From Sphingobacteriales bacterium (lineage in GTDB: Bacteria > Bacteroidota > Bacteroidia > Chitinophagales > Chitinophagaceae), in NCBI GenBank assembly GCA_900299255.1, contig OMJB01000056.1, forward strand, positions 1 through 64,000: DNA of 64,000 nt. The letters are read 5' to 3'. The first letter of the stretch is position 1. Each line of letters opens with the position of its first letter. Made by a program: the position numbers and the translations under genes. This document shows positions 1-64,000 of this stretch, one piece after another. The notes under the pieces are model-generated. The model was not told the origin of the DNA and searched no databases. It was given only the letters and a program-made list of their open reading frames with translations.

Positions 1-626
1 GCAAATCCGGTAAAGGCAAAAATAAACGCCATCATCTGCAGCTTACTACTGCCCAGCAATGGTGCCATTTCCCTGAAATCGAGTGTACCTGTAGTGCCAT
101 AGAGCATAGATATGCCAAACAGCAGGATACACGATGCAAAAGCAGAAGAAAGGATCATCTTTACTGCAGACTCTGAAGATTTAACTTTATTCAGGTCATA
201 GTTGCACATGGCTGCAAGTGGTATTGTCGATAGTTCCAGCCCGAGATAGAACATGAGGAAGTTGCCGCTTGATATCATAAAGTCCATACCCAGTAAAGTA
301 CACAGCAGCAATATGTAAAATTCAAGCAGATGCTGATGATCTTTCAGCCAGTCAAAAGCCTGAAGTGAAATAATAAAAGTACCCAGGTTAAGTACCGTCT
401 TTTCCACAAACAAAGTACTGGTGTTATGGTACATACCACTGAATAGCTCGCCCGGAGTATTACCAAACAAACCAACTATAAGATTTACGAACAATAAAAC
501 GTTCGCAATATTCAGCAAAGCCGTGTTCGATTTCACTCCATCCCATATTTTCAGAAAGAGCAAAAAGAAGATGATAGCCGTAAGCAGCATCTCAGACTTC
601 ATCAACATCATAAATTCTGTACCCAT
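1..626 (-). CDS. nuoN: NADH-quinone oxidoreductase subunit N (partial)
   Basis: This is the first ~208 residues of the antiporter-like membrane subunit NuoN of complex I, read from an ATG at 626 and cut by the window start. The translation is strongly hydrophobic with several predicted membrane helices. It carries the NuoN-like stretch GNFLMFYLGLELSTIPL, in which a membrane glutamate sits in helix 5 as in all Mrp-type antiporter subunits. It is the last gene of the nuo cluster, 139 bp after nuoM. That gap is filled with CAACCAAT-type low-complexity sequence. Identity rests on helix pattern plus operon position. Confidence 0.9.
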   Translation of the reverse strand, partial: MGTEFMMLMKSEMLLTAIIFFLLFLKIWDGVKSNTALLNIANVLLFVNLIVGLFGNTPGELFSGMYHNTSTLFVEKTVLNLGTFIISLQAFDWLKDHQHLLEFYILLLCTLLGMDFMISSGNFLMFYLGLELSTIPLAAMCNYDLNKVKSSESAVKMILSSAFASCILLFGISMLYGTTGTLDFREMAPLLGSSKLQMMAFIFAFTGF

Positions 627-690
627 GTCTTTATTTATTTCTCCCAGCTACCCATTCAATCAGAATGTTTCAGCAAATACTATTTTCATT

Positions 691-765
691 CAACAACAAC
701 TAACCAACCAACAACAACCATTCAACCATTCAACTAATCAACAAACCAACCAATCAACCAATCAA
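691..765. repeat. CCAATCAAC-type low-complexity intergenic repeat
   Basis: Imperfect tandem units of CAACCAAT/CAACTAAT fill most of the gap between nuoM and nuoN. On the coding (minus) strand it reads as TTGGTTGATTGG-like units. Similar sequence occurs at 29771-29890 and 60885-60930. It has no ORF support and is probably neutral intergenic repeat DNA. Confidence 0.7.
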
Positions 766-2274
766 CTAATTCACCCCCACCACTCTTGTAATGTTATCCA
801 TAATCAACTGTGTATCCGGCGAAACCAGATTGTTCAGCCAGAACGGAGCAATACCTATTGCAAGAATGCAAATGAGCAGCGCAACAGATGCCAGTTTCTC
901 ATTCCACGAAGCATCACTGAATTTCAAAAACTCGTCGTTCTTTACCGGCCCCATACCCGACGCCCCTACAGCCCTGAGTATGTATACCGCTGTTACTACA
1001 ATTGATGCACACGCCAGTACAGTAGCCGTTCTGTAAAAAGTATCCGGATGCTGCCACGCACCTACAAAAACGGTCATTTCGGCAACAAAACCACTCAGCC
1101 CCGGCAAACCCAGAGAGCATAAACCGGCTATCACAAAAACCGTGATAATAAACGGAATGGCTTTAAGCAGGCCCCCAAGCTGTGCTACCTGCCTGGTGTG
1201 GGTTCTTTCGTATATCATACCTATAGCGGCGAAGAAAAGCGCTGTCATAAGCCCGTGAGACACCATTTGCAGTACTGCTCCGGTAATAGCCGTCTTTGTA
1301 AGCATCCCAATTCCAAAGATCACAAAACCGCAGTGGCTAACAGAAGAATAGGCGTTGATGTATTTCAGGTCCGTCTGCATCAGTGTGGCAAAAGCACCGT
1401 AAATAATAGCAATCGTAGAAAGCAGAATAATTACCCACGAATACTGGTGTGCAGCTTCCGGCATCAGGTAGGCAGCTACACGCAGGCAGCCATAACCGCC
1501 CAGCTTCATAGATATACCTGCCAGAAACATGGAAGCAGCTGTGGGTGCCGACGAGTGTCCGTCTGGTGCCCATGTATGAAAAGGGAACATTGCTGTAAAT
1601 ACACCAAACCCAACGAACATCAGCGGAAAAATAAACTGTTGTGCGGCAACAGGTATGTGCATCTGTACTATTTTGAGCAGGTCAAAGGTGTGAGCACCAC
1701 TGCCCGTATTGGTATTGAAGTACAGAAACAAAAATCCTATCAGCACCAGTGCAGATCCGCCCATAAGCATCAAAGCCAGCTTCATGGCACTGTATTCCTT
1801 TTTGCCGCTGCCCCATATTCCTATCAGCAAAAACTTGGGTATCACTGCCACTTCGAGGAAAAAGAACATCGTAAAAAGATCAAGCGATATAAAGAAACCA
1901 TATGCGCCCAGGCTCAGCAGCACAATCAGGAAAAAGAACTCCTTTGCCATCTTTTCTACATTCCACGATATAAGTATGCCCGTCATTACAACCACTGCAG
2001 TAAGCATGATCATAGCAACCGAAATGCCGTCTGCACCCACATAATATTCAATATTCAAGCTGCTGAACCACGAATGGCGCGACTCATACAGCATCTGAGC
2101 TTTGTTGCCCGCAGCCCTCTGGCTCATATAGTCCAGCATAATCAGCGATGAGTAACCCAGCTGTGCCACAGACCCGAGCAGTGCCACCATTCTTATCTGA
2201 GCGGCTGTACTGCAGATCAGCACCAGCAATGCTGTTGCAAGCGGAATAAGTAATAATATAGATAAGTTGATCAT
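766..2274 (-). CDS. nuoM: NADH-quinone oxidoreductase subunit M
   Basis: NuoM is one of three antiporter-like proton-pumping subunits of the complex I membrane arm. The 502-residue protein matches the family length (about 500) and has about 14 hydrophobic segments. Visible family features are the conserved glutamate of helix 5 in FFFLEVAVIPKFLLIGIWG, and the lysine- and histidine-bearing stretches FPFHTWAPDGHSSAPTAAS and LKYINAYSSVSHCGFV. It starts with ATG 38 bp after the nuoL stop, which supports co-transcription. Nothing suggests truncation. Confidence 0.97.
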   Translation of the reverse strand: MINLSILLLIPLATALLVLICSTAAQIRMVALLGSVAQLGYSSLIMLDYMSQRAAGNKAQMLYESRHSWFSSLNIEYYVGADGISVAMIMLTAVVVMTGILISWNVEKMAKEFFFLIVLLSLGAYGFFISLDLFTMFFFLEVAVIPKFLLIGIWGSGKKEYSAMKLALMLMGGSALVLIGFLFLYFNTNTGSGAHTFDLLKIVQMHIPVAAQQFIFPLMFVGFGVFTAMFPFHTWAPDGHSSAPTAASMFLAGISMKLGGYGCLRVAAYLMPEAAHQYSWVIILLSTIAIIYGAFATLMQTDLKYINAYSSVSHCGFVIFGIGMLTKTAITGAVLQMVSHGLMTALFFAAIGMIYERTHTRQVAQLGGLLKAIPFIITVFVIAGLCSLGLPGLSGFVAEMTVFVGAWQHPDTFYRTATVLACASIVVTAVYILRAVGASGMGPVKNDEFLKFSDASWNEKLASVALLICILAIGIAPFWLNNLVSPDTQLIMDNITRVVGVN

Positions 2275-2312
2275 TCCAGGTATCCTTTAACGATTTTAAT
2301 TTTCTTTTTGCT

Positions 2313-4280
2313 TTACGTCCACCAGTAAATAAATATCAGTACGAAACCAACAGCACCGGCAAAAAAGTAGGCCGCATACTGCTGCACTTTACCCGACTGC
2401 AATCCCTTTATCAGGGCAGATATATGCGCCGTAACTGAGGCCAGCATATTCATAAACCCATCCACCACATTACGGTCAAACCAGGCTGCCGGCCTGCCCA
2501 CAAACGGAAACAGTATTTTCTTTGTCACAAACAGGTATATCTCGTCTATATAAAACTTATTGTAAGAGCCCCTGTACAGCGCACTCAGGCTATCTGCCAT
2601 CTTTTGCGGCACCGCGCTTTCTTTTTTATAAAATGCAAGGGCAATGAATATACCCAGTGTGGCTAGCAATACTGGTGCTATAGAAAAAGTCATGTGAAAT
2701 TCAGTAGCCAGTGCCTTACCGTCAGAAGTGACCAACCTGTTAAACGGAATAAACCCTACGGCCACCGACAATAAACCGAGTATCACCAGCGGAATCAACA
2801 TAGTGGCCGGGCCCTCTCCATGGTGTGCATCATGTGCGTCAGCTGCGCCATGTGCATCATGCGCACTTTCTTTGTGAGGCAGTGGTTTGTTCCAGAAAAT
2901 ATTAAAATACAAACGGAACATGTAAAATGCAGTAATAGCCGCAGTAAGAATAGCCAGGCCAAATATCACTTTATTGGCATGATAAGCCGATTGAAGTATT
3001 TCTTCCTTACTAAAAAACCCGGCGAATGGTGGGATGCCGGCAATAGCCAGGCACGCTATCAGAAAAGTGAAATGGGTCACCGGCATCAGTTTTCTCAGCC
3101 CGCCCATATCTTTCATTTCGTTGCTGTGCACATAGTGTATTACAGATCCTGCACCCAGGAACAGCAGTGCCTTAAACATGGCATGCGTAAACAGGTGAAA
3201 CATGGATGCCATGTATCCCAATCCGTTTTCTCCGCCATACCGGGCTGTACCCAGCGAAAACATCATGTACCCTATCTGCGACATGGTTGAGTAAGCCAAT
3301 ACCCTTTTAATATCTGTCTGAGTACATGCAATGATGGCTGCAATAAGGGATGATGATACACCCACCCACATTACAATATCAAGAGCAGCAGGGCAACCTG
3401 AGAAAACCGGAAACAACCTTGCCACCAGAAAAACACCCGCAACAACCATGGTCGCAGCATGTATAAGGGCAGATACCGGTGTAGGCCCTTCCATCGCATC
3501 AGGGAGCCATATGTGCAGCGGAAACATAGCCGACTTACCCGCGCCACCTATAAACACCAGCACCAGGCCCCAGGCCAGCGCCGAAGCTCCCATAAATGAA
3601 GCAGCAGTAATGGTGTGCAGTTCGTTGGTTTGCATTGTTAACCGCTGAATCATTGTCTGAAAATCAAGCGTACCTGAGTAATATGACAGTATTAGTATAC
3701 CGATCAGAAATCCAAGGTCCGCAAAACGAGTAACAATAAATGCCTTCTTAGCAGCCGATACAGCTGAGGGTTTCTCGAAATAGTAACCAATAAGCAGGTA
3801 TGAAGATACACCTACCAACTCCCAGAACATGTAAATCTGGAAGATATTGGAGGACAGCACCAGTCCAAGCATTGAAAAAGTAAACAGGCCTAAGTAAGAA
3901 TAAAAAGTTGCATAACGTTCTTCACCCTTCATGTATCCCAGACTGTAAAAATGCACCATCAGCGATACCAGCGTCACCACTACCAGCATCATTACTGAAA
4001 TAGGGTCAAGCATAATACCCAGGTCAATAGAAACATTAGGTGCAAACTGCAGCCAGTTGATTTTTAGTGGCACCATTTGCTGGTAAGCATCACCCACTTT
4101 ACCCACAACAAAGAAATAATCATAGGCTACGGTGGCCGATAGTACAAACGACCCTAACACAGACAGTGTACCCAGTACACCACAAAAAGACGGAAAATTC
4201 TTACGCCCCACCAGCGAAATCAGCAGGAAACTGATAATGGGCAAAAACGGAATTAATATAATTAATGAAGTGCCGAGCAT
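2313..4280 (-). CDS. nuoL: NADH-quinone oxidoreductase subunit L
   Basis: NuoL is the distal antiporter-like subunit with the long lateral helix of complex I. At 655 residues it has the family length. It contains FPLHIWLPDAMEGPTPVSAL, the helix-5 region MFWELVGVSSYLLIGYY, and DIKRVLAYSTMSQIGYM. Between the last helices of the core and the C-terminal part there is a His/Asp/Ala-rich loop (about residues 473-490), which is not conserved in the family generally. The start ATG lies 3 bp after the nuoK stop, indicating tight translational linkage. Confidence 0.97.
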   Translation of the reverse strand: MLGTSLIILIPFLPIISFLLISLVGRKNFPSFCGVLGTLSVLGSFVLSATVAYDYFFVVGKVGDAYQQMVPLKINWLQFAPNVSIDLGIMLDPISVMMLVVVTLVSLMVHFYSLGYMKGEERYATFYSYLGLFTFSMLGLVLSSNIFQIYMFWELVGVSSYLLIGYYFEKPSAVSAAKKAFIVTRFADLGFLIGILILSYYSGTLDFQTMIQRLTMQTNELHTITAASFMGASALAWGLVLVFIGGAGKSAMFPLHIWLPDAMEGPTPVSALIHAATMVVAGVFLVARLFPVFSGCPAALDIVMWVGVSSSLIAAIIACTQTDIKRVLAYSTMSQIGYMMFSLGTARYGGENGLGYMASMFHLFTHAMFKALLFLGAGSVIHYVHSNEMKDMGGLRKLMPVTHFTFLIACLAIAGIPPFAGFFSKEEILQSAYHANKVIFGLAILTAAITAFYMFRLYFNIFWNKPLPHKESAHDAHGAADAHDAHHGEGPATMLIPLVILGLLSVAVGFIPFNRLVTSDGKALATEFHMTFSIAPVLLATLGIFIALAFYKKESAVPQKMADSLSALYRGSYNKFYIDEIYLFVTKKILFPFVGRPAAWFDRNVVDGFMNMLASVTAHISALIKGLQSGKVQQYAAYFFAGAVGFVLIFIYWWT

Positions 4281-4283
4281 ATT

Positions 4284-4598
4284 TTAATATTTCATTGTAT
4301 CTGTTTGCTCCACATCTATTGACTTGTAGTTGCGGTAGAGATTGATAATAATAGCAATTGCCACAGCTGCTTCTGCCGCCGCTATGGTGATGATAAACAG
4401 AGTAAAAAACAAGCCGTCCAGTTTATCAGGAAACAAAAACTTATTAAAAGCAACAAGGTTAATGTTTACACTGTTCAGAATCAGCTCTACCGACATCAGC
4501 ATTGTGATTAGATTCCTACGTGTGAGGAAGCCGAAAACGCCTATGAAAAAAAGCGCACAACTGATGAACAAAAAATGAAAAAGCCCTATATCGTTCAT
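4284..4598 (-). CDS. nuoK: NADH-quinone oxidoreductase subunit K
   Basis: Small three-helix membrane subunit (104 residues, the usual length is about 100). The MSVELILNSVNINLVAF stretch carries the conserved membrane glutamate of NuoK, and a second glutamate lies in the helix containing AAAEAAVAIAIIIN. Both are part of the central proton axis in known structures. It sits between nuoJ (49 bp upstream) and nuoL (3 bp downstream), the standard order. Confidence 0.96.
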   Translation of the reverse strand: MNDIGLFHFLFISCALFFIGVFGFLTRRNLITMLMSVELILNSVNINLVAFNKFLFPDKLDGLFFTLFIITIAAAEAAVAIAIIINLYRNYKSIDVEQTDTMKY

Positions 4599-4647
4599 TA
4601 AGTTAAAAGTTAAAAAGTACTCATCTTAAAACACCTTTCTTTTGATT

Positions 4648-5256
4648 TTACTCTGCCACTGCCTCCTGCGTTTCTAAATGCCCAGCCGAAATAACCGGCA
4701 CATCATCCTCATTTCCTTTATTACTATCAGGCAATATCTTGTGCGGTGGCACTTTGATCTTTATTGCAATAACAATACAACCAATCATTGCCGCCAGCAG
4801 CAGCATACTCACCACTTCAAACGGAAGCATATATCCATGCTCAGTAGTACTGAGCATTTGCCCACCAATATTGGCTGCACTTGGTTCAACTGCGGGCTTG
4901 CCGGATGCTGTAAATACCTGCTGACTGATCACATACATAGTAAGCATGCATCCGAAAATAGCCGCCAGCGCCGAAAAAACAGCCTGCCCCAGTGCCGGCC
5001 GCTGCATATCCTCACCAGATCCCTGAGTAAGAAAAATTGAAAAGATGATCAGCACCACTATCCCGCCCACATACACAACCACCTGCACGGCTGCAATAAA
5101 TTCATAGTCAAGATAAAAATACAGCCCTGCAATACCTATAAGAGTAAACAACAGGTATACCGCCGACCGGAAAATCTTTCGAGAGGTTACAGACATAAGC
5201 CCGCCCCCCACTATTGTAGCAGCTAAAATGTAAAATATTATCGTCCTGGCATCCAT
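4648..5256 (-). CDS. nuoJ: NADH-quinone oxidoreductase subunit J
   Basis: NuoJ membrane subunit, 202 residues with five predicted helices. The helix with VVYVGGIVVLIIFSIFLT matches the family's conserved pi-bulge helix TM3. The C-terminal tail after residue about 165 is hydrophilic (KVPPHKILPDSNKGNEDD) and longer than in E. coli (184 residues), as is common in Bacteroidota. It starts at ATG 5256, 45 bp after nuoI. Confidence 0.95.
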   Translation of the reverse strand: MDARTIIFYILAATIVGGGLMSVTSRKIFRSAVYLLFTLIGIAGLYFYLDYEFIAAVQVVVYVGGIVVLIIFSIFLTQGSGEDMQRPALGQAVFSALAAIFGCMLTMYVISQQVFTASGKPAVEPSAANIGGQMLSTTEHGYMLPFEVVSMLLLAAMIGCIVIAIKIKVPPHKILPDSNKGNEDDVPVISAGHLETQEAVAE

Positions 5257-5301
5257 TATAAAACTTGCACTCCTTTTATGTTCTGCTTTATGAATTTCAT
5301 T

Positions 5302-5778
5302 TTACTCCACACCCTCCATAATTTTCGATCCCGGCTGGTTCAGTACCTTTTTCAGTTGTCGCTTGTCATAAACACTATGCTCAAACGACTGCCCCATTAC
5401 AATTGCGTCTGACGGACATGCTAACACACACATATTACACATGGTGCAAAGTTCCAGGTGGTACACAAACGTATCTATCGCTTTCTTCTTTTTCCCATCC
5501 GGCTGCAGTTCCTGCTTGGTAATGATCTTGATTGTTCCGTTCGGGCAGGCAATCTCACATGCCTGACAGCCGGTGCACCTGTGTTCGTTGTTTTCATTAT
5601 GAGGCATAGTTACTTCACCCTTAAACCGGTCAAACATGGTCAGTGTTGCCCGGTTATCAGGATATTCCTCAGTCTGTATTTCTTTCGGATGGGTAAAATA
5701 ATAACCGGTCAGCTTCATCCCTTTAAGCAGCGACCTTGCCGACCTGTATATGCTCCCGAAATACTCTTTTAAAAACAT
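5302..5778 (-). CDS. nuoI: NADH-quinone oxidoreductase subunit I (2x[4Fe-4S])
   Basis: The peripheral-arm subunit carrying clusters N6a and N6b, which pass electrons to N2 in NuoB. Two complete CxxCxxCxxxCP motifs are visible: Cys68/71/74/78 and Cys111/114/117/121. The 158 residues fit the family. In a complex lacking NuoEFG this subunit would be the outermost iron-sulfur protein, and so the expected docking site for a ferredoxin donor. That role is inference. It is preceded by nuoH (86 bp gap). Confidence 0.96.
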   Translation of the reverse strand: MFLKEYFGSIYRSARSLLKGMKLTGYYFTHPKEIQTEEYPDNRATLTMFDRFKGEVTMPHNENNEHRCTGCQACEIACPNGTIKIITKQELQPDGKKKKAIDTFVYHLELCTMCNMCVLACPSDAIVMGQSFEHSVYDKRQLKKVLNQPGSKIMEGVE

Positions 5779-5864
5779 CGTTTATTATTTTCAAATCTTA
5801 CTTTATCAATCCATTTTATTTCACATATAGCATTTATTCCGGTTCTCCCTGATAAAAAGGACAG

Positions 5865-6959
5865 TTAAAAATGCCACCCCATAATTGCCATCACTGTCAC
5901 CAGTATCACATTCACCATACTTACCGGGAGCAGATACTTCCACTCCAGAGTCAGCAGCTGATCCACACGCAGGCGCGGGAACGTCCACCTGAACTGCATG
6001 ATGATGAATATGATTGCAAATGTTTTACCCAGAAACCACACTGACGACGGTATGTAATCCATCACAAAGTTGAATGTATGCCAGTGCCCTATATGAAAAG
6101 GCATCCATCCGCCCAGAAACAGAGTAGCCGCTATCGCAGATACAACAAACAGGTTGATGTATTCTGCAAGCAGGAACATGGCAAATTTCATCCCCGAATA
6201 CTCCGTGTGAAAACCCGCTGTAAGCTCCTGCTCTGCTTCGGCCAGGTCAAAAGGCGCACGGTTAATCTCCGCTGTAGACGCAATCAGGAAAATAACAAAA
6301 GATATCAGCACCGGTATATGCCCTTTAAATATCCACCAGCCATTTTCCTGGCTCATAACTATATCCGACATCCGCAGGCTACCCGCCAGAATCACAATAG
6401 AAATAAGCGACAGCCCAACTGAAAGTTCATAACTTACTATCTGAGCGCCACTGCGCATGGCACCCAGCAACGAGTATTTGTTATTACTGCTCCACCCGGC
6501 CATCAGTATACCAATAACAGCTATCGAAGAAATAGAAGAAACATACAGCACACCAATACTTATGTCCCATATCTGAAAGTTCTTAGCAAACGCAATAGGC
6601 GCCATCACCAGCATGGAAGTTACCACCACAATCATTGGTGCCAGGTTAAACAGGAATTTGTCGGAAGCGTTTGGTGTCAGGCCTTCTTTAAAAAGCAACT
6701 TAATGGTATCAGCCACTATCTGCAGTGTCCCTTTCGGGCCCACCCTGTTGGGCCCAAGGCGCACCTGTATAAATGCAGCTACCTTGCGCTCCATATAACC
6801 CAGTATAAAACAAAGCGGCACCAGAAACACCAACAATGCAAGGCCGGCAATCACCATTTCGATCACCTTTACCAGCCCTTCGCTATGTACGGCACCCACC
6901 AGCCATTGATGGATACCCGTTGCGAATGATGAAAAACTTATGTCTAAAATGAGTTTCAA
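5865..6959 (-). CDS. nuoH: NADH-quinone oxidoreductase subunit H
   Basis: NuoH forms the quinone-binding chamber with NuoB and NuoD. The 364-residue protein has eight or more hydrophobic segments and the family signatures GYMERKVAAFIQVRLGPNRVG and EINRAPFDLAEAEQELTAGF. No ATG is available in frame upstream of the first conserved residues. The earliest start is TTG at 6959, with stops shortly upstream, so a TTG start is the best choice. The gene follows nuoD after a 123-bp gap, exactly where nuoE, nuoF and nuoG lie in 14-subunit operons. Confidence 0.95.
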   Translation of the reverse strand: MKLILDISFSSFATGIHQWLVGAVHSEGLVKVIEMVIAGLALLVFLVPLCFILGYMERKVAAFIQVRLGPNRVGPKGTLQIVADTIKLLFKEGLTPNASDKFLFNLAPMIVVVTSMLVMAPIAFAKNFQIWDISIGVLYVSSISSIAVIGILMAGWSSNNKYSLLGAMRSGAQIVSYELSVGLSLISIVILAGSLRMSDIVMSQENGWWIFKGHIPVLISFVIFLIASTAEINRAPFDLAEAEQELTAGFHTEYSGMKFAMFLLAEYINLFVVSAIAATLFLGGWMPFHIGHWHTFNFVMDYIPSSVWFLGKTFAIIFIIMQFRWTFPRLRVDQLLTLEWKYLLPVSMVNVILVTVMAIMGWHF

Positions 6960-7040
6960 AATTTTATATTTTATTTTTCAATTTTCCTATTGTTCAATAC
7001 TTCACCAATTCGCTATATTCAACTTACCAACAACTTGTGG

Positions 7041-7072
7041 CTCACGACTTATATCTTATGACTCACGACTTA
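7041..7072. repeat. 21-bp period direct repeat in the nuoD-nuoH gap
   Basis: CTCACGACTTA occurs at 7041-7051 and again at 7062-7072 (period 21 bp), within an AT-rich 123-bp gap (6960-7082) between nuoD and nuoH. There is no coding potential. The gap lies where nuoEFG would be in a 14-gene operon. Confidence 0.7.
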
Positions 7073-7082
7073 GACTAAAAAC

Positions 7083-8204
7083 CTACCTATCCACATCCGG
7101 TATTACCAGGTCAATTGTAGACATGATAGCCACCAGATCGCCTATTTTAGTTCCTGTTGCCATTCTTTCCAATGCCGACAGGTTGGAGAAATTGGGTGAA
7201 CGGTATTTGATCCGGTACGGCGAAGCCGCACCATCACTTACTATATACACACCCAGTTCCCCGCGCGCTGTTTCCACACGCTGATAAAATTCACCCTTCG
7301 GCAGCTTCAGCACCATCTTGGTCTTAGCCTGAAACTCACCCTCAGGAATATTGTCTATTAGCTGCTCAATAATAAATACAGACTGCTTCATCTCTGCCAT
7401 GCGCACCATGTAGCGGGCATAACAATCACCACCCTGCTCCAGTATTTCTTTAAACTGCAACTTTTCATACCCGTCATACGGAAACAGCTTCCTGACATCA
7501 CAACTAACCCCTGACCCTCTGGCGGTGGGCCCGGTGCAGCCAAAAGAAATTGCATCTTCCGCTGAGATATAACCTACCCCCTTGGTTCGCTGTTCAAAAA
7601 TCACATTGCCGGTCAGTATTTCTTCGTATTCGTTAAACTTCGACCTTATTTGCTTAAGTGTATCCTTTACCCTGTTTCTGAAATTAGGGTGAATATCATA
7701 CATCACCCCACCAGGCACACAGTAGTTCTGAGTAAGCCTTGCACCGCACGTTTCCTCCATGATTGCCATTATAGACTCACGTTCCCTGAATGCATAGAAA
7801 AAAGGAGTTACTGCACCCAGGTCAAGGCCGGTGCAGCCCCACCACAGCTGGTGAGATGAAAGCCTTGTCAGCTCGGCCATTAATATCCTGATGGCCTTAG
7901 CACGTTCCGGCACTTCTACCTGTAGCCCCTTCTCCACACATAGAGCGCAGGCCTGATTATTGATATGGGCACTAAGATAGTCCATCCTGCTCGTAGCATA
8001 AATAAAATTTCTGTACGACAGGCTTTCAGACATTTTTTCGATAGAACGGTGGATATACCCCAGATGCGGCTGTATACGCTTAATAGTTTCCCCATCCAGC
8101 CACACTTTAAGATGAAGCACACCATGAGTAGATGGATGCTGCGGCCCAATATTTATGACAAACTCTCCGTCTTCTGTAACAATATCTTCGCCTAACAAAC
8201 TCAT
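7083..8204 (-). CDS. nuoD: NADH-quinone oxidoreductase subunit D
   Basis: The 49-kDa-type subunit of the quinone site, evolved from the [NiFe]-hydrogenase large subunit. The 373 residues include NIGPQHPSTHGVLHLKVWLDG near the N-terminus (the His-containing quinone-site loop), GYIHRSIEKM, and the C-terminal IDLVIPDVDR that ends the family. The start ATG overlaps the nuoC stop (ATGA at 8201-8204), implying translational coupling. NuoC and NuoD are separate here, not fused as in E. coli. Confidence 0.97.
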   Translation of the reverse strand: MSLLGEDIVTEDGEFVINIGPQHPSTHGVLHLKVWLDGETIKRIQPHLGYIHRSIEKMSESLSYRNFIYATSRMDYLSAHINNQACALCVEKGLQVEVPERAKAIRILMAELTRLSSHQLWWGCTGLDLGAVTPFFYAFRERESIMAIMEETCGARLTQNYCVPGGVMYDIHPNFRNRVKDTLKQIRSKFNEYEEILTGNVIFEQRTKGVGYISAEDAISFGCTGPTARGSGVSCDVRKLFPYDGYEKLQFKEILEQGGDCYARYMVRMAEMKQSVFIIEQLIDNIPEGEFQAKTKMVLKLPKGEFYQRVETARGELGVYIVSDGAASPYRIKYRSPNFSNLSALERMATGTKIGDLVAIMSTIDLVIPDVDR

Positions 8205-8656
8205 ATCTCTATCATATTTTCATCCACATAATTTTTTCTCAGCGGAAACCCCTCCCAATCTTCGTCCAGAAATATCCTGCGCAGGTCGGGATGATTAATA
8301 AATTTCACACCGAACAGGTCAAATACTTCGCGCTCATGAAAATTGGCTGTCTCCCAAATATCGCAAACTGTCTCTATCTCAGGGGTATTTACATCTGCAA
8401 TTTTTGCCTTTACAACAACCGTATGATTATTGCTTTTTGACAGCATATGGTATACCATTGTCAGGTGTGTTTTCCAGTCAATGCATGTGAGGCAAAACAG
8501 ATAATCAAAATCAAATTCGCTATTTCTACGCAACGCCTGCATCAGAGGTTTCAGCCCTTTGCTGTCTGTCAGCACATTCAGGAATTCACCGGCCTCATCA
8601 TAAGTAACATCCGGAAAAAGCGCACTTACGGATTGTTTTATTTCTTCTGTGGTCAT
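8201..8656 (-). CDS. nuoC: NADH-quinone oxidoreductase subunit C
   Basis: 30-kDa-type subunit, about 151 residues from the ATG at 8656. A longer reading starting at 8755 exists but would overlap nuoB by 100 bp and adds 33 unconserved residues. The 8656 ATG forms an ATGA overlap with the nuoB stop, so it is preferred. The C-terminal family signature is seen: [24 protein letters not shown] followed by [13 protein letters not shown] (read as two adjacent motifs). It is soluble and part of the Q-module. Confidence 0.95.
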
Positions 8657-9183
8657 TTTCCGTTTTCGTTTGTTTTTCCAAAATAAGTTTCGTGCTTTAT
8701 CTTTTCCTGCAGTGTTATCATCGCATGCAGTAAAGCTTCCGGCCTGGGTGGGCATCCCGGAATATAAACATCCACAGGTATCACATGGTCCACACCTTTT
8801 ACCACCGAGTAGGTATTATAAAAGAACGGCCCGCCTGATATAGTACATGCCCCCATGGCAATCACATACTTTGGGTCGGGCATCTGGTCGTATAGCCTTT
8901 TTAATACCGGTGCCATTTTCATTACAATCGTACCGGCCACTATAATCAGGTCTGCCTGCCTGGGAGTAGCCCGCGCCACTTCAAATCCAAACCTCGACCA
9001 GTCATACTTGGCATCAGCAGCACTCATCATTTCTATGGCACAGCAACTGGTACCAAACACCAGCGGCCACAGCGAGTTTGACCTCGCCCAGTTGATCATA
9101 TCATCCAGTTTCGAAACCACTATCCCGCCATCCGCCGTTTGGTGCAGTTGCGCCGGGAATATCATTTTTTCTGTCTCTGCCAT
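8653..9183 (-). CDS. nuoB: NADH-quinone oxidoreductase subunit B (N2 cluster)
   Basis: The subunit that binds the terminal [4Fe-4S] cluster N2 next to the quinone. All four ligands are visible: the tandem Cys47-Cys48 in [10 protein letters not shown], Cys113 in MGACTISGG and Cys144 in [10 protein letters not shown]. The length of 176 residues is normal. The stop overlaps the nuoC start. A gap of 84 bp separates it from nuoA upstream. Confidence 0.97.
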
Positions 9184-9267
9184 ATCGCAAACCCCGAAAA
9201 GGGCTTCTCATTGTTTTAATTAAAAATCATCCCATGCACTAAGGGAAGCCCCTTCAGGGGTTTGGGG

Positions 9268-9618
9268 TTACATCCATTTCAATGCTCCCTTCTTCCATGC
9301 ATACAATAACCCCATGAATAGAATGAACATAAACACAACTATCTCAAACAGGCCGGCCATACCTATGCCTTTTACCGCCACGGCCCACGGATACATAAAA
9401 ACCATTTCCACATCAAATACCAGGAATATCAGTGCAAAAAGGTAATATCCTACGTTAAACTGTATCCACGATGTGCCGGTTGTTGGAATTCCACACTCAT
9501 ATGGCTCGCCCTTATATTTATTTTTTGATGTTTTTGCTATAGCTTTCGAAACAAGAATACCCCCCCCTGCAAAAGCAATCCCAACAATGATCAGTAGAAT
9601 TAAAGCCGATGAACCCAT
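9268..9618 (-). CDS. nuoA: NADH-quinone oxidoreductase subunit A
   Basis: First gene of the nuo operon. The 116-residue protein has three membrane helices and the family signatures KYKGEPYECGIP (ND3 loop, with the conserved cysteine) and LIFLVFDVEMVFMYPWA. It starts from ATG 9618. The upstream 342 bp is shared with the divergent ferredoxin gene. Confidence 0.96.
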   Translation of the reverse strand: MGSSALILLIIVGIAFAGGGILVSKAIAKTSKNKYKGEPYECGIPTTGTSWIQFNVGYYLFALIFLVFDVEMVFMYPWAVAVKGIGMAGLFEIVVFMFILFMGLLYAWKKGALKWM

Positions 9619-9960
9619 GTAGCTGCTGCTGTTTTATTTTAACATATATTCTGAAAAACCTGCCGGTTCCGCCTTCTAGCGTTAACCCGTATCAAATTCT
9701 TTACTGGCTCCTTCCGCCACATAGCCAAAAAACACTGCGGCCAAAAAATCCATTCAGCCCACCATACAATATAATATCATTAGATTGAAACAAAACTACT
9801 CTTTTCCGCATAAAAAAAAATTGCCCCCGGACAAAGAACATCCGCTATAAACATTAAGTATGTTTAAATGTTAATAACCTCGAATAATCGCCCTTTGTAA
9901 ATTTATAAATAAATTTACTTTTACGCCTGATTGTAATACTTTTAAAAAAAATACTCAACT
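9619..9960. promoter_or_regulatory. divergent intergenic region nuoA / ferredoxin
   Basis: A gene-free 342-bp region between two divergent transcription units. For nuoA, a minus-strand TAGTTTTG (plus coordinates 9791-9798) fits the Bacteroidota -7 consensus TAnnTTTG. It would give a leader of about 165 nt; a clear -33 TTG is not seen. For the ferredoxin gene, TTTG at 9894-9897 and TACTTTTA at 9916-9923 (18-bp spacing) form a reasonable promoter with a leader of about 30 nt. No ORF or RNA gene was recognised. Confidence 0.5.
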
Positions 9961-10308
9961 ATGGCAATTAAGATAACTGAAGATTGTATCAATTGTGGTG
10001 CTTGTGAACCCGAATGCCCTAACGGCGCTATTTTCGCAAACGGAAACGCGTGGAATTTCGCTTATAAAACTTCTCTTAAAGGTAGTTTCACTGCCAAAAG
10101 TGGCCTTGTGAGCGGGGTTGATGATGAGCATGAAGCTGTCTCTTACGACTACTACTATATTGTAACTGATAAATGTACCGAATGTGTAGGCTTTCATGAA
10201 GAACCTCAATGTGCTTCTGTTTGTCCGGTAGATTGTTGCCTGCCTGACGAAGCAAACGTTGAAACACGGGAAGAACTGGAAGCTAAAATGCAGTCATTGC
10301 ATCCATAA
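9961..10308 (+). CDS. 2[4Fe-4S] ferredoxin, Alvin-like
   Basis: Small soluble electron carrier of 115 residues. The first cluster motif is Cys9/12/15/19 plus Pro20. The second is Cys72/75, an eight-residue insertion, then Cys84/88, with Cys92 available. A CxxCx8CxxxC second motif and a C-terminal helix are typical of low-potential Allochromatium-type ferredoxins. The roughly 50-residue linker between motifs is longer than in that prototype, as often seen in Bacteroidota. It is the likely electron acceptor of KorAB encoded just downstream, and a plausible donor to the divergent EFG-less complex I (inference). Confidence 0.92.
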
Positions 10309-10317
10309 ATTTTCCTG

Positions 10318-10340
10318 AACCCCGCAAACGCGGGGTTTTC
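10318..10340 (+). terminator. rho-independent terminator of the ferredoxin gene
   Basis: AACCCCGC (10318-10325), loop AAAC, GCGGGGTT (10330-10337), then a T-rich tail. It lies 10 bp after the ferredoxin stop, so ferredoxin is probably a monocistronic unit separate from korAB. Confidence 0.85.
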
Positions 10341-10378
10341 TATTGCTTTTGTTTTTTTATTTATGCGTTTTACCCGGG

Positions 10379-10406
10379 TTTGACTTGGGTAAATGTTTTA
10401 ACTTTG
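10379..10406 (+). promoter_or_regulatory. promoter of korAB
   Basis: TTTG at 10379-10382 and a perfect -7 element TAACTTTG at 10399-10406 with 16-bp spacing match the Bacteroidota housekeeping promoter. The predicted transcript begins about 20-25 nt before the korA ATG at 10436. Confidence 0.65.
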
Positions 10407-10435
10407 CAAAAATTTTTTTAATCCCTTCTTAAATA

Positions 10436-12313
10436 ATGGACTCAATTCTAGAACAAAAACCACGGCACGAAACCAACCTGGTGGACGCAGAGAGTATAGT
10501 GATCAGGTTTTCCGGCGACTCCGGTGATGGTATGCAGCTTACCGGCAGCCAGTTTACTGACACTGCAGCATTTTTAGGTAACGATATCAGCACTTTCCCT
10601 GAATTCCCTGCCGAGATCAGAGCCCCCATCGGCACTACAGCGGGCGTTTCAGGCTTTCAGGTTCACTTTGGCAGCAAAGAGATATTCACGCCCGGCGACG
10701 AATACGATGTGCTGGTTGCTATGAATGCCGCTGCTTTAAAGGTTGACCTTCCGCGTTTGAAAAAAGGCGGTATCATTATTACCAACATTGCAGGTTTTGA
10801 TAAAAAAAACCTGGGCCTTGCAGGATATCCCGATGGTGCAAATCCGCTGGAAGACGGAACAGTTGACAATTACACAGTTCATAAAATAGATGTAACCAAG
10901 CTCACCAAGGATTGCCTGGCAGGTACAACCCTGGGAATGAAAGAAATAGAGCGGTCAAAAAACATGTTTGTGCTGGGCCTGCTCTTCTGGATGTTTGATG
11001 AACCAATGGATTACACCATCAGCTTCATCAATGAGAAGTTTGCTAAAAAACCTGAGATAGCTGAAGCAAACGTCAAAACGCTAAAGGCTGGCTGGAACTA
11101 CGGCGACCATACTGAGATTTTTACCACTCGTTATAAAGTATCTGCTGCCACACTCCCTAAGGGTGTATACCGCAGTATTTCAGGCAATCATGCTACTGCT
11201 ATCGGGCTTGTTGCCGCTTCTGAGCTTACAGGGCTGCCGCTGTTCCTGGGTTCGTACCCTATTACACCGGCGTCTGATGTGCTGCACGAATTGTCGAAAT
11301 ACAAGACCAGCAATGTAAAAACTTTCCAGGCTGAAGATGAGATTGCTGCTATCTGCGCAGCAATCGGTGCATCTTACGCCGGTGGCCTCGGTGTAACCAC
11401 AACGTCCGGCCCTGGCATGGCTTTAAAAACAGAAGCAATCGGGCTGTCAACTATTCTTGAAATTCCTTTGCTCATAGTAAATATACAGCGCGGAGGCCCA
11501 TCAACAGGCCTGCCTACAAAAACTGAGCAGAGCGACCTGATGCAGGCAATGTATGGCCGTCACGGCGAAGGCCCATTGCCTGTTGTTGCTGCATGCTCTC
11601 CGGCAGATTGTTTCGATACAGTGCTGGAAGGTGCGCGAATTGCTGTAGAGCATATGACGCCAGTTATCGTGCTTACGGATGGCTACATTGCCAACGGCGC
11701 TGAGCCATGGAGATTCCCCGCAGCAGCTGACCTGAAGCCTATTAAGGTGACGTTTGCATCTGAAAATAATAACCCGGGCGGAACTTTCATGCCTTACAAG
11801 CGCGATGAAAAACTGTCTCGCCCATGGGTTAAACCCGGCACTCCCGGTTTGATGCACCGCATTGGCGGCCTCGAAAAACAGAACGAGACCGGCAACGTAT
11901 CTTATGATGCCAAGAACCACGAAGTGATGACAAAACTACGTGCTCAGAAAATAGAAAAAATAGCTGATTACATCCCTGCAATCGCACCAGATAGCGGTAA
12001 ATCTTCTGGCAAACTGGCAGTTCTTGGTTGGGGGTCTACATCAGGTTCTATTAAGACAGCGGTGCGTGAGCTGATTGCTGAAGGCCATGATGTAGCTCAC
12101 ATTCATTTGCGCCACATCAACCCGTTCCCTAAAAACCTGGGCGAGCTGCTGAGTGCTTATGACCAGATACTTATTCCTGAAATGAACTGCGGCCAGTTAC
12201 TGAACCTGATCAGAGCCAAGTATTTGTTGCCTGCCATCGGTTATTCCAAAGTACAGGGGTTGCCGTTTACAACCGCGGAATTGAAAAACAAAATTCTTGA
12301 AATTTTAAAATAA
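10436..12313 (+). CDS. korA: 2-oxoacid:ferredoxin oxidoreductase, fused gamma-alpha subunit
   Basis: Catalyses, with KorB, the CoA-dependent oxidative decarboxylation of a 2-oxoacid (2-oxoglutarate in most homologues of this architecture) with reduction of ferredoxin. The first ~190 residues are the gamma domain (GDSGDGMQLTGSQFT; NAAALKVDLPRLKKGGIII). Residues ~210-625 are the alpha part, with GSYPITPASDVLHELSKY, the TTTSGPGMALKTEAIGL and NIQRGGPSTGLPTKTEQSDL signatures, and the C-terminal domain with GWGSTSGSIKTA. The length of 625 is normal for the fused form. korB follows 8 bp later. Substrate choice between 2-oxoglutarate and other 2-oxoacids cannot be fixed from sequence reading alone. 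Confidence 0.92.
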   Translation: MDSILEQKPRHETNLVDAESIVIRFSGDSGDGMQLTGSQFTDTAAFLGNDISTFPEFPAEIRAPIGTTAGVSGFQVHFGSKEIFTPGDEYDVLVAMNAAALKVDLPRLKKGGIIITNIAGFDKKNLGLAGYPDGANPLEDGTVDNYTVHKIDVTKLTKDCLAGTTLGMKEIERSKNMFVLGLLFWMFDEPMDYTISFINEKFAKKPEIAEANVKTLKAGWNYGDHTEIFTTRYKVSAATLPKGVYRSISGNHATAIGLVAASELTGLPLFLGSYPITPASDVLHELSKYKTSNVKTFQAEDEIAAICAAIGASYAGGLGVTTTSGPGMALKTEAIGLSTILEIPLLIVNIQRGGPSTGLPTKTEQSDLMQAMYGRHGEGPLPVVAACSPADCFDTVLEGARIAVEHMTPVIVLTDGYIANGAEPWRFPAAADLKPIKVTFASENNNPGGTFMPYKRDEKLSRPWVKPGTPGLMHRIGGLEKQNETGNVSYDAKNHEVMTKLRAQKIEKIADYIPAIAPDSGKSSGKLAVLGWGSTSGSIKTAVRELIAEGHDVAHIHLRHINPFPKNLGELLSAYDQILIPEMNCGQLLNLIRAKYLLPAIGYSKVQGLPFTTAELKNKILEILK

Positions 12314-12321
12314 CATTCATA

Positions 12322-13365
12322 ATGTCCACAATAGCAGAACAGGAAGCAGCTCCAAAACTCACGGCCAAAGATTTTGCTTCTAACCAGGAAGTAAAATGGT
12401 GCCCGGGTTGCGGCGATTATTCTATATTAAAACAAGTTCAAACCGTATTCCCCGATTTCGGAGTACCTAAAGAAGATATTGTATTTATATCTGGCATAGG
12501 CTGCGCAGCACGTTTCACTTACTACATGGATACCTATGGTATGCACAGTATACACGGGAGGGCTGCAGCTATAGCTTCAGGGGTTAAAGCCCTGAACCCT
12601 AATCTGAGTGTATGGTTGGTTTCGGGCGATGGTGACGCTTTCTCAATCGGAGGCAACCACTTCATACACCTCATGCGCAAGAACTTCGATGTAAACTACC
12701 TCGTGTTCAATAACCAGATTTATGGCCTTACCAAGGGACAGTATTCTCCCACATCTGAGAAAGGCAAGGTGGCAAAATCAACGCCATTCGGATCGGTTGA
12801 AGAACCATTCAACCCTAGCGAACTCGCTCTGGGTGCCAAGGCTAGCTTTGTAGCCCGCTCTCTCGACCGCGACCCTAAACATATGCAGATGGTGCTGAAA
12901 CGCGCTAATGACCACAAGGGTACATCATTCGTAGAGATCTATCAGAACTGCCCGGTATTCAACGATGGTACTTTCTTCGCCTATTCTGAGAAAGAAACCA
13001 AGCAGGAGCAGTCTCTGCTGCTGGAGCATGGCAAGCCTCTCGTTTTTGGTACCGGCGGCAACAAAGGGATCAAACTCGATGGTACTAACCCTGTGATTGT
13101 TGACCTCACAGATGGCTCACATTCAGTTAACGACCTATGGATACATGATGAACACGATAAGATCAAGGCGCACATCATCGCCAGCTTCTTCGATTCATCC
13201 TACAACGGCATGAGCTTCCCAAGGCCTTTTGGTGTGATCTATTCTGAGTTGCGCCCTACCTACGAAGAGGGTATGCAGAGCCAGATTGATGAACTGATAC
13301 AGCGTAAAGGAAAACCATCATTGGATAAAATTCTTTCAGGCAACAAGACCTGGACAATCCTTTAA
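12322..13365 (+). CDS. korB: 2-oxoacid:ferredoxin oxidoreductase, beta subunit
   Basis: The thiamine-diphosphate-binding subunit of KorAB. WCPGCGDYSI near residue 30 carries cysteines of the cluster-binding type. GDGDAFSIGGNHFIHLMRKN followed by NNQIYGLTKGQYSPTS is the Mg/ThDP-binding motif. Its 347 residues fit the family. The gene is directly downstream of korA in one operon and ends at a strong terminator. It has no separate ferredoxin-like delta subunit, so it depends on an external ferredoxin such as the one encoded upstream. Confidence 0.92.
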   Translation: MSTIAEQEAAPKLTAKDFASNQEVKWCPGCGDYSILKQVQTVFPDFGVPKEDIVFISGIGCAARFTYYMDTYGMHSIHGRAAAIASGVKALNPNLSVWLVSGDGDAFSIGGNHFIHLMRKNFDVNYLVFNNQIYGLTKGQYSPTSEKGKVAKSTPFGSVEEPFNPSELALGAKASFVARSLDRDPKHMQMVLKRANDHKGTSFVEIYQNCPVFNDGTFFAYSEKETKQEQSLLLEHGKPLVFGTGGNKGIKLDGTNPVIVDLTDGSHSVNDLWIHDEHDKIKAHIIASFFDSSYNGMSFPRPFGVIYSELRPTYEEGMQSQIDELIQRKGKPSLDKILSGNKTWTIL

Positions 13366-13385
13366 TTTGAATTTAATAACTGTTG

Positions 13386-13416
13386 AAAGGGGGTGTTGCA
13401 CAACACTCCCTTTTTT
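13386..13416 (+). terminator. rho-independent terminator of korAB
   Basis: An imperfect stem pairs AAAGGGGGTGTT (13386-13397) with AACACTCCCTTT (13402-13413), with one G-T pair, and runs into a six-T tail. It lies 20 bp after the korB stop. Confidence 0.8.
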
Positions 13417-13605
13417 GTTGTTCGCTCGGGTAGTTTATTAAATTAATCTTACATTTGGGGTGAAATAAAACCCTTTCAAATTACTTATATCAATGAAACA
13501 GAACTCCCGCCATTCCATTGCTGACAATCAGTCAATTTTATGGCGTTTTACTAACATTTAAGGCGCAATGGCCGCCTGATAAATGTACCCTCAAATACAT
13601 ACTCA

Positions 13606-16600
13606 ATGAAAAAACTCATCGTAATACTGGCTGTTATTGCTCTTGGTTTTACTAACCTGTTAAATGCTCAGAACATTTCGACAATTGCTGGCAGTGGGTC
13701 AACTGGTTATAGTGGTGACGGCGGCCCTTCTATTACTGCTTCCTTTTATCGCCCCGTGTGCGCTATTAAAGATGGTGCAGGCAATCTGTATGTCTCCGAC
13801 TTTTATAACTATAGGGTACGAAAAATCAGCACGTCATGCGTTATTTCTACAATAGCGGGTAATGGCGCCGCTTCGTCTTCAGGAGATGGCGGTCCGGCCA
13901 CAGCGGCATCTATCAACTGCCCTCACGGCCTGGCGTTTGACGGAGCAGGCAATCTGTATATTGCAGATGCAGTCGGAAATAGAATACGTAAAATTGACGG
14001 AAGTGGCACTATTACCACAATAGCGGGGACAGGAGCCATGGGATATGGTGGTGATGGCGGCCCGGCCACGGCCGCGATATTGCATACTCCAGAAGGCCTT
14101 TCTTTAGATGCAGCAGGCAATGTCTACTTTGCAGACATATGGAACTTCAGAATCCGGAAAATAAGCACCTCAGGCAACATAACAACAGTCGCCGGTGATG
14201 GATCAGGTACTTACAGCGGCGATGGAGGCCCGGCTACTGCTGCGGGCATACACCTTCCGGTAGGTGTCACCGTGGATAATACTGGCAACATTTATATTGC
14301 CGAAGTGGGCAGTTCAGCTATACGCAAAGTAAACACATCCGGTGTCATTTCTACTATTGCTGGTACCGGGGTATCAGGGTTCAGCGGCGACGGCGGAGCC
14401 GCGACAGCAGCGCAAATTAGTGGCCCTGAACAGGTCGCGTTTGATATGTCAGGAAATTTGCTGATTACCGATAGAGGGAACAATTGCATCCGTAAAATTA
14501 ACGGGTCGGGAATCATTTCAACAATCGCAGGTACACCTACTGCATCTGGTTTCAGTGGCGACGGCGGAGCTGCCACGTCGGCAAAATTTAATTCTTTGTC
14601 ATATACATTCCCTGATTCATCCGGTAATCTCTATATAGCAGATGTAAACAATGATCGTATCCGTGTTATTTCAGTTCCCATATCTGCGATCTCCGGTTTA
14701 TCTACCGTTTGTGTAGGTTCTACCATAACCTTTACAGACGCTACATCCGGCGGCATCTGGAGCAGCGCTAACACTTCTATAGCCACAGTGGGCTCATCCT
14801 CCGGCATTGTAAACGGCCTAAGTGCAGGCGTTGATACTATTTACTATACTACAATAGGAGGAACTGCAAGCACAACGATAACAGTGAATCCTCTACCCGC
14901 ACCTATTACCGGATATTTTTCGATTTGTTCGGTTGTCGGTGGTACAACTACTCTGAGCGACGCAACGCCAGGTGGAACATGGAGCAGCAGCAATCCCACT
15001 ATAGCTACCATAGGGTCAGCAACAGGTATTGCAAATGCAGTTGGCAGCGGCCCGGGCACCACAACAACAATAACATATACGCTGCCAACAGGCTGCGTTG
15101 CAACAACTACATTGAACGTCGTTCCCCCACCATCGCCTATCTTTTTTGGCCCTAATAATGTGTGCGCGGGTGCATGTATCACTATGACACCTACCGTGGG
15201 CGGAGGAACATGGAGCAGTACATCCGGCACGGTTGCAAATGTTGGTAGTTCCACTGGCGTTGTTTGCGGCCTAAGCAGTGGCACTACTGTGATATCTTAT
15301 TGTTGCACATGCCCTTGGGGCAAGACAGTAACTGTCAATCCTAATCCGGCACCAATTGCCGGTCCGAATACAGTTTGTACAGGTGCGACAATAGCATTGA
15401 GTGACCTGACACCGGGCGGCACATGGAGCGCCAGCAACGGGCATGCCACTGTAGGCTCTTTGTCCGGTATAGTAACTGGCGTTACAGCCGGTATTGATAC
15501 CATTAGTTATTCTCAAAGTAGCGGCTGTTCTGCGACAAAAATAATCACTGTCAACGCAGCACCTTCCGCCATTTCCGGCACCCCATCATTGTGCAACGGT
15601 AACTGCGTAACCTTTACCAATGCTGTACCCGGAGGAAGCTGGTCCAGCAGCAGCCCTTCAATAGCAACGGTAGGTTCTGGCACGGGCCTTGTATGCGGTG
15701 CGGCACTGGGCAATGCCACCATTTCATATTCCCTGAGTAACGGCTGCTTTTCGCTTTTTCGGGCAACTGTGAATTCAATCCCCGCTTCGTTTACCGTTAC
15801 CGGTGGCGGCAGCTATTGTGCCGGTGGCGGTGGCCTGCATATAGGGCTGTCCGGGTCATCTCTTGGCGTTAATTATCAGCTTATGCTGGGCGCATCAACA
15901 GTCGGTGCTCCACTGCCCGGCACGGGCGGTCCGCTTGATTTTGGCCTCATCAGTGCGGCGGGTACGTATACTGTCACTGCCACAAATGCAACAACTGGAT
16001 GCACAAGGGCTATGGCTGGCTCTGCTACAATCAACATCAACGCACTGCCCACGGCTATTGCCGGCCCTTCCGGCTATTGCATAGGTGGCACAGGTTCGTT
16101 GTCTTCCTCGCCATCAGGCGGTACATGGTCTGTGAGCAGTCCTGCCGCAGCTGTTGGCAGTTCATCAGGTTTGGTTACCGGCCTATCTGTCGGCACCGCC
16201 AGCATCACATATACAAGCGCTGCTGGCTGCGTAGTGAGTACACTGATAACAGTAAATCCTTCAGTGGGCACAACTTCAGGGCCGTCTTCTGTGTGCGCAG
16301 GTGCTACGATTACACTCTCCAATTCCACACCCGGTGGTGTTTGGGCCAGTAGTGCACCTTCTGTTGCCGGCGTTGGGTCGCTTACAGGTGTTATTACCGG
16401 CGTGGCTGTTGGCACTTCCGTCATTACCTATTCGCTCGGAGGCACATGCACTTCCACGTTCACAGTAAATGTTACTTCAGGCCTGTCGCCTATTACCGGG
16501 CCGTCTAACGCATGTATTGGCTCTACCGTATCACTAAGCGATGCTATGCCCGGCGGCGTGTGGGCCAGTTCCAACCCATCTGTTGCCACAGTATCTGGCA

Positions 16601-19600
16601 CTGGTGTTGTCACCGGAGTAGCTATTGGTGTCACAACCATCTCTTATACAATTTCAGGCTGCTCTGCCACAATTAACATCAGCGTGAACGCATCACCGTC
16701 TCCTATAAGCGGCTTGTCGTCTGTGTGCGTTGGCTCCAACATCACAATGAGCAATTCCGTTTCCGGGGGCCTCTGGAGCAGTACTTCTTCAACTGTTTCT
16801 GTTGGTTCAGCCACAGGCATAGTAACAGGCATGGTTGCCGGCCCTGCATTAATAACATATAGTATAGGCACATGCGTGGCTACCACTACAATAACGGTCA
16901 ACCCCTCCGCTCCCATAGCAGGTACATTTGCAGTTTGTGTTGGCGGCACTACAGTATTAACAGATGCTGCTACCGGAGGTTCATGGTCCAGCACAAATAC
17001 ATCTGTGGCCACAATAGTTGCTGGCACCGGGCTGCTCACAGCAGTATCTCCCGGCGCTTCTGTAATCACTTACAGTTTGCCCAGTGGCTGTATCGCAATT
17101 GCCACAGTTTCAATCAATGCAGCACCCGGCCCCATCTCCGGGCCGTCCACCCTCTGCGATGGCACGTCCGTCACCCTTTCCAATGCCACACCCGGCGGCA
17201 CATGGTCTTCAGGCACAACTTCTGTTTTGACAATTGGTTCCACAACCGGCATAATTACAACTTCAGGCCCTGGCACTTCTACAGTCACCTATGATGTTGG
17301 CGGTTGTTTTTCAACCTATGCTGTTACAGTTACTCCGGCTCCGGCTGTAATCGGAGGCCCATCCGCTGTCTGTGTGGGCCTTACCGCCACACTTACTAAC
17401 AGTGTTGCCGGTGGTGTATGGAGCAGCAGCGACAACGCCGTTGCATATATCGGCTCATCTTCAGGAATAGTCACAGGTGTTGCCACAGGTACAGTAATCA
17501 TATTGTACACGCTCGGTACAACAGGCTGCACAGCAATAGCAGCTCTTGTAGTTAATCCGGTTGCACCTGTTATTGGCACGCCTTCAGTATGTGTTGGCCA
17601 AACCACCAATCTTGGCGACACAGTTTTGGGCGGCACCTGGTCCAGCAGTAACCCATCTGTGGGTACTATCAGCAGCGCAGGCGTAGTTACAGGCATTGCT
17701 CCGGGCATAACCACTATTACTTATACGCTGCCCACCGGATGCACAGCCACTCTACCGGTTTCTGTATTTGCCGTGCCTGCTGCTGTTACCGGCACAACAC
17801 ATGTGTGCATGGGCCAGTTTACTACACTGCATGATGCCACACCAGGAGGTGCCTGGAGCAGCAGCGATCCCTCAGTAGCAGCAGTATCCGGTACAGGCGA
17901 TGTTACAGGCGTTACAGCAGGCATTGCTATAATAAGCTATACAGTTAGCACAGGCTGCTCTTCAGTTGCTGCTTTCACAGTTAACCCAGCGCCTCCCGCC
18001 ATCAGTGGGTCGCCTACGGTTTGCCTCGGCACCTGCGATATTCTATCAGACGCCCTTACAGGCGGCACATGGGCCAGCAGTTCCTCAACAATTGTCAGCA
18101 TAGGTTCATCCAGCGGTGTCGTATGCGGGCTGTCTACGGGCACAGCTGTTATTACCTACCATGCCCCGATTACTGGATGTTCGGCGATTCAGGCAGTTAC
18201 CGTGCTGCCGCTGCCTTCTTCTGTTACAGGGCCACCGTCACTCTGTGTTGGTTCTTCAGTATTTTTCAGCGATCCTGCTCCGGGCGGTGTATGGTCTACA
18301 AGTAATCCTACGATTGCTTCTGTAGGCTCTGCAACCGGTTTTGTGACCGGCAATAGCTCTGGCACCGTTACTGTTTCCTATACTGTAAGTTCAGGCTGTG
18401 CTGCTGTCAGGGTAATCACTGTAAACCCATTGCCCCCAGCTATTACCGGCACCACTAATATCTGTATAGGGCTCACCAGCCGCCTGTCTGATGCAGTTCC
18501 CGGAGGCTTCTGGACCAGTAGCGACTTGTCAGTAGCAACCGTGGGCGTAACTTCAGGCATTGTTACTGGCGTTGCCGCAGGCACTGCAATGATAACTTAT
18601 ACCATTCCTACAGGCTGCGCTGCAACTGTAGCCGTTCACATTGGTTCAGGCCTTGCCCCTATCGCCGGTATTCCTTCCGTTTGTGTTGGCACGTCTTCTG
18701 CCCTGGCCGATGCATCACCCGGCGGCTCATGGTCATCTTCTGCCCCTGGCATCGCCACTGTTTCATCAACCGGTGTATTAACTGGTGTTGCATTGGGTAC
18801 TTCCATCATTTCCTATTCCGATGGTTCACCCTGCCCTGCTGTACTTGCTGTATCGGTCAATCCTGCACCGTTGCCAATTGCTGGCAGTTCCAACATCTGT
18901 ATCGGCACTACCACAATTTTAACAGACCCGGTACCCGGCGGCACCTGGACAAGCAGTAACACAGCAGCCGCCACTATCAACCCGTTGTCTGGTGCATTAG
19001 TAGGCGTGGCTGCGGGTAGTACCACTATTACTTACAGCATGGGCGCAGGCTGCGAAGCTCTTTTGAGTGTTACCGTGCAGTTGCTGCCATCACCAATAAC
19101 TGGCCCTGACACCTTGTGTGCTGCTCAGGTAATCACACTTACTGATGCCACATTTGGCGGCACATGGAGTACAGGTTCTCCTTCGGTTGCTGCAGTCGGT
19201 TCACTGACGGGAATTGTCACCGGCCTCAGTTCAGGCGTGGCTGTTATCTACTACTCCAACGGCGTAGGCTGCTCAGCTTCCTATTCTGTAACAGTATTAC
19301 CGACACCCGCCGCCATTACCGGCTCTGCAAATATGTGCCTTGGCGGGTCAACAACATTATTCAACTCAGTATCCGGCGGTGTTTGGTCAAGTGCCGATCC
19401 TGCTGTTGCCGCCATCGGCTCCCTTACCGGCATCGTCACCAGTGTTGCTCCCGGTTACGCTACAATCATCTACCAGATATTACCCGGCGGTTGCGCTGCA
19501 TCAACCACAGTCAATGTTTTACCATTGCCAACTGCCTTTGCAGTAACAGGTGGCGGCAGCTATTGTGCCAGCGATACAGGCGTGCATATCGGGCTCAGCA

Positions 19601-20877
19601 ATTCAGAAACCGGTGTTAACTACACACTGTTACATGGCGCCACAGCAATTGGCAGCCTGCCCGGCACAGGTGCAGCACTCGATTATGGCCTTCTTACATC
19701 GCCCGGCACTTATACTATAAAAGGTACCAATACCACCACAACCTGCCAAAATACCATGACCGGCAGTGCAACAGTAATAGTCATTCCTAACGTAACGCCG
19801 TCGGTATTGGTTAGCCCAAACCCCAACGACACTGTTTGTACAGGTGCCGCTGTATTATTTTCACCCACGCCCACAAACGGGGGTCCCGCCCCGGTATACC
19901 AATGGTTCGTAAATGGCGTGCTGATAGGTACTTACAGCACCTACAGCTACATTCCCGCAAATGGCGATATTGTTAAAGTACTCATGACAAGCAATGCCAC
20001 CTGTGTGTTACCTGCCACTGCATCCGACTCACTTACTATGACCGTAATGCCATATGGTACACCCGTTGTAACCACATACAGCAACCCCGGCGATACTGTT
20101 TGCCTGGGCAGTTCTGTCACAGTTCATTCAGTTCCGGTATATGGAGGTACTACACCCGTATATTTTTGGATTCTGAACGGAACCAATGTTGGCTCAGCCC
20201 CAACCTATACTTTTGTGCCAACCAATGGCGACCAGATTTACTGTGTAATGTACAGCAGCTATCCTTGCCGCCTTGCAAACCGCGACACCAGCGATATTGT
20301 CACTATGTCTGTTGATACGCCAGCAGCGCCTGTTGTAACAATCATTGCTCTGCCGGGCTCCACTGTGGGGCATGGCCAGGAAGATACACTCACAGCCAGC
20401 GCTACAGGCGCAGTTGCACCCACATACCAGTGGTACATCAACGGAGCACCAGTGCCCGGCGCCACCGACAGCACATACATCAGCAGTAGTTTCGGCTACC
20501 CAGCGCCTGACTCTGTTAGTTGCGAGGTCACCAGCCATGGCCCCTGTGTCACCTCTGGGCATAGCTGGTTATACATTACCGTTACTACCGAGGGTATCAG
20601 CCAGCTCATCAAAGCAGATGACATACGGATAACTCCGAACCCGTGCTCAGGTGATATAACGATAACCAGCAGCTGCAGTTGGGCAACCGGCAATGGCGTA
20701 TCAGTGGAAATAACCAGTATGCTGGGGCGTACTGTATATAGCAGTATTGCACAGCCTAAAAACGGAAAACTGAATGAGCTTATCCATCTGGACGAATCTG
20801 TAGCCAATGGTGTCTACTTGCTCGCCATCCGTTCTGGCTCCGAAAGCAAAATATTTCATCTGGCAGTTACCAGGTAA
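13606..20877 (+). CDS. giant T9SS cargo: NHL propeller plus Big_2-like repeat protein
   Basis: A 2423-residue secreted protein. Residues 1-21 form a signal peptide ending NLLNAQ. Residues ~23-361 contain six NHL repeats, each with STIAGxGxxGxSGDGGPAT and GNLYIAD-NxRIRKI, predicting one six-bladed beta-propeller. Residues 362-1977 are 22 tandem modules of about 73 residues: 21 Big_2-like (VCVGS..GGTWSS..VATVGS..GVVTGV..G..ITYT..GC..) and one divergent module (start FTVTGGGSYC). A second divergent copy begins at 1978. Three Ig/PKD-like domains follow (YQWYINGAPVPGATDSTY), then a type-A T9SS sorting domain (2338-2423; RITPNP..NGVYLLAI). It is probably a cell-surface adhesin or structural protein; its ligand is unknown. 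A TACATTTG at 13450-13457 may be the -7 element, leaving a leader of about 140 nt. Confidence 0.93.
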   Translation: MKKLIVILAVIALGFTNLLNAQNISTIAGSGSTGYSGDGGPSITASFYRPVCAIKDGAGNLYVSDFYNYRVRKISTSCVISTIAGNGAASSSGDGGPATAASINCPHGLAFDGAGNLYIADAVGNRIRKIDGSGTITTIAGTGAMGYGGDGGPATAAILHTPEGLSLDAAGNVYFADIWNFRIRKISTSGNITTVAGDGSGTYSGDGGPATAAGIHLPVGVTVDNTGNIYIAEVGSSAIRKVNTSGVISTIAGTGVSGFSGDGGAATAAQISGPEQVAFDMSGNLLITDRGNNCIRKINGSGIISTIAGTPTASGFSGDGGAATSAKFNSLSYTFPDSSGNLYIADVNNDRIRVISVPISAISGLSTVCVGSTITFTDATSGGIWSSANTSIATVGSSSGIVNGLSAGVDTIYYTTIGGTASTTITVNPLPAPITGYFSICSVVGGTTTLSDATPGGTWSSSNPTIATIGSATGIANAVGSGPGTTTTITYTLPTGCVATTTLNVVPPPSPIFFGPNNVCAGACITMTPTVGGGTWSSTSGTVANVGSSTGVVCGLSSGTTVISYCCTCPWGKTVTVNPNPAPIAGPNTVCTGATIALSDLTPGGTWSASNGHATVGSLSGIVTGVTAGIDTISYSQSSGCSATKIITVNAAPSAISGTPSLCNGNCVTFTNAVPGGSWSSSSPSIATVGSGTGLVCGAALGNATISYSLSNGCFSLFRATVNSIPASFTVTGGGSYCAGGGGLHIGLSGSSLGVNYQLMLGASTVGAPLPGTGGPLDFGLISAAGTYTVTATNATTGCTRAMAGSATININALPTAIAGPSGYCIGGTGSLSSSPSGGTWSVSSPAAAVGSSSGLVTGLSVGTASITYTSAAGCVVSTLITVNPSVGTTSGPSSVCAGATITLSNSTPGGVWASSAPSVAGVGSLTGVITGVAVGTSVITYSLGGTCTSTFTVNVTSGLSPITGPSNACIGSTVSLSDAMPGGVWASSNPSVATVSGTGVVTGVAIGVTTISYTISGCSATINISVNASPSPISGLSSVCVGSNITMSNSVSGGLWSSTSSTVSVGSATGIVTGMVAGPALITYSIGTCVATTTITVNPSAPIAGTFAVCVGGTTVLTDAATGGSWSSTNTSVATIVAGTGLLTAVSPGASVITYSLPSGCIAIATVSINAAPGPISGPSTLCDGTSVTLSNATPGGTWSSGTTSVLTIGSTTGIITTSGPGTSTVTYDVGGCFSTYAVTVTPAPAVIGGPSAVCVGLTATLTNSVAGGVWSSSDNAVAYIGSSSGIVTGVATGTVIILYTLGTTGCTAIAALVVNPVAPVIGTPSVCVGQTTNLGDTVLGGTWSSSNPSVGTISSAGVVTGIAPGITTITYTLPTGCTATLPVSVFAVPAAVTGTTHVCMGQFTTLHDATPGGAWSSSDPSVAAVSGTGDVTGVTAGIAIISYTVSTGCSSVAAFTVNPAPPAISGSPTVCLGTCDILSDALTGGTWASSSSTIVSIGSSSGVVCGLSTGTAVITYHAPITGCSAIQAVTVLPLPSSVTGPPSLCVGSSVFFSDPAPGGVWSTSNPTIASVGSATGFVTGNSSGTVTVSYTVSSGCAAVRVITVNPLPPAITGTTNICIGLTSRLSDAVPGGFWTSSDLSVATVGVTSGIVTGVAAGTAMITYTIPTGCAATVAVHIGSGLAPIAGIPSVCVGTSSALADASPGGSWSSSAPGIATVSSTGVLTGVALGTSIISYSDGSPCPAVLAVSVNPAPLPIAGSSNICIGTTTILTDPVPGGTWTSSNTAAATINPLSGALVGVAAGSTTITYSMGAGCEALLSVTVQLLPSPITGPDTLCAAQVITLTDATFGGTWSTGSPSVAAVGSLTGIVTGLSSGVAVIYYSNGVGCSASYSVTVLPTPAAITGSANMCLGGSTTLFNSVSGGVWSSADPAVAAIGSLTGIVTSVAPGYATIIYQILPGGCAASTTVNVLPLPTAFAVTGGGSYCASDTGVHIGLSNSETGVNYTLLHGATAIGSLPGTGAALDYGLLTSPGTYTIKGTNTTTTCQNTMTGSATVIVIPNVTPSVLVSPNPNDTVCTGAAVLFSPTPTNGGPAPVYQWFVNGVLIGTYSTYSYIPANGDIVKVLMTSNATCVLPATASDSLTMTVMPYGTPVVTTYSNPGDTVCLGSSVTVHSVPVYGGTTPVYFWILNGTNVGSAPTYTFVPTNGDQIYCVMYSSYPCRLANRDTSDIVTMSVDTPAAPVVTIIALPGSTVGHGQEDTLTASATGAVAPTYQWYINGAPVPGATDSTYISSSFGYPAPDSVSCEVTSHGPCVTSGHSWLYITVTTEGISQLIKADDIRITPNPCSGDITITSSCSWATGNGVSVEITSMLGRTVYSSIAQPKNGKLNELIHLDESVANGVYLLAIRSGSESKIFHLAVTR
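14689..19536 (+). repeat. in-frame tandem array of ~220-bp Big_2-like modules
   Basis: About 22 consecutive in-frame repeats of roughly 220 bp within the 2423-residue protein. DNA copies are diverged although the encoded pattern (one Cys near the start, GGxWSS in the middle, GC near the end) is retained. This points to old duplication under protein-level selection. Confidence 0.85.
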
Positions 20878-20935
20878 CGGCGCATGTTTGTAATTCTCCT
20901 TGTTTTATGATCGGCAGCTGACCTGTATTTAGAAT

Positions 20936-20943
20936 TAACTTTG
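20936..20943 (+). promoter_or_regulatory. -7 promoter element of the CoA-transferase gene
   Basis: TAACTTTG is a perfect match to TAnnTTTG, 16 bp before the ATG at 20960. No convincing TTG is found at the right -33 distance, so only the -7 part is supported. Confidence 0.45.
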
Positions 20944-20959
20944 GTTCCAATTACACAAA

Positions 20960-22252
20960 ATGACGATAGAGTATACAGCAGCTGAAGAAGCTGTGAAACT
21001 GGTAAAAAGCGGCAACAGGGTATTCATTCACGGAGGTGCAGCAACACCATTGAAAGTGCTGAGTACGCTTTTAAAACGTGCAGGCGAAATCAGCGGCGTG
21101 GAACTGGTGGCCATCAGCACCTACGGGCAAATTGACTGGAACCATCCCGAAGTACAGGAGAGCTTTTACCTTAACTCACTTTTTGTTTCCGAAAACGTGC
21201 GCGGCTGGGTCAATTCCGGCAGTGGCGGCTACATACCTGTTTTTCTCAGTGAGATACCTCAGTTGTTCGAAAGGGGCTACCTTCCGCTTGATGTAGCCAT
21301 TGTACAGGTATCACCCCCCGACCATCATGGCTATTGCACATTAGGCACATCTGCCGATATCGCTGTAAGTGCCGTAAAGAACGCGCCAATCGTTATTGCC
21401 CAGGTCAACCCCCGTATGCCACGTGTTCTGGGCGAAGGTATCATTCACTTTTCCCGGTTCAGCGCAATGGTATGGGAAGAATCTGATTTGATTGAAGTGG
21501 ATTACGCTGCAAAAACAGATGACATTTCGAAAAAAATTGGTGAACAGGTAGCCTCGCTGATTGACGACGGGTCAACCCTGCAGATGGGCATCGGTGCCAT
21601 ACCGGATGCAGTGCTGGCTAATCTGCGCCATCACAAAAACCTGGGCATACATACCGAAATGTTTTCAGACGGCATAGTCCCCCTTGTACGCAACGGAGCT
21701 GTAAACAACTCGCATAAGAAAATAAATACCGGCAAAATCGTCAGCTCATTTATTCTCGGTACGCATAAGGTATACGACTTCGCCCACAACAACCCTGCTA
21801 TTGACCTGCTCAATGTGGCCTATGTGAACAACTCTGATGTCATCAGCCGCAACCCTAAAGTTGTGGCCATCAACAGCGCCATTGAAGTGGACATAACAGG
21901 CCAGGTTTGCTCTGACTCCATCGGCACTTACCAATTTTCGGGAATCGGCGGGCAAATGGACTTCATGCGCGGAGCTTCATTGTCTGAAGGTGGAAAGCCC
22001 ATCATCGCCCTGCCGTCAGTAACCAGTAAGGGTGTATCACGCATTGTACCGCACCTGAATGAGGGTGCCGGAGTTGTAACTACCCGAGGGCACATACATT
22101 ATGTTGCTACCGAATACGGTGTAGTAAACCTCTATGGCAAAAATATGGACCAGCGTGCCCGGCTGCTGGCCAGCATAGCCCACCCCGACCACCGCGAGTC
22201 GCTGGCTATGGCCTACCATAAAAGGTTTGGCCGTATGATAAAAGGCATCTGA
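20960..22252 (+). CDS. acetyl-CoA hydrolase / 4-hydroxybutyrate CoA-transferase family protein
   Basis: Class I CoA-transferase-fold enzyme of 430 residues that moves CoA between acyl groups and acetate, or hydrolyses acetyl-CoA. The N-terminal half has [10 protein letters not shown] and [17 protein letters not shown]. The catalytic glutamate is Glu233 in HTEMFSDG, preceded by the glycine-rich [10 protein letters not shown] loop. The C-terminal part has [14 protein letters not shown] and [20 protein letters not shown]. All are standard for the family. Physiological substrate is unclear; acetate/succinate or butyrate CoA exchange are the known options. It stands alone, with no partner acyl-CoA genes beside it. 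Confidence 0.88.
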
Positions 22253-22373
22253 TCTGCCAGGCTTTACTTTACTCCGTCCAGTATTTCCCCGCCACACGGC
22301 TACCTATGCGAACAACTGCCTGGGGGCTTCAACTATTGAACCAAAACACTATCTTTATTCAAACATTTCTTGC

Positions 22374-24026
22374 ATGGAACTGAATTCAACTGCAAAATCA
22401 AATAGCTCGGGAGCGCTCTCTACCCTTGTTACTGTATTTTTCTTCTGGGGTTTTATTGCCGCCGGCAACGGAGTTTTCATTCCGTTTTGCAAGCACTATT
22501 TTCATTTAGATCAGTTCCAGTCGCAGCTAATAGATTTTGCATTCTACCTGGCCTACTATCTGGGCGCCCTGGGGTTGTATTTCATTGCTTCTGTGTTTGG
22601 TAAAGATGTTATTGCACGCTGGGGCTACCGCAACAGCATTGTATACGGCCTGCTGTTTTCAGCCATTGGCGCAGTGATCATGATACTGGCCGTTAACGCC
22701 AACACTTTCCCCGGTATGCTCGTTGGGTTGTTTACTGTGGCACTCGGTTTTTCGCTGCAGCAGACCGCCGCCAACCCATTCGCTGCACTGATTGGCCCTC
22801 CCGAAACCGGCTCACACCGCATCACACTCGGTGGCGGCATCAACTCTTTCGGCACCGCCATAGGCCCCATTATTGTAGCACTGGCGCTCTTCGGCACCAC
22901 TAAGGCCAACGACGACCTCATTAATTCGCTCGGCCTGGGCAAGGTAAGCATCCTCTATGCCGGCGTTGGTGCGCTCTTTGTACTGGCTGCTGCGCTCTTT
23001 TTCTTCTCCAAAAAACTACCAAAAGGACAGTACGAAACAGATACTGAAAAGTCGCCCAAGGCGCTTGCTGCTCTGCTCGTTATGACTGTATTGCTCGGCG
23101 TCACTTTTTACTATGTGTTCAGTACCTATCTCATGGAAAATGTTGCCACGAAAGAAGAACTCGAAAACACACGCATCAGGTTCCTGCTTATTGGGCTCAT
23201 CATTATTGTAGGCACACTGCTTACTTCACTGTTTATGGCCAAGCGCAAAAGCGATGGCTGGGGTGCTATGAAGTACCCGCAGCTGGTACTGGGCATGCTG
23301 GCCATCTTTACCTATGTGGGTGTTGAAGTAACTATTCAGAGCAACCTCGGCGCACTCCTCGCAGAGCACGACTTTGGTGGCTACACATCATCTCAGGTAG
23401 CACCGTTTATCTCTATGTACTGGGGCAGCCTCATGGTGGGCCGCTGGACAGGCTCCATTAAAATATTCAATCCGTCCAATACCCTCCGCGCAATACTTAT
23501 TTTCGTAGTGCCCGTTGTTGCATTCGGTGTAGTGCTTGCTGTCAATGCTGTGGCACAGAACGACGTTTCTCCGCTTTACGCCTACATCACCTGTATCGTT
23601 ATACAATCTATCGCATTTTATGCCGGGCAGGACAAACCAGCAAAAACATTGCTCCTGTTTTCGCTACTCGGTATGGCGTTCATGCTTACCGGCATATTCA
23701 CTACGGGCAGAATCGCTACCTACGCATTCCTCAGCGGCGGGCTCTTTTGCTCTATTATGTGGCCGGCAATATTTGTACTCGCCATAGCCGGACTACGTAA
23801 GTTTACTTCACAAGGTTCTGCATTTCTCATCATGATGATCCTTGGTGGAGCTATCATACCCCCTATCCAGGGCAAGCTGGCCGATCTGAAAAGCGTAGGC
23901 ATCCACAACTCATACTGGCTCACGGTTATCTGTTTCGGGTACCTGGCACTCTTTGCTGTAAGTGTGAAAGGGATACTCCGCCGCCAGGGTATCGACTACG
24001 ATGGCTCCATAGAAGGAGGGCATTAA
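22374..24026 (+). CDS. sugar MFS transporter, FucP/GluP-like
   Basis: Inner-membrane secondary transporter of 550 residues with about 12 hydrophobic helices. The opening [17 protein letters not shown] and the following [13 protein letters not shown] resemble the fucose/glucose-galactose proton symporter family, as does [21 protein letters not shown]. It is longer than FucP (about 440) because of extended loops around residues 210-300. The substrate is therefore only inferred to be a monosaccharide. There is no adjacent catabolic operon. Confidence 0.82.
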
Positions 24027-24234
24027 ATGGTGCTGCTGAAAACATTGCGCCCATCACCAAATACAACAACGCTCAAAACTGCCGGAACACTGACCAAAAG
24101 AGAGTGTCAAAAAAAGTCGTGCAATGGTGAGTAGTGCCAAAAAGAGAATCTTGGTTCGATGATGCTCATTAAGAGCTCAACTTAACGCAATTCCCAATCC
24201 CAAATTCCAAATTCCTAAAATCCTCCAACAAATA
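24027..24234. other. intergenic region with degenerate repeat remnants
   Basis: 208 bp between convergent genes. It holds TTGGTTCGATGATGCTC (24151-24167), which resembles the palindrome at 53374-53401, and an AATTCCCAATCCCAAATTCC-type low-complexity stretch at about 24189-24215. No gene is visible. Confidence 0.4.
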
Positions 24235-25671
24235 TCACGGTTGCTTGTAGCAGCCAATATCGTTACCGCTGCCCCAGGGAGTGCCATCAAGATCGTAGAG
24301 GCCTGTGGCGCCAAATGTGCCGCCCGTGCCTATACATGGCGAACCAACACTCAGATGAAAATCACCGTTGCTGGTATTCTTAAACATAGGATCCTGGTTA
24401 AAAATACAGTTGGTAAAGTTCACCCAGCTCTCCCGCACATCACCCATCTTCAGCAGGCAGTTCTGCATTCTGAACCGCGCTGTAATATCAGGCACCGAGT
24501 CGCAGATGATCTCACTATCCAGTGAGCCGTATACCAGGCAATTCTGCATCACACCGTCCAGACTACCAAAGAAGTAATGCCCCGGATGCGCAGGGTCCGG
24601 TACATAGTTCTGCACATTTACTGTGCCGTTGTTGTTGTGCGTTACGGCCGCAGTGCCGTAGTTGGCAAACGTACAATTGGTGATAGAGTCGTAGCCGCCC
24701 TTTATGATAGCCAGTGCCTGTGCGCCTGTGGTGTGCAGCAGGCAGTTGTTCATATACAACAGGCCGTGCTCACTGTATATACCATAGCCGATGGCATTCT
24801 GTATTTTGCTGTGATCCATAAACAGCACTGCCGAGTCGCCTAGTTGTATGGCTGCCGAATTGATGCCGTAATAGTAATACGGCGTGCTGCCGCCGCAGTT
24901 CTTGAGCACTGTATTCCTAAGCAGGCCGCCACTGCCACCTACAAAGTACAGCCCGCCCCACTCGCCCGGATAGCCTATGTACCCGAAGTAAGCCCTGTCC
25001 AGCCTGTCGCCCTGAAAAACTACGCTGTCCTTACCCGGAATACCGGCACTGTCTACCACCAGCAACCCATAGTTGAATATCCTGGCATTCTGGTGCATAT
25101 ACACTCTGCAGCCCGCCGGAATATTCAGCTCGGCATACGGACCCACCGCCAGTTTATTGATCACCACATACGGCTTATCGGTGAGCCAGCGGGTGTATTG
25201 TGTTAAGCTGTCGTTGATAATATAATGGGCATTCTGGCCGTATGCTGTAAAAGGTATGCTGAACACATTACCGTTCATGGTCGCTACCAACCTGTCGGTG
25301 ATCAGGAATGGGGTAAGCGTATCGGTAGGGTCTATTTTTACAGTTGCGAATACATAAATACTATCGTGCGCTGCAATTTTAATATTGGTAGCCACATTGC
25401 CCTGAAACCCATCTACATTCAGGTGAAAGAAAGACGCCGTACCATTCTCCATCTGCACCGAGCTGAGTACCACTGCATCGTTTTGCGGATTAAAGATCAT
25501 TATCCCTGTGGTAAAGCTGCCGGCTGCTGTAAACACAGTATCAAACTTCAGCGTATCGGTGCTGAAGGTAATAATGCCCCCGGCACTCAGCACCTGCTGG
25601 TTCTTTCGGCAGGCTGAGCCCACCAGTACCAGCAACAACACCACCCATATAAATATCCGCCTTACTGCCAT
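24235..25671 (-). CDS. beta-helix repeat lipoprotein, choice-of-anchor-Q-like
   Basis: 478-residue predicted lipoprotein: an N-terminal hydrophobic segment ends at Cys21 (VGSACRKN). Residues ~200-400 have short repeats typical of a right-handed parallel beta-helix (GLLRNTVLKNCGG, AIQLGDSAVLFMDHSKIQNA, GLLYMNNCLLHTTGA). The C-terminus FHLSVGSPCIGTGG..DLDGTPWGSGNDIGCY resembles the choice-of-anchor-Q ending seen in many Bacteroidota surface proteins. The molecular role is unknown; such folds often bind or cleave polysaccharides. It is transcribed toward the sugar transporter gene. Confidence 0.8.
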   Translation of the reverse strand: MAVRRIFIWVVLLLVLVGSACRKNQQVLSAGGIITFSTDTLKFDTVFTAAGSFTTGIMIFNPQNDAVVLSSVQMENGTASFFHLNVDGFQGNVATNIKIAAHDSIYVFATVKIDPTDTLTPFLITDRLVATMNGNVFSIPFTAYGQNAHYIINDSLTQYTRWLTDKPYVVINKLAVGPYAELNIPAGCRVYMHQNARIFNYGLLVVDSAGIPGKDSVVFQGDRLDRAYFGYIGYPGEWGGLYFVGGSGGLLRNTVLKNCGGSTPYYYYGINSAAIQLGDSAVLFMDHSKIQNAIGYGIYSEHGLLYMNNCLLHTTGAQALAIIKGGYDSITNCTFANYGTAAVTHNNNGTVNVQNYVPDPAHPGHYFFGSLDGVMQNCLVYGSLDSEIICDSVPDITARFRMQNCLLKMGDVRESWVNFTNCIFNQDPMFKNTSNGDFHLSVGSPCIGTGGTFGATGLYDLDGTPWGSGNDIGCYKQP

Positions 25672-25990
25672 AGCTCAAAAATAATGAAGTGAACTGATAA
25701 CGGGAGAATTATAAATTAATTGCCTTTAGTAGATAGTTGTTTGTATTTAGTCGTAAGTACTGGCAGATAGTTAGGGCTTGTTTTTTCGGGACATCAAATT
25801 TGGGAAGAATAAAAATGGCATTTACATCAAGATATCCACAAAAAAAGGGTGTAAATCTGATGTAATGCAGGCGGTGCAAGGCATTGTGGATTAAAAATCT
25901 TGTGGATATTTTGTCTGGTTAGATGAGGGAAGTGGTTGGGTTCGCAATGGAAAACACTTGTAGCAATGGGGGAAAAAACAGGCAAAAAAA
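25672..25990. other. AT-rich gene-free region with nested inverted repeats
   Basis: 319 bp between the beta-helix lipoprotein and the SEFIR remnant. TTACATCA (25822-25829) pairs with TGATGTAA (25858-25865). ATATCCACAA (25832-25841) is inverted at 25900-25909. The two pairs interleave, so they cannot fold together. It has no ORF and could be an element edge or regulatory DNA. Confidence 0.45.
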
Positions 25991-26265
25991 CTACAATAGT
26001 GTAAATGGCTTTATTACGATTTCTTCAATAACCGGAGTATTTTCTGCTACTTCACTAAAGTTATATTGCTTTGTATCCGTTAACTTCGAAAATAAACACT
26101 GAAATTTATCACGCTCGTCTTTTTTCAGGTCGATTATTTCTCTGTTGGTAAACCCTAGCGGCGTGATATTTTCCATAACCTGTTTTGTTAGAGCACTAAA
26201 TGAAGCCAAAATATATTTCTTGGGTTCCTTATCTATATTCCCAATAATAAACTGGTATTCTTTAC
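25991..26265 (-). pseudogene. out-of-frame C-terminal end of the SEFIR protein
   Basis: This is the remainder of the gene at 26266-28008 in the next frame. Reading from the G run (C run at 26269-26274 on the plus strand) with one extra G gives GGVGKEYQFIIGNIDKEP and continues to the stop at 25991, adding 92 residues. EGGVGKEY continues the SEFIR domain pattern found in other family members. An isolated ORF here would have to start from TTG 26209, which is unlikely. Sequencing error, true mutation and reversible slippage are all possible. Confidence 0.75.
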
Positions 26266-28008
26266 CTACCCCCCTTCAAATGCTTCGGCCTTTTTCTTAT
26301 AATTACTAGATAATATAACGATTACTTTGTCATAGTTCCTAATCCCCTTGTGCATTAACTTATTGAAATCAATCGCAGACTCGTCTTGCATTATTCTTTT
26401 ATCAATATCTGCATTGAAACCATTTTGTCTCAAAAAATTCACAAATGAAATTACTTTGTCTTGAAAATCAATTGTATCCCATGAATAAGATACAAAAACG
26501 CTAGTTACAGTTTGATTTTTCTTAATGAAGCTATTTTCACCATTTTTTAGTTTTACAAGCAACTTTCCGTTTTTGTCTTTAACTTTTATAAATTCATCGT
26601 TGTTAGAAATAATTTGGTATATCGCGGCTTTTTTATAATCAAATTTTTTATTTAACGTGTTTACTATTGTGTTTAAATCTAGTTGATCATTATTGTTCTT
26701 TTGAATTAATAAAATAGCCTGCTGCCTGATCTGCTCCTTTATTGGATTTTCTTTCACATATATATTTCTCTTTCCTCCAATTGCAATGAGATTTTTGTAC
26801 AGGGGTTTCCATTCATTCAGTATGAAATTGTTATTATTCAGTTTGGTGTATCTTGTTTTATCATAAATAATTGTATCTAATGACCTGATAGGAATTTGGG
26901 GTCTTGACTTTTTTATATGATCAAAAATTTCACTTTCTAATAACGGTTTGTTGAAATGAAGAAAAGTTTTGGTGATTAATTCAGACATAGTTTCGTTATT
27001 GCCGTTCCACTCTGTAAGCCCCCAATATCCAGTTTTCCCTTGTGAGGCAAACCTATTATCGCTAGGCAGACGGACTGCGACGCTACTAGTAATCTTCTTA
27101 TCTGTTCCAGATTTATATAGGTCACTATTAATTTCCTTAACAATTTCGGCTAATTTTAGGTATCGGTTACATTTAGATAACAGTCTATAAACTTTGTCCG
27201 ACGCATTAGATAGGTATTGGGCTTTTAATTGGTATTTTGCACTCGGCAAATCAGATACCATTTCTATCTCGTGTAATTGATTACATGCAATTTCGATTAA
27301 CTCACTGTCAACTTTAGGCAGTTTTCTTCTTGTATCAATGACAATATCCTTAATGTCCGCAGCTAAGACATTTTTTTCTAAATATTCATATACAAAATAA
27401 CAACACTTGAAAACCAGATTGATGTTTAACTTTTTATCAAAAAAAATGAAGCTATTGTTCTTAATATGATGGAAACTAACAGGGCTTCGAAGCGCAACTT
27501 CAAATATATCAAAAAATATATTTAATAAATACGTTTTAGACTTGTCAATTTTTATGTTTTGTTGTAGTAAATATCTTTCTGTAAAATTATACATTGACAT
27601 TACTTTGAACCCATGTAGCTGCTTTTCAAATTCTATAATCTTTAGAGCCACTCGCCGGTCAACTTTAAAATTGGGGTTCTTGTCCATGAGTGTTTCAAAG
27701 ATATTACCGGAAAAGTCAACTAGCAGTTGTCTAACTCGTTCACTTGATTTTGATATTAGTAAGCCTATTTCTTCATTTGAATAAATTTTACTGTCAATCC
27801 CATAGCTTTTAAAAATAACGTCTTTTAAGATTAAATCGCGACGCATCTTCGATTCCGTTTTTCCAAATTTAGACTCCAATGACCGAAAGTACTCTTGTAT
27901 AATACTGTCGATAAGCACAAATGGATTTAGTGATTCATAAGAATTTAAATCAACTGAATTAGACAAATCAATTCGTGTATCAAAAAGACGAATCATATAA
28001 ATTATCAT
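26266..28008 (-). CDS. HTH/winged-helix SEFIR-domain protein, truncated by frameshift
   Basis: 580 residues from ATG 28008 to a TAG directly after a run of six G. Residues ~78-97 (EEIGLLISKSSERVRQLL) resemble a sigma-70 region-4 helix-turn-helix. Residues ~270-335 contain AVRLPSDNRFASQGKTGYWG, like HARE-HTH winged helices; two more winged-helix-like segments follow at ~340-400 and ~425-490. Residues 502-580 (VFVSYSWDTIDFQDKV; DKVIVILSSNYKKKAEAFEGG broken at the stop) are the start of a SEFIR domain, a TIR-like fold used in bacterial antiphage proteins. Restoring one G would give 672 residues. The gene is much more AT-rich than its neighbours, suggesting horizontal transfer. A defence role is inference. 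Confidence 0.75.
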   Translation of the reverse strand: MIIYMIRLFDTRIDLSNSVDLNSYESLNPFVLIDSIIQEYFRSLESKFGKTESKMRRDLILKDVIFKSYGIDSKIYSNEEIGLLISKSSERVRQLLVDFSGNIFETLMDKNPNFKVDRRVALKIIEFEKQLHGFKVMSMYNFTERYLLQQNIKIDKSKTYLLNIFFDIFEVALRSPVSFHHIKNNSFIFFDKKLNINLVFKCCYFVYEYLEKNVLAADIKDIVIDTRRKLPKVDSELIEIACNQLHEIEMVSDLPSAKYQLKAQYLSNASDKVYRLLSKCNRYLKLAEIVKEINSDLYKSGTDKKITSSVAVRLPSDNRFASQGKTGYWGLTEWNGNNETMSELITKTFLHFNKPLLESEIFDHIKKSRPQIPIRSLDTIIYDKTRYTKLNNNNFILNEWKPLYKNLIAIGGKRNIYVKENPIKEQIRQQAILLIQKNNNDQLDLNTIVNTLNKKFDYKKAAIYQIISNNDEFIKVKDKNGKLLVKLKNGENSFIKKNQTVTSVFVSYSWDTIDFQDKVISFVNFLRQNGFNADIDKRIMQDESAIDFNKLMHKGIRNYDKVIVILSSNYKKKAEAFEGG

Positions 28009-28707
28009 TTAAATTATATTCAAATATACACAACGAATTTTATATTTACCACTGTTCCTCAAATTTTTCTAGGACTATCCGGCACTGCGTTTGCAACGCA
28101 TAATTACCCTGTTTCGCATATGTAACCCACAAACAACAGCATTCTCAACCCAAACTATTTTCTATCACAGGCCCGCTCCGTCCCATCGTAGGCTGTATAT
28201 GTCCCGCCATAGATTTTTGATTTTGCTGTTATATAATAATGCTCTATATTTACCCCGCAATTTGAGTGGCATATTTCAGCTGCACACAGGCATTGCGGCT
28301 TTTCCTGGCACAACCCGCAATTTGTATATAATTAACTGATTATCAATAATTTACAAACTTCCGGTTTTTCTGCCACCGGAAGAAACCGGAAGTAATCCCG
28401 CAATTTTTTGCGGTTTGGATAATGACTATTTCAAGGCGAAAAAGCTTTCACATTGCGTAAACAATCCATGTTTCGTGAGGTTGCTTTACCGAATTAATAG
28501 GGACTGGCTGTCCCTCGCTAAGGCCCATGCTATAATCATGTGTGCCCTACAACCAGCATTATTTGTTGCCCTCTAAAATGCCACCCGCTACTATGTACTA
28601 ACTACTAAATACTAAATACCTGAGGATAAAATGGGTACTTTCAGCCTATTATAAACGGTGGGCCTGGTGAGGCATTATGCAGAAATTGAATTGTACTTTT
28701 GTACGTC
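28009..28707. other. 699-bp gene-free region with repeated CCCGCAATTTG and hairpins
   Basis: No credible gene is seen. CCCGCAATTTG occurs at 28254-28264 and 28314-28324 (exactly 60 bp apart), with a variant at 28397-28410 that forms the hairpin CCGCAATTTTTTGCGG. CTTCCGGT (28358-28365) can pair with either of two ACCGGAAG copies (28375-28382 and 28385-28392). At the right end, TACTTTTG (28694-28701) matches the -7 promoter consensus of the next gene. Confidence 0.5.
28694..28701 (+). promoter_or_regulatory. -7 element very close to a start codon
   Basis: TACTTTTG fits TAnnTTTG and ends 6 bp before the ATG at 28708. Transcription would begin at or next to the start codon, predicting a leaderless mRNA for the SAM hydrolase. 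The -33 element is not obvious. Confidence 0.45.
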
Positions 28708-29484
28708 ATGCCTTGTATCACGCTGCTATCAGACTTCGGACTGCAGGACGCCCCGGCTGCTATGGCCAGGGGTGTGCTGCTGCAGTACACCAGTCTGCCG
28801 GTAATAGATATAAGCCATGATGTGAAGCCTTACTATATGCCGCAAGCAGCATACCTGCTGGGCACGGCATACAGCAGTTTTGAGCGCGGCACGGTGCACC
28901 TCGCACTGTTTGATATGTTTGCCGGCGGCAGCCCCAGGCTTGTGCTGTGCGCCCACGAGGACCAGTATTTTATAGCACCAGATAATGGCCTAATAACTAT
29001 GGCGCTGGGCACCGACCCAGATGCATGGATGGTGCTGGAGCCGGAACAGCAGCATACTTTTAAAGACTGGCTGCACGCTGCAGGCCGCACTATTGCTGCC
29101 CTGCAAACCGGCACTCCGGCTGCGCTGGGCCTGGCACCCACGGCATTGAAGAAAGCTAAAACTCTGCCGGCACCTGTGATAGACGGCAACACCATAGCCT
29201 GCGATGTGCTGCACATAGACTACTACGACAATGTGGTGCTGAACCTGACGCGAGAACTGTTTATGCATACCGCGGCCGGCCGGCCTTTTGTATTGAGGTT
29301 TATGATGGGTGAGGAGGTCAGTGAGCTGAGCCAGAACTACCACGATGTGCGCGAGGGGCTGAAACTGTGCCGCTTTAACAGCCACGGCTACCTGGAGATC
29401 TGTATTAACCGCGGCAAGGCGGCCAGCCTCTTCGGGCTACGGCTGGGCAGCCGCCACAACGATATTAAAATTGTATTTGAATGA
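28708..29484 (+). CDS. SAM hydroxide adenosyltransferase (SAM hydrolase, DUF62 family)
   Basis: 258 residues from ATG 28708; an in-frame TTG at 28699 lies inside the promoter element and is rejected. The family hydrolyses S-adenosylmethionine to adenosine and methionine. Family features are CITLLSDFGLQD at the N-terminus with the conserved Asp, the VIDISHDVKPY stretch, the APDNGLI motif, and IDYYDNVVLNL in the C-terminal domain. The stop overlaps the following gene's start (ATGA at 29481-29484), so the two are translationally coupled. The biological reason for the activity in this genus is not known. Confidence 0.85.
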   Translation: MPCITLLSDFGLQDAPAAMARGVLLQYTSLPVIDISHDVKPYYMPQAAYLLGTAYSSFERGTVHLALFDMFAGGSPRLVLCAHEDQYFIAPDNGLITMALGTDPDAWMVLEPEQQHTFKDWLHAAGRTIAALQTGTPAALGLAPTALKKAKTLPAPVIDGNTIACDVLHIDYYDNVVLNLTRELFMHTAAGRPFVLRFMMGEEVSELSQNYHDVREGLKLCRFNSHGYLEICINRGKAASLFGLRLGSRHNDIKIVFE

Positions 29485-29774
29485 TAGTGCGTATTGTACA
29501 AATGACTTTCAGGGAGGAATGCGTGGGCGCGTTCACCACCATGTTTGAGGAGCGCAAACAAACCATCAGGGGCTTCAGGGGATGTACACACCTGGAGTTG
29601 TGGCAGGACAGCAAGCAGCCCAATGTTTTCTTCACATACAGCCACTGGGCATCAGAAGCAGACCTGGATCATTACCGTTTTTCGAAATTTTTTAAAGAAA
29701 CATGGGGCATCACTAAAGCACTTTTCGCAGATAAGCCGCAGGCATGGAGTGTGGGGGTGAGGTCGGTGGGGTGA
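29481..29774 (+). CDS. ABM-domain (antibiotic biosynthesis monooxygenase-like) protein
   Basis: 97-residue single-domain protein with the dimeric alpha/beta-barrel ABM pattern: MIVRIVQMTFREE, then FRGCTHLELWQD and FFTYSHWASEADLDHYRFSKFF. In such proteins the fold acts as a monooxygenase or just a small-molecule-binding dimer. The start overlaps the SAM hydrolase stop, suggesting a functional link that is not understood. The end of the gene runs into tandem GATTGGTTTCCTGGTTG repeats. Confidence 0.8.
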   Translation: MIVRIVQMTFREECVGAFTTMFEERKQTIRGFRGCTHLELWQDSKQPNVFFTYSHWASEADLDHYRFSKFFKETWGITKALFADKPQAWSVGVRSVG

Positions 29775-29875
29775 TTGGTTTCCTGGTTGTTGATTGGTTT
29801 CCTGGTTGAGTAGTTGATTGGTTGAGTAGCGTATGCGGGAATGAACATAGTACGCGCGACTAACCAACAAGTCAA
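29771..29875. repeat. tandem and inverted repeat between convergent genes
   Basis: Two 19-bp copies of (G/T)TGATTGGTTTCCTGGTTG lie at 29771-29789 and 29790-29808. A long imperfect inverted repeat follows, 29813-29833 against 29850-29875. It belongs to the same TTGATTGG sequence type as 691-765. Lying between the ABM gene (plus) and the HIT gene (minus), it may also act as a bidirectional terminator. Confidence 0.6.
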
Positions 29876-30270
29876 CTAATCAACAATTCAACTATTTTCT
29901 TTTGGCAGGCTTTGAGCTGATCGGGTGATAATTTTAGTTTGGGGCGGGTGAAGTTGAGGCCATCGGCAGAGTCTATGGGAACCAGGTGCATATGGGCATG
30001 GGGCACTTCGAGGCCTATTACACTCATACCACAACGGTTGCAGGGATAAGCCTTTTCAATGGCCTGTGCTATTGGTTTGGCAAATAAAAGCCATTCAGAC
30101 AGCAGTGAGTCTTCCACATCAAAAAACTTGTCAACCTCCGTTTTGGGTACAACAAGTACATGGCCTTCACGCAGCGGAAAAATATCGAGAAATGCAAAGA
30201 AGTGTTCATTCTCTGCAATTTTGTAGCAGGGAATCTCCCCGGCTATTATTTTAGAGAATATGGTTGGCAT
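29872..30270 (-). CDS. HIT family protein (Hint-like nucleotide hydrolase)
   Basis: 132-residue histidine-triad protein. The triad is His91/93/95 in PHAHMHLVP, and the upstream half has FSKIIAGEIPCYKIAE and GHVLVVPKTEV, all classic for the Hint branch, which hydrolyses adenosine 5'-phosphoramidates. The start ATG overlaps the greA stop (ATGA), giving a greA-HIT operon, a pairing common in Bacteroidota. It is cytoplasmic. Confidence 0.92.
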   Translation of the reverse strand: MPTIFSKIIAGEIPCYKIAENEHFFAFLDIFPLREGHVLVVPKTEVDKFFDVEDSLLSEWLLFAKPIAQAIEKAYPCNRCGMSVIGLEVPHAHMHLVPIDSADGLNFTRPKLKLSPDQLKACQKKIVELLIS

Positions 30271-30746
30271 CAGCTTACAGCTATATTGTCTATACGGAAT
30301 TTGAGTGTGCCACTGGGAGCCTGCACTTCTGCAACCTCACCAACTACCTTGCCCAGCAGCCCTTTGCCGATAGGAGAAGTAACGGATATTTTACCCAATT
30401 TTATATCAGCCTCTTTCTCTGATACCAGCTGGTAAGACACCTGTTTTTTGGTACCCAGATTGGTAACTGTTACTTTACTCAAAACCGAAACCTTGCTTAT
30501 ATCTATGTTCTTGACGTCAATTACCCTGGCAGACATAACTGCTGCCTGTAGTTGTGCTATTTTGGCTTCGTGGTGCCCCTGTGCTTCTTTAGCAGCATCG
30601 TACTCAGCATTTTCTTTAAGGTCACCTTTTTCCCTTGCTTCGGCTATCTGCCGCGCGATCTCTGCACGCCCGGAGGTTTTCAACTTATTCAGTTCCTCCT
30701 TCATCTGCTCAAGCGTCTCTTTCGTCAGGTAGTTTAATTCAGACAT
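30270..30746 (-). CDS. greA: transcription elongation factor GreA
   Basis: 158 residues from ATG 30746, family length. The longer reading to 30782 adds a hydrophobic 12-residue extension that is not family-like. GreA enters the RNA polymerase secondary channel and stimulates transcript cleavage. The N-terminal coiled coil (LEQMKEELNKLKTSGRAEIARQI) contains REKGDLKENAEYDAAKEAQG, with the acidic tip DLKENAEY that coordinates the catalytic Mg. The C-terminal FKBP-like domain has SPIGKGLLGKVVGEVAEVQAP. Confidence 0.96.
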   Translation of the reverse strand: MSELNYLTKETLEQMKEELNKLKTSGRAEIARQIAEAREKGDLKENAEYDAAKEAQGHHEAKIAQLQAAVMSARVIDVKNIDISKVSVLSKVTVTNLGTKKQVSYQLVSEKEADIKLGKISVTSPIGKGLLGKVVGEVAEVQAPSGTLKFRIDNIAVS

Positions 30747-30770
30747 TATCAAATTGTTTATAAACCTCAG

Positions 30771-30807
30771 AAAAAAATACAACGCCTCTGTGTTCCAGAA
30801 GCGTTGT
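30771..30807 (-). terminator. terminator of the TonB-T9SS-PorV operon
   Basis: On the minus strand a 12-bp stem (plus 30796-30807 with 30779-30790, one wobble pair, five-base loop) is followed by seven T (plus 30771-30777). It sits 28 bp after the PorV-like stop and upstream of greA, so greA probably has its own promoter. Confidence 0.85.
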
Positions 30808-30834
30808 AATGCAAAAATACTAAAAAATAATTTA

Positions 30835-31920
30835 TTAGCGATTCACACGCAGGGAGATCATATGAACTCCGTTTGCAGGACGGTCGGTAGGCCTGTAAGA
30901 ATAGTCGAGGGCCAGCATAGGCGATTTAGGCCCGTTGATCCTTGTCTGAACTGTAGCACCAAAAGAATAACCTTTAAACATGCTGGTAGTTGTAGATGGG
31001 CTACCTATACCACTCTCGTAGCGGTAAGCTGCACGGAGCATAAATAAACTCCTGAAGCCGTATTCAAGCCCGCCACCGATATAATCGTTATTAAAGGAGT
31101 TTGAAGTAAAGTTTCCGAGAACAGTAAGCCTGTGCATAGGCAGGCTTTCTTTAGAACTCAGGTGGTTTTCATCAAGATACCAGTCGTAAGATGCGCCGAT
31201 ATTGAGGTTGGTAGGCATTTCAAACTTATCAGAAGGATAGTTTACAGTTACAGCAAAGGTTGGCGAACTCTGCGGCTGGTCGGCACTGATGGCAAAACCA
31301 GAACCGGTGTAGCGCATGTTAGTACCGATGTTACGGAGAGAGATTCCGAAATGGAAATTATCCCTCTTTCCGGTAGCATACTGTATACCTCCGTCGAAAG
31401 CAAGGCCCAGGGCACTGATGTTGTTGATCTGCTCAGATACATAGGTAGCAGACAAACCACCATTGATGTGAGTAGAGAACTGTTTTGCAAAGCCCAGGGT
31501 AATGTTGAGAAACTGAGGATGGTATGTACCATAACCTTCCGGGTTAAAATAGTCGGTAGTAGGAATATCCCCGAAACTCATAGAGAATATGTTTATCCCT
31601 AAAACGCCTACTTCGCCCAGTTTTTGTGTAATACCAATATCATTGATATTAATGCCGGTGCCACTCAGGTACACGCCATGCGACAAACCTATTTCAGTAG
31701 AAGAATCCTGTGCCAGGCCGGCAATATTATTTTTCATTGCCTCAAGGCCTCCCACAGACGCTGTATTGATACCAAAAAGGCCTGTTGTGCGCGCCCATGG
31801 GTTGATCAGCATTTCAGGAGCACCTGCCTGTCCTGAACGATCCTTATTGCCTGCTATGGCACTAAATGAAATTCCTACAGCACAGAGCGCAATTAATGTT
31901 TTTGTGGTAAATCTTTTCAT
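30835..31920 (-). CDS. PorV/PorQ family outer-membrane protein
   Basis: About 361 residues from ATG 31920, which gives a clean signal peptide (MKRFTTKTLIALCAVGISFSAIAG). An in-frame ATG at 31944 is possible but lies directly against a stable hairpin. The protein is a predicted beta-barrel of the PorV/PorQ (FadL-like) group: GAPEMLINPWARTTGLFGIN, SVGGLEAMKNNIAGLA, then alternating amphipathic strands and a C-terminal MISLRVNR. PorV-type proteins shuttle T9SS cargo at the outer membrane. Its position right after a T9SS-like cargo gene fits, but a general outer-membrane role is equally possible. Confidence 0.85.
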   Translation of the reverse strand: MKRFTTKTLIALCAVGISFSAIAGNKDRSGQAGAPEMLINPWARTTGLFGINTASVGGLEAMKNNIAGLAQDSSTEIGLSHGVYLSGTGININDIGITQKLGEVGVLGINIFSMSFGDIPTTDYFNPEGYGTYHPQFLNITLGFAKQFSTHINGGLSATYVSEQINNISALGLAFDGGIQYATGKRDNFHFGISLRNIGTNMRYTGSGFAISADQPQSSPTFAVTVNYPSDKFEMPTNLNIGASYDWYLDENHLSSKESLPMHRLTVLGNFTSNSFNNDYIGGGLEYGFRSLFMLRAAYRYESGIGSPSTTTSMFKGYSFGATVQTRINGPKSPMLALDYSYRPTDRPANGVHMISLRVNR

Positions 31921-31947
31921 AATATACAAATGAACTTTTTTCATAAT

Positions 31948-31970
31948 CGGGCCGGCTGAACACCGGCCCG
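31948..31970 (-). promoter_or_regulatory. GC-rich hairpin between cargo and PorV-like genes
   Basis: CGGGCCGG (31948-31955) and CCGGCCCG (31963-31970) form a perfect 8-bp stem with a 7-base loop in the intergenic space. No T tract follows on the minus strand, so it is more likely an mRNA stabilising or attenuating hairpin than a full terminator. Confidence 0.5.
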
Positions 31971-31985
31971 TATTAAATAATACTA

Positions 31986-34900
31986 TTAATATGAAGTAAC
32001 GTCAATAGGCCTCATAGCACCAAACCATTTCAGCACTACCTCACCCAGGCCCTGTGCTTTTACATCCATCAGATACATGCCACTTGCAATAGGCAGGCCA
32101 GCAGTATTTTTGATATCCCAATCAAGGTAAGGTGCATTCGGGTCACTCTTTGTGAGTGTGCGAATCAAAGTACCATCGAGTGAGTAAATGTAGACGGTAG
32201 CCTGTGGAGGCAGGTTCACAATCCTTACTTTGGTATCAAACCTGTTTGCCTCATAACCTGAGTAGCCGTAGTAAGGGTTAGGAGTTACAAAAATCCTGTC
32301 AAGTACACGTTTCCTGTCAGATGTGTCGCTAAGCAAAATAGGCTCGAGCCCTTTAGTGCTAAACGTATAGTATGGATTTGTAGCCCTGCCAACTTCTCCC
32401 TGAATCAAGTTTGAAGTATCAGTTACAGCGTACATTGGTGCATAAGGACGGTTTACCCTGAACCTTAAACGGGTGGTTGTAGGAATCAAACCATCTTTAA
32501 GGCTGTTCAGGTGAATAACCGGATTAACCAGCGGTACACCTACCCACTGCATAGTTGCATAAGCCTGCTTCCATATATTGAAGGTTGTTGCAGGGCTTGC
32601 AGCTACATATTTCATAGTACTTGCAAACTGCCGGCAGCTGTCATAACGGGTATTTGTTACGTAGATAACATGCTTGCCGCCAAACAGGATTGTGTTATCA
32701 TAGAAATTGAAGTAATTAAACCCTGGATTCCAAATCATGTCACTGCCATTCTCGGCAGAAAGGTAGGAGTCTTCACCAAAAACAATGTTGAGGCGCTTAC
32801 CTGTATTCTGGTCAATTGCATAACCAGGGAACCACGACATACCTTTGTCAGTATCAACTTCTGAATAAAGTGGAGTCCTGCCATCAGCGGCAACAGACAT
32901 ATCCAGACCCCAGCTTACATGGTTTCTGAGCAGGAATTTACAGTATGGTTTTCCAGTGTAGCCTTCAGCAAGTATCGGATCTTCCTGCATTTCTACCACA
33001 GCACACCTTGTCCATTTGCTCTTATCAGCAGTAAACACCAGGTCAACATCATTCAGCGAAGCGAAATTTGCGGCAGTCTGAGTTGTAGAACTGTAAGCAA
33101 ACTCAAAACCACACTGCGTACCTGTACCATAGTGGTTACCAGCAAAGGCTGCAACCAGGTTGTATGGTGCCCATGTACTCTTGGTTGGCGAGAAATTGCC
33201 TAACATAAATCCATAGCTGTTAAACGAATCAAGCAGGTTATCGTTAAAGAAACAAGGGTTAATTGCGGTATAATTATTTTTGAAGTGTGTATTCTGCCCA
33301 GAACGAATCCAGTTTGCAAAGTTGCTATCTGGCTGATCCTGAACACCACCCAGCCATGGTTTCGACTTATCGTCAAAAATCACTTCAGAATTAATATAAC
33401 CATTGCCATTAGCCTGATCCCTGCCCGGAGGGGTAACCTGATGAACTTTTACAGAAATACCATAGTCTTCAAGAATCTGTTCATTCATACTAGAAATTCT
33501 CTGCTCTCCATAAATGGTTTCTGTTTTTCCGTTTCCTGTTGCAGTCAGCTTCCACATTGCTGTGTCATCAATACCCAGCACAGAACCGGAATTCCTGCCC
33601 ATAATCTGGAGTACCCAATCAACCGGCTGTACTTTTACCGGATCTACGACCTTCACATCAATTGGGCCCTGATTAACTTTGTATACTGCTTTTGCAACGG
33701 TATCGTGTGCCAGAATAGAAGCTTCTGTAGCGTCATCCAATTCAATATCATTTCCACCGTTGCCTATACCTTCAATTTTGGTGATAACTACACCCTGATT
33801 ATAGTCTGAACCAAGGATTGTGCCCATATTGGTGTATGTGGGGTTTGGCATAGCAGATACAACCTTAATCTGTGTACCTCCAGCGCTGTGTGCGCTACCC
33901 AGGTATGCAACATCCTGAGTAGATTCAAACCTCAATGGATCAAACTTTTCGAAATTGTTGTAGGCATACGCAATAGCAACAAAATAATAATTGTGGTAGT
34001 TAATGAACCTCTTATCATTAGTTGTTGCAAACTGGTCATTAGTCAGTACAAAACTGTGCGTAATTCCGCTATCACGACCGTTTACCTTAATTTGAGGAAC
34101 ACTAACCGGGTCAATTATAGCCATATTCTTTGCATAGTTGACAATCTGAGTAACTCCATCGTGAATATCACACTGGAAAACTTCATAAGCTTTTGTGTTA
34201 TCTACCTCTCCTGTTGTTGGATTGAATATCTCAGCTGAAGTTATCTGGCTGTTAGCTAACTGGAACACCCTGTAGCCCTGAAACTTATAAAGGGAGTCAG
34301 GTTTGCCCGAGGCTTTAACTACCGGCTGGTGGTACTGCAGAGAGTCATTATATTTCCCGTCAGTACGCCCATAATTCTCACCATAGTTGTTGCTTCCGTA
34401 GTCGTTAACCATATAAAAAACAAGTTTCCTGTCGAGCTCCCTCACTACCAACCTTGGAGCTTCAGGGCCTTCTACTGTTTTGAAATGGTTATCAAACAGC
34501 GCCTGAGCCTGATCATCTATACTCCTGATTGTTTTAAAGTTAGTAGCACCGCAACCGCCAGCACCTTTAGCCCAAACACAGCCAAATACGATATCGTTCT
34601 GTGCGCCCGGCAGCAATTCAAACGGGCCAGATGAGAAGATAAACCTCCTGTCGCCTGGATTGTTTGTACAAGCACACTCAGACCATTGAGTATTATCGCC
34701 CGGATCGCCCCAGAAAACGAAATTCGATTCAGGGCCTACGCCATAACCTTTAGAAGGGACACCAGGGCCGACAAAATCGTAACTGAAGCGCTGTCCGGTT
34801 TTGATGGAACCTGTCATATAAAAGTATATCTGAACACCATTTGCTGGGTTTCCAATAATACTGTTATCATTGTTGTAATAAGTGAAATTGGTCATTCCCA

Positions 34901-35996
34901 GGCGTTTCACAGTATCTTTACCATTAATAACTACTGGCTTCAATGGGCCCTGGAAAAAGTCCAGGCCCACCTGTGGAGGATTCAGGCCATAGCTGTTAAC
35001 CGGATGCCCTGCACTACCACCATCATCATTTGTGGCATTGTACTGAATACCCAAACCCCTTGAAGTATCACAACCGATATAGTCATCCAGATAATAACCG
35101 AGGTCACAATCATCCCATACAGCAAGGTAGGTACTATCAATTGTAAGGGCACCACGATTTATAACACGGTAGTTACAGAATGAAGAGTTGTTCAAAAAGT
35201 CCTGAGTTGCATAAGCAAACGCACTTGATTGAACCTCAATACCCATAGAGGCCGTAAGTGATTGCTGTTTCACGTTGCCCGCATCATTAAATACCCACCA
35301 GATGTACTGGTCGCCAGTTATCAATGGGTACTCACCCTGGTCTGGTTCATAAACACCGTTCAGGTTAAGGTCTTTAAAGGGAGCATAAGTATTTTTGGGG
35401 TCAAGTGTCAGATTTGTTGTACCATCCTGCCCTTTTGCTTTGCGATAGCCCGCACCCGGCCATTCAAAGATTACCTTAAAATCATCGCCAGTAACAGCGC
35501 CTGCCCCACCTGTTTTAAACATCTGGATAAACAGATTAATCGTAGAGCGGTCCACTTTCCAGAAGCGATCCCACTGAGTACAGACGTCAGCGTCAATTTT
35601 ACCAAGATTATTCAGCGCACCAGGCCAGTAATCATTTCCGTCCTGACGGTAAGTCTGAGCTGCTACCTTCAACTGTCCCTGCTTATCATAACCACCAATC
35701 CAGCAAGATGCAGCAAACTGAGAGCTTTTTCCTGAGTTTTTAGGTACTTCATAGGCTGCAACCTGAGTACCTATATTCCACCACATATCACCACCGGTCA
35801 TCAACCTTGCACGTACGTTGTTAATATCAAGGTCGATAGCAGCAGTCGCCGGCTGACAACCACCAGATGCGGTAGTTTTTAGGCTTTCTCTGTGATGGGT
35901 ATTGGCCACATTCTCCCTTGCGCTCAACTGACCAGCGACACACAGGCCCAGCAAAGTTAAAGCAGTGACAAATTGCATTTTTGTTCTAAGTATCAT
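31986..35996 (-). CDS. large secreted protein with T9SS-type C-terminal domain
   Basis: 1336-residue exported protein. Residues 1-26 are a signal peptide (ALTLLGLCVAGQLSA). The body has no enzyme motif I recognise. It includes DLNLNGVYEPDQGEYPLITG (a calcium-type Asp-rich loop common in these proteins) and long beta-rich stretches. The C-terminus FVTPNPYYGYSGYE..TVYIYSLDGTLIRTL..SGMYLMDVKA resembles a T9SS type-A sorting domain, with a further 20 residues. It lies between a TonB receptor (29 bp) and a PorV-like gene, so its export or surface attachment may depend on these neighbours. No function is assigned. Confidence 0.85.
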   Translation of the reverse strand: MILRTKMQFVTALTLLGLCVAGQLSARENVANTHHRESLKTTASGGCQPATAAIDLDINNVRARLMTGGDMWWNIGTQVAAYEVPKNSGKSSQFAASCWIGGYDKQGQLKVAAQTYRQDGNDYWPGALNNLGKIDADVCTQWDRFWKVDRSTINLFIQMFKTGGAGAVTGDDFKVIFEWPGAGYRKAKGQDGTTNLTLDPKNTYAPFKDLNLNGVYEPDQGEYPLITGDQYIWWVFNDAGNVKQQSLTASMGIEVQSSAFAYATQDFLNNSSFCNYRVINRGALTIDSTYLAVWDDCDLGYYLDDYIGCDTSRGLGIQYNATNDDGGSAGHPVNSYGLNPPQVGLDFFQGPLKPVVINGKDTVKRLGMTNFTYYNNDNSIIGNPANGVQIYFYMTGSIKTGQRFSYDFVGPGVPSKGYGVGPESNFVFWGDPGDNTQWSECACTNNPGDRRFIFSSGPFELLPGAQNDIVFGCVWAKGAGGCGATNFKTIRSIDDQAQALFDNHFKTVEGPEAPRLVVRELDRKLVFYMVNDYGSNNYGENYGRTDGKYNDSLQYHQPVVKASGKPDSLYKFQGYRVFQLANSQITSAEIFNPTTGEVDNTKAYEVFQCDIHDGVTQIVNYAKNMAIIDPVSVPQIKVNGRDSGITHSFVLTNDQFATTNDKRFINYHNYYFVAIAYAYNNFEKFDPLRFESTQDVAYLGSAHSAGGTQIKVVSAMPNPTYTNMGTILGSDYNQGVVITKIEGIGNGGNDIELDDATEASILAHDTVAKAVYKVNQGPIDVKVVDPVKVQPVDWVLQIMGRNSGSVLGIDDTAMWKLTATGNGKTETIYGEQRISSMNEQILEDYGISVKVHQVTPPGRDQANGNGYINSEVIFDDKSKPWLGGVQDQPDSNFANWIRSGQNTHFKNNYTAINPCFFNDNLLDSFNSYGFMLGNFSPTKSTWAPYNLVAAFAGNHYGTGTQCGFEFAYSSTTQTAANFASLNDVDLVFTADKSKWTRCAVVEMQEDPILAEGYTGKPYCKFLLRNHVSWGLDMSVAADGRTPLYSEVDTDKGMSWFPGYAIDQNTGKRLNIVFGEDSYLSAENGSDMIWNPGFNYFNFYDNTILFGGKHVIYVTNTRYDSCRQFASTMKYVAASPATTFNIWKQAYATMQWVGVPLVNPVIHLNSLKDGLIPTTTRLRFRVNRPYAPMYAVTDTSNLIQGEVGRATNPYYTFSTKGLEPILLSDTSDRKRVLDRIFVTPNPYYGYSGYEANRFDTKVRIVNLPPQATVYIYSLDGTLIRTLTKSDPNAPYLDWDIKNTAGLPIASGMYLMDVKAQGLGEVVLKWFGAMRPIDVTSY

Positions 35997-36025
35997 AACT
36001 TTAAGAGTTATATTGTGTAATATAA

Positions 36026-39000
36026 TTAAAAATTGAATTCAAGTGCAAGGCTCATTGTCCGTGCATAGTTATAATGTCCAGGGTCATTCATGTTGATTCT
36101 GTACATATCAGTATATGATTGAGGGCTAACCTGCTGCGGAACGAACTGACGACCATAAGATGAGGTCAGGTAACCATTATCATCAGGGCGGCCGGTATAT
36201 CCATATACATCCAGCACGTCACGAGTGTTGAACAGATTGTTAACCTGAAATATTGCTTTCAGAAACAAAGGACGCTTTGGCTTAATACCAGCAGGAGCAT
36301 CGGCCTGCTTTTTCATATTCCTTAATGCAAAATCCTTATCAAGACGCATATCAACTCCGTAGTGCCAGGCTTTGCGTGACCCTGCCCCCCCGCCAATAAC
36401 TGTGTTACCCTGCGCATCGGTGTACCTTGTATAGGGCTCACCGCTTCTTGCCCTGGCAATAAAATCAACACCTGCTCTTTCGAGCACTTTTCTGCCGGCA
36501 ATCATCGGGCCTTCACCACTGCCATAACGGTAGTCAACGTTAGCCGCAATTGTATGACGCGAATCGTAATCAAGTGCTGTTACATAACGCAGGTTTGGAA
36601 GCCCGGCTTCAACAAAACTCTGTAACAACCCGTTTGGACTAATCTGGCCACCGCCGTTACGGTTTGTGGAGCCAGGCGTAGAACCAGTACCTTCTGCAAA
36701 CTGGAGCGTATAGGATACGTTCATGCGCAAATGATTTGTAGCCCTAAGATCATATAATACTGAAGCACCTTTAGTGGTTGAGAAGTCACGGTTTCCGTAA
36801 GTATAGTATGTGCTAGGGTATGCATATAAATAAGGAACAACAGTGATCATGTCTTTACGCTCTTTATAAAATGCAGATATGGTCAATGCAGAATGATCGT
36901 TGAGCTTCTGCTGGAAACCCACTTCGTAATCAAAAGTTTTCTGAGACTTCAGATTAGGGTTATTGACAATCTGGTTGGCATTCTGCTGCAGGAAGTAATA
37001 CACGGAAGCATCGGCACGGCTGTTACTTGTGGGCCTCTGCGTATAAATATCATAGTGCGCATAGAAATCTGCAACATCTGATATTGGGAACGAGAAAGAA
37101 ATACGAGGCTGAAGTGTTACCTGTGGTGTGTAATCTGTAAATGAGTTATTAGGGTTGAAGCTGGAATCAGTGATTTTCGGAGTATTTATGCCTCCAACCA
37201 AGTAAGGCTGAGGGTCACGGCCACCAGCATAATTTTTCAATACAGATGGGTCACTGATGTATTTTCCTGTAGGATCGTACCATGTACTTCCGCTTCTATA
37301 ACCAATCACAGTGGGGTGGCTGGCAGAATTATCATCAACATATACCACATAGTCCCCGCCCATGTTTTCAGGGTTTACGCCATGATTGTATGATTTCTGG
37401 GCATCTGAAGAATTGCTGACAGTATGTACAGCGTACAAAGAATAAGGATCTTTCAACACTTTTTCGTTTGTAGAGAACCTGTCAACGCGCAAACCGATGT
37501 TAAAGTGAACATCTTTGTAAGTGAACTTATCTAGCAAATAACCGGCAATATAGTTAGGGCTAAACGCACCAATCGGGCGTGTATAGTTGCCATTTGCATC
37601 TTTTGCAGTCCAGTAATCATTAAAATTAACGTTACCCTGAGATTTTCCGGTATAAGTATATCCATAATACCCCACATATGAACGGCCGCTGTTCAGCAAT
37701 TCATCGGCAGAGAACATATCCAGTGAAAAAGTAGATGGGTCATAGGCATCTATATTAATATCCCTTGTCTGCCAATCTGCTGCGTTACCAAATAGTTTTT
37801 TCCTCAGATTATGGTCGAAATTGGAAGAGCGAACGTTTACATAGTTATAATATACGGTATCAGTATTTGAAGGAGCAATGTTAACCCTGTTTCCGTTCAT
37901 ATCTGTATAGTATGATGGGTTAGAGTTTGTTGCCGTTGGCGCTACATAAACATAATTGTAGCTGTTACCGTTCATTTTGAATATTGGATGTGCTTTATCA
38001 AATTTCAGGTTTCCGTTGTCAATACTGCTTACCAATTGCCTCATCAACGCCCAGATCGAGTTTGTAGTTCCTCTGTTTGGCTGGCCTACGAACTGCCTTT
38101 CAATACGCTGCTGGTAATACAAACCGAACTCAATAGCGTGCTTGGTTTTTCCCAGCAAAAGGTCGAAAGACGCATCAACTTGCAGGCCATATTGATTTGA
38201 ATTGAAATTATAGAAGAAACTCTGGGTGGTACCAGGACTGGTAAACATACCATAAGTTGCGTCTGGTTCATCTCCGTTAATCAAAGCATTGCTTGCCTGA
38301 ATATTGCTCAGGAAACTAGGGTAAAATCCGTTGAGATTGCTGTAATACTGTGAAGTGTAGTTTGCCAGGTTAGGATTTCTCTCTGACCGCTCAAAAGTAA
38401 CTTGTGTAGGCAAGCTTAAAGTAAGTACAGTTGCTTTCTTAGTAGAAAGCGAGTCAGTCGCTAGTGCCTGATAAAAATCAGTTCTTTTTTCGGTGAATTT
38501 TCCAACGTAGGCATATTCAAAAAAGCTTTCTTTAAATTTAGGGTCGTGCTGGCTTTGTGAAGTCCGCTGATAATCTGCCTGCAGTGAATAATATGCATTT
38601 GAAATTATACTCTGTTTGCCAGAAGTATCACCTGAATGTCCGAATTTCTGAGTAAACCTCAAATACGCACGGCCAGAAAACGTATTGGTAACCGGTGTTG
38701 CCTCTGGAGCAAACAGATTACGATTTCTGTTATATGCATCCTGGCGGGTATAGTCAAACGAACCACCACCAACAATATGGATATTGTCAGAGAATTGATA
38801 ATCAAGTTTACCATTCAAACGCTCTTCTACCAATAAGTTGTGCGGTTTAATTTTCACCTGTTCAAAATCGTTTTGCGTAACATAGTCTGAAGAGTAATTT
38901 AGAGTAGGGAAACCGGAAGAGTTGGAAACGCGCGTAAGCGGGCTCTTCTGCAGTTGATCCAGCTTGGCACCGTTGGTAACATTAGTTTTGTAATAGTCAG

Positions 39001-39868
39001 GATACCTGTCGTTATCGTAGTAATAGTCACCGCTCAATGCAAAACCAAGAACAGGCTTTTTGGTTTTTACTCCGTCTTTGTTCATTACCGTCTTTTTGAA
39101 GATAGGCCCTGCAACGGAGAAAGTAGCCAGGTTATTATTATAGCCATCCACTGAATGCTGTAATCGGATATTGCCTGTCATTTTCTGAGACGCTCCACGT
39201 GAAGTAATGTTAACCACGCCACCTGAGATATCACCATAATTTGCCGGTACGCCTGAAGTAATGACTTCAATCTGGTCAACAGACCCCTGCGCCATATCAA
39301 TATTAGTAGTGCCGCGCACAACAACGCCGTCAACAATGTACTGTGTGGTACCGCTACGAGAACCGCCGATATTCAAGTCACCTCCTCTTTTTGACTGATA
39401 TACGTTTGAATTGGTACTTACCATATCAGTTATCTGGGTAGTTGGGATATTGGCTATCTCTTCCTTGGTCAGGATATGAGATGCAGGTTTGTCCTGATCA
39501 ACCAAAGGCTTTTTGTAAGCGATGATTGTGAAGGTTTTCATCTCCTTTGTATGGCGCTGCATGGTAAAATTCTGAGTAGTACGTGCACCGGGAGAAACAA
39601 CCACCTGAGTAATCATGATAGAATCGTAACCAGCGTATAAAACGAGTACATCGTAGTAACCCGGATCGAGGGGTTTTACAACGAAATTACCGTCGTAATC
39701 GGTTACAACTCCACCCTTTTGGATACCACCGGAATATACCTGAATCGTGGCATTGATCATAGGTTCTTTCTTTTCATCTACAACCTTTCCCGCGATTTCC
39801 TGAGCGAAAGCGGTGCCTGAGACACCCAGAAAAACCAATAAAACCAGATAACGTATAATACTTGTCAT
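36026..39868 (-). CDS. TonB-dependent receptor with carboxypeptidase-like regulatory domain
   Basis: 1280-residue outer-membrane receptor. A signal peptide is seen at 1-23 (GVSGTAFAQ). A CarboxypepD_reg-like domain spans ~24-110 (EIAGKVVDEKKEPMINATI). The plug domain at ~125-235 includes IPTTQITDMVSTNSNVYQSKRGG and DQIEVITSGVPANYGDISGG. The 22-strand barrel fills the rest and ends in an aromatic-type tail MSLALEFNF. No SusD partner is next to it; instead a T9SS cargo and a PorV-like gene follow. It is therefore not a typical glycan PUL receptor. The substrate is unknown. Confidence 0.9.
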   Translation of the reverse strand: MTSIIRYLVLLVFLGVSGTAFAQEIAGKVVDEKKEPMINATIQVYSGGIQKGGVVTDYDGNFVVKPLDPGYYDVLVLYAGYDSIMITQVVVSPGARTTQNFTMQRHTKEMKTFTIIAYKKPLVDQDKPASHILTKEEIANIPTTQITDMVSTNSNVYQSKRGGDLNIGGSRSGTTQYIVDGVVVRGTTNIDMAQGSVDQIEVITSGVPANYGDISGGVVNITSRGASQKMTGNIRLQHSVDGYNNNLATFSVAGPIFKKTVMNKDGVKTKKPVLGFALSGDYYYDNDRYPDYYKTNVTNGAKLDQLQKSPLTRVSNSSGFPTLNYSSDYVTQNDFEQVKIKPHNLLVEERLNGKLDYQFSDNIHIVGGGSFDYTRQDAYNRNRNLFAPEATPVTNTFSGRAYLRFTQKFGHSGDTSGKQSIISNAYYSLQADYQRTSQSQHDPKFKESFFEYAYVGKFTEKRTDFYQALATDSLSTKKATVLTLSLPTQVTFERSERNPNLANYTSQYYSNLNGFYPSFLSNIQASNALINGDEPDATYGMFTSPGTTQSFFYNFNSNQYGLQVDASFDLLLGKTKHAIEFGLYYQQRIERQFVGQPNRGTTNSIWALMRQLVSSIDNGNLKFDKAHPIFKMNGNSYNYVYVAPTATNSNPSYYTDMNGNRVNIAPSNTDTVYYNYVNVRSSNFDHNLRKKLFGNAADWQTRDINIDAYDPSTFSLDMFSADELLNSGRSYVGYYGYTYTGKSQGNVNFNDYWTAKDANGNYTRPIGAFSPNYIAGYLLDKFTYKDVHFNIGLRVDRFSTNEKVLKDPYSLYAVHTVSNSSDAQKSYNHGVNPENMGGDYVVYVDDNSASHPTVIGYRSGSTWYDPTGKYISDPSVLKNYAGGRDPQPYLVGGINTPKITDSSFNPNNSFTDYTPQVTLQPRISFSFPISDVADFYAHYDIYTQRPTSNSRADASVYYFLQQNANQIVNNPNLKSQKTFDYEVGFQQKLNDHSALTISAFYKERKDMITVVPYLYAYPSTYYTYGNRDFSTTKGASVLYDLRATNHLRMNVSYTLQFAEGTGSTPGSTNRNGGGQISPNGLLQSFVEAGLPNLRYVTALDYDSRHTIAANVDYRYGSGEGPMIAGRKVLERAGVDFIARARSGEPYTRYTDAQGNTVIGGGAGSRKAWHYGVDMRLDKDFALRNMKKQADAPAGIKPKRPLFLKAIFQVNNLFNTRDVLDVYGYTGRPDDNGYLTSSYGRQFVPQQVSPQSYTDMYRINMNDPGHYNYARTMSLALEFNF

Positions 39869-39901
39869 AAACTGTGTTAATAAAATATTAGCAATGAGGG
39901 G

Positions 39902-39909
39902 TAAAGGTA
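39902..39909 (-). promoter_or_regulatory. candidate -7 element of the TonB receptor operon
   Basis: On the minus strand TACCTTTA (plus 39902-39909) is one mismatch from TAnnTTTG and lies 34 bp before the ATG at 39868. The 230-bp gap up to 40098 holds no gene. Confidence 0.35.
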
Positions 39910-40098
39910 AAAAAATCTGTTAAAATTCCACACTTAACATTTTTAATTTTCGGCCAACAACTGACATAATTTTGAAACAAATGTGAATGGATTTTAAATT
40001 CACCCGAAATGCCCACAACAATATAGACGAAAAAGAGGGTGAAAATCTTGGGTATTTTCCAAAAAAAATTCTGAAGAGATTAACAAAAATGGGGTTCG

Positions 40099-41070
40099 CT
40101 AACGAAAATTACCAGTTAGTTTATCCAAAATGACCTTACTCATTTTGTACAAAGCCTCAAAAGTGTATCCCGCAATATGGGGGGTAACGATCAGGTTAGG
40201 CGAATGCATTTGTGCTTCCAAAAGCTTGCCAGCAGCGGAATCGGTAAGATTGACAGGTTCAGCTTCGAACACATCGAGGCATGCACCTTTGATTTTTCCG
40301 GAGGCCAGGCCGCGTAATAATACGGAGGTATCAACGACATTACCGCGAGACGTATTAATTAAAATAAAATTATTTTTCATATTATTTAAAAATCCATCAT
40401 TAAAATAATGCAATGTATCTTTTTGCAACGGAACATGAAAACTAATAATATTTGCTTTTTGAAAAATTTCGCTGATTCCTGAGCAGTTTTTTATGTGATT
40501 GGGTATTTTTTCCGGAGCATATTTATCGTATGCAATGATATTCACATCCATTCCTGATAGTTTTTGCGCAAAAGCTGCGCCTGTATGCCCGAAACCGATG
40601 ATGCCTACTGTATTTTTTTCTAGCTCACTCCCCCTATTCTCCTCCCTTTGCCATAACCCATTTACCATTTCGGAGTGGCTCCAGGCTATCCTGTGCATCA
40701 ATGTGAGCAACATTCCCAATGCATGCTCTGCAACCGCATTACAATTTCCTTCAGGGCTTGCTACCACTGAAATTCCTTTCTCAGCAGCATATGCTGTATC
40801 AATAACTTCCAGCCCCGACCCCATTCGGCCAATCCATTTTAAATGAGGCGCAGCATCTATCAGCTCTTTGCCTAACTGAATACGGGTAGAAGTAACCACA
40901 CCAACACAATCAGCAATAAGTGTAAATGCCTCAACTTGTGTAATTTCCTCCCGCATAACAAAACTGCAGCCACATTCTGCAAGGCCTTGTAACAAAACAG
41001 GGTGTACTGGCGCTGCAATTAGTACCTTACCTATGCCTGTGCCTGTAAGGAGGCTACTGATATGCTGCAT
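40099..41070 (-). CDS. D-isomer-specific 2-hydroxyacid dehydrogenase (PGDH-like)
   Basis: 323-residue NAD-dependent dehydrogenase. The Rossmann motif is VGIIGFGHTGAAFA (residues 155-168), followed by an aspartate in YDKYAP that favours NAD. The catalytic triad is visible as Arg242 (INTSRGNVVD), Glu271 (DVFEAEP) and His298 (TPHIAGY). The length corresponds to phosphoglycerate dehydrogenase without the ACT domain. It could serve in serine synthesis, but no serC is adjacent, so substrate is open between 3-phosphoglycerate and other 2-hydroxyacids. It is transcribed from ATG 41070, 74 bp after rsmA. Confidence 0.85.
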   Translation of the reverse strand: MQHISSLLTGTGIGKVLIAAPVHPVLLQGLAECGCSFVMREEITQVEAFTLIADCVGVVTSTRIQLGKELIDAAPHLKWIGRMGSGLEVIDTAYAAEKGISVVASPEGNCNAVAEHALGMLLTLMHRIAWSHSEMVNGLWQREENRGSELEKNTVGIIGFGHTGAAFAQKLSGMDVNIIAYDKYAPEKIPNHIKNCSGISEIFQKANIISFHVPLQKDTLHYFNDGFLNNMKNNFILINTSRGNVVDTSVLLRGLASGKIKGACLDVFEAEPVNLTDSAAGKLLEAQMHSPNLIVTPHIAGYTFEALYKMSKVILDKLTGNFR

Positions 41071-41144
41071 GTACTGAATAAGAATTTATTAACGGTCAAA
41101 AATAGCAATTCATCTTTAAGCGCACCTCAGGCAACCGAAAGCAA

Positions 41145-41939
41145 TCAGGCTTTGGGCTCAGTGAGCGATTTGTCAAGAGATACAAAATCATGCACGGTTA
41201 GCTGTTCTGCCCTCTTATCCATCAGCGGCCCGGACAGTGCATCTGCGGGCAGGGCACTTTTAAGCGCGTTGCGTAAAGTCTTTCGCCGCTGATTAAATGC
41301 GGCTTTTACCAGTATCTTAAATCTCATTTTATCGGTAATCCCATAGGGATTGTGCGTATTGGTGAACCGTAGCACTCCACTCTTCACCTTAGGAGGAGGC
41401 GTAAAGCAGTTTTCATGCACATCCATCAGGTATTCTACTTTAAAAAAAGCCTGCATGAGGACACTTAGTATGCCATAGTCTTTGGAACCCGGGCCAGATG
41501 CAATACGCAACGCAACTTCTTTTTGAAACATACCTATAACCTCTGTAACATGGGGCTCCCAGTCGAGTATAACAAACATAATAGGCGAAGAAATATTGTA
41601 GGGAAAATTGCCGATTACAGAGAACGTATCAGTAAAAGGCATTTCTGCCTTCAGAATGTCCTGCAATATTATTCTGCCTTGTATTGCCGGATATGTTTTC
41701 TCCAGAAATCCTACCTTTTCTTCGTCAATTTCAATAGCCTTGTAGTTTACACTTTCAAGGGGCAGCAAATACTTTGTGAGCGCACCGCCACCAGGCCCTA
41801 CTTCCAGCAGATTCAAGTGAGGGCCAAGTGTAAGCGCACCGGTAATTTTACGGCAAATATTTTCGTCGTGCAAAAAATGCTGGCCCAGGCTTTTTTTGAG
41901 CCTTCCGTAAGAATTACCCTGATTAGTGCTGCCTGCCAT
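41145..41939 (-). CDS. rsmA: 16S rRNA (A1518/A1519-N6)-dimethyltransferase RsmA
   Basis: 264 residues from ATG 41939. The open frame extends to 42005, but the extra 22 residues are not family-like. RsmA (KsgA) dimethylates two adenines of helix 45 in 16S rRNA during 30S maturation. LKKSLGQHFLHD at the start, the SAM motif LEVGPGGGALT (residues 45-55) and the catalytic NFPYNISSPI (111-120, with F in place of the more usual L) are all visible. It is divergent from the aminopeptidase gene. Confidence 0.95.
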   Translation of the reverse strand: MAGSTNQGNSYGRLKKSLGQHFLHDENICRKITGALTLGPHLNLLEVGPGGGALTKYLLPLESVNYKAIEIDEEKVGFLEKTYPAIQGRIILQDILKAEMPFTDTFSVIGNFPYNISSPIMFVILDWEPHVTEVIGMFQKEVALRIASGPGSKDYGILSVLMQAFFKVEYLMDVHENCFTPPPKVKSGVLRFTNTHNPYGITDKMRFKILVKAAFNQRRKTLRNALKSALPADALSGPLMDKRAEQLTVHDFVSLDKSLTEPKA

Positions 41940-42086
41940 ACAGATATTTTTACTGCAAGAATTTATGAACATACTGCGGCAAAAAGCCCTCCATATGCGC
42001 TGCAAAGTTAGCTGATTAGTTTTTGCGGAACCGGGCTTTTTAAAATTGATTTACATTACCTTCGCACATTCATTTAAAGTAATCAC

Positions 42087-43523
42087 ATGGAATTTAAAAT
42101 ACTGCAAAAAGGGGAAGCCAAACACCATATATACATAACAGATGATGCTGCCAAAATAACCAATGTGCCAGGTATCAGTAATGCTGAAGCGGCTTATGTA
42201 AAAGGCACATTTGCAGAGGAGCAGACGATTGCAACAATCAACCAGTATGGGCGGTGTATTTACATTTACCTGCTGAAGGGCAAAAAAACTGAATGGCAGA
42301 CAAAAGAAGCCTGCAGAAAGGCTGGGGCTGAACTACAGGCAATATGCAATAAAAGCAAAGCGACAGAAGTGGCCATTTCTAACTTCAGCGCAAGTGCGTT
42401 TGCAGGTTACCACCTGGCCGAAGGCCTGGCCCTTGCGAACTATCAGTTTCTGAAGTACCGAACTGACTCTGCTAAAATAGCTTATACGCTTAAAACTATT
42501 TCTTTTACAAAAGAGACCATTACTGCAAAAGAGGTTAATGAGCTTAACACAGCCATAGCGGCAATATACAAAGCTCGTACGCTCGTAAACGAGCCGCTTA
42601 ATTTTCTGTCGGCACAACAACTGGCAAAGGAAATAGCTGCGCTGGGCAAAGAAGCAGGTTTTAAAGTTACCACGCTCAACAAAGCTCAAATTGAGAAAGA
42701 GAAAATGGGCGGCCTGCTTGCGGTAAATATGGGCAGCCAGCAGCCACCTACTTTTACCGTGATGGAATACAAGCCTGCCAAAGCACTCAATAAAAAGCCG
42801 ATAGTACTGGTGGGCAAGGGAGTGGTTTATGATACAGGAGGCGTATCTCTGAAACCCACACTCAACTCGATGGACCGGATGAAAAGCGACATGAGTGGCG
42901 CTGCGCTGGTGAGCTGCACCATGTATGCGGTGGCAAAGCTAAAACTGCCTCTGCATGTAATAGCACTGGTGCCAGCTACTGACAACCGCCCCGGGGAGAA
43001 TGCATATGTGCCCGGGGACATTATAAAAATGTACAGCGGCAAGACGGTAGAGGTTTTAAATACTGATGCAGAAGGAAGGATGCTGCTGGCAGACGCTCTG
43101 CACTGGGCAAAAAGATACAAACCGGAGCTTGTTGTTGACTTTGCTACACTTACGGGTGCCGCATCAGCCGCGGTTGGGGAACACGGTATAGTATGCATGG
43201 GCAATGCCGATGAAAAGACAAAACTTGCATTCAGGGAAAGTGGCTTTGCGCAGTATGAGCGCCTGGTAGAGTACCCGCTGTGGGATGAATATGGGGATCA
43301 GATAAAATCGGATGTGGCGGACATAAAAAATGTGGGAGGGGCAAACGGCGGAGCCATAACGGCCGGAAAATTCCTGGAGCATTTTGTGGACTACCCATGG
43401 ATGCACTTTGATATTGCCGGCGTATCATTTGCCACTTCTAAAAAAGGATATTTGCCAGTGGGCGGAACAGGATACGGAATCAGAATGCTGCTGGATTTTC
43501 TGCAGCATTACGGTAAAGCTTAA
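42087..43523 (+). CDS. leucyl aminopeptidase (M17 family)
   Basis: Two-metal cytosolic aminopeptidase of 478 residues. Metal ligands and catalytic residues align with E. coli PepA: Lys244 and Asp249 in VGKGVVYDTGG, Asp268 in MKSDMSGA, Asp327 and Glu329 with Arg331 in NTDAEGRMLLADAL. The N-terminal ~160 residues are the less conserved macro-like domain. It begins 147 bp from the divergent rsmA and is followed 13 bp later by pdxA, making a likely two-gene operon. Confidence 0.94.
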   Translation: MEFKILQKGEAKHHIYITDDAAKITNVPGISNAEAAYVKGTFAEEQTIATINQYGRCIYIYLLKGKKTEWQTKEACRKAGAELQAICNKSKATEVAISNFSASAFAGYHLAEGLALANYQFLKYRTDSAKIAYTLKTISFTKETITAKEVNELNTAIAAIYKARTLVNEPLNFLSAQQLAKEIAALGKEAGFKVTTLNKAQIEKEKMGGLLAVNMGSQQPPTFTVMEYKPAKALNKKPIVLVGKGVVYDTGGVSLKPTLNSMDRMKSDMSGAALVSCTMYAVAKLKLPLHVIALVPATDNRPGENAYVPGDIIKMYSGKTVEVLNTDAEGRMLLADALHWAKRYKPELVVDFATLTGAASAAVGEHGIVCMGNADEKTKLAFRESGFAQYERLVEYPLWDEYGDQIKSDVADIKNVGGANGGAITAGKFLEHFVDYPWMHFDIAGVSFATSKKGYLPVGGTGYGIRMLLDFLQHYGKA

Positions 43524-43536
43524 ATAACATACAAAC

Positions 43537-44625
43537 ATGCAAGTAAATTCTCAAAAGCCAGTAATAGGCATTACTACCGGAGACCTGAATGGAATAGGCC
43601 TTGAGGTGATTATAAAAACATTTGCAGACTCCAGAATGCTGGATATCTGTACGCCAGTAATTTTTGCGTCGAATAAAGTGATAAACTATTACCGCAAAAT
43701 CGTTACTGAACATGCCATCAATTTTTCGAGTACGAAAGACATGACTAAACTCAATCCCAAGCAGGTGAACATTTTCAATTGCTGGGAAGAGGAAGTGCCG
43801 ATACAACCCGGAGTGTTAACGGATGCGGCAGGCAAGTATGCTGTCCGGTCACTGATGGTAGCAACGCAATGCCTGAAAGACGGAGAACTAGATGGAATTG
43901 TAACTGCTCCTATACACAAAAGCAACACCAACCTGCCTGATTTTCCATTTACCGGCCACACACCCTTCTTTAAAGAAAAGTTTGGCGCCAAGGACGTGGT
44001 GATGATACTGTTCAGCGAAAACCTGCGAGTAGCCCTGGCTACGGAACACATACCGGTATCAAAAGTAGCGTCATCTATTACGAAGGAACTTATTGTGTCT
44101 AAACTGGCTGTGCTGAAGGATTCCCTGATCAGGGATTTTGGCATAGACAAGCCAAGGATTGCAGTGCTGGGGCTAAACCCGCATGCAGGAGACGAGGGGC
44201 TGATAGGGACAGAAGAACAAACAATAATTAAGCCGGCAATAGAACAGGCAAAGCAGAACAACACCCTCGTGTTTGGCCCTTATAGTGCTGACTCATTTTT
44301 TGCCCGAGGCCATTATACCGATTTTGACGCGGTGCTTGCGATGTATCATGACCAAGGGCTTGTTGCGTTTAAGTCGCTTGCTATGGGTGAAGGAGTGAAT
44401 TTTTCAGCGGGGATCAGCGTTATCAGGACTTCACCTGACCATGGCACTGCTTTTGATATTGCCGGGAAAAACCAGGCTGAACCGGATTCATTCCGGGAGG
44501 CAATTTTCCGCTGCATAGACCTCTACAACCAGCGTAATGGATATGCGGCAAACACTGCTAATCCTCTCAGGCGGGGGCGTGTGGAAAAAGAAAGGGAAGG
44601 AAAAGACGAAAACGTTACTGCATAA
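43537..44625 (+). CDS. pdxA: 4-hydroxythreonine-4-phosphate dehydrogenase
   Basis: PdxA catalyses the NAD-dependent oxidation of 4-phosphohydroxy-L-threonine in pyridoxal 5'-phosphate biosynthesis. The 362 residues show ITTGDLNGIGLEVIIK, TAPIHKSN, FTGHTPFFKEKFG, VLGLNPHAGDEGLIGTEE and AMYHDQGLVAFKS, which include the metal-binding histidines. The final ~25 residues are Arg/Glu-rich and unconserved. The length is slightly above the usual 330. It ends in a clear terminator. Confidence 0.94.
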   Translation: MQVNSQKPVIGITTGDLNGIGLEVIIKTFADSRMLDICTPVIFASNKVINYYRKIVTEHAINFSSTKDMTKLNPKQVNIFNCWEEEVPIQPGVLTDAAGKYAVRSLMVATQCLKDGELDGIVTAPIHKSNTNLPDFPFTGHTPFFKEKFGAKDVVMILFSENLRVALATEHIPVSKVASSITKELIVSKLAVLKDSLIRDFGIDKPRIAVLGLNPHAGDEGLIGTEEQTIIKPAIEQAKQNNTLVFGPYSADSFFARGHYTDFDAVLAMYHDQGLVAFKSLAMGEGVNFSAGISVIRTSPDHGTAFDIAGKNQAEPDSFREAIFRCIDLYNQRNGYAANTANPLRRGRVEKEREGKDENVTA

Positions 44626-44637
44626 AACATAAAAGAA

Positions 44638-44667
44638 AGAGAAGCCAGAAAAGCTTCTCTTTTTTTA
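44638..44667 (+). terminator. rho-independent terminator of pdxA
   Basis: AGAGAAGC (44638-44645), a 7-base loop, GCTTCTCT (44653-44660), then seven T. It lies 12 bp after the pdxA stop. Confidence 0.9.
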
Positions 44668-44680
44668 TCTCGTTTAAATC

Positions 44681-44712
44681 AACACAGGCTGTTCTTCCGA
44701 ACAGCCTGTGTT
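44681..44712. terminator. 14-bp perfect hairpin between convergent genes
   Basis: AACACAGGCTGTTC (44681-44694) pairs perfectly with 44699-44712 around loop TTCC. It sits between the pdxA terminator and the stop of the minus-strand giant gene (44736). It probably ends transcription of the latter, though the T tract is weak. Confidence 0.65.
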
Positions 44713-44735
44713 GTTATGTGATTCATTGAGAAAGG

Positions 44736-47700
44736 TTAGTTGGATGCCTTTACTAATTTCTCTGTCTTAACGAGCGTTCCGACATTATTGTACAGTTTGA
44801 TCAGGTAAACACCATCTGCTATACCTCCAATGTTCACATCTTTAGCCTCTGGCATGTCAATTACCACCCTGCCGTCGAGGCTCGATATTACAGCGCGAAC
44901 TACATTCTCTGATTCGATGTGAATCATATTCTGAGCGGGGTTAGGGAATATCCTTATATCACCACTAATGGTTACATCTACCAATCCATTAGTAGATGCA
45001 GGTTCTGGTGGGCCCGGTGTAATATATGTTACAACATAAGCCGGTGAAACCGACTGGCACCCATGAATATCTGTTACGATGACCGTATAACTGCCCAGGC
45101 CTGTATTATGGCACCTGTAAGATGTTGCACCCGGAATCACAACAGAATTCTTGTACCACTGGTATGAAACAAAGGTTGTAGTACTCAGGTAAACCCCATC
45201 GAAAGAAACAAGCGGATTTGGCAGAGTCCATTCGGTAACAGAAGTGCTGGCACTGAATATGCTGCATGGTGTAAGCGTACCAACAGTAATCCTGACAGAA
45301 TACAAGCCAGTGTGTTGCGCCACATAAGTAGCTGAAGTAGCACCCACTATAGCAACGCCGTTTTTATACCACTGGTAGGTAACCGTTCCGGCACCTGAAA
45401 CTACAATTGCAGAAAGTGACACACTGCCTCCCCAACAGAAGGACGTAGCTGAAAGCGGCGAAATCAATGGTGCAGCGACAGCGGTTACATTTACAGCACT
45501 TGACATTGCAGTACATCCACCTGCTATAGAAGTAACCTTGACCTGATAACTACCTGTTGTTGTGGCTGTATAAGTAACACCAGTAGCTCCGGTAATAGCT
45601 ACACCGCCTTTATACCATTGGTAGGTGTAGGCTCCCGCAGGTGCGGCCAGTATAACACTGCCACCGGTGCAGAACACAAGGTCGCCACTAGGTACAATAG
45701 TTGAAGGCGGGGCTGGATTAACAGTTACAGTAACAGGCAACGAGGTGGTGCTGCAGCCTGAGTTGGAAACAACCAAAGTGTATGTACCTGCCAATGACGC
45801 CACATAGGTAATATTGGTGGCACCGGTGATCGCTACTCCACCCAACTTCCACTGGTAAGTAAGCCCTGTTCCGGAGTTACCTGTAAGAGTAACACTGCCG
45901 CCGGCACAGAATGACAAAGAGCCTGTAACTGTAATTGTTGAAGCAGGAGAGGCAAGCAGCGTAACAGTTGAAGTAGGAGAAACACTCCAGCAACCGAAAG
46001 CATTGGTTACCTTAACTGTGTAAGTACCTGAAACTGTAGGAACGAATGTAGCACCAACAGCACCCGTTATCGGCACGCCAGCCAACATCCACTGGTAAGT
46101 TATGCCGGCACCAGTAGGCGTAGCATTCAGTGTGGGTGAAGAACTGGCGCATGTAACCAGGGTAGTAGGAGAAATGCCTGCTATTACAGGATTTACTGTA
46201 ACCGGCTGATTAGCAGAAGTAGCGGAGCAAGGCCCCAACGTTACAACAACAAAGTAGTTGCCTGCCACGCCAGTTACATAAGTTGACGAAGTAGCACCGG
46301 CTATGACACCAGGGTTATGCCAAACATAGGTATAACCTACCCCTGTTGAGGCCGTAAGCGCCACTACATTGCCAGGACACAGGTCAGTGGGGCCGAGCGG
46401 AGTAATAGCGGCGGTTGGGGTTGGGTTGACAGTGATAACTTTTGATACTGCACAGCCACCATTATTATATGTAACTGTAACAGTACCTGTACTAACCGGA
46501 GTCACAACGGTGGTAGTTGCAGGGCCGGCTACAACTGTAGCTACAGTTGTAGGAGCACTGGACCATGTACCCACCGCAGGAGCTTCTGACAGTGTTATTG
46601 TGGATCCCATACAAACACTTGAAGGGCCGCTGATAGGTGTGGAGAAAGCAGTAACGGTAACTATTACAAAACGCGAGCAACCTGCCCAGTTTGTATACCA
46701 GACTGAATCTACTCCGGGGCCAACACCTGTAACGACAGTTGTAGTACCTGAAGTTGGCGACAATGTACCCACAGCTGTATTAGCGGAAGACCATGTGCCA
46801 CCAGTGGTAGTTTCTGTTAAAGTAAGTGTCTGGCCCTGACAAATATTAAGAGTAGTAAATGTAATAGGATTAGGCGAAGCTACAACGGTAATAACTTTTG
46901 TAACCTTGCAGCCAGTTGGCAGTGTATATGTAAGCGTATCGTTGCCGGGAGTAACGCCGGTAACAACGCCAGAACTAATACCAACGGTTGCATTGCCGTT
47001 AGAGAATGTCCAGCTACCGCCGCCCGGAGTTGACGATTCAGTTACCTGGCTTCCTACACAAACACTGTTAGGCCCTGAAATGCTTGTTGGATTCGGATTG
47101 ACATTTAATGTTGTACACCTGAAACAACCCGGAGCCGCAGTAAAGGTATAGCATACCGTTGCTGAACCAGGACCGACAGCTGTAACGTCGCCTGTACCAG
47201 AATTTATTGTTGCAACTGTTGACGGTGTACATGTCCATAACCCGGCACCGCCGCCCGATGTAAGCGTGAACGTGCCTGCGCCTGTACAAACATTCAACGG
47301 CCCAGTGATGACAGATGGTTTTGAAACGATCGTCATAGTATAGGTCTGGTAACAACCAGAACCCAAGGTATAAGTAAATGTAACAACACCACCACCAATA
47401 CCAACAACCATACCGGTGAGCGAACCAATTGTTGCCACAGCAGTGAGGCTGCTGGACCAGATACCACCAGTAATGGTATCGGTAAGATAAGTAGTATCCC
47501 CTTCACACATGGAAGTGAGTGTGCCATCAATGATAGATGGCAGTGGCAAAACTGTATCTACAACTTTATGGAAACACCCTGTTGGCATTGTATAGAACAA
47601 AGTATCAGTGCCAACAGTAACACCGGTTACAGTAACTGAAGTTCCGGAAGGCGTGATTGACACAGAACCTGTTCCGGGTGATGAAGTCCAGGTGCCCCCT

Positions 47701-49952
47701 GCTGCCGCACAAATGTCCGTTATTGACTGGCCGAGACAAACCAAAGTTGGCCCGGTTATAGGTGGAGGGCTTGTGTTAACTGTAACAATCAGAGACATTG
47801 CACAGCCAGTGACCGGCAAAGTATATACAATATTAGTGGTACCTGCAGCTAGTGCACAGAATTGGCCAGAGGTATTGACCGAACCAACCGAAGGGGTTGC
47901 GCTGGTCCACGTACCACCGGCAGGGCCGGTAACAACATTTACACATTTTCCAGTACATACTGGATTTTTCATCTTGATGGTATCCGGGCGCGGATTAACT
48001 GTTACTGTTTTTGTAACATTACAGCCCGTACTGGTTGCAGTGAATGTAACTGTGGCAACACCACCTGTGCCAATAATTCCTACGCCTCGTAAAGTAGTGC
48101 TGGTACTCGGGCCCGGAGTTACAGTAGCCACTGTAGTTGGTGCAACTGACCATGTACCGGAAACGCCGTCGGTAAGTGCAATGGTAGAACCCTCACAAAC
48201 AACTGAAGGCCCGCCGATAGCCGCAGGGAGGCAATTGGTAGATATTGTCCTTGTGCGTGCGCAGGTAGTTGGCAAAGTATACGTTATTATAGTTGTTCCG
48301 GGGCATGTTACAGGAGTGACAATACCATCTGAAGAACCGATAGTTGCTACACCGGTAGAACCGCTTGTCCATGACCCACCTGCAGGAGTAGATGTGAGTG
48401 TAATTGTGGAACCCATACATACCGAACCGGAGCCTGAAGGCACTGTGGGGTTAGGATTAACAGTGAATACCACTGTGGCTGCGCAGACACCAATCATGTA
48501 ACTGATGGTACTGACGCCTGCTGCAACACCACACACCAGGCCACCTGTTGTAATAGTTGCAGTACCAGTAGAGGTGCTGGACCATGTGCCGCCTGGGTCA
48601 GGATCTGTAAGCGTAACGCAGAGCCCTTCGCAAACGCTTGGTGTACCTGCAATAGGTGCGGGCCGCGGATTTACAACCAGGCTTCTGAATGTTGAGCATC
48701 CGGTTGACGTAAAAGTGTAAGAAATATTAACAGAACCAGCAGCAACACCGCTGATAACGCCGGTAGCAGAACCGACAGTTGCAATAGCAGTGTTAGAACT
48801 AGACCAGGTACCACCTGGGTCAGTATCTACGAAAGCAATAGTTGACCCTTCGCAAACAAAGAATGGGCCAGAAATAGGAACAGGAAGAGGGTTTATTGTC
48901 AGCTGAGTTGTAGCACGGCAACCAGGGATGCCAGCTATAACTTCGTAGCTAATAGTAACAACGCCCGCACCAACACCAGTTACCACACCCGTAAACGTAT
49001 CTATAGTGGCTTTGGTGACATCGCTACTATACCACCTGCCGCCCGGGGCAGCATCTGTTAATGCAGCTGTGCCGCCAACGCACAAATGATCTGCGCCGCT
49101 AATGGTACCCGCAACGCAGTACACTGTAATGGTAACTAAACCATCACCTGTTCTGCAGCCACGGCTTTCAGTTAACATTGATACGCCAGGAGCACCGTAA
49201 TAGTCTGCACCGCCGCCGCCACCGCTGAACTGGCCGCCACCGCCACCATAGAAGCCGCCACCGCCGCCGCCGCCAGCAGATGTTATTCCACCAGCACCGC
49301 CATCAGTTGCTGTTCCATCGCTTCCCGCAGAACCAATACATGAAGGGCAGATACCACCGAAACCACCAGACACACCTGAAACGCCGCCACCACCACCGGT
49401 AGTAGCACCACAGCCAACACCGTCTTCACCTGTGGTACCACCAATATTTGCACCACCATTACCACCACGATCCAAATCTCCGCCACACTGCAAACCAGCA
49501 CCACCGCCACCGCCAGCAACAACCAATCTATCTCCTGGTGCGTAAGGGAAAGACCTAACGTCAGATGCACCACCTCCACCACCGCCAGAATAAGTTGAGA
49601 CGCCGTAACTACCATTGCCACCGCCGTTAAAACCGCCAGCACCGCCTGCTGTAGCAGTACCGTTACGCCCACGGCCGCCAACATTTACCTGAAGTACCTG
49701 CCCTGGCGTAACAGCGATGATTGCACGAACACATCCACCTTTACCCGCAACATCGGAGAAATCAGGTTCATCAGAGTTCAATCCGCCTTCTGCACCCTGC
49801 ACCAAAACCGTGACTGCTGATACTCCTGCAGGAACAGTGTAAGTCTGGGCGCCACCTGTATATGAAAATGTAGTAGTTTGAGCAACTGAGCTATAGTGAA
49901 CGCCCAGTAACAGGATTAACAGCACTTTTAGGGAATTGTACGTTTTTTTCAT
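44736..49952 (-). CDS. giant T9SS cargo: glycine-rich domain plus Big/Ig-like repeats
   Basis: 1738 residues from ATG 49952; an in-frame TTG at 49976 is less likely. The signal peptide ends HYSSVAQ. Residues ~25-275 form a glycine-rich domain (GGGGGGASDVRSFPYA, DRLVVAGGGGGAG) like the ALK-type GRD family. Then come 12 Big_2-like modules of ~75 residues (VCEGSTIAFVDTDPGGTWSS..), homologous to those of the 2423-residue protein. Six Ig/PKD-like domains follow (YQWYKNGVAIVGATSATYVA), then a T9SS sorting domain (RIFPNPAQNMIHIES..DGVYLIKLYN). It is predicted to be secreted and surface-attached, probably adhesive; no enzyme motif was found. Confidence 0.93.
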   Translation of the reverse strand: MKKTYNSLKVLLILLLGVHYSSVAQTTTFSYTGGAQTYTVPAGVSAVTVLVQGAEGGLNSDEPDFSDVAGKGGCVRAIIAVTPGQVLQVNVGGRGRNGTATAGGAGGFNGGGNGSYGVSTYSGGGGGGASDVRSFPYAPGDRLVVAGGGGGAGLQCGGDLDRGGNGGANIGGTTGEDGVGCGATTGGGGGVSGVSGGFGGICPSCIGSAGSDGTATDGGAGGITSAGGGGGGGFYGGGGGQFSGGGGGADYYGAPGVSMLTESRGCRTGDGLVTITVYCVAGTISGADHLCVGGTAALTDAAPGGRWYSSDVTKATIDTFTGVVTGVGAGVVTISYEVIAGIPGCRATTQLTINPLPVPISGPFFVCEGSTIAFVDTDPGGTWSSSNTAIATVGSATGVISGVAAGSVNISYTFTSTGCSTFRSLVVNPRPAPIAGTPSVCEGLCVTLTDPDPGGTWSSTSTGTATITTGGLVCGVAAGVSTISYMIGVCAATVVFTVNPNPTVPSGSGSVCMGSTITLTSTPAGGSWTSGSTGVATIGSSDGIVTPVTCPGTTIITYTLPTTCARTRTISTNCLPAAIGGPSVVCEGSTIALTDGVSGTWSVAPTTVATVTPGPSTSTTLRGVGIIGTGGVATVTFTATSTGCNVTKTVTVNPRPDTIKMKNPVCTGKCVNVVTGPAGGTWTSATPSVGSVNTSGQFCALAAGTTNIVYTLPVTGCAMSLIVTVNTSPPPITGPTLVCLGQSITDICAAAGGTWTSSPGTGSVSITPSGTSVTVTGVTVGTDTLFYTMPTGCFHKVVDTVLPLPSIIDGTLTSMCEGDTTYLTDTITGGIWSSSLTAVATIGSLTGMVVGIGGGVVTFTYTLGSGCYQTYTMTIVSKPSVITGPLNVCTGAGTFTLTSGGGAGLWTCTPSTVATINSGTGDVTAVGPGSATVCYTFTAAPGCFRCTTLNVNPNPTSISGPNSVCVGSQVTESSTPGGGSWTFSNGNATVGISSGVVTGVTPGNDTLTYTLPTGCKVTKVITVVASPNPITFTTLNICQGQTLTLTETTTGGTWSSANTAVGTLSPTSGTTTVVTGVGPGVDSVWYTNWAGCSRFVIVTVTAFSTPISGPSSVCMGSTITLSEAPAVGTWSSAPTTVATVVAGPATTTVVTPVSTGTVTVTYNNGGCAVSKVITVNPTPTAAITPLGPTDLCPGNVVALTASTGVGYTYVWHNPGVIAGATSSTYVTGVAGNYFVVVTLGPCSATSANQPVTVNPVIAGISPTTLVTCASSSPTLNATPTGAGITYQWMLAGVPITGAVGATFVPTVSGTYTVKVTNAFGCWSVSPTSTVTLLASPASTITVTGSLSFCAGGSVTLTGNSGTGLTYQWKLGGVAITGATNITYVASLAGTYTLVVSNSGCSTTSLPVTVTVNPAPPSTIVPSGDLVFCTGGSVILAAPAGAYTYQWYKGGVAITGATGVTYTATTTGSYQVKVTSIAGGCTAMSSAVNVTAVAAPLISPLSATSFCWGGSVSLSAIVVSGAGTVTYQWYKNGVAIVGATSATYVAQHTGLYSVRITVGTLTPCSIFSASTSVTEWTLPNPLVSFDGVYLSTTTFVSYQWYKNSVVIPGATSYRCHNTGLGSYTVIVTDIHGCQSVSPAYVVTYITPGPPEPASTNGLVDVTISGDIRIFPNPAQNMIHIESENVVRAVISSLDGRVVIDMPEAKDVNIGGIADGVYLIKLYNNVGTLVKTEKLVKASN
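46407..49103 (-). repeat. in-frame array of 12 Big_2-like modules
   Basis: Twelve diverged modules of about 225 bp within the 1738-residue protein. They encode the same Cys...GGxW...GC pattern as the array at 14689-19536, but the two arrays differ in module number and flanking domains. Confidence 0.8.
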
Positions 49953-50293
49953 CTTATCTTTTTTAAAAAAGGGCAACCAAATATTTTATCTGAAAAATCT
50001 AAACTGTTTAACGTGGCACATCAATGCCACCGCATTGCAAAAATGCATAAACAAAGAATACACCCTGTATTTTGAAACAAGGAGTTGTCTTTTTTCAGCA
50101 ATCAGTTCTAAAGGTAGTAATTATTTTTATGATTTCCTCAGCAACAAAATCAAATTTAATAAAATTAAATACAGATGAGTTTCGAACGAGAAATTTCGGA
50201 GCAGACAGATTAATTTTCAGTTAAAAAACCGAATATACGAGCAGCTGCAACTAAAATACGCAAAAGCCAAACTCCATAAAAAAATAAAAGGGG
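49953..50293. other. AT-rich upstream region of the giant cargo gene
   Basis: 341 bp without a gene. A small hairpin GTGGCA (50013-50018) / TGCCAC (50025-50030) lies in what would be the 5' leader of the minus-strand gene. No -7 match of good quality was found. Confidence 0.35.
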
Positions 50294-50806
50294 CTATCTG
50301 AGGCTCTGCCCAAAATAACTGCAATCGTAAGAAGTAGTGTCATGCACTACATGGTAACGAAGCCACAAACTGTCATTGCTGAGTTTGCCCCAGCCATAAT
50401 ATGTAGTGCTGTTATTGGCACCCTGAAAAGTGAACGAATCAGTAGACTGAATTGTGCAAATTGCACTGTCCTCCACATTGTTGATAAAATTTGTCAGGGT
50501 CATTTCAAGCGAGTCATGCAAAACTGCCAATAAATGAATCTGATAAGGAGTATAATGCATGTTTGAAGCATCTGCACCACAGGTATCTCCACCCCTGTAA
50601 GTAAAAATAAACTTGTCTCTGGAAAGTGTTTCACACCTGGGGCCTTCAAAACCGACAGGGCAAACGCAATTGCCACCATCGCACACACCCTGATTCAGGC
50701 AAAGAACATTATGACACTTATTCTTATTGCACGCAGTATACAGGACAACAGACAATACTGCAACTAATACTGATACAGTAAAGAGTATGGCTTGGTTTTG
50801 TTTCAT
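50294..50806 (-). CDS. EGF-like domain lipoprotein
   Basis: 170-residue predicted lipoprotein. A hydrophobic segment (residues 7-24) ends in the lipobox VLYTAC with Cys26. Residues 31-58 form an EGF-like module with six cysteines (31, 36, 42, 47, 49, 58) and the typical CVCPVGFEGPRC ending. The rest (60-170) is an unrecognised beta-rich domain with a few more cysteines. EGF modules are rare in bacteria generally but occur in Bacteroidota lipoproteins. The role is unknown. Confidence 0.8.
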   Translation of the reverse strand: MKQNQAILFTVSVLVAVLSVVLYTACNKNKCHNVLCLNQGVCDGGNCVCPVGFEGPRCETLSRDKFIFTYRGGDTCGADASNMHYTPYQIHLLAVLHDSLEMTLTNFINNVEDSAICTIQSTDSFTFQGANNSTTYYGWGKLSNDSLWLRYHVVHDTTSYDCSYFGQSLR

Positions 50807-51031
50807 AAAAGAAATTTGGAACTGCTAAAATATCAAATGTTTTATCAAAGATAACTTTCGGAGCGATTAATTTTTTTTATGCTGTTTATATCTATATGTA
50901 TACTGGTAACGGAAAAAGAACAGGTACTACTGATTGTAACACAAATGACATTGATTTTTAACTTTCAGGCAATAAAAAAACGAGCTTTTTATACAACGGC
51001 AAAAAGGAAGCAGCACATCCGAATTTGCAGC

Positions 51032-51059
51032 AAAAAAAAGGCCCCGGATATCCGGGGCC
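51032..51059 (-). terminator. strong rho-independent terminator
   Basis: A perfect 20-bp palindrome (GGCCCCGG-ATAT-CCGGGGCC) is followed on the minus strand by eight T (plus 51032-51039). No protein gene ends here, which is the main evidence for the small RNA. Confidence 0.85.
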
Positions 51060-51114
51060 AGCAGTTTTCACGGTGTCAGGGAAATATCTTTATAATTGAG
51101 ATTTCCTCTTTTCC
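51032..51114 (-). ncRNA. candidate small RNA of about 80-90 nt
   Basis: A minus-strand unit lies inside the divergent gap between the EGF lipoprotein (minus) and the PorT-like gene (plus). The promoter has a perfect -7 TAACTTTG (plus 51120-51127) with a TTG 22 bp upstream (plus 51150-51152). The transcript would include a hairpin from GGAAAT/ATTTCC (51080-51085 with 51101-51106) and end in a perfect 20-bp GC-rich palindrome (51040-51059) followed by eight T. No start codon with a plausible ORF is present. The family is not recognised. It could instead be a long attenuated leader of the EGF gene, but the terminator argues for a short RNA. Confidence 0.6.
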
Positions 51115-51119
51115 GAAAA

Positions 51120-51152
51120 CAAAGTTAAGGAAAAAGAGGTATCAAAAAACAA
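51120..51152 (-). promoter_or_regulatory. promoter of the candidate small RNA
   Basis: Minus-strand TTG (plus 51150-51152), 22-bp spacer, TAACTTTG (plus 51120-51127). This matches the Bacteroidota consensus and fires away from the PorT-like gene. Confidence 0.55.
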
Positions 51153-51259
51153 CTTTTTTATTAAGTTTTCTTAATTTTCGACAATTGCTAATGGGATAAC
51201 ATCAATGAACATACTGTATCTTCGCATTTTCCGTTTTAGCGAAACATCAATACAATTTC

Positions 51260-51958
51260 ATGCGCAGGGTTTCCTTTCTGATTACTTTTATTTTACTTAC
51301 CACTGTAAGTTCCAAAGCCCAGCGTACAATCCTAAACATGGCGGAACATGATGATAAACACTACTATTTTGGGCTCACTTTTGGGCTGAATTTTTCCGTT
51401 TACCAGGTTAATTACACTAATTCATTTTCTAATACGGATACATTTAAGAGAATTCAGCCGCACTGGCAGCCAGGATTTAACCTGGGGCTTCTGGGCAATC
51501 TGAAAATATCCAATTTCATTGACCTGCGTTTTGTGCCGTCTCTGGCATTTGCAGAAAAAAATATTGTATACCAATATGGCATTCCTGCGGACAGTACGCT
51601 TAAAAAGAATATTGAGTCGATATATATGCACCTGCCGCTGCAGCTCAAATTCAAAAGTGACCGTATCAAAAATTTCAGGTTCTATGCGATTACGGGCATA
51701 AAATTTGATTATGACATGGCCGCCAATGCGCGATCGCGCAGAACTGATGAGTTTTTGAAGGTGAGCCCAATGGATTTTGGGTATGAAATAGGTGTAGGAT
51801 TTGAATTTTTTAATCCCAACTTCATCTTTTCACCCGAGATTAAGCTGAGCCAGGGACTGATGAACCAACTATATAAAGATGCCCGGCTGCCTCTGAGCAA
51901 TGCTATTGAAACACTCTATACGAGGATGATAGTAATATCCATACATCTGGAAGGGTAA
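51260..51958 (+). CDS. porT: PorT/SprT-like outer-membrane protein (T9SS component)
   Basis: 232 residues, with signal peptide at ~1-20 (ILLTTVSSKAQ) and an eight-strand-type beta-barrel pattern: YYFGLTFGLNFSVYQV, WQPGFNLGLLGNLKI, DLRFVPSLAFAEKNIVY, LQLKFKSDRIKNFRFYAITG, FIFSPEIKLSQGL. Length and layout match PorT/SprT, a protein needed for T9SS secretion and gliding in Porphyromonas and Flavobacterium. General PorT-family barrels share the fold, so the exact T9SS role is probable but not certain. TATCTTCG at 51217-51224 may be its -7 element. Confidence 0.75.
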   Translation: MRRVSFLITFILLTTVSSKAQRTILNMAEHDDKHYYFGLTFGLNFSVYQVNYTNSFSNTDTFKRIQPHWQPGFNLGLLGNLKISNFIDLRFVPSLAFAEKNIVYQYGIPADSTLKKNIESIYMHLPLQLKFKSDRIKNFRFYAITGIKFDYDMAANARSRRTDEFLKVSPMDFGYEIGVGFEFFNPNFIFSPEIKLSQGLMNQLYKDARLPLSNAIETLYTRMIVISIHLEG

Positions 51959-52103
51959 ATAAAATTAAAAATCAAAAAGTAAAAATTAAACTGCCTGGGT
52001 TTGTTTGATAGTATACGGCAGGAGTTGAAACTCAGCCACATTTTTTTTCAAATGGGGAAAACTTCAGCGATTTTAGAGTTTCTCCCGACATAACATTCAA
52101 CGC

Positions 52104-53309
52104 ATGAAGGACGCATTCATAGTAGACGGTATCAGAACACCTATTGGAAATTTCAGAGGGTCACTTTCCGGCATCAGGGCTGATGACCTGGCCGCAGTTG
52201 TGATGAGCAAACTAGCAGAACGCAACCCCTCTATTCCGGCTGAGGCGATTGACGATGTAATATTTGGCACATCAAATCAGGCGGGAGATGATAACCGCAA
52301 CGTGGCAAGGATGTCTTTGCTGCTGGCTGGCCTACCCTGGACTGTGCCGGGCGAGACAGTGAACAGGCTTTGCGCATCGGGCATGAGTGCAGTGATCAAT
52401 GCAGCACGCGCAATAAAAGCAGGCGACGGTGATGTATTTATGGCAGGCGGCATAGAACATATGACCAGAGGGCCGTGGGTAATCTCAAAAACATCGCAGC
52501 CTTTCGGACAGGATGCTCAGATGTTTGATTCCAGTTTCGGATGGCGTTTTATTAATCCGAAAATGCATGAAATGTACGGAACCGATGCCATGGGTGTTAC
52601 TGCAGAAAACCTTGCAGAGATGTACAACATCAGCAGGGAAGACCAGGACAGGTTTGCCTTCAACTCTCAGATGAAAGCGGCAGCCGCACAACAATCGGGC
52701 AGGCTGGCAGAAGAAATAACAGCAGTGGAAATACCCAACAAAAAAGGGGACCCAACAATAGTATCAAAAGATGAGTTTCTGAAACCAACTACAACAGTTG
52801 AAAAGTTAGGGCAACTGAAACCATCATTTAAGAAAACCGGTACCGTTACAGCCGGAAATGCATCAGGGCTTAACGATGGCGCTGCGGCAATTTATGTGCT
52901 ATCGGGCGAAGCGGTAAAACAATATGGTGCTGCCCCCAAAGCACGGATAGTTAGCTCAGCTACTGCCGGTGTGGAGCCGAGAATAATGGGCATAGGGCCT
53001 GTACCTGCTACTCAGAAAGCGCTTGCAAAGGCAGGCCTTACACTGAATGATATAGGCGTAATAGAGCTGAATGAAGCCTTCGCAGCGCAAAGCCTTGCCT
53101 GTATCAGGCAACTGGGCCTTGCAGATGATGACCCGAGAATAAACCCAAATGGAGGAGCAATAGCACTGGGCCATCCGTTAGGTATGAGCGGAGCACGCAT
53201 CATTTATTCAGCTGCACTGGAACTGCAGAAAACAGGAAAACGCTATGCACTGGCCACCATGTGCATCGGTCTTGGACAGGGATATGCAGTGATCATAGAA
53301 CGGTGTTGA
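52104..53309 (+). CDS. acetyl-CoA acyltransferase, 3-oxoadipyl-CoA thiolase-like
   Basis: 401-residue thiolase. The acyl-accepting cysteine is Cys90 (VNRLCASGM), the His is His357 ([12 protein letters not shown]) and the second cysteine is Cys387 (CIGLGQG). The motifs [21 protein letters not shown] and [16 protein letters not shown] follow the PcaF/PaaJ type that cleaves 3-oxoadipyl-CoA to succinyl-CoA and acetyl-CoA. No other phenylacetate or beta-ketoadipate genes are adjacent, so a broader beta-ketothiolase role is possible. Confidence 0.88.
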
Positions 53310-53373
53310 TACTGCATTGAGTATGATACTTAATTTCACAATACTCCCTTCAGCAACCCAACCAAACACAACA

Positions 53374-53401
53374 GTCATGGTTCGACTATGCTCGCCATGA
53401 C
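53374..53401. repeat. REP-like palindrome
   Basis: GTCATGG...CCATGAC, a 7-bp inverted repeat around TTCGACTATGCTCG. A degenerate relative is at 24151-24167. It lies in a 275-bp gene-free gap (53310-53584) after the thiolase gene. The remaining gap shows nothing else. Confidence 0.55.
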
Positions 53402-53584
53402 ACTTCGTTCTATGGCCAAACTGTGTAATTAAATATCAGAGGTTATGTAAGGCAATATTATTTTCGAGCAAAAGTTGCAGCAGTTTTTTGTAGTCATTGA
53501 GCAGCATAGCGATGTTAATTCCTTTCGCGGAACATTTGTAGATAACACAGATTGGCACACAAAATTTGCTGGCGAAAAAAACAC

Positions 53585-54832
53585 TTATTCAAGGAGGTAT
53601 GTATCGTTTTCAGGCAGTAAATTGAGGTCAACGTCCATGCCGGCGATACCTTCTATTGAGCCCCTGATATGCGCTGCATTGAGCAGTACTTTTTCCAGCT
53701 CTTTTTCGCGCGCTTTCCATAGCTTTTCCATCTGGTCGCGTTCCCGCTGAATAGATAACTTCATGCGCATAAAACCCTCTCTAATTGCTTTCCACTGCTC
53801 AGAGAATTCTGTACTGATGAGGTAATTATACAGCAGTATCATTTTATCGCCTTTGTTTTCCTGGCTTTTGGTGGCATTGTATACCTTAATTACCAGTTCA
53901 CGCAGCACATAGACGAGTGCGCGTACCTCTGCAAAACTGCAAATCCAAATACCGTCTTTTTCACCGAAAGACGCCATATCTTTTGGCATGGCCTGAGTAA
54001 CTATTACTGCCACATCAGCACCCAGCACACGCATATCAGCTTTCAGTTTTTCTATCCATTCTGCGCTGAAGTCTTTGGTACGCTTGCTTTCAAAAATGAT
54101 TCTGCCGCATTCCTGCCCGAAGCTGTTGCGAACGGTCTGAATACAATCGGCACCTTTTATCCCTTTACCCACCTCCTGTACCAGGTCGAACGGAAAAGAC
54201 TCCCGCAATAACTGCTCCAGTATGAGCTCCTGCACCTCCCCCTGCAGTTGCATTGACCCCTGCTCTATACGGCGCTTCATCTCCTCTACATTTTTACGCT
54301 GGTCGTCCAGTTGTTTCTGCAATTCCATCACCTTCATCTGGTGCTCGGTTTCCTTCAGCTTATTTCTTTCGTCCTCTTCTTTCTTAATGACATCAGAAAG
54401 TTTAGCACGCTCATCCAACAGCCTGCGCTGTATCTCCAGGTCTATTTCCTGTGCCTTTGTTATCAGCTCCTGCTCCTTTCTGAGATACTGCAGTTCTTTC
54501 TCGTTGGCTTCTTTCAGTTTAGCCTCATTGGTTTTGTTTGCGTCCTCGAGCATACGGAGCTTGTTTTCGTATTCTGCCCCAACTTTACTGGATAACTCCT
54601 GCACCAGCTTTGCCTCCATTGCTTTCTTCTCATCGGCAAACTTTTTAGCTGCAGCATCCCTTTCATCCTGCCACTGCTGTTCTTTCTGCCGCAGCTGTTC
54701 CTCCTTCTGTTTTGTAAGTTCGTTCCACTTCTGGTTAAATTCCTTTCTTACCCTATCCTCTACTGACTGAGCTATCGCAGCTTCGGGTTCAAACTGGTGC
54801 CTGCAATTGGGGCAAATAATTAATGTAGACAT
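53585..54832 (-). CDS. DUF2130 domain-containing coiled-coil protein
   Basis: 415 residues from ATG 54832; a GTG at 54841 is also in frame. The N-terminus has a CPNCRHQF zinc-ribbon-like half-motif. Residues ~25-215 are a long Lys/Glu/Gln-rich coiled coil. Residues ~215-345 form the DUF2130 core (LLRESFPFDLVQEVGKGIKGADCIQTV; GRIIFESKRTKDFSAEWIEKLK; AVIVTQAMPKDM), a fold resembling PD-(D/E)XK nucleases, with an ESK core. The biological role is unknown; RmuC-like DNA metabolism is a guess only. The gene is divergent from the PorE-like gene. Confidence 0.87.
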   Translation of the reverse strand: MSTLIICPNCRHQFEPEAAIAQSVEDRVRKEFNQKWNELTKQKEEQLRQKEQQWQDERDAAAKKFADEKKAMEAKLVQELSSKVGAEYENKLRMLEDANKTNEAKLKEANEKELQYLRKEQELITKAQEIDLEIQRRLLDERAKLSDVIKKEEDERNKLKETEHQMKVMELQKQLDDQRKNVEEMKRRIEQGSMQLQGEVQELILEQLLRESFPFDLVQEVGKGIKGADCIQTVRNSFGQECGRIIFESKRTKDFSAEWIEKLKADMRVLGADVAVIVTQAMPKDMASFGEKDGIWICSFAEVRALVYVLRELVIKVYNATKSQENKGDKMILLYNYLISTEFSEQWKAIREGFMRMKLSIQRERDQMEKLWKAREKELEKVLLNAAHIRGSIEGIAGMDVDLNLLPENDTYLLE

Positions 54833-55006
54833 AAGTACCACTATTCTGTTTCCGTAAGGTACGAAGTTCTGATTTTATTTAAGATTACGCCTGAATCCGG
54901 CATTTTATTATAGCAAGCCGAAAAACTACCCAAAACACCTTTGCAGAACCGAGGCTTCTGCTTTCACATACACACTTCATAATTTTGACGTATTTTTCGC
55001 CATCAG

Positions 55007-56911
55007 ATGCGGCTCAGATTACTGTTTTTTATTTTCAGCTTTGTTTTACCTTATACCCTGCTTGCCCAAACAGCAACCAAGGCTAACCGGTATTTTAATG
55101 AAGCACTAGTGCTGAAAGCCAAAAAACAAACTGAAAAAGCGTGTACGCAAATGGAACTGGCTGTTCAGGGTGACCCAACAGACCCGGACGGATACAGCCT
55201 GCTGGGCCAATGGTATTATGAAGCGCACAAATTCAAAGAGGCAGTTGACGTATTTCGCAGAGCGACTGCCAGGTGCCAAAACGGGGCAATGCGGTTTTCG
55301 AAGCCGCTGGCGAAAAGCCTGCTGGCGGCGGGACTGGCAGAAAGTGCCATCATGACCATCAACAACTATGCAACCATAAAAGACAGTGCCGAATGGAACA
55401 GGATGCGGATACAGGCCGATTTTATCAAAGCCAGCATTCCGGATCAGGCACCTGAATTTCCGGTCAGCCTTGGCATGCGCATCAACAGCCGAGACCCTGA
55501 GCTGTTTCCTACTATGGCAGCTGACAGCCAGCACCTTTATTTTACACGCCGTGTAAATAACATGGATGAGGATTTCTTTAAGGCAGATTATGACTCGTGT
55601 GGCGGGTGGTTGTATGCGCGCAATATGGGCGTGCCACCCAACTCACCCAGCCAGGAATCTTCAATGTCCATATCAGCGGACGGGCACTATTTGTTTTTTA
55701 CCAGGTGTGAGAACCGCAGCGAAAACGGATGGGCAGAAGGCGGATGCGATATGTTTATGGCATACAGGGTTGCCAATGACAGCCCCTGGACTATTGCGCA
55801 GCCATTTGGCGGCACCATCAATACACCAGCCTACGAGGGGATGCCCTCACCATCACCTGATTGCCGGGAACTGTACTTTGTGAGTGACCGCCCGGGGGGG
55901 TATGGCGGTTATGATATCTGGATATCACGGTTTGTAAATGGCTTGTGGCAGCTGCCTGTAAATGCGGGGCCTAATATCAATACAAAGGAGAATGAAACCT
56001 GCCCTTACATGTATGCCGATAATGAGACATTCTACTTTACCAGTGACGGCTGGACAGGCATGGGCGGCACAGACATATTTGTGAGCCACAAAATCAATGA
56101 CAGTAGCTACACAAAAGCGAAAAACCTGGGGTACCCGATCAACACCGCTTTTGACGAACAAAGCGAGTGTGTAAACCTCGATGGCAACAGGCTGTACTTC
56201 AGTTCAGACAGAAACGGCCCGGCAGGTAATTTTGACATTTTTGAAGCCTCGCTAAAATCAGGGCAGGTGAAGCCCAACCCGGTCAGCTATATACATGGTG
56301 TGGTATATGACAGCATTACCAAGCTGAGGCTCAACTACGCCACAATGTATATATGCAATGCAGCAAAAGGAGACACTTTGTACCAGCTGCAGAGCAACCG
56401 GGGCGATGCCAGCTACATCATAACCCTGCATTATGGCGACACATACTTACTGCACACCAGCCGGCCCGGATACACCGAACTGCATGACACCATAGTGTTT
56501 GACAAACAGTATCTGCAAAAACCTATGCTGCACAACGTAGCTATGCTGCCATCTGATTATGTAAAGCCTATTAATGACAGCCTGCTGCTTACTGTACATT
56601 TTGATGTAAACAGAGTTGAATTGTCAGATTCAGACAAGGCATTGCTTTCATCTGCAATATTGCCTTGGGCAGGTGAAAAGAACTTTATGCTGTTTGTAAA
56701 CGCATATACCGACAACACCGGAACACCCATGATCAATGAATCGCTTTCATTTAAGCGGGCATCGCAGGTGGCAGGTTTTATACAGTCGCTGGGTATAGAC
56801 GAAACGATGGTACAGGCAAAAGGGCTGGGTGAAGCCCATATGATAGCCACCAACGAAACCCCGGAGGGACAAAGAATGAACCGCAGGGTGGAAGTAATTA
56901 TCAGACGATAG
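55007..56911 (+). CDS. OmpA-family protein with TPR and PD40 repeats (PorE-like)
   Basis: 634 residues: signal peptide 1-21; TPR-like helices ~25-140 (YFNEALVLKAKKQTEKACTQ; GYSLLGQWYYEAHKFKEAVD). PD40/WD40-like beta repeats follow at ~150-420 (DGHYLFFTRC, CRELYFVSDRPGGYGGYDIW, NRLYFSSDRNGPAGNFDIFE), then a carboxypeptidase-regulatory-like domain ~430-520. A C-terminal OmpA domain (~530-634; TVHFDVNRVELSDSD, NAYTDNTGTPMINESLSFKRA, NRRVEVIIRR) would bind peptidoglycan. This order matches PorE (PG1058), a T9SS anchor protein, but several paralogues exist in such genomes. The gene is followed 24 bp later by the GH92 gene. Confidence 0.85.
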   Translation: MRLRLLFFIFSFVLPYTLLAQTATKANRYFNEALVLKAKKQTEKACTQMELAVQGDPTDPDGYSLLGQWYYEAHKFKEAVDVFRRATARCQNGAMRFSKPLAKSLLAAGLAESAIMTINNYATIKDSAEWNRMRIQADFIKASIPDQAPEFPVSLGMRINSRDPELFPTMAADSQHLYFTRRVNNMDEDFFKADYDSCGGWLYARNMGVPPNSPSQESSMSISADGHYLFFTRCENRSENGWAEGGCDMFMAYRVANDSPWTIAQPFGGTINTPAYEGMPSPSPDCRELYFVSDRPGGYGGYDIWISRFVNGLWQLPVNAGPNINTKENETCPYMYADNETFYFTSDGWTGMGGTDIFVSHKINDSSYTKAKNLGYPINTAFDEQSECVNLDGNRLYFSSDRNGPAGNFDIFEASLKSGQVKPNPVSYIHGVVYDSITKLRLNYATMYICNAAKGDTLYQLQSNRGDASYIITLHYGDTYLLHTSRPGYTELHDTIVFDKQYLQKPMLHNVAMLPSDYVKPINDSLLLTVHFDVNRVELSDSDKALLSSAILPWAGEKNFMLFVNAYTDNTGTPMINESLSFKRASQVAGFIQSLGIDETMVQAKGLGEAHMIATNETPEGQRMNRRVEVIIRR

Positions 56912-56935
56912 CCAGCCCGCTTAAACAACTAAATA

Positions 56936-59212
56936 ATGCGCACTATACTTTTTGCCTGCCTGCTTTTTGCAGTTCCTTCATTTGCCCAGAACGAGCAGCT
57001 GATAAAATATGTTAATCCGCTGACCGGAACAGACAGAATGGGGCATACATTTCCCGGAGCTACGGTACCTTTTGGATCAGTGCAGCTGAGCCCGGAAACG
57101 GACACCCTGCCCTATGAAGTGGACGGACATTACAACAAGGACGTTTATAAATACTGCGCCGGATATCAATACCAGGATAAGACCATTGTGGGATTCAGCC
57201 ATACGCATTTCAGTGGCACAGGGCACTCTGACCTGGGTGATTTTCTGATTATGCCAGCCAACGGCAAGCTACTGATGAACCCAGGCACAGCCGACCATCC
57301 GGAGAACGGTTTCAGATCGGGATACTCACATGCCAATGAAACTGCAGTACCTGACTACTATAAGGTAAAGCTGGATAAGTATAACATAACCGCAGAACTT
57401 ACTGCAACAGCAAGAGTAGGGTTTCATCAGTATACGTTTGGGAAGGCTGACAATGCACACATTATTCTTGATGCGGTTTACGGGATTTACAATTACCCGG
57501 ACAAGAATGTATGGACGTTTATCCGTGTGGAAAATGACACGCTGGTAACCGGGTACAGGCAGACAAATGGCTGGGGGCGCACACGCACGGTGTACTTTGC
57601 CATGACTTTCTCGCAGCCGTTTAAATCATACGGATGGCAAAACAGCAGCAAGAAGGAAGTGTACAGGGGATTCTGGAGAAAGTTTGATCAGGAAAACAAT
57701 TTTCCAGAAATAGCGGGCACACAGGTGCGAGCCCATTTTGATTTCAACACAACTGATGGCGGGCAGATAAAAATCAAATTTGCGGTATCGCCGGTAAGCA
57801 CTGCCAATGCGCTGGAAAATTTGAGAACAGAAATACCAGGATGGGATTTCAACGTTGTAAAAAAACAGGGGCAGGATGCGTGGGTGAAAGAACTGAATAA
57901 AATGGTGATTACCGGAGATGAAGAAACGAAGCAAAACTTCTATACTTCGGTATACCATACCTATATAAATCCTACGGTGTACATGGATGTGAACAGTGAG
58001 TATAAAGGTCTGGATCAGAATACACATAAGGCTGCCGGTTTTACCAACTATACTACTTTTTCACTGTGGGATACGCACAGGGCACTGCATCCGCTGTTCA
58101 ACATCATACAGCCCCGGCGCAATGCGGATATGATCAATTCCATGCTGGCACATTACGATCAAAGTGCGCACCATATGCTGCCGGTATGGAGCAACAGTGC
58201 TAATGAAAACTGGTGTATGATCGGCTATCATTCGGTTTCTGTTGTTGCAGATGCATTTGTAAAAGGAGTGAAAGGGTTTGATGCGCAGCGGGTGCTGCAG
58301 GCTTGCATAGCCACATCGAACCACAAATCGTTTGATGGTGTGGGTTACTACTTACAGATGGGCTATGTACCTGAAGACAAGAACAGCTCATCTGTATCTA
58401 AAACGCTGGAGTATGCTTATGACGACTGGTGCATAGCGCAGATGGCAAAGAAAATGGGCAAAGCCAGTATCTATGACGAATACATAAAACGCTCAGCGAA
58501 CTACAAAAATGTGTTTGATGCAGGGAGCGGTTTTATGCGGCCAAGGATGAGTGACGGAAGTTTTAAAAAGGATTTTGATGTACTCAATACAGACGAACCC
58601 GGATTTATAGAAGGTAATACATGGAATTACAGCCTTTATGTGCCGCATGCCCCGACAGAAATGATACAAATGATGGGCGGCAGCAAACGGTTTGCGCGAC
58701 ATCTTGATTCTTTGTTTACCATGCAGTTGCCGGACAGTTTTTTTGCGAAAACCGAAGACATAACAAGAGATGGCATCATAGGTAATTATGTACATGGCAA
58801 CGAGCCATCGCACCACATTGCTTACCTGTATAACTGGGCTGGCATGGAGTGGAAGACACAGGAGCGGGTGCGCATGATCATGAAGAAAATGTACCACCCT
58901 ACACCAGACGGGCTGAGCGGGAATGACGACTGCGGGCAAATGAGCGCATGGTATATTTTCAGTGCGCTTGGTTTTTATCCGGTTGCTCCCGGCTCTGATG
59001 AGTACGCATTTGGCAGCCCGGCAGTTTCGTCTGCCGTGTTGCATCTGGAAAACGGAAAAACGCTGAAAATTACAGCCAATAACCAGAGTGACAAAAATGT
59101 GTATGTGCAGCGGGTGAGCATCAATGGCAAACCACTGAACCGCAATTTTATTACGCACCAGGAATTAATGAATGGCGGGGAAATTGTGTTTGATATGAGT
59201 GGCAAACATTAA
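56936..59212 (+). CDS. GH92 family alpha-mannosidase
   Basis: 758-residue exported glycosidase; signal peptide 1-18 (FAVPSFAQ). Family 92 enzymes are Ca-dependent inverting exo-alpha-mannosidases acting on N-glycans. Signatures are YVNPLTGTDRMGHTFPGATV, GFSHTHFSGTGHSDLGDF, FSLWDTHRALHPL, EGNTWNYSLYVPHAP (acid residue region) and GNDDCGQMSAWYIFSALGFYPV (Asp pair region). The length is close to the family average. It lies directly behind the PorE-like gene; there is no sus-type operon around it. Confidence 0.94.
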   Translation: MRTILFACLLFAVPSFAQNEQLIKYVNPLTGTDRMGHTFPGATVPFGSVQLSPETDTLPYEVDGHYNKDVYKYCAGYQYQDKTIVGFSHTHFSGTGHSDLGDFLIMPANGKLLMNPGTADHPENGFRSGYSHANETAVPDYYKVKLDKYNITAELTATARVGFHQYTFGKADNAHIILDAVYGIYNYPDKNVWTFIRVENDTLVTGYRQTNGWGRTRTVYFAMTFSQPFKSYGWQNSSKKEVYRGFWRKFDQENNFPEIAGTQVRAHFDFNTTDGGQIKIKFAVSPVSTANALENLRTEIPGWDFNVVKKQGQDAWVKELNKMVITGDEETKQNFYTSVYHTYINPTVYMDVNSEYKGLDQNTHKAAGFTNYTTFSLWDTHRALHPLFNIIQPRRNADMINSMLAHYDQSAHHMLPVWSNSANENWCMIGYHSVSVVADAFVKGVKGFDAQRVLQACIATSNHKSFDGVGYYLQMGYVPEDKNSSSVSKTLEYAYDDWCIAQMAKKMGKASIYDEYIKRSANYKNVFDAGSGFMRPRMSDGSFKKDFDVLNTDEPGFIEGNTWNYSLYVPHAPTEMIQMMGGSKRFARHLDSLFTMQLPDSFFAKTEDITRDGIIGNYVHGNEPSHHIAYLYNWAGMEWKTQERVRMIMKKMYHPTPDGLSGNDDCGQMSAWYIFSALGFYPVAPGSDEYAFGSPAVSSAVLHLENGKTLKITANNQSDKNVYVQRVSINGKPLNRNFITHQELMNGGEIVFDMSGKH

Positions 59213-59268
59213 TCAGCGAGCCGAGTAGGCGTTACAATAGCAAACACAAAAAACCTGCAAACCCAGCT

Positions 59269-60843
59269 CTAATGCTTTGCACCAGCAGGCACTTGAACTG
59301 CTTTTGGCAGAACTTTTCTGGGTAGTTTTTCATCGCGCATGGCGGTGTGGTACACAAATGAAGCCATGATGATGGATGCCTGCATCAGATCATTGGGGCT
59401 GGCCCGGTCATAAGAGTCCATGTTGGTGTGGTGAGTACGGGTACCGTATTCCAGCCCGTCTTGTATAAACTGGAAGCCGGGTATACCTACCTCATCGAAT
59501 GAGATGTGATCTGTGGAGCCAGTGTTGCGGTACGTAACGGTATTGGCACCGAGATCCGCAAACGGCTCCAGCCAGGACTGAAAAATGGGTTTCAGCTCAT
59601 CATTGCCCTGCAGGTAAATGCCTCTGATCTTACCACCACCATTATCCAGGTTGTAGTAGGCGCTTACTTTCGACTGGTCGGGTTTCAATTCCATCGTTTT
59701 CCTGTCGGCAAAGTGATTCTTTACGTATCCCCTTGAACCAAGCAAACCCTGCTCCTCACCACTCCACAAAACAATTCGAATAGTGCGGCGGGGCTTAAGG
59801 CCAAGCGTTTTTATGATCCTGACAGCCTCCATCGCTACCACAACGCCTACGGCGTTATCGGTAGTGCCGGTAGATGCGTGCCAACTATCCATATGGCCGC
59901 CGAGTATTACAAGTTCGTCTTTCAGCTTAGGGTCGGTGCCGGGTATTTCGGCAACTACGTTATTCTCTATAGAGTCGGTGGCAAAGAAAGTTGTCTTGGT
60001 GTCCATCTCGAGGGTTACTTCTTTGCCGGCATCCAACAACCGTTGAATCCTTGCCAGATGCTCCATGCCCATTTCCATTTCGGGTAGTACCGGTTTGGCG
60101 TCCCATGCCCTTGAAGCACCGTTAGATGTAAATACAGTACCCATGGTACCTCTACCGCCGCTGAGCACAGCAACCGCACCCTCGGCTATCAGAAATGAAT
60201 CGAGTGAGGCACGTGTGGCCGGAGCCATCCTGTTGGCATTTCTTGGTGTTGTGTTCGCAGGGGCATCTTCGGTATGTGGGTCTTTTGCCAGTTTTTCGAG
60301 GTCGGCATCAGAAACCCTTGAGGCATCGGGTGCAAAATTTGGTTTGGGATCAAAACCGGCGGCTGGCAACAGTACGGCTATCTTACCTCTTAGTTTGCCG
60401 GTGAATTTTGCCATATCGTCCATTGACTCAATCTTCACAATCATCGCACCGGCTTTAATCATTCCATTCGTACCGGGTGTCCATGCTTTGGGCACTGCAA
60501 TCAACTGTTGATAGTAAGGTGCAGTCATGGCCACGTATGCTTTATTGATCTCCCACCCTTTACCAAAGCTGCCCCATGGCTCTATGGCTACATGCTCCAA
60601 GCCCCAGCTTTCCAGTTTTTCTTTAGCCCATTTTTCGGCACTTTTCATACCTGGCGACCCTGTGAGGCGGGGGCCATTCACATCCGTCAATTCAGATAAA
60701 GTCTTCATCACCTGACTATTGCCAAACCCTTCATTTTTGATGAGCATGATGGTATGCAAATCGACCTTCTCCGTATTATCACCTTTAAATGAAATGAGTA
60801 TACAAGAGGCAGCAAGCAATAAAGCACCGGTAATTCTATTCAT
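59269..60843 (-). CDS. M28 family metallopeptidase (PA domain)
   Basis: 524-residue exported zinc aminopeptidase or carboxypeptidase-Q-like enzyme; a hydrophobic N-terminus is seen at 1-19. Metal ligands: His317 and Asp319 (GGHMDSWHAS), Asp329 (TTDNAVGVV), Glu363/364 (WSGEEQGLLG) and His446 (STDHISFDEVGIP). A PA-like insertion occupies ~130-290, with a low-complexity piece around residues 190-210. It is convergent with the GH92 gene (56 bp apart). The C-terminal ~15 residues are rich in Lys/Pro and unconserved. Confidence 0.92.
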   Translation of the reverse strand: MNRITGALLLAASCILISFKGDNTEKVDLHTIMLIKNEGFGNSQVMKTLSELTDVNGPRLTGSPGMKSAEKWAKEKLESWGLEHVAIEPWGSFGKGWEINKAYVAMTAPYYQQLIAVPKAWTPGTNGMIKAGAMIVKIESMDDMAKFTGKLRGKIAVLLPAAGFDPKPNFAPDASRVSDADLEKLAKDPHTEDAPANTTPRNANRMAPATRASLDSFLIAEGAVAVLSGGRGTMGTVFTSNGASRAWDAKPVLPEMEMGMEHLARIQRLLDAGKEVTLEMDTKTTFFATDSIENNVVAEIPGTDPKLKDELVILGGHMDSWHASTGTTDNAVGVVVAMEAVRIIKTLGLKPRRTIRIVLWSGEEQGLLGSRGYVKNHFADRKTMELKPDQSKVSAYYNLDNGGGKIRGIYLQGNDELKPIFQSWLEPFADLGANTVTYRNTGSTDHISFDEVGIPGFQFIQDGLEYGTRTHHTNMDSYDRASPNDLMQASIIMASFVYHTAMRDEKLPRKVLPKAVQVPAGAKH

Positions 60844-60884
60844 CGAAAAAATATTTTCCCGAAAAATAGGTAAAAAACAACAGA

Positions 60885-60930
60885 GTGGTTGAATTAGTTG
60901 AGGGCAGCTAGTTGGTCAAGTTGTTGAGCT
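60885..60930. repeat. TTGGTTGAATTAGTTG-type repeat near a gene end
   Basis: TTGATTGG-like low-complexity sequence at the 3' end of the lipoprotein gene and the start of the gap to the M28 gene. It is the same type as at 691-765 and 29771-29890, and it overlaps the last residues (LNNLTN) of the lipoprotein. Confidence 0.5.
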
Positions 60931-61852
60931 GGCCTTTGAAGGCTTTAGGATCTGTTTCAACTAATGTAACAGAGTACGTTTCACCGGTTTTGGGAGTTGC
61001 ACCCGAAACACCAGCGTAAAAGTGACCGTTGATAAGGGCATAAAAAACAAAGTGCACAGGAATATCAGGAACATGGCTTTCTCTGAAAATGCCGTCAGAG
61101 TAATTTACCAGAGGTCGAATACCTTTGTAGTTATCATACATAGTCCACGCGTGCAATAATGATAAATATGGCAACTGAATACCGCCCGATATGTTGAAGA
61201 CTATTGAAAATGCCTGATAGTGAGGAAGTGTCATAAAAATATCTGCATTGCATTCTTTCAAAGAATCTGATATAATTTTTACGGTATCTCCATTATAAAT
61301 AACTGCATTAACTGTATCTGTCAACCTTCTCCAATTTACCTTATTATCAACTGAATTGGCAACGGGCTGCCCAGAAAAAAATTGCATTCCCTGTGTAGAG
61401 TCTTTATCCTTTGGAATAGTTGCTGAAACCGTACATCCTCCCGGCCTCAAATATATTGGCTGTCCTGACAGGGTTGCATGAATTGATATTTCCCCACCTG
61501 AGAACAAAGGCTCTCCATCACTTATCGGGAGCATCTTTGAGAATATCATATCGCCTTTCTTCAGGTATTCGGCAACTTCGAACTGAACATTTGTTGTCAC
61601 CGGATTTCCAGCACCATCCTGCAGGCAGTTGGCTGGTATTACATAGCGGGTACCGCTGTTTCCATAAAACGTTCCTCCGGTTGCACCATTCACTGAGACG
61701 TATTTGGGCTTTACCTCCAGCATCTGGTAAATGGTATCCATTGACGAATAAGTGCTAAATACAGACACAGGTGTACTAACAGTATCCTCTTTTTTACATG
61801 AAAAAGCGGTAACAGTTATGCAAAATGATGCAAACAAAATAGTATTCTTCAT
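60908..61852 (-). CDS. hypothetical lipoprotein
   Basis: 314 residues from ATG 61852 (frame opens to 61888, but the extra 12 residues do not form a signal peptide). A lipobox-like VTAFSC at Cys19 follows the hydrophobic segment FASFCITVTAF. The first half GGTFYGNSGTRYVIPANCLQ..VTTNVQFEVAEYLKKGDMI..PLFSGGEISIHAT resembles the ZU5-like surface domain found in many Bacteroidota lipoproteins. No enzymatic motif is seen. It sits between htpG and the M28 gene, all on the minus strand, though their gaps suggest separate transcription. Confidence 0.75.
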   Translation of the reverse strand: MKNTILFASFCITVTAFSCKKEDTVSTPVSVFSTYSSMDTIYQMLEVKPKYVSVNGATGGTFYGNSGTRYVIPANCLQDGAGNPVTTNVQFEVAEYLKKGDMIFSKMLPISDGEPLFSGGEISIHATLSGQPIYLRPGGCTVSATIPKDKDSTQGMQFFSGQPVANSVDNKVNWRRLTDTVNAVIYNGDTVKIISDSLKECNADIFMTLPHYQAFSIVFNISGGIQLPYLSLLHAWTMYDNYKGIRPLVNYSDGIFRESHVPDIPVHFVFYALINGHFYAGVSGATPKTGETYSVTLVETDPKAFKGQLNNLTN

Positions 61853-61914
61853 AATGATCTGTATGCGCCCAAAAAGGCAGTTAAACAATACGAGTTAAAC
61901 TAAAGACGGGTAAT

Positions 61915-61961
61915 ATAAAGAAAAGGTTAGTAAAAGACTAAAATTATCTTTTACTAACCTT
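61915..61961 (-). terminator. terminator of htpG
   Basis: A perfect 15-bp stem (61923-61937 with 61947-61961) on the minus strand is followed by a T-rich tail (TTCTTTA). It lies 24 bp after the htpG stop. Confidence 0.85.
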
Positions 61962-61985
61962 CTGTAATTCTTCAATCAAATACTA

Positions 61986-63938
61986 TCAAATCAGTTCGAG
62001 GCTTCTGCTGACGAACTGTGTAAGGTCGGCACCGGTGAGCATACCCTGAGAGAGCAAAGCCAGATCGAAAGCCTGCTTAGCGAGCTGTTTTTGTTCTTCT
62101 TCAGTACCGGCACTTAATATGCGGCTGACGAGTTTGTGGTTGCCGTTAATAGCTACTTTGTAGTTATCGGGGAATGCACCGAACATGCTCATACCGCCAC
62201 CGCCCATGGCGGCCATATCTTTCATGCGGCGCATGAATTCGTCCATGGTCACTGTTACGGGCAATTCATCGGGGCTCAGGCCTTCCACATGCACATTCAT
62301 GTCTTTGCGGTTGATAGCCTTTTCAAAGATACCTTTCACTTTATTGCTGTCATCTTCGCTGAGCACTGAGTCAATCTTCTCATCCTTATCAATCAGCTTA
62401 TCAGCCACATCGGCATCTACACGCTTAATGGATGTTTTCTCCAGCTTGCGCTCCATGTGGTTCACAAAATGGCTGTCTATAGGTGAGTTCATCAGCAGCA
62501 CGTCATACCCCTTCTTATTAGCCGACTGTATGAATGAATCCTGTTTTGCCGGATCGTTTGTATAAATATAAACTACAGTACCGTTCTTATCAGTTTGCAG
62601 CGGGGCTACCTTATCGTTGTACTCACTTAGGGTAAAGTACTCCTTGTTAGTGTTGCCCATGAGCGCAAAGTCCTTTGCCTTATCATAGAACTTGTCTTCA
62701 CTGATCATTCCGTATTTTACAAAGATGCCAATGTCGCTCCATTTATCTTCGAAAGCCTTGCGGTCTTTTTTGAAGAGCTCAGACAGTTTGTCGGCAACCT
62801 TGCGGGTAATATAGCTGTTGATCTTTTTTACATTGCTATCAGCCTGCAGGAAGCTGCGCGAAACGTTCAGAGGTATGTCTGGTGAGTCTATCAAACCATG
62901 CAGCAGCATCAAGAACTCAGGAACAATATCCTTCACCTCATCAGTAATAAAAACCTGGCGGCTGAACAGTTTGATTTTGTTGCGCTGTATCTCCATGTCA
63001 TTTTTCAGCTTGGGAAAATACAGTACACCAGTAAGATTAAATGGGAAATCAACGTTTAGATGAATCCAGAACAAAGGAGTTTCGCTCATCGGATACAGCT
63101 CCCTGTAGAATGCCAGGTAATCTTCGTCCTTCAGCTCTGACGGCGGCTTGGTCCATATAGGTGTAGTATTGTTAATGATGTTGTCAACCTCAATCTCTTT
63201 GCGGGCAGGCTTCTGTGCTTTATCTTCTTTGGCTGCTACCGGTGCATCATCCTCAGTTATTGCTACGGTATCATCTTCACCTTCTTTCAGGGAGTCATCA
63301 TCAACATATTCTTTTCTGGTACCAAACTTAACCGGCACAGGCAGGAATCTGCAGTATTTCTCAAGTATACCCTCGAGTTTGTGTTTTTCCAGAAATTCTT
63401 CTGAATCAGTGTTGACGTGCAGGATGATATCTGTACCTCTCTGAGTGCGCGTTCCGGGGCCAATCTCAAACTCCGTGCTGCCGTCGCATATCCACCTGGC
63501 GGGTTCTGCTCCCTCCTGGTAGCTCAGTGTCTGTATCTCCACCTGATCGGCCACCATAAACGCAGAATAGAAACCAAGTCCAAACTTACCTATCAGTTCG
63601 TTGGCATCTTTTGCATCTTTAAATTTCTCTACAAACTCCTCTGCACCCGAAAACGCAATCTGGTTGATATACTTCTTGATCTCCTCAGCGGTCATGCCCA
63701 GGCCATTATCAGAAATAGTAATGGTCTTTTTGTCTGCATCAAAAGCTACTTCAACGAGTGCATCGCCAAGAGCGCCATTGTACTGGCCCATAGAAGACAG
63801 GCGTTTGATCTTCTGCACCGCATCAACTGCGTTCGATACCAGCTCACGCAGAAAAATCTCATTGTCTGAGTATAAGAACTTCTTGATGATCGGAAATATG
63901 TTTTCCGTATGAATGGATATGTTACCTTTTTCCTGCAT
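61986..63938 (-). CDS. htpG: molecular chaperone HtpG (Hsp90)
   Basis: 650-residue cytosolic ATP-dependent chaperone. The GHKL ATPase domain shows ELVSNAVDAVQKI, ISDNGLGMTAEEI and GKFGLGFYSAFMVAD. The middle domain has WIHLNVDFPFNLTGVLYFPK and LPLNVSRSF-type sequence (IPLNVSRSFLQ). The C-terminal domain ends without MEEVD, as expected in bacteria. A charged linker at ~215-245 (DSLKEGEDDTVAITEDDAPVA) is longer than in E. coli (624 residues) and accounts for the extra length. Its start is at ATG 63938; the upstream region runs off the window. Confidence 0.96.
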   Translation of the reverse strand: MQEKGNISIHTENIFPIIKKFLYSDNEIFLRELVSNAVDAVQKIKRLSSMGQYNGALGDALVEVAFDADKKTITISDNGLGMTAEEIKKYINQIAFSGAEEFVEKFKDAKDANELIGKFGLGFYSAFMVADQVEIQTLSYQEGAEPARWICDGSTEFEIGPGTRTQRGTDIILHVNTDSEEFLEKHKLEGILEKYCRFLPVPVKFGTRKEYVDDDSLKEGEDDTVAITEDDAPVAAKEDKAQKPARKEIEVDNIINNTTPIWTKPPSELKDEDYLAFYRELYPMSETPLFWIHLNVDFPFNLTGVLYFPKLKNDMEIQRNKIKLFSRQVFITDEVKDIVPEFLMLLHGLIDSPDIPLNVSRSFLQADSNVKKINSYITRKVADKLSELFKKDRKAFEDKWSDIGIFVKYGMISEDKFYDKAKDFALMGNTNKEYFTLSEYNDKVAPLQTDKNGTVVYIYTNDPAKQDSFIQSANKKGYDVLLMNSPIDSHFVNHMERKLEKTSIKRVDADVADKLIDKDEKIDSVLSEDDSNKVKGIFEKAINRKDMNVHVEGLSPDELPVTVTMDEFMRRMKDMAAMGGGGMSMFGAFPDNYKVAINGNHKLVSRILSAGTEEEQKQLAKQAFDLALLSQGMLTGADLTQFVSRSLELI

Positions 63939-64000
63939 AGAAATATGTTTATTATGGTTTATATCACTATCAACAATTTATATTCCAAAGGCTGAGAATT

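Follow-up and report, generated by a model that had tools for sequence, protein, structure and literature searches.

A NuoEFG-less complex I operon beside ferredoxin and KorAB genes suggests a second, ferredoxin-fed complex I in a member of the Bacteroidota

What feeds electrons into a complex I whose operon has no nuoE, nuoF or nuoG? The question is raised by the window, i.e., the whole stretch of 64,000 nucleotides analyzed here, in which a minus-strand operon of the order nuoA-B-C-D-H-I-J-K-L-M-N stands head-to-head with genes for a ferredoxin and for KorAB, a 2-oxoacid oxidoreductase, across a gap of 342 bp (Table 1). We propose that the products of this operon form an additional complex I of 11 subunits, a ferredoxin:quinone enzyme that KorAB would feed, a reading whose functional and directional parts are deduced and which we hold to be probable.

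Table 1. Features of the locus in the window, with the basis for each assignment
Feature	Positions	Strand	Basis
nuoN, 3' end absent	3..626	-	open ORF, 208 aa
nuoM	766..2274	-	PF00361 210 bits
nuoL	2313..4280	-	PF00361 272 bits + PF00662
nuoK	4284..4598	-	PF00420
nuoJ	4648..5256	-	NF005168 + related nuoJ models, each below cut-off
nuoI, two CxxCxxCxxxCP motifs (8 Cys)	5302..5778	-	TIGR01971 81 bits, below cut-off 113
nuoH	5865..6959	-	NF004741 above cut-off
nuoD, EFG-less type	7083..8204	-	nearest solved relative by sequence: Nqo4 of complex I, 2fug (4hea)
nuoC	8201..8755	-	profile match; start likely mis-set
nuoB, with the 4 Cys expected for cluster N2	8653..9183	-	profile match
nuoA	9268..9618	-	profile match
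Divergent gap	9619..9960	.	promoter signal not above chance; TGAY-N4-RTCA absent
fdx, dicluster 4Fe-4S ferredoxin, Alvin/YfhL type	9961..10308	+	NF033683 94 bits vs cut-off 86
Terminator-like hairpin between fdx and korA	10317..10338	+	z -3.8 for its 51-base stretch
TAACTTTG, possible -7 element 5' of korA	10399..10406	+	also 5' of korA in G097
korA, fused gamma-alpha subunit	10436..12313	+	TIGR03710 641 bits vs cut-off 483
korB, TPP + single 4Fe-4S subunit	12322..13365	+	TIGR02177 248 bits, slightly below cut-off 262; PF02775
Terminator-like hairpin 3' of korB	13385..13414	+	hairpin scan

The open reading frames of the window place fdx, korA, korB and the end of nuoA exactly, and both these coordinates and the profile matches agree with the initial annotation, which had described a two-cluster ferredoxin and KorAB facing an EFG-less complex I operon. 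All of nuoA to nuoD and nuoH to nuoN were identified in this single operon, with no E, F or G within it, and the nuoD-nuoH spacing is only 123 bp, leaving no space for any of the three there. The window's nuoN is cut by the contig end at base 1; it is intact in the congener G097, and used as a reference it matches the ORFs at the nuoN position of relatives with 54 to 84% identity. The real start of nuoC probably lies near 8656 rather than at 8755, judging from the NuoC of relatives, which has 151 aa. NuoB carries Cys 47, 48, 113, and 144, which we take to be the ligands of cluster N2, and NuoI carries Cys 68 to 78 and 111 to 121, presumably the N6a/N6b ligands, so that both sets are present.

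The ferredoxin combines the motifs CxxCxxCxxxC and CxxCx8CxxxC (Cys 9, 12, 15, 19, 72, 75, 84, and 88) with a C-terminal extension, as in the Alvin/YfhL type, and has ~34 additional aa between its two clusters; its best solved relatives include 2fgo, 1blu, and 2zvs. KorA, with a YPITP motif at residue 274, is a gamma-alpha fusion. KorB, the beta subunit, has one 4Fe-4S site, and a delta ferredoxin domain is lacking. KorB has only 4 Cys, which are invariant in 89 of the 89 rows of an alignment that excluded rows of <300 aa or <=45% identity. The best solved relative of KorAB is 6n2n, which we take to be the Magnetococcus OGOR. By sequence relation, KorAB resembles this enzyme and the Sulfolobus OFOR (5b46, 5b48), with two subunits, one 4Fe-4S cluster and an external ferredoxin. 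KorB bears Arg at the position of StOFOR Lys49b, as do 6n2n and 8ys5, but the StOFOR1 K49R mutant preferred pyruvate, according to the part of the source available (PMC5020499). A candidate substrate of KorAB, and in our reading the most likely one, is 2-oxoglutarate.

The rest of the genome changes how this locus has to be read. A separate 14-subunit nuo operon on contig C82 encodes NuoA to NuoD and NuoH to NuoN plus NuoE and NuoF, both above their profile cut-offs, and a short NuoG (TIGR01973 288 bits versus a cut-off of 470) that retains NuoG-type Pfam domains. The genome is therefore not wholly devoid of NuoEFG, and it also encodes the NAD-type 2-oxoglutarate dehydrogenase (OGDH E1). On contig C35, a NuoEF-fusion adjoins a formate dehydrogenase alpha of 935 aa (TIGR01591 812 bits, cut-off 666). 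Hence the genome has another complex I besides the EFG-less one, and KorAB would be a route parallel to OGDH. The initial annotation had spoken of a loss of nuoEFG and of NADH being bypassed; neither is supported, since nuoEFG is kept in the 14-subunit operon, so that nothing is lost and NADH is not bypassed genome-wide. Nor is KorAB alone in its TCA step, as OGDH E1 is present. The proposed route from 2-oxoacid through ferredoxin to complex I does gain from conserved linkage, from a second ferredoxin paralogue in the genomes with that linkage, and from the co-occurrence of PFOR in relatives.

Gene neighborhoods were compared in a family sample of 49 carriers of EFG-less nuo and 68 other genomes and in a class sample of 45 carriers, the window belonging to both. 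KorAB adjoins the EFG-less nuo genes in 8 of the 49 family carriers, in 13/45 class carriers, and in all three carriers of family f5. This linkage recurs in several families and in two arrangements, either divergent or as a single run fdx-korA-korB-nuoABCDHIJKLMN, and the linked KorA proteins fall on three separate branches of the KorA tree. The linkage thus exceeds chance, and the random co-occurrence that would have undone the initial annotation is not what relatives display. KorA is not adjacent in 41/49 family carriers, a count in which contig edges may conceal some cases. Adjacency was found in none of the six carriers whose NuoD lies in a longer fused frame (five of f11, one of f107). 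None of the 48 loci with an EFG-less operon gave a match to nuoE, F or G. Among the 26 loci with KorA beside EFG-less nuo, five have no ferredoxin gene in the available stretch; L119 and L111, both among these five, break off ~1 kb or less from korA. In G020, the ferredoxin is head-to-head with nuo while korA and korB are located elsewhere. The genomes with linked KorAB carry a second ferredoxin paralogue, which in the window's genome is 63% identical to the fdx product. For the other refuting condition of the initial annotation, a different ferredoxin dedicated to KorAB, this paralogue is a candidate. In a ferredoxin tree, the module ferredoxins of the window type (n = 17) form one group (support 91) with no other copies inside; with only 5 "other" rows, one of which (L147) duplicates a module row, module and other labels cluster no more than shuffled labels do.

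Co-occurrence adds a second candidate donor. PFOR, for which the window's genome gave no match, is present in 29/49 family carriers versus 2/68 others, lies <=20 kb from nuoD in 15 of these 29, and remains associated with EFG-less nuo in phylogenetic pairs (6.6 for, 0.1 against). In Flavisolibacter nicotianae and F. longurius (L028, L029), PFOR is divergent from an fdx-korA-korB-nuo run, the available loci ending in nuoM. Two Fdx copies occur in 13/49 carriers and 0/68 others of the family, and OGDH, the negative control, is evenly spread (46/49 versus 63/68; p = 1). KorA is found in 49/49 family carriers versus 52/68 others, with raw p values of 7.8e-5 (family) and 9.4e-8 (class). As standalone evidence KorA presence was rejected, the phylogenetic pairs giving 1.6 for and 0 against with a median p of 1; the case therefore rests on linkage and on PFOR. 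Some NuoD match occurs in at least 116 of the 117 family genomes; the NuoF search covered the window's genome.

We propose a model in which KorAB would oxidize a 2-oxoacid (most likely 2-oxoglutarate) to acyl-CoA and CO2, its one 4Fe-4S cluster handing single electrons to the neighboring Alvin-type ferredoxin. Reduced ferredoxin could then dock at the NuoI/NuoB side, which would be exposed without NuoEFG, and reduce quinone via the complex with protons being pumped. In relatives, PFOR would be a donor to the same ferredoxin. This branch would supplement rather than replace OGDH and the 14-subunit NADH complex I, probably coming into use at low oxygen. The model builds on gene content, cofactor-ligand residues, conserved linkage, and co-occurrence; from these we infer the electron path, docking, pumping, direction, substrate, and operating condition. 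Members of the KorAB and PFOR enzyme families can work in both directions, and complex I might instead spend proton-motive force to reduce ferredoxin, with KorAB and PFOR carboxylating to 2-oxoglutarate and pyruvate. Such reverse use predicts the same neighborhood and would leave OGDH available for the oxidative direction, but G020 and G024 (100% complete) carry KorA and KorB without an OGDH E1 match, so that an oxidative KorAB is more useful there, and we regard the reverse direction as unlikely.

Regulation bears on another alternative. The initial annotation had placed promoters on both sides of the 342-bp gap, for which our scans found no support: the gap holds one sigma-70-like site (minus strand, 9958-9930), 7 such sites being found in 9200-13700 versus 8.1 expected. 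Bacteroidota promoters follow a -33/-7 consensus; no such pair was found in the gap, and its single -7-like TAnnTTTG (minus strand, 9791) is one of 52 in the window. New here is a Crp/Fnr-like palindrome, TGAY-N4-RTCA, at the module promoters of relatives, recurring at nuo, fdx-kor and PFOR heads and, in G488, at both separated parts of the module. It is absent from 22/50 module heads, the Y/R form having been picked after all regions were inspected and the looser TGA-N6-TCA fixed after eight gaps. Neither the window's own gap nor congener G097 has the site, and the claim of regulation is therefore limited to relatives. The recurring palindrome would also suit a neighborhood shaped by shared low-oxygen regulation, in which KorAB-reduced ferredoxin serves chiefly biosynthesis rather than direct transfer to complex I, as would the second ferredoxin of the same type in the genome. 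We find this improbable, because an EFG-less complex I requires some donor, its recurring neighbors are all ferredoxin-linked, and the G020 ferredoxin stays with nuo in the absence of adjacent korAB.

We also give very little credence to an 11-subunit core that relies on NuoEFG of the other operon, or on the C35 NuoEF-fusion, as an NADH- or formate:quinone enzyme, with Fdx-KorAB adjacent for other reasons: the C82 NuoE, NuoF and short NuoG could serve both complexes and the fusion does lie beside a formate dehydrogenase alpha, but the two NuoD types of the genome are just 39% identical and the EFG-less operons recurrently neighbor Fdx, KorAB and PFOR, never nuoE, F or G in the 48 loci.

Parallels for a ferredoxin-fed complex exist. 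The Oor of Campylobacter jejuni has four subunits, and its EFG-less complex I is the only complex I known of that organism. At the window's locus KorAB has two subunits, the complex I is a second one and the genes are physically linked, and the combination of a flavodoxin carrier with a four-subunit Oor is not found. As far as the available text of the source goes, the 2-oxoglutarate:acceptor oxidoreductase of C. jejuni, a bacterium that respires oxygen, passes electrons through flavodoxin A to a complex I devoid of NADH-binding subunits and from there to menaquinone, whereas the carrier gene here encodes an Alvin-type ferredoxin (Weerakoon and Olson 2008; PMC4257069). Within Bacteroidota, the EFG-less NUO of Bacteroides fragilis comprises nuoA, BC/D, and H-N, and in the excerpts available its deletion indicated that NADH is not used and its donor was termed unknown (PMC7002350, PMC11304471); the latter also names Magnetococcus for OGOR. 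That complex has a fused NuoCD, to which the fused-frame carriers f11 and f107 may correspond, whereas in the window nuoC and nuoD are two genes and fdx-korAB is linked to them; Bacteroides, as told, is without any NuoEFG, unlike the window's genome. The EFG-less 11-subunit complex I of Desulfitobacterium hafniense, a strict anaerobe, was needed with pyruvate or lactate, and PFOR and ferredoxin were proposed as donors from proteomics (PMC11238625); the accessible part of that paper describes no donor-nuo gene linkage, whereas KorAB and PFOR are linked in the class of the window. For haloarchaea, the same chain of KorAB/PorAB, Fdx, and Nuo without NuoEFG was hypothesized in aerobes, with a plant-type, archaeal ferredoxin and, in the portion available, no claim of linkage (PMC8305020). 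Melioribacter roseus has an EFG-less ndh cluster beside a full NuoEFG set, as does the window's genome, with ferredoxin suggested as donor; its cluster is linked to transhydrogenase genes, and the text available mentions no korAB linkage (PMC3534657). In the titles and abstract starts of open-licence literature, we found no description of korAB beside EFG-less nuo in Bacteroidota.

Donor linkage in one bacterial class suggests how such "headless" complexes may be powered. By extension, bacteria that have OGDH and an ordinary NADH complex I may retain a low-potential branch, which could conserve more of the energy of each 2-oxoacid than the path through NADH. A linkage in more than one arrangement, an unnamed gene, and the promoter site of relatives make the donor question directly testable in cultured Flavisolibacter. 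This conserved unnamed gene, also new here, lies immediately 3' of nuoN in 25 of 26 operons of relatives. Its product gave nothing above cut-off against Pfam (E<=10, 4/20 aligned members), NCBIfam (E<=1, 3/20 members), or the PDB (E<=5, profile of all 20). A wider, tentative idea, which we consider possible though rather unlikely as a whole, is a Bacteroidota ferredoxin respiration made of KorAB/PFOR, a dedicated Fdx, and the 11-subunit complex I, in which the post-nuoN protein would be a twelfth subunit replacing NuoEFG as the ferredoxin-docking head, under a Crp/Fnr-type low-oxygen switch.

Between fdx and korA, the possible -7 element TAACTTTG has 6 copies in the window versus 3.4 expected and is therefore weak evidence alone. 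The hairpin between these two genes, a feature beyond those of the initial annotation, also occurs at the equivalent place in congener G097.

The window forms the start of contig OMJB01000056.1 in a 3.47-Mb assembly (146 contigs, completeness of 97.9%); its features are listed below, together with some from related loci. The nuoD-nuoH spacing in the window operon is only 123 bases, so nuoE, nuoF, and nuoG are not in it. Judging from their residues, the nuo, fdx, and korAB parts all look intact: the cysteines expected for the clusters of NuoB (four) and NuoI (two sets of four) are in place, the only four cysteines of KorB are invariant in 89/89 aligned rows, KorA has YPITP, and the ferredoxin has two four-cysteine sets and scores above the YfhL-family cut-off. 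Among the best solved relatives of the ferredoxin are the Alvin-type ferredoxins. Both the window and its congener G097 have a terminator-like hairpin between fdx and korA (gaps of 127 and 122 bases, respectively), and the fdx-korA gap in 16 other loci ranges from an overlap to ~200 bases, with <40 bases in 12/16. Promoter scans of the window do not bear out the promoters that the initial annotation had placed on both sides of the 342-bp divergent region. For both KorA and KorB, the nearest solved protein is 6n2n, the 2-oxoglutarate oxidoreductase of Magnetococcus according to the relevant part of PMC11304471; the two-subunit KorAB type lacks a built-in ferredoxin domain, as stated in a section of PMC5020499. 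An acetyl-CoA hydrolase/transferase-family gene could, though 7.6 kb from korAB, encode a user of the succinyl-CoA of KorAB.

Features of the window (bare coordinates) and of related loci (L numbers)
Feature	Coordinates	Strand
nuoA, B, C, D, H, I, J, K, L, M, and start of nuoN	from 9618 downward	minus
fdx	9961-10308	plus
korA	10436-12313	plus
korB	12322-13365	plus
Secreted repeat protein next to korB, 2423 aa (NHL, Big_2, and Ig-like repeats, Por secretion tail)	13606-20877	
Acetyl-CoA hydrolase/transferase-family gene	20960-22252	
SEFIR/TIR-domain protein, 580 aa	26266-28008	
Short ORFs of 134 and 142 aa between nuoE and nuoF on contig C82 of the window genome, no NCBIfam match	L003:6010-6842	
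NAD-type formate dehydrogenase alpha (TIGR01591, above cut-off) and NuoEF-fusion subunit, contig C35 of the window genome	L004:6008-10475	
korB fragment (final 79 codons), 200 bases ahead of nuoA, genome G049	L145:9700-9936	
Post-nuoN gene, examples (27 more operons)	L133:12822-13220; L126:17204-17533; L121:17949-18284	

Contig C82 of the window genome carries a 14-subunit nuo operon, nuoA to nuoN including E, F, and G, whose NuoE and NuoF score above their cut-offs and whose NuoG is a short form with typical domains, below its cut-off; the NuoD proteins of the two operons share 39% identity. The E1 component of the NAD-type 2-oxoglutarate dehydrogenase (OGDH) is also encoded. Thus, the EFG-less complex is an extra complex I, and KorAB is a parallel step. 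The genes of the proposed 2-oxoacid-to-respiration route are present as placed, but with the 14-subunit operon and OGDH E1 in the same genome, the route would not bypass NADH for the cell as a whole. The genome encodes another ferredoxin (63% identity to that of the window) beside a LuxC-type acyl-CoA reductase gene, and a search of this genome for PFOR found none.

In our survey of 117 genomes of the family, each representing a species, the EFG-less-type NuoD (called at ≥65% identity) was found in 49, referred to as carriers, KorA in 101, and the ferredoxin in 116. The window-like KorA group, K1, comprises 11 full-length rows, the other ten being 70 to 87% identical, and also includes a 177-aa fragment from G074; a second group, K2, shares 58 to 66% identity with the KorA of the window. 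K1 korA lies ≤5 kb from the EFG-less nuoD in 8/11. The neighborhood, which recurs in two arrangements and several families, is not random, and assembly gaps hide some linkages. The divergent arrangement occurs in the window genome, G097, G089, and G105, and a single run fdx-korA-korB-nuoABCDHIJKLMN occurs in G109, G009, G104, and G055 and, up to nuoM where the loci end, in two cultured species, Flavisolibacter longurius and F. nicotianae (L028 and L029). Among the three unlinked K1 genomes, G005 is cut by the contig edge, G079 has another gene beside fdx, and no EFG-less nuoD was seen in G046 (79% complete). None of the listed K2 korA genes of the family lies ≤20 kb from an EFG-less nuoD on the same contig. 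The K1 korA-korB pair is side by side in 11/11; K2-type korA and korB are separated by >100 kb or by a contig boundary in, e.g., G004, G006, G020, G034, G080, and G085. A third NuoD type, a putative NuoCD-like fusion (frames of 583 to 608 aa, 40 to 43% identity to that of the window), is found in eleven family genomes (G076, G040, G055, G081, G009, G014, G006, G113, G109, G071, and G030).

The class sample of 237 genomes, which shares 5 with the family sample (window included), has 45 carriers of the NuoD type, called at E ≤ 1e-110. Of these, 13 have KorA adjoining the operon, 12 by coordinates and G461 by contig; in G440, the distance is ~14 kb. In family f5 of the phylum sample, PFOR and Fdx are divergent from korA-korB-nuoABCDHIJKLMN in 3/3 carriers; KorA adjacency was absent in 6/6 carriers whose NuoD is part of a longer fused frame (family f11, five; family f107, one). 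The linked Bacteroidota korA genes occupy three places on a KorA tree of 112 rows, whose support values are local only: the K1 clade (19/28 rows linked), a clade of families f5, f8, and f99 (6/6), and a single K2-type gene (G419). A ferredoxin gene is present in 21/26 linked loci, with none in the stretch for L110, L111, L119, L121, and L122. The korB piece of G049 is apparently the decayed remnant of a lost korAB. In Actinomycetota, korAB is near nuo genes too: in L088 (Actinomycetes MAG), it is divergent from nuoA-B-C-H-I-J-K-L-M, with nuoD, E, F, and G not found there, and in L075, L078, L083, L086, L094, and L099, nuoN, accompanied by nuoL and nuoM except in L083 and L099, starts ~4 to 9 kb from korB. 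The korAB-nuo linkage may be cross-phylum.

Within the family, PFOR is found in 29/49 carriers versus 2/68 other genomes (p 3e-12) and two ferredoxin copies in 13/49 versus 0/68, and the control OGDH E1 is evenly distributed (46/49 versus 63/68; p 1). PFOR lies ≤20 kb from nuoD in 15 of the 29 PFOR-bearing carriers, with ~0.3 expected from genome length. Phylogenetic pairing on an OGDH E1 tree covering 100/117 genomes (44/49 carriers and 56/68 others) gave 6.6 independent pairs with PFOR and the EFG-less nuo changing together and 0.1 with them changing apart (median p 0.016, range 0.004 to 0.22) and, for two ferredoxins, 3.7 together and 0 apart (median p 0.125). KorA occurs in 49/49 carriers versus 52/68 others in the family and in 43/45 versus 109/192 in the class, where the two carriers without it are 65% and 68% complete; its presence was discarded as evidence for the link, with only 1.6 independent pairs together and 0 apart.

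Most likely, the module formed by the EFG-less nuo, fdx, korAB, and PFOR genes works as a chain in which KorAB would reduce ferredoxin, the reduced ferredoxin would feed the exposed iron-sulfur chain of the EFG-less complex, and the complex would reduce quinone while its three antiporter-like subunits would pump protons. Gene order suggests that the ferredoxin is no less a partner of the complex than of KorAB: in G020, its gene is head-to-head with nuo, and korA and korB are elsewhere. In the parts of the sources concerned, the same chain is reported for C. jejuni, where the carrier is flavodoxin instead of ferredoxin (PMC4257069), and proposed for haloarchaea (PMC8305020) and Desulfitobacterium (PMC11238625); the donor of the B. 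fragilis EFG-less complex is given as unknown in sections of PMC7002350 and PMC11304471. Hence, the principle is already known, and what is new is its Bacteroidota form, which combines gene linkage, a second complex I, and PFOR with a new gene and a promoter site that recurs among relatives.

This site has a TGA-N6-TCA core, like that of Crp/Fnr-family sites. Derived from eight gaps, the motif was then counted in 28/42 other module heads (upstream regions), with mononucleotide shuffles giving 3.25. A sharper form, TGAY-N4-RTCA, picked after seeing all heads, occurs in 22/42 of these and in 28/50 of all heads, versus 0.9 in dinucleotide shuffles and 10/87 in heads of other genes of the same loci (p 6e-8). 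It was searched for in the heads of the window and G097 and is absent in both. Elsewhere (L006-L012, L105-L127, and others), it lies mostly ~50 to 120 bases before the start codon, ahead of fdx, korA, nuoA, or PFOR, and in G488, where nuo and fdx-kor are separated, both heads have it.

The new gene follows nuoN. A profile built from 12 ORFs matched 32 among the ORFs of all loci studied, two being second views of one gene already counted; except for one piece at a locus edge, each match is next to the nuoN end of an EFG-less operon, at a distance of -46 to 155 bases, and the 14-subunit operon L003 has no match. Among EFG-less operons with ≥350 bases after nuoN, 25/26 have the gene, the exception being G340 (f11). 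Pfam, NCBIfam (a few members scanned), and PDB gave nothing above cut-off. Whole copies (109 to 144 aa) have two conserved blocks and a Pro/Ala-rich link, which is short in G230, G162, G296, G497, and G525. The product is a candidate accessory (twelfth) subunit of the EFG-less complex. The congener G097 has the gene, and in the window its place would be past the contig end.
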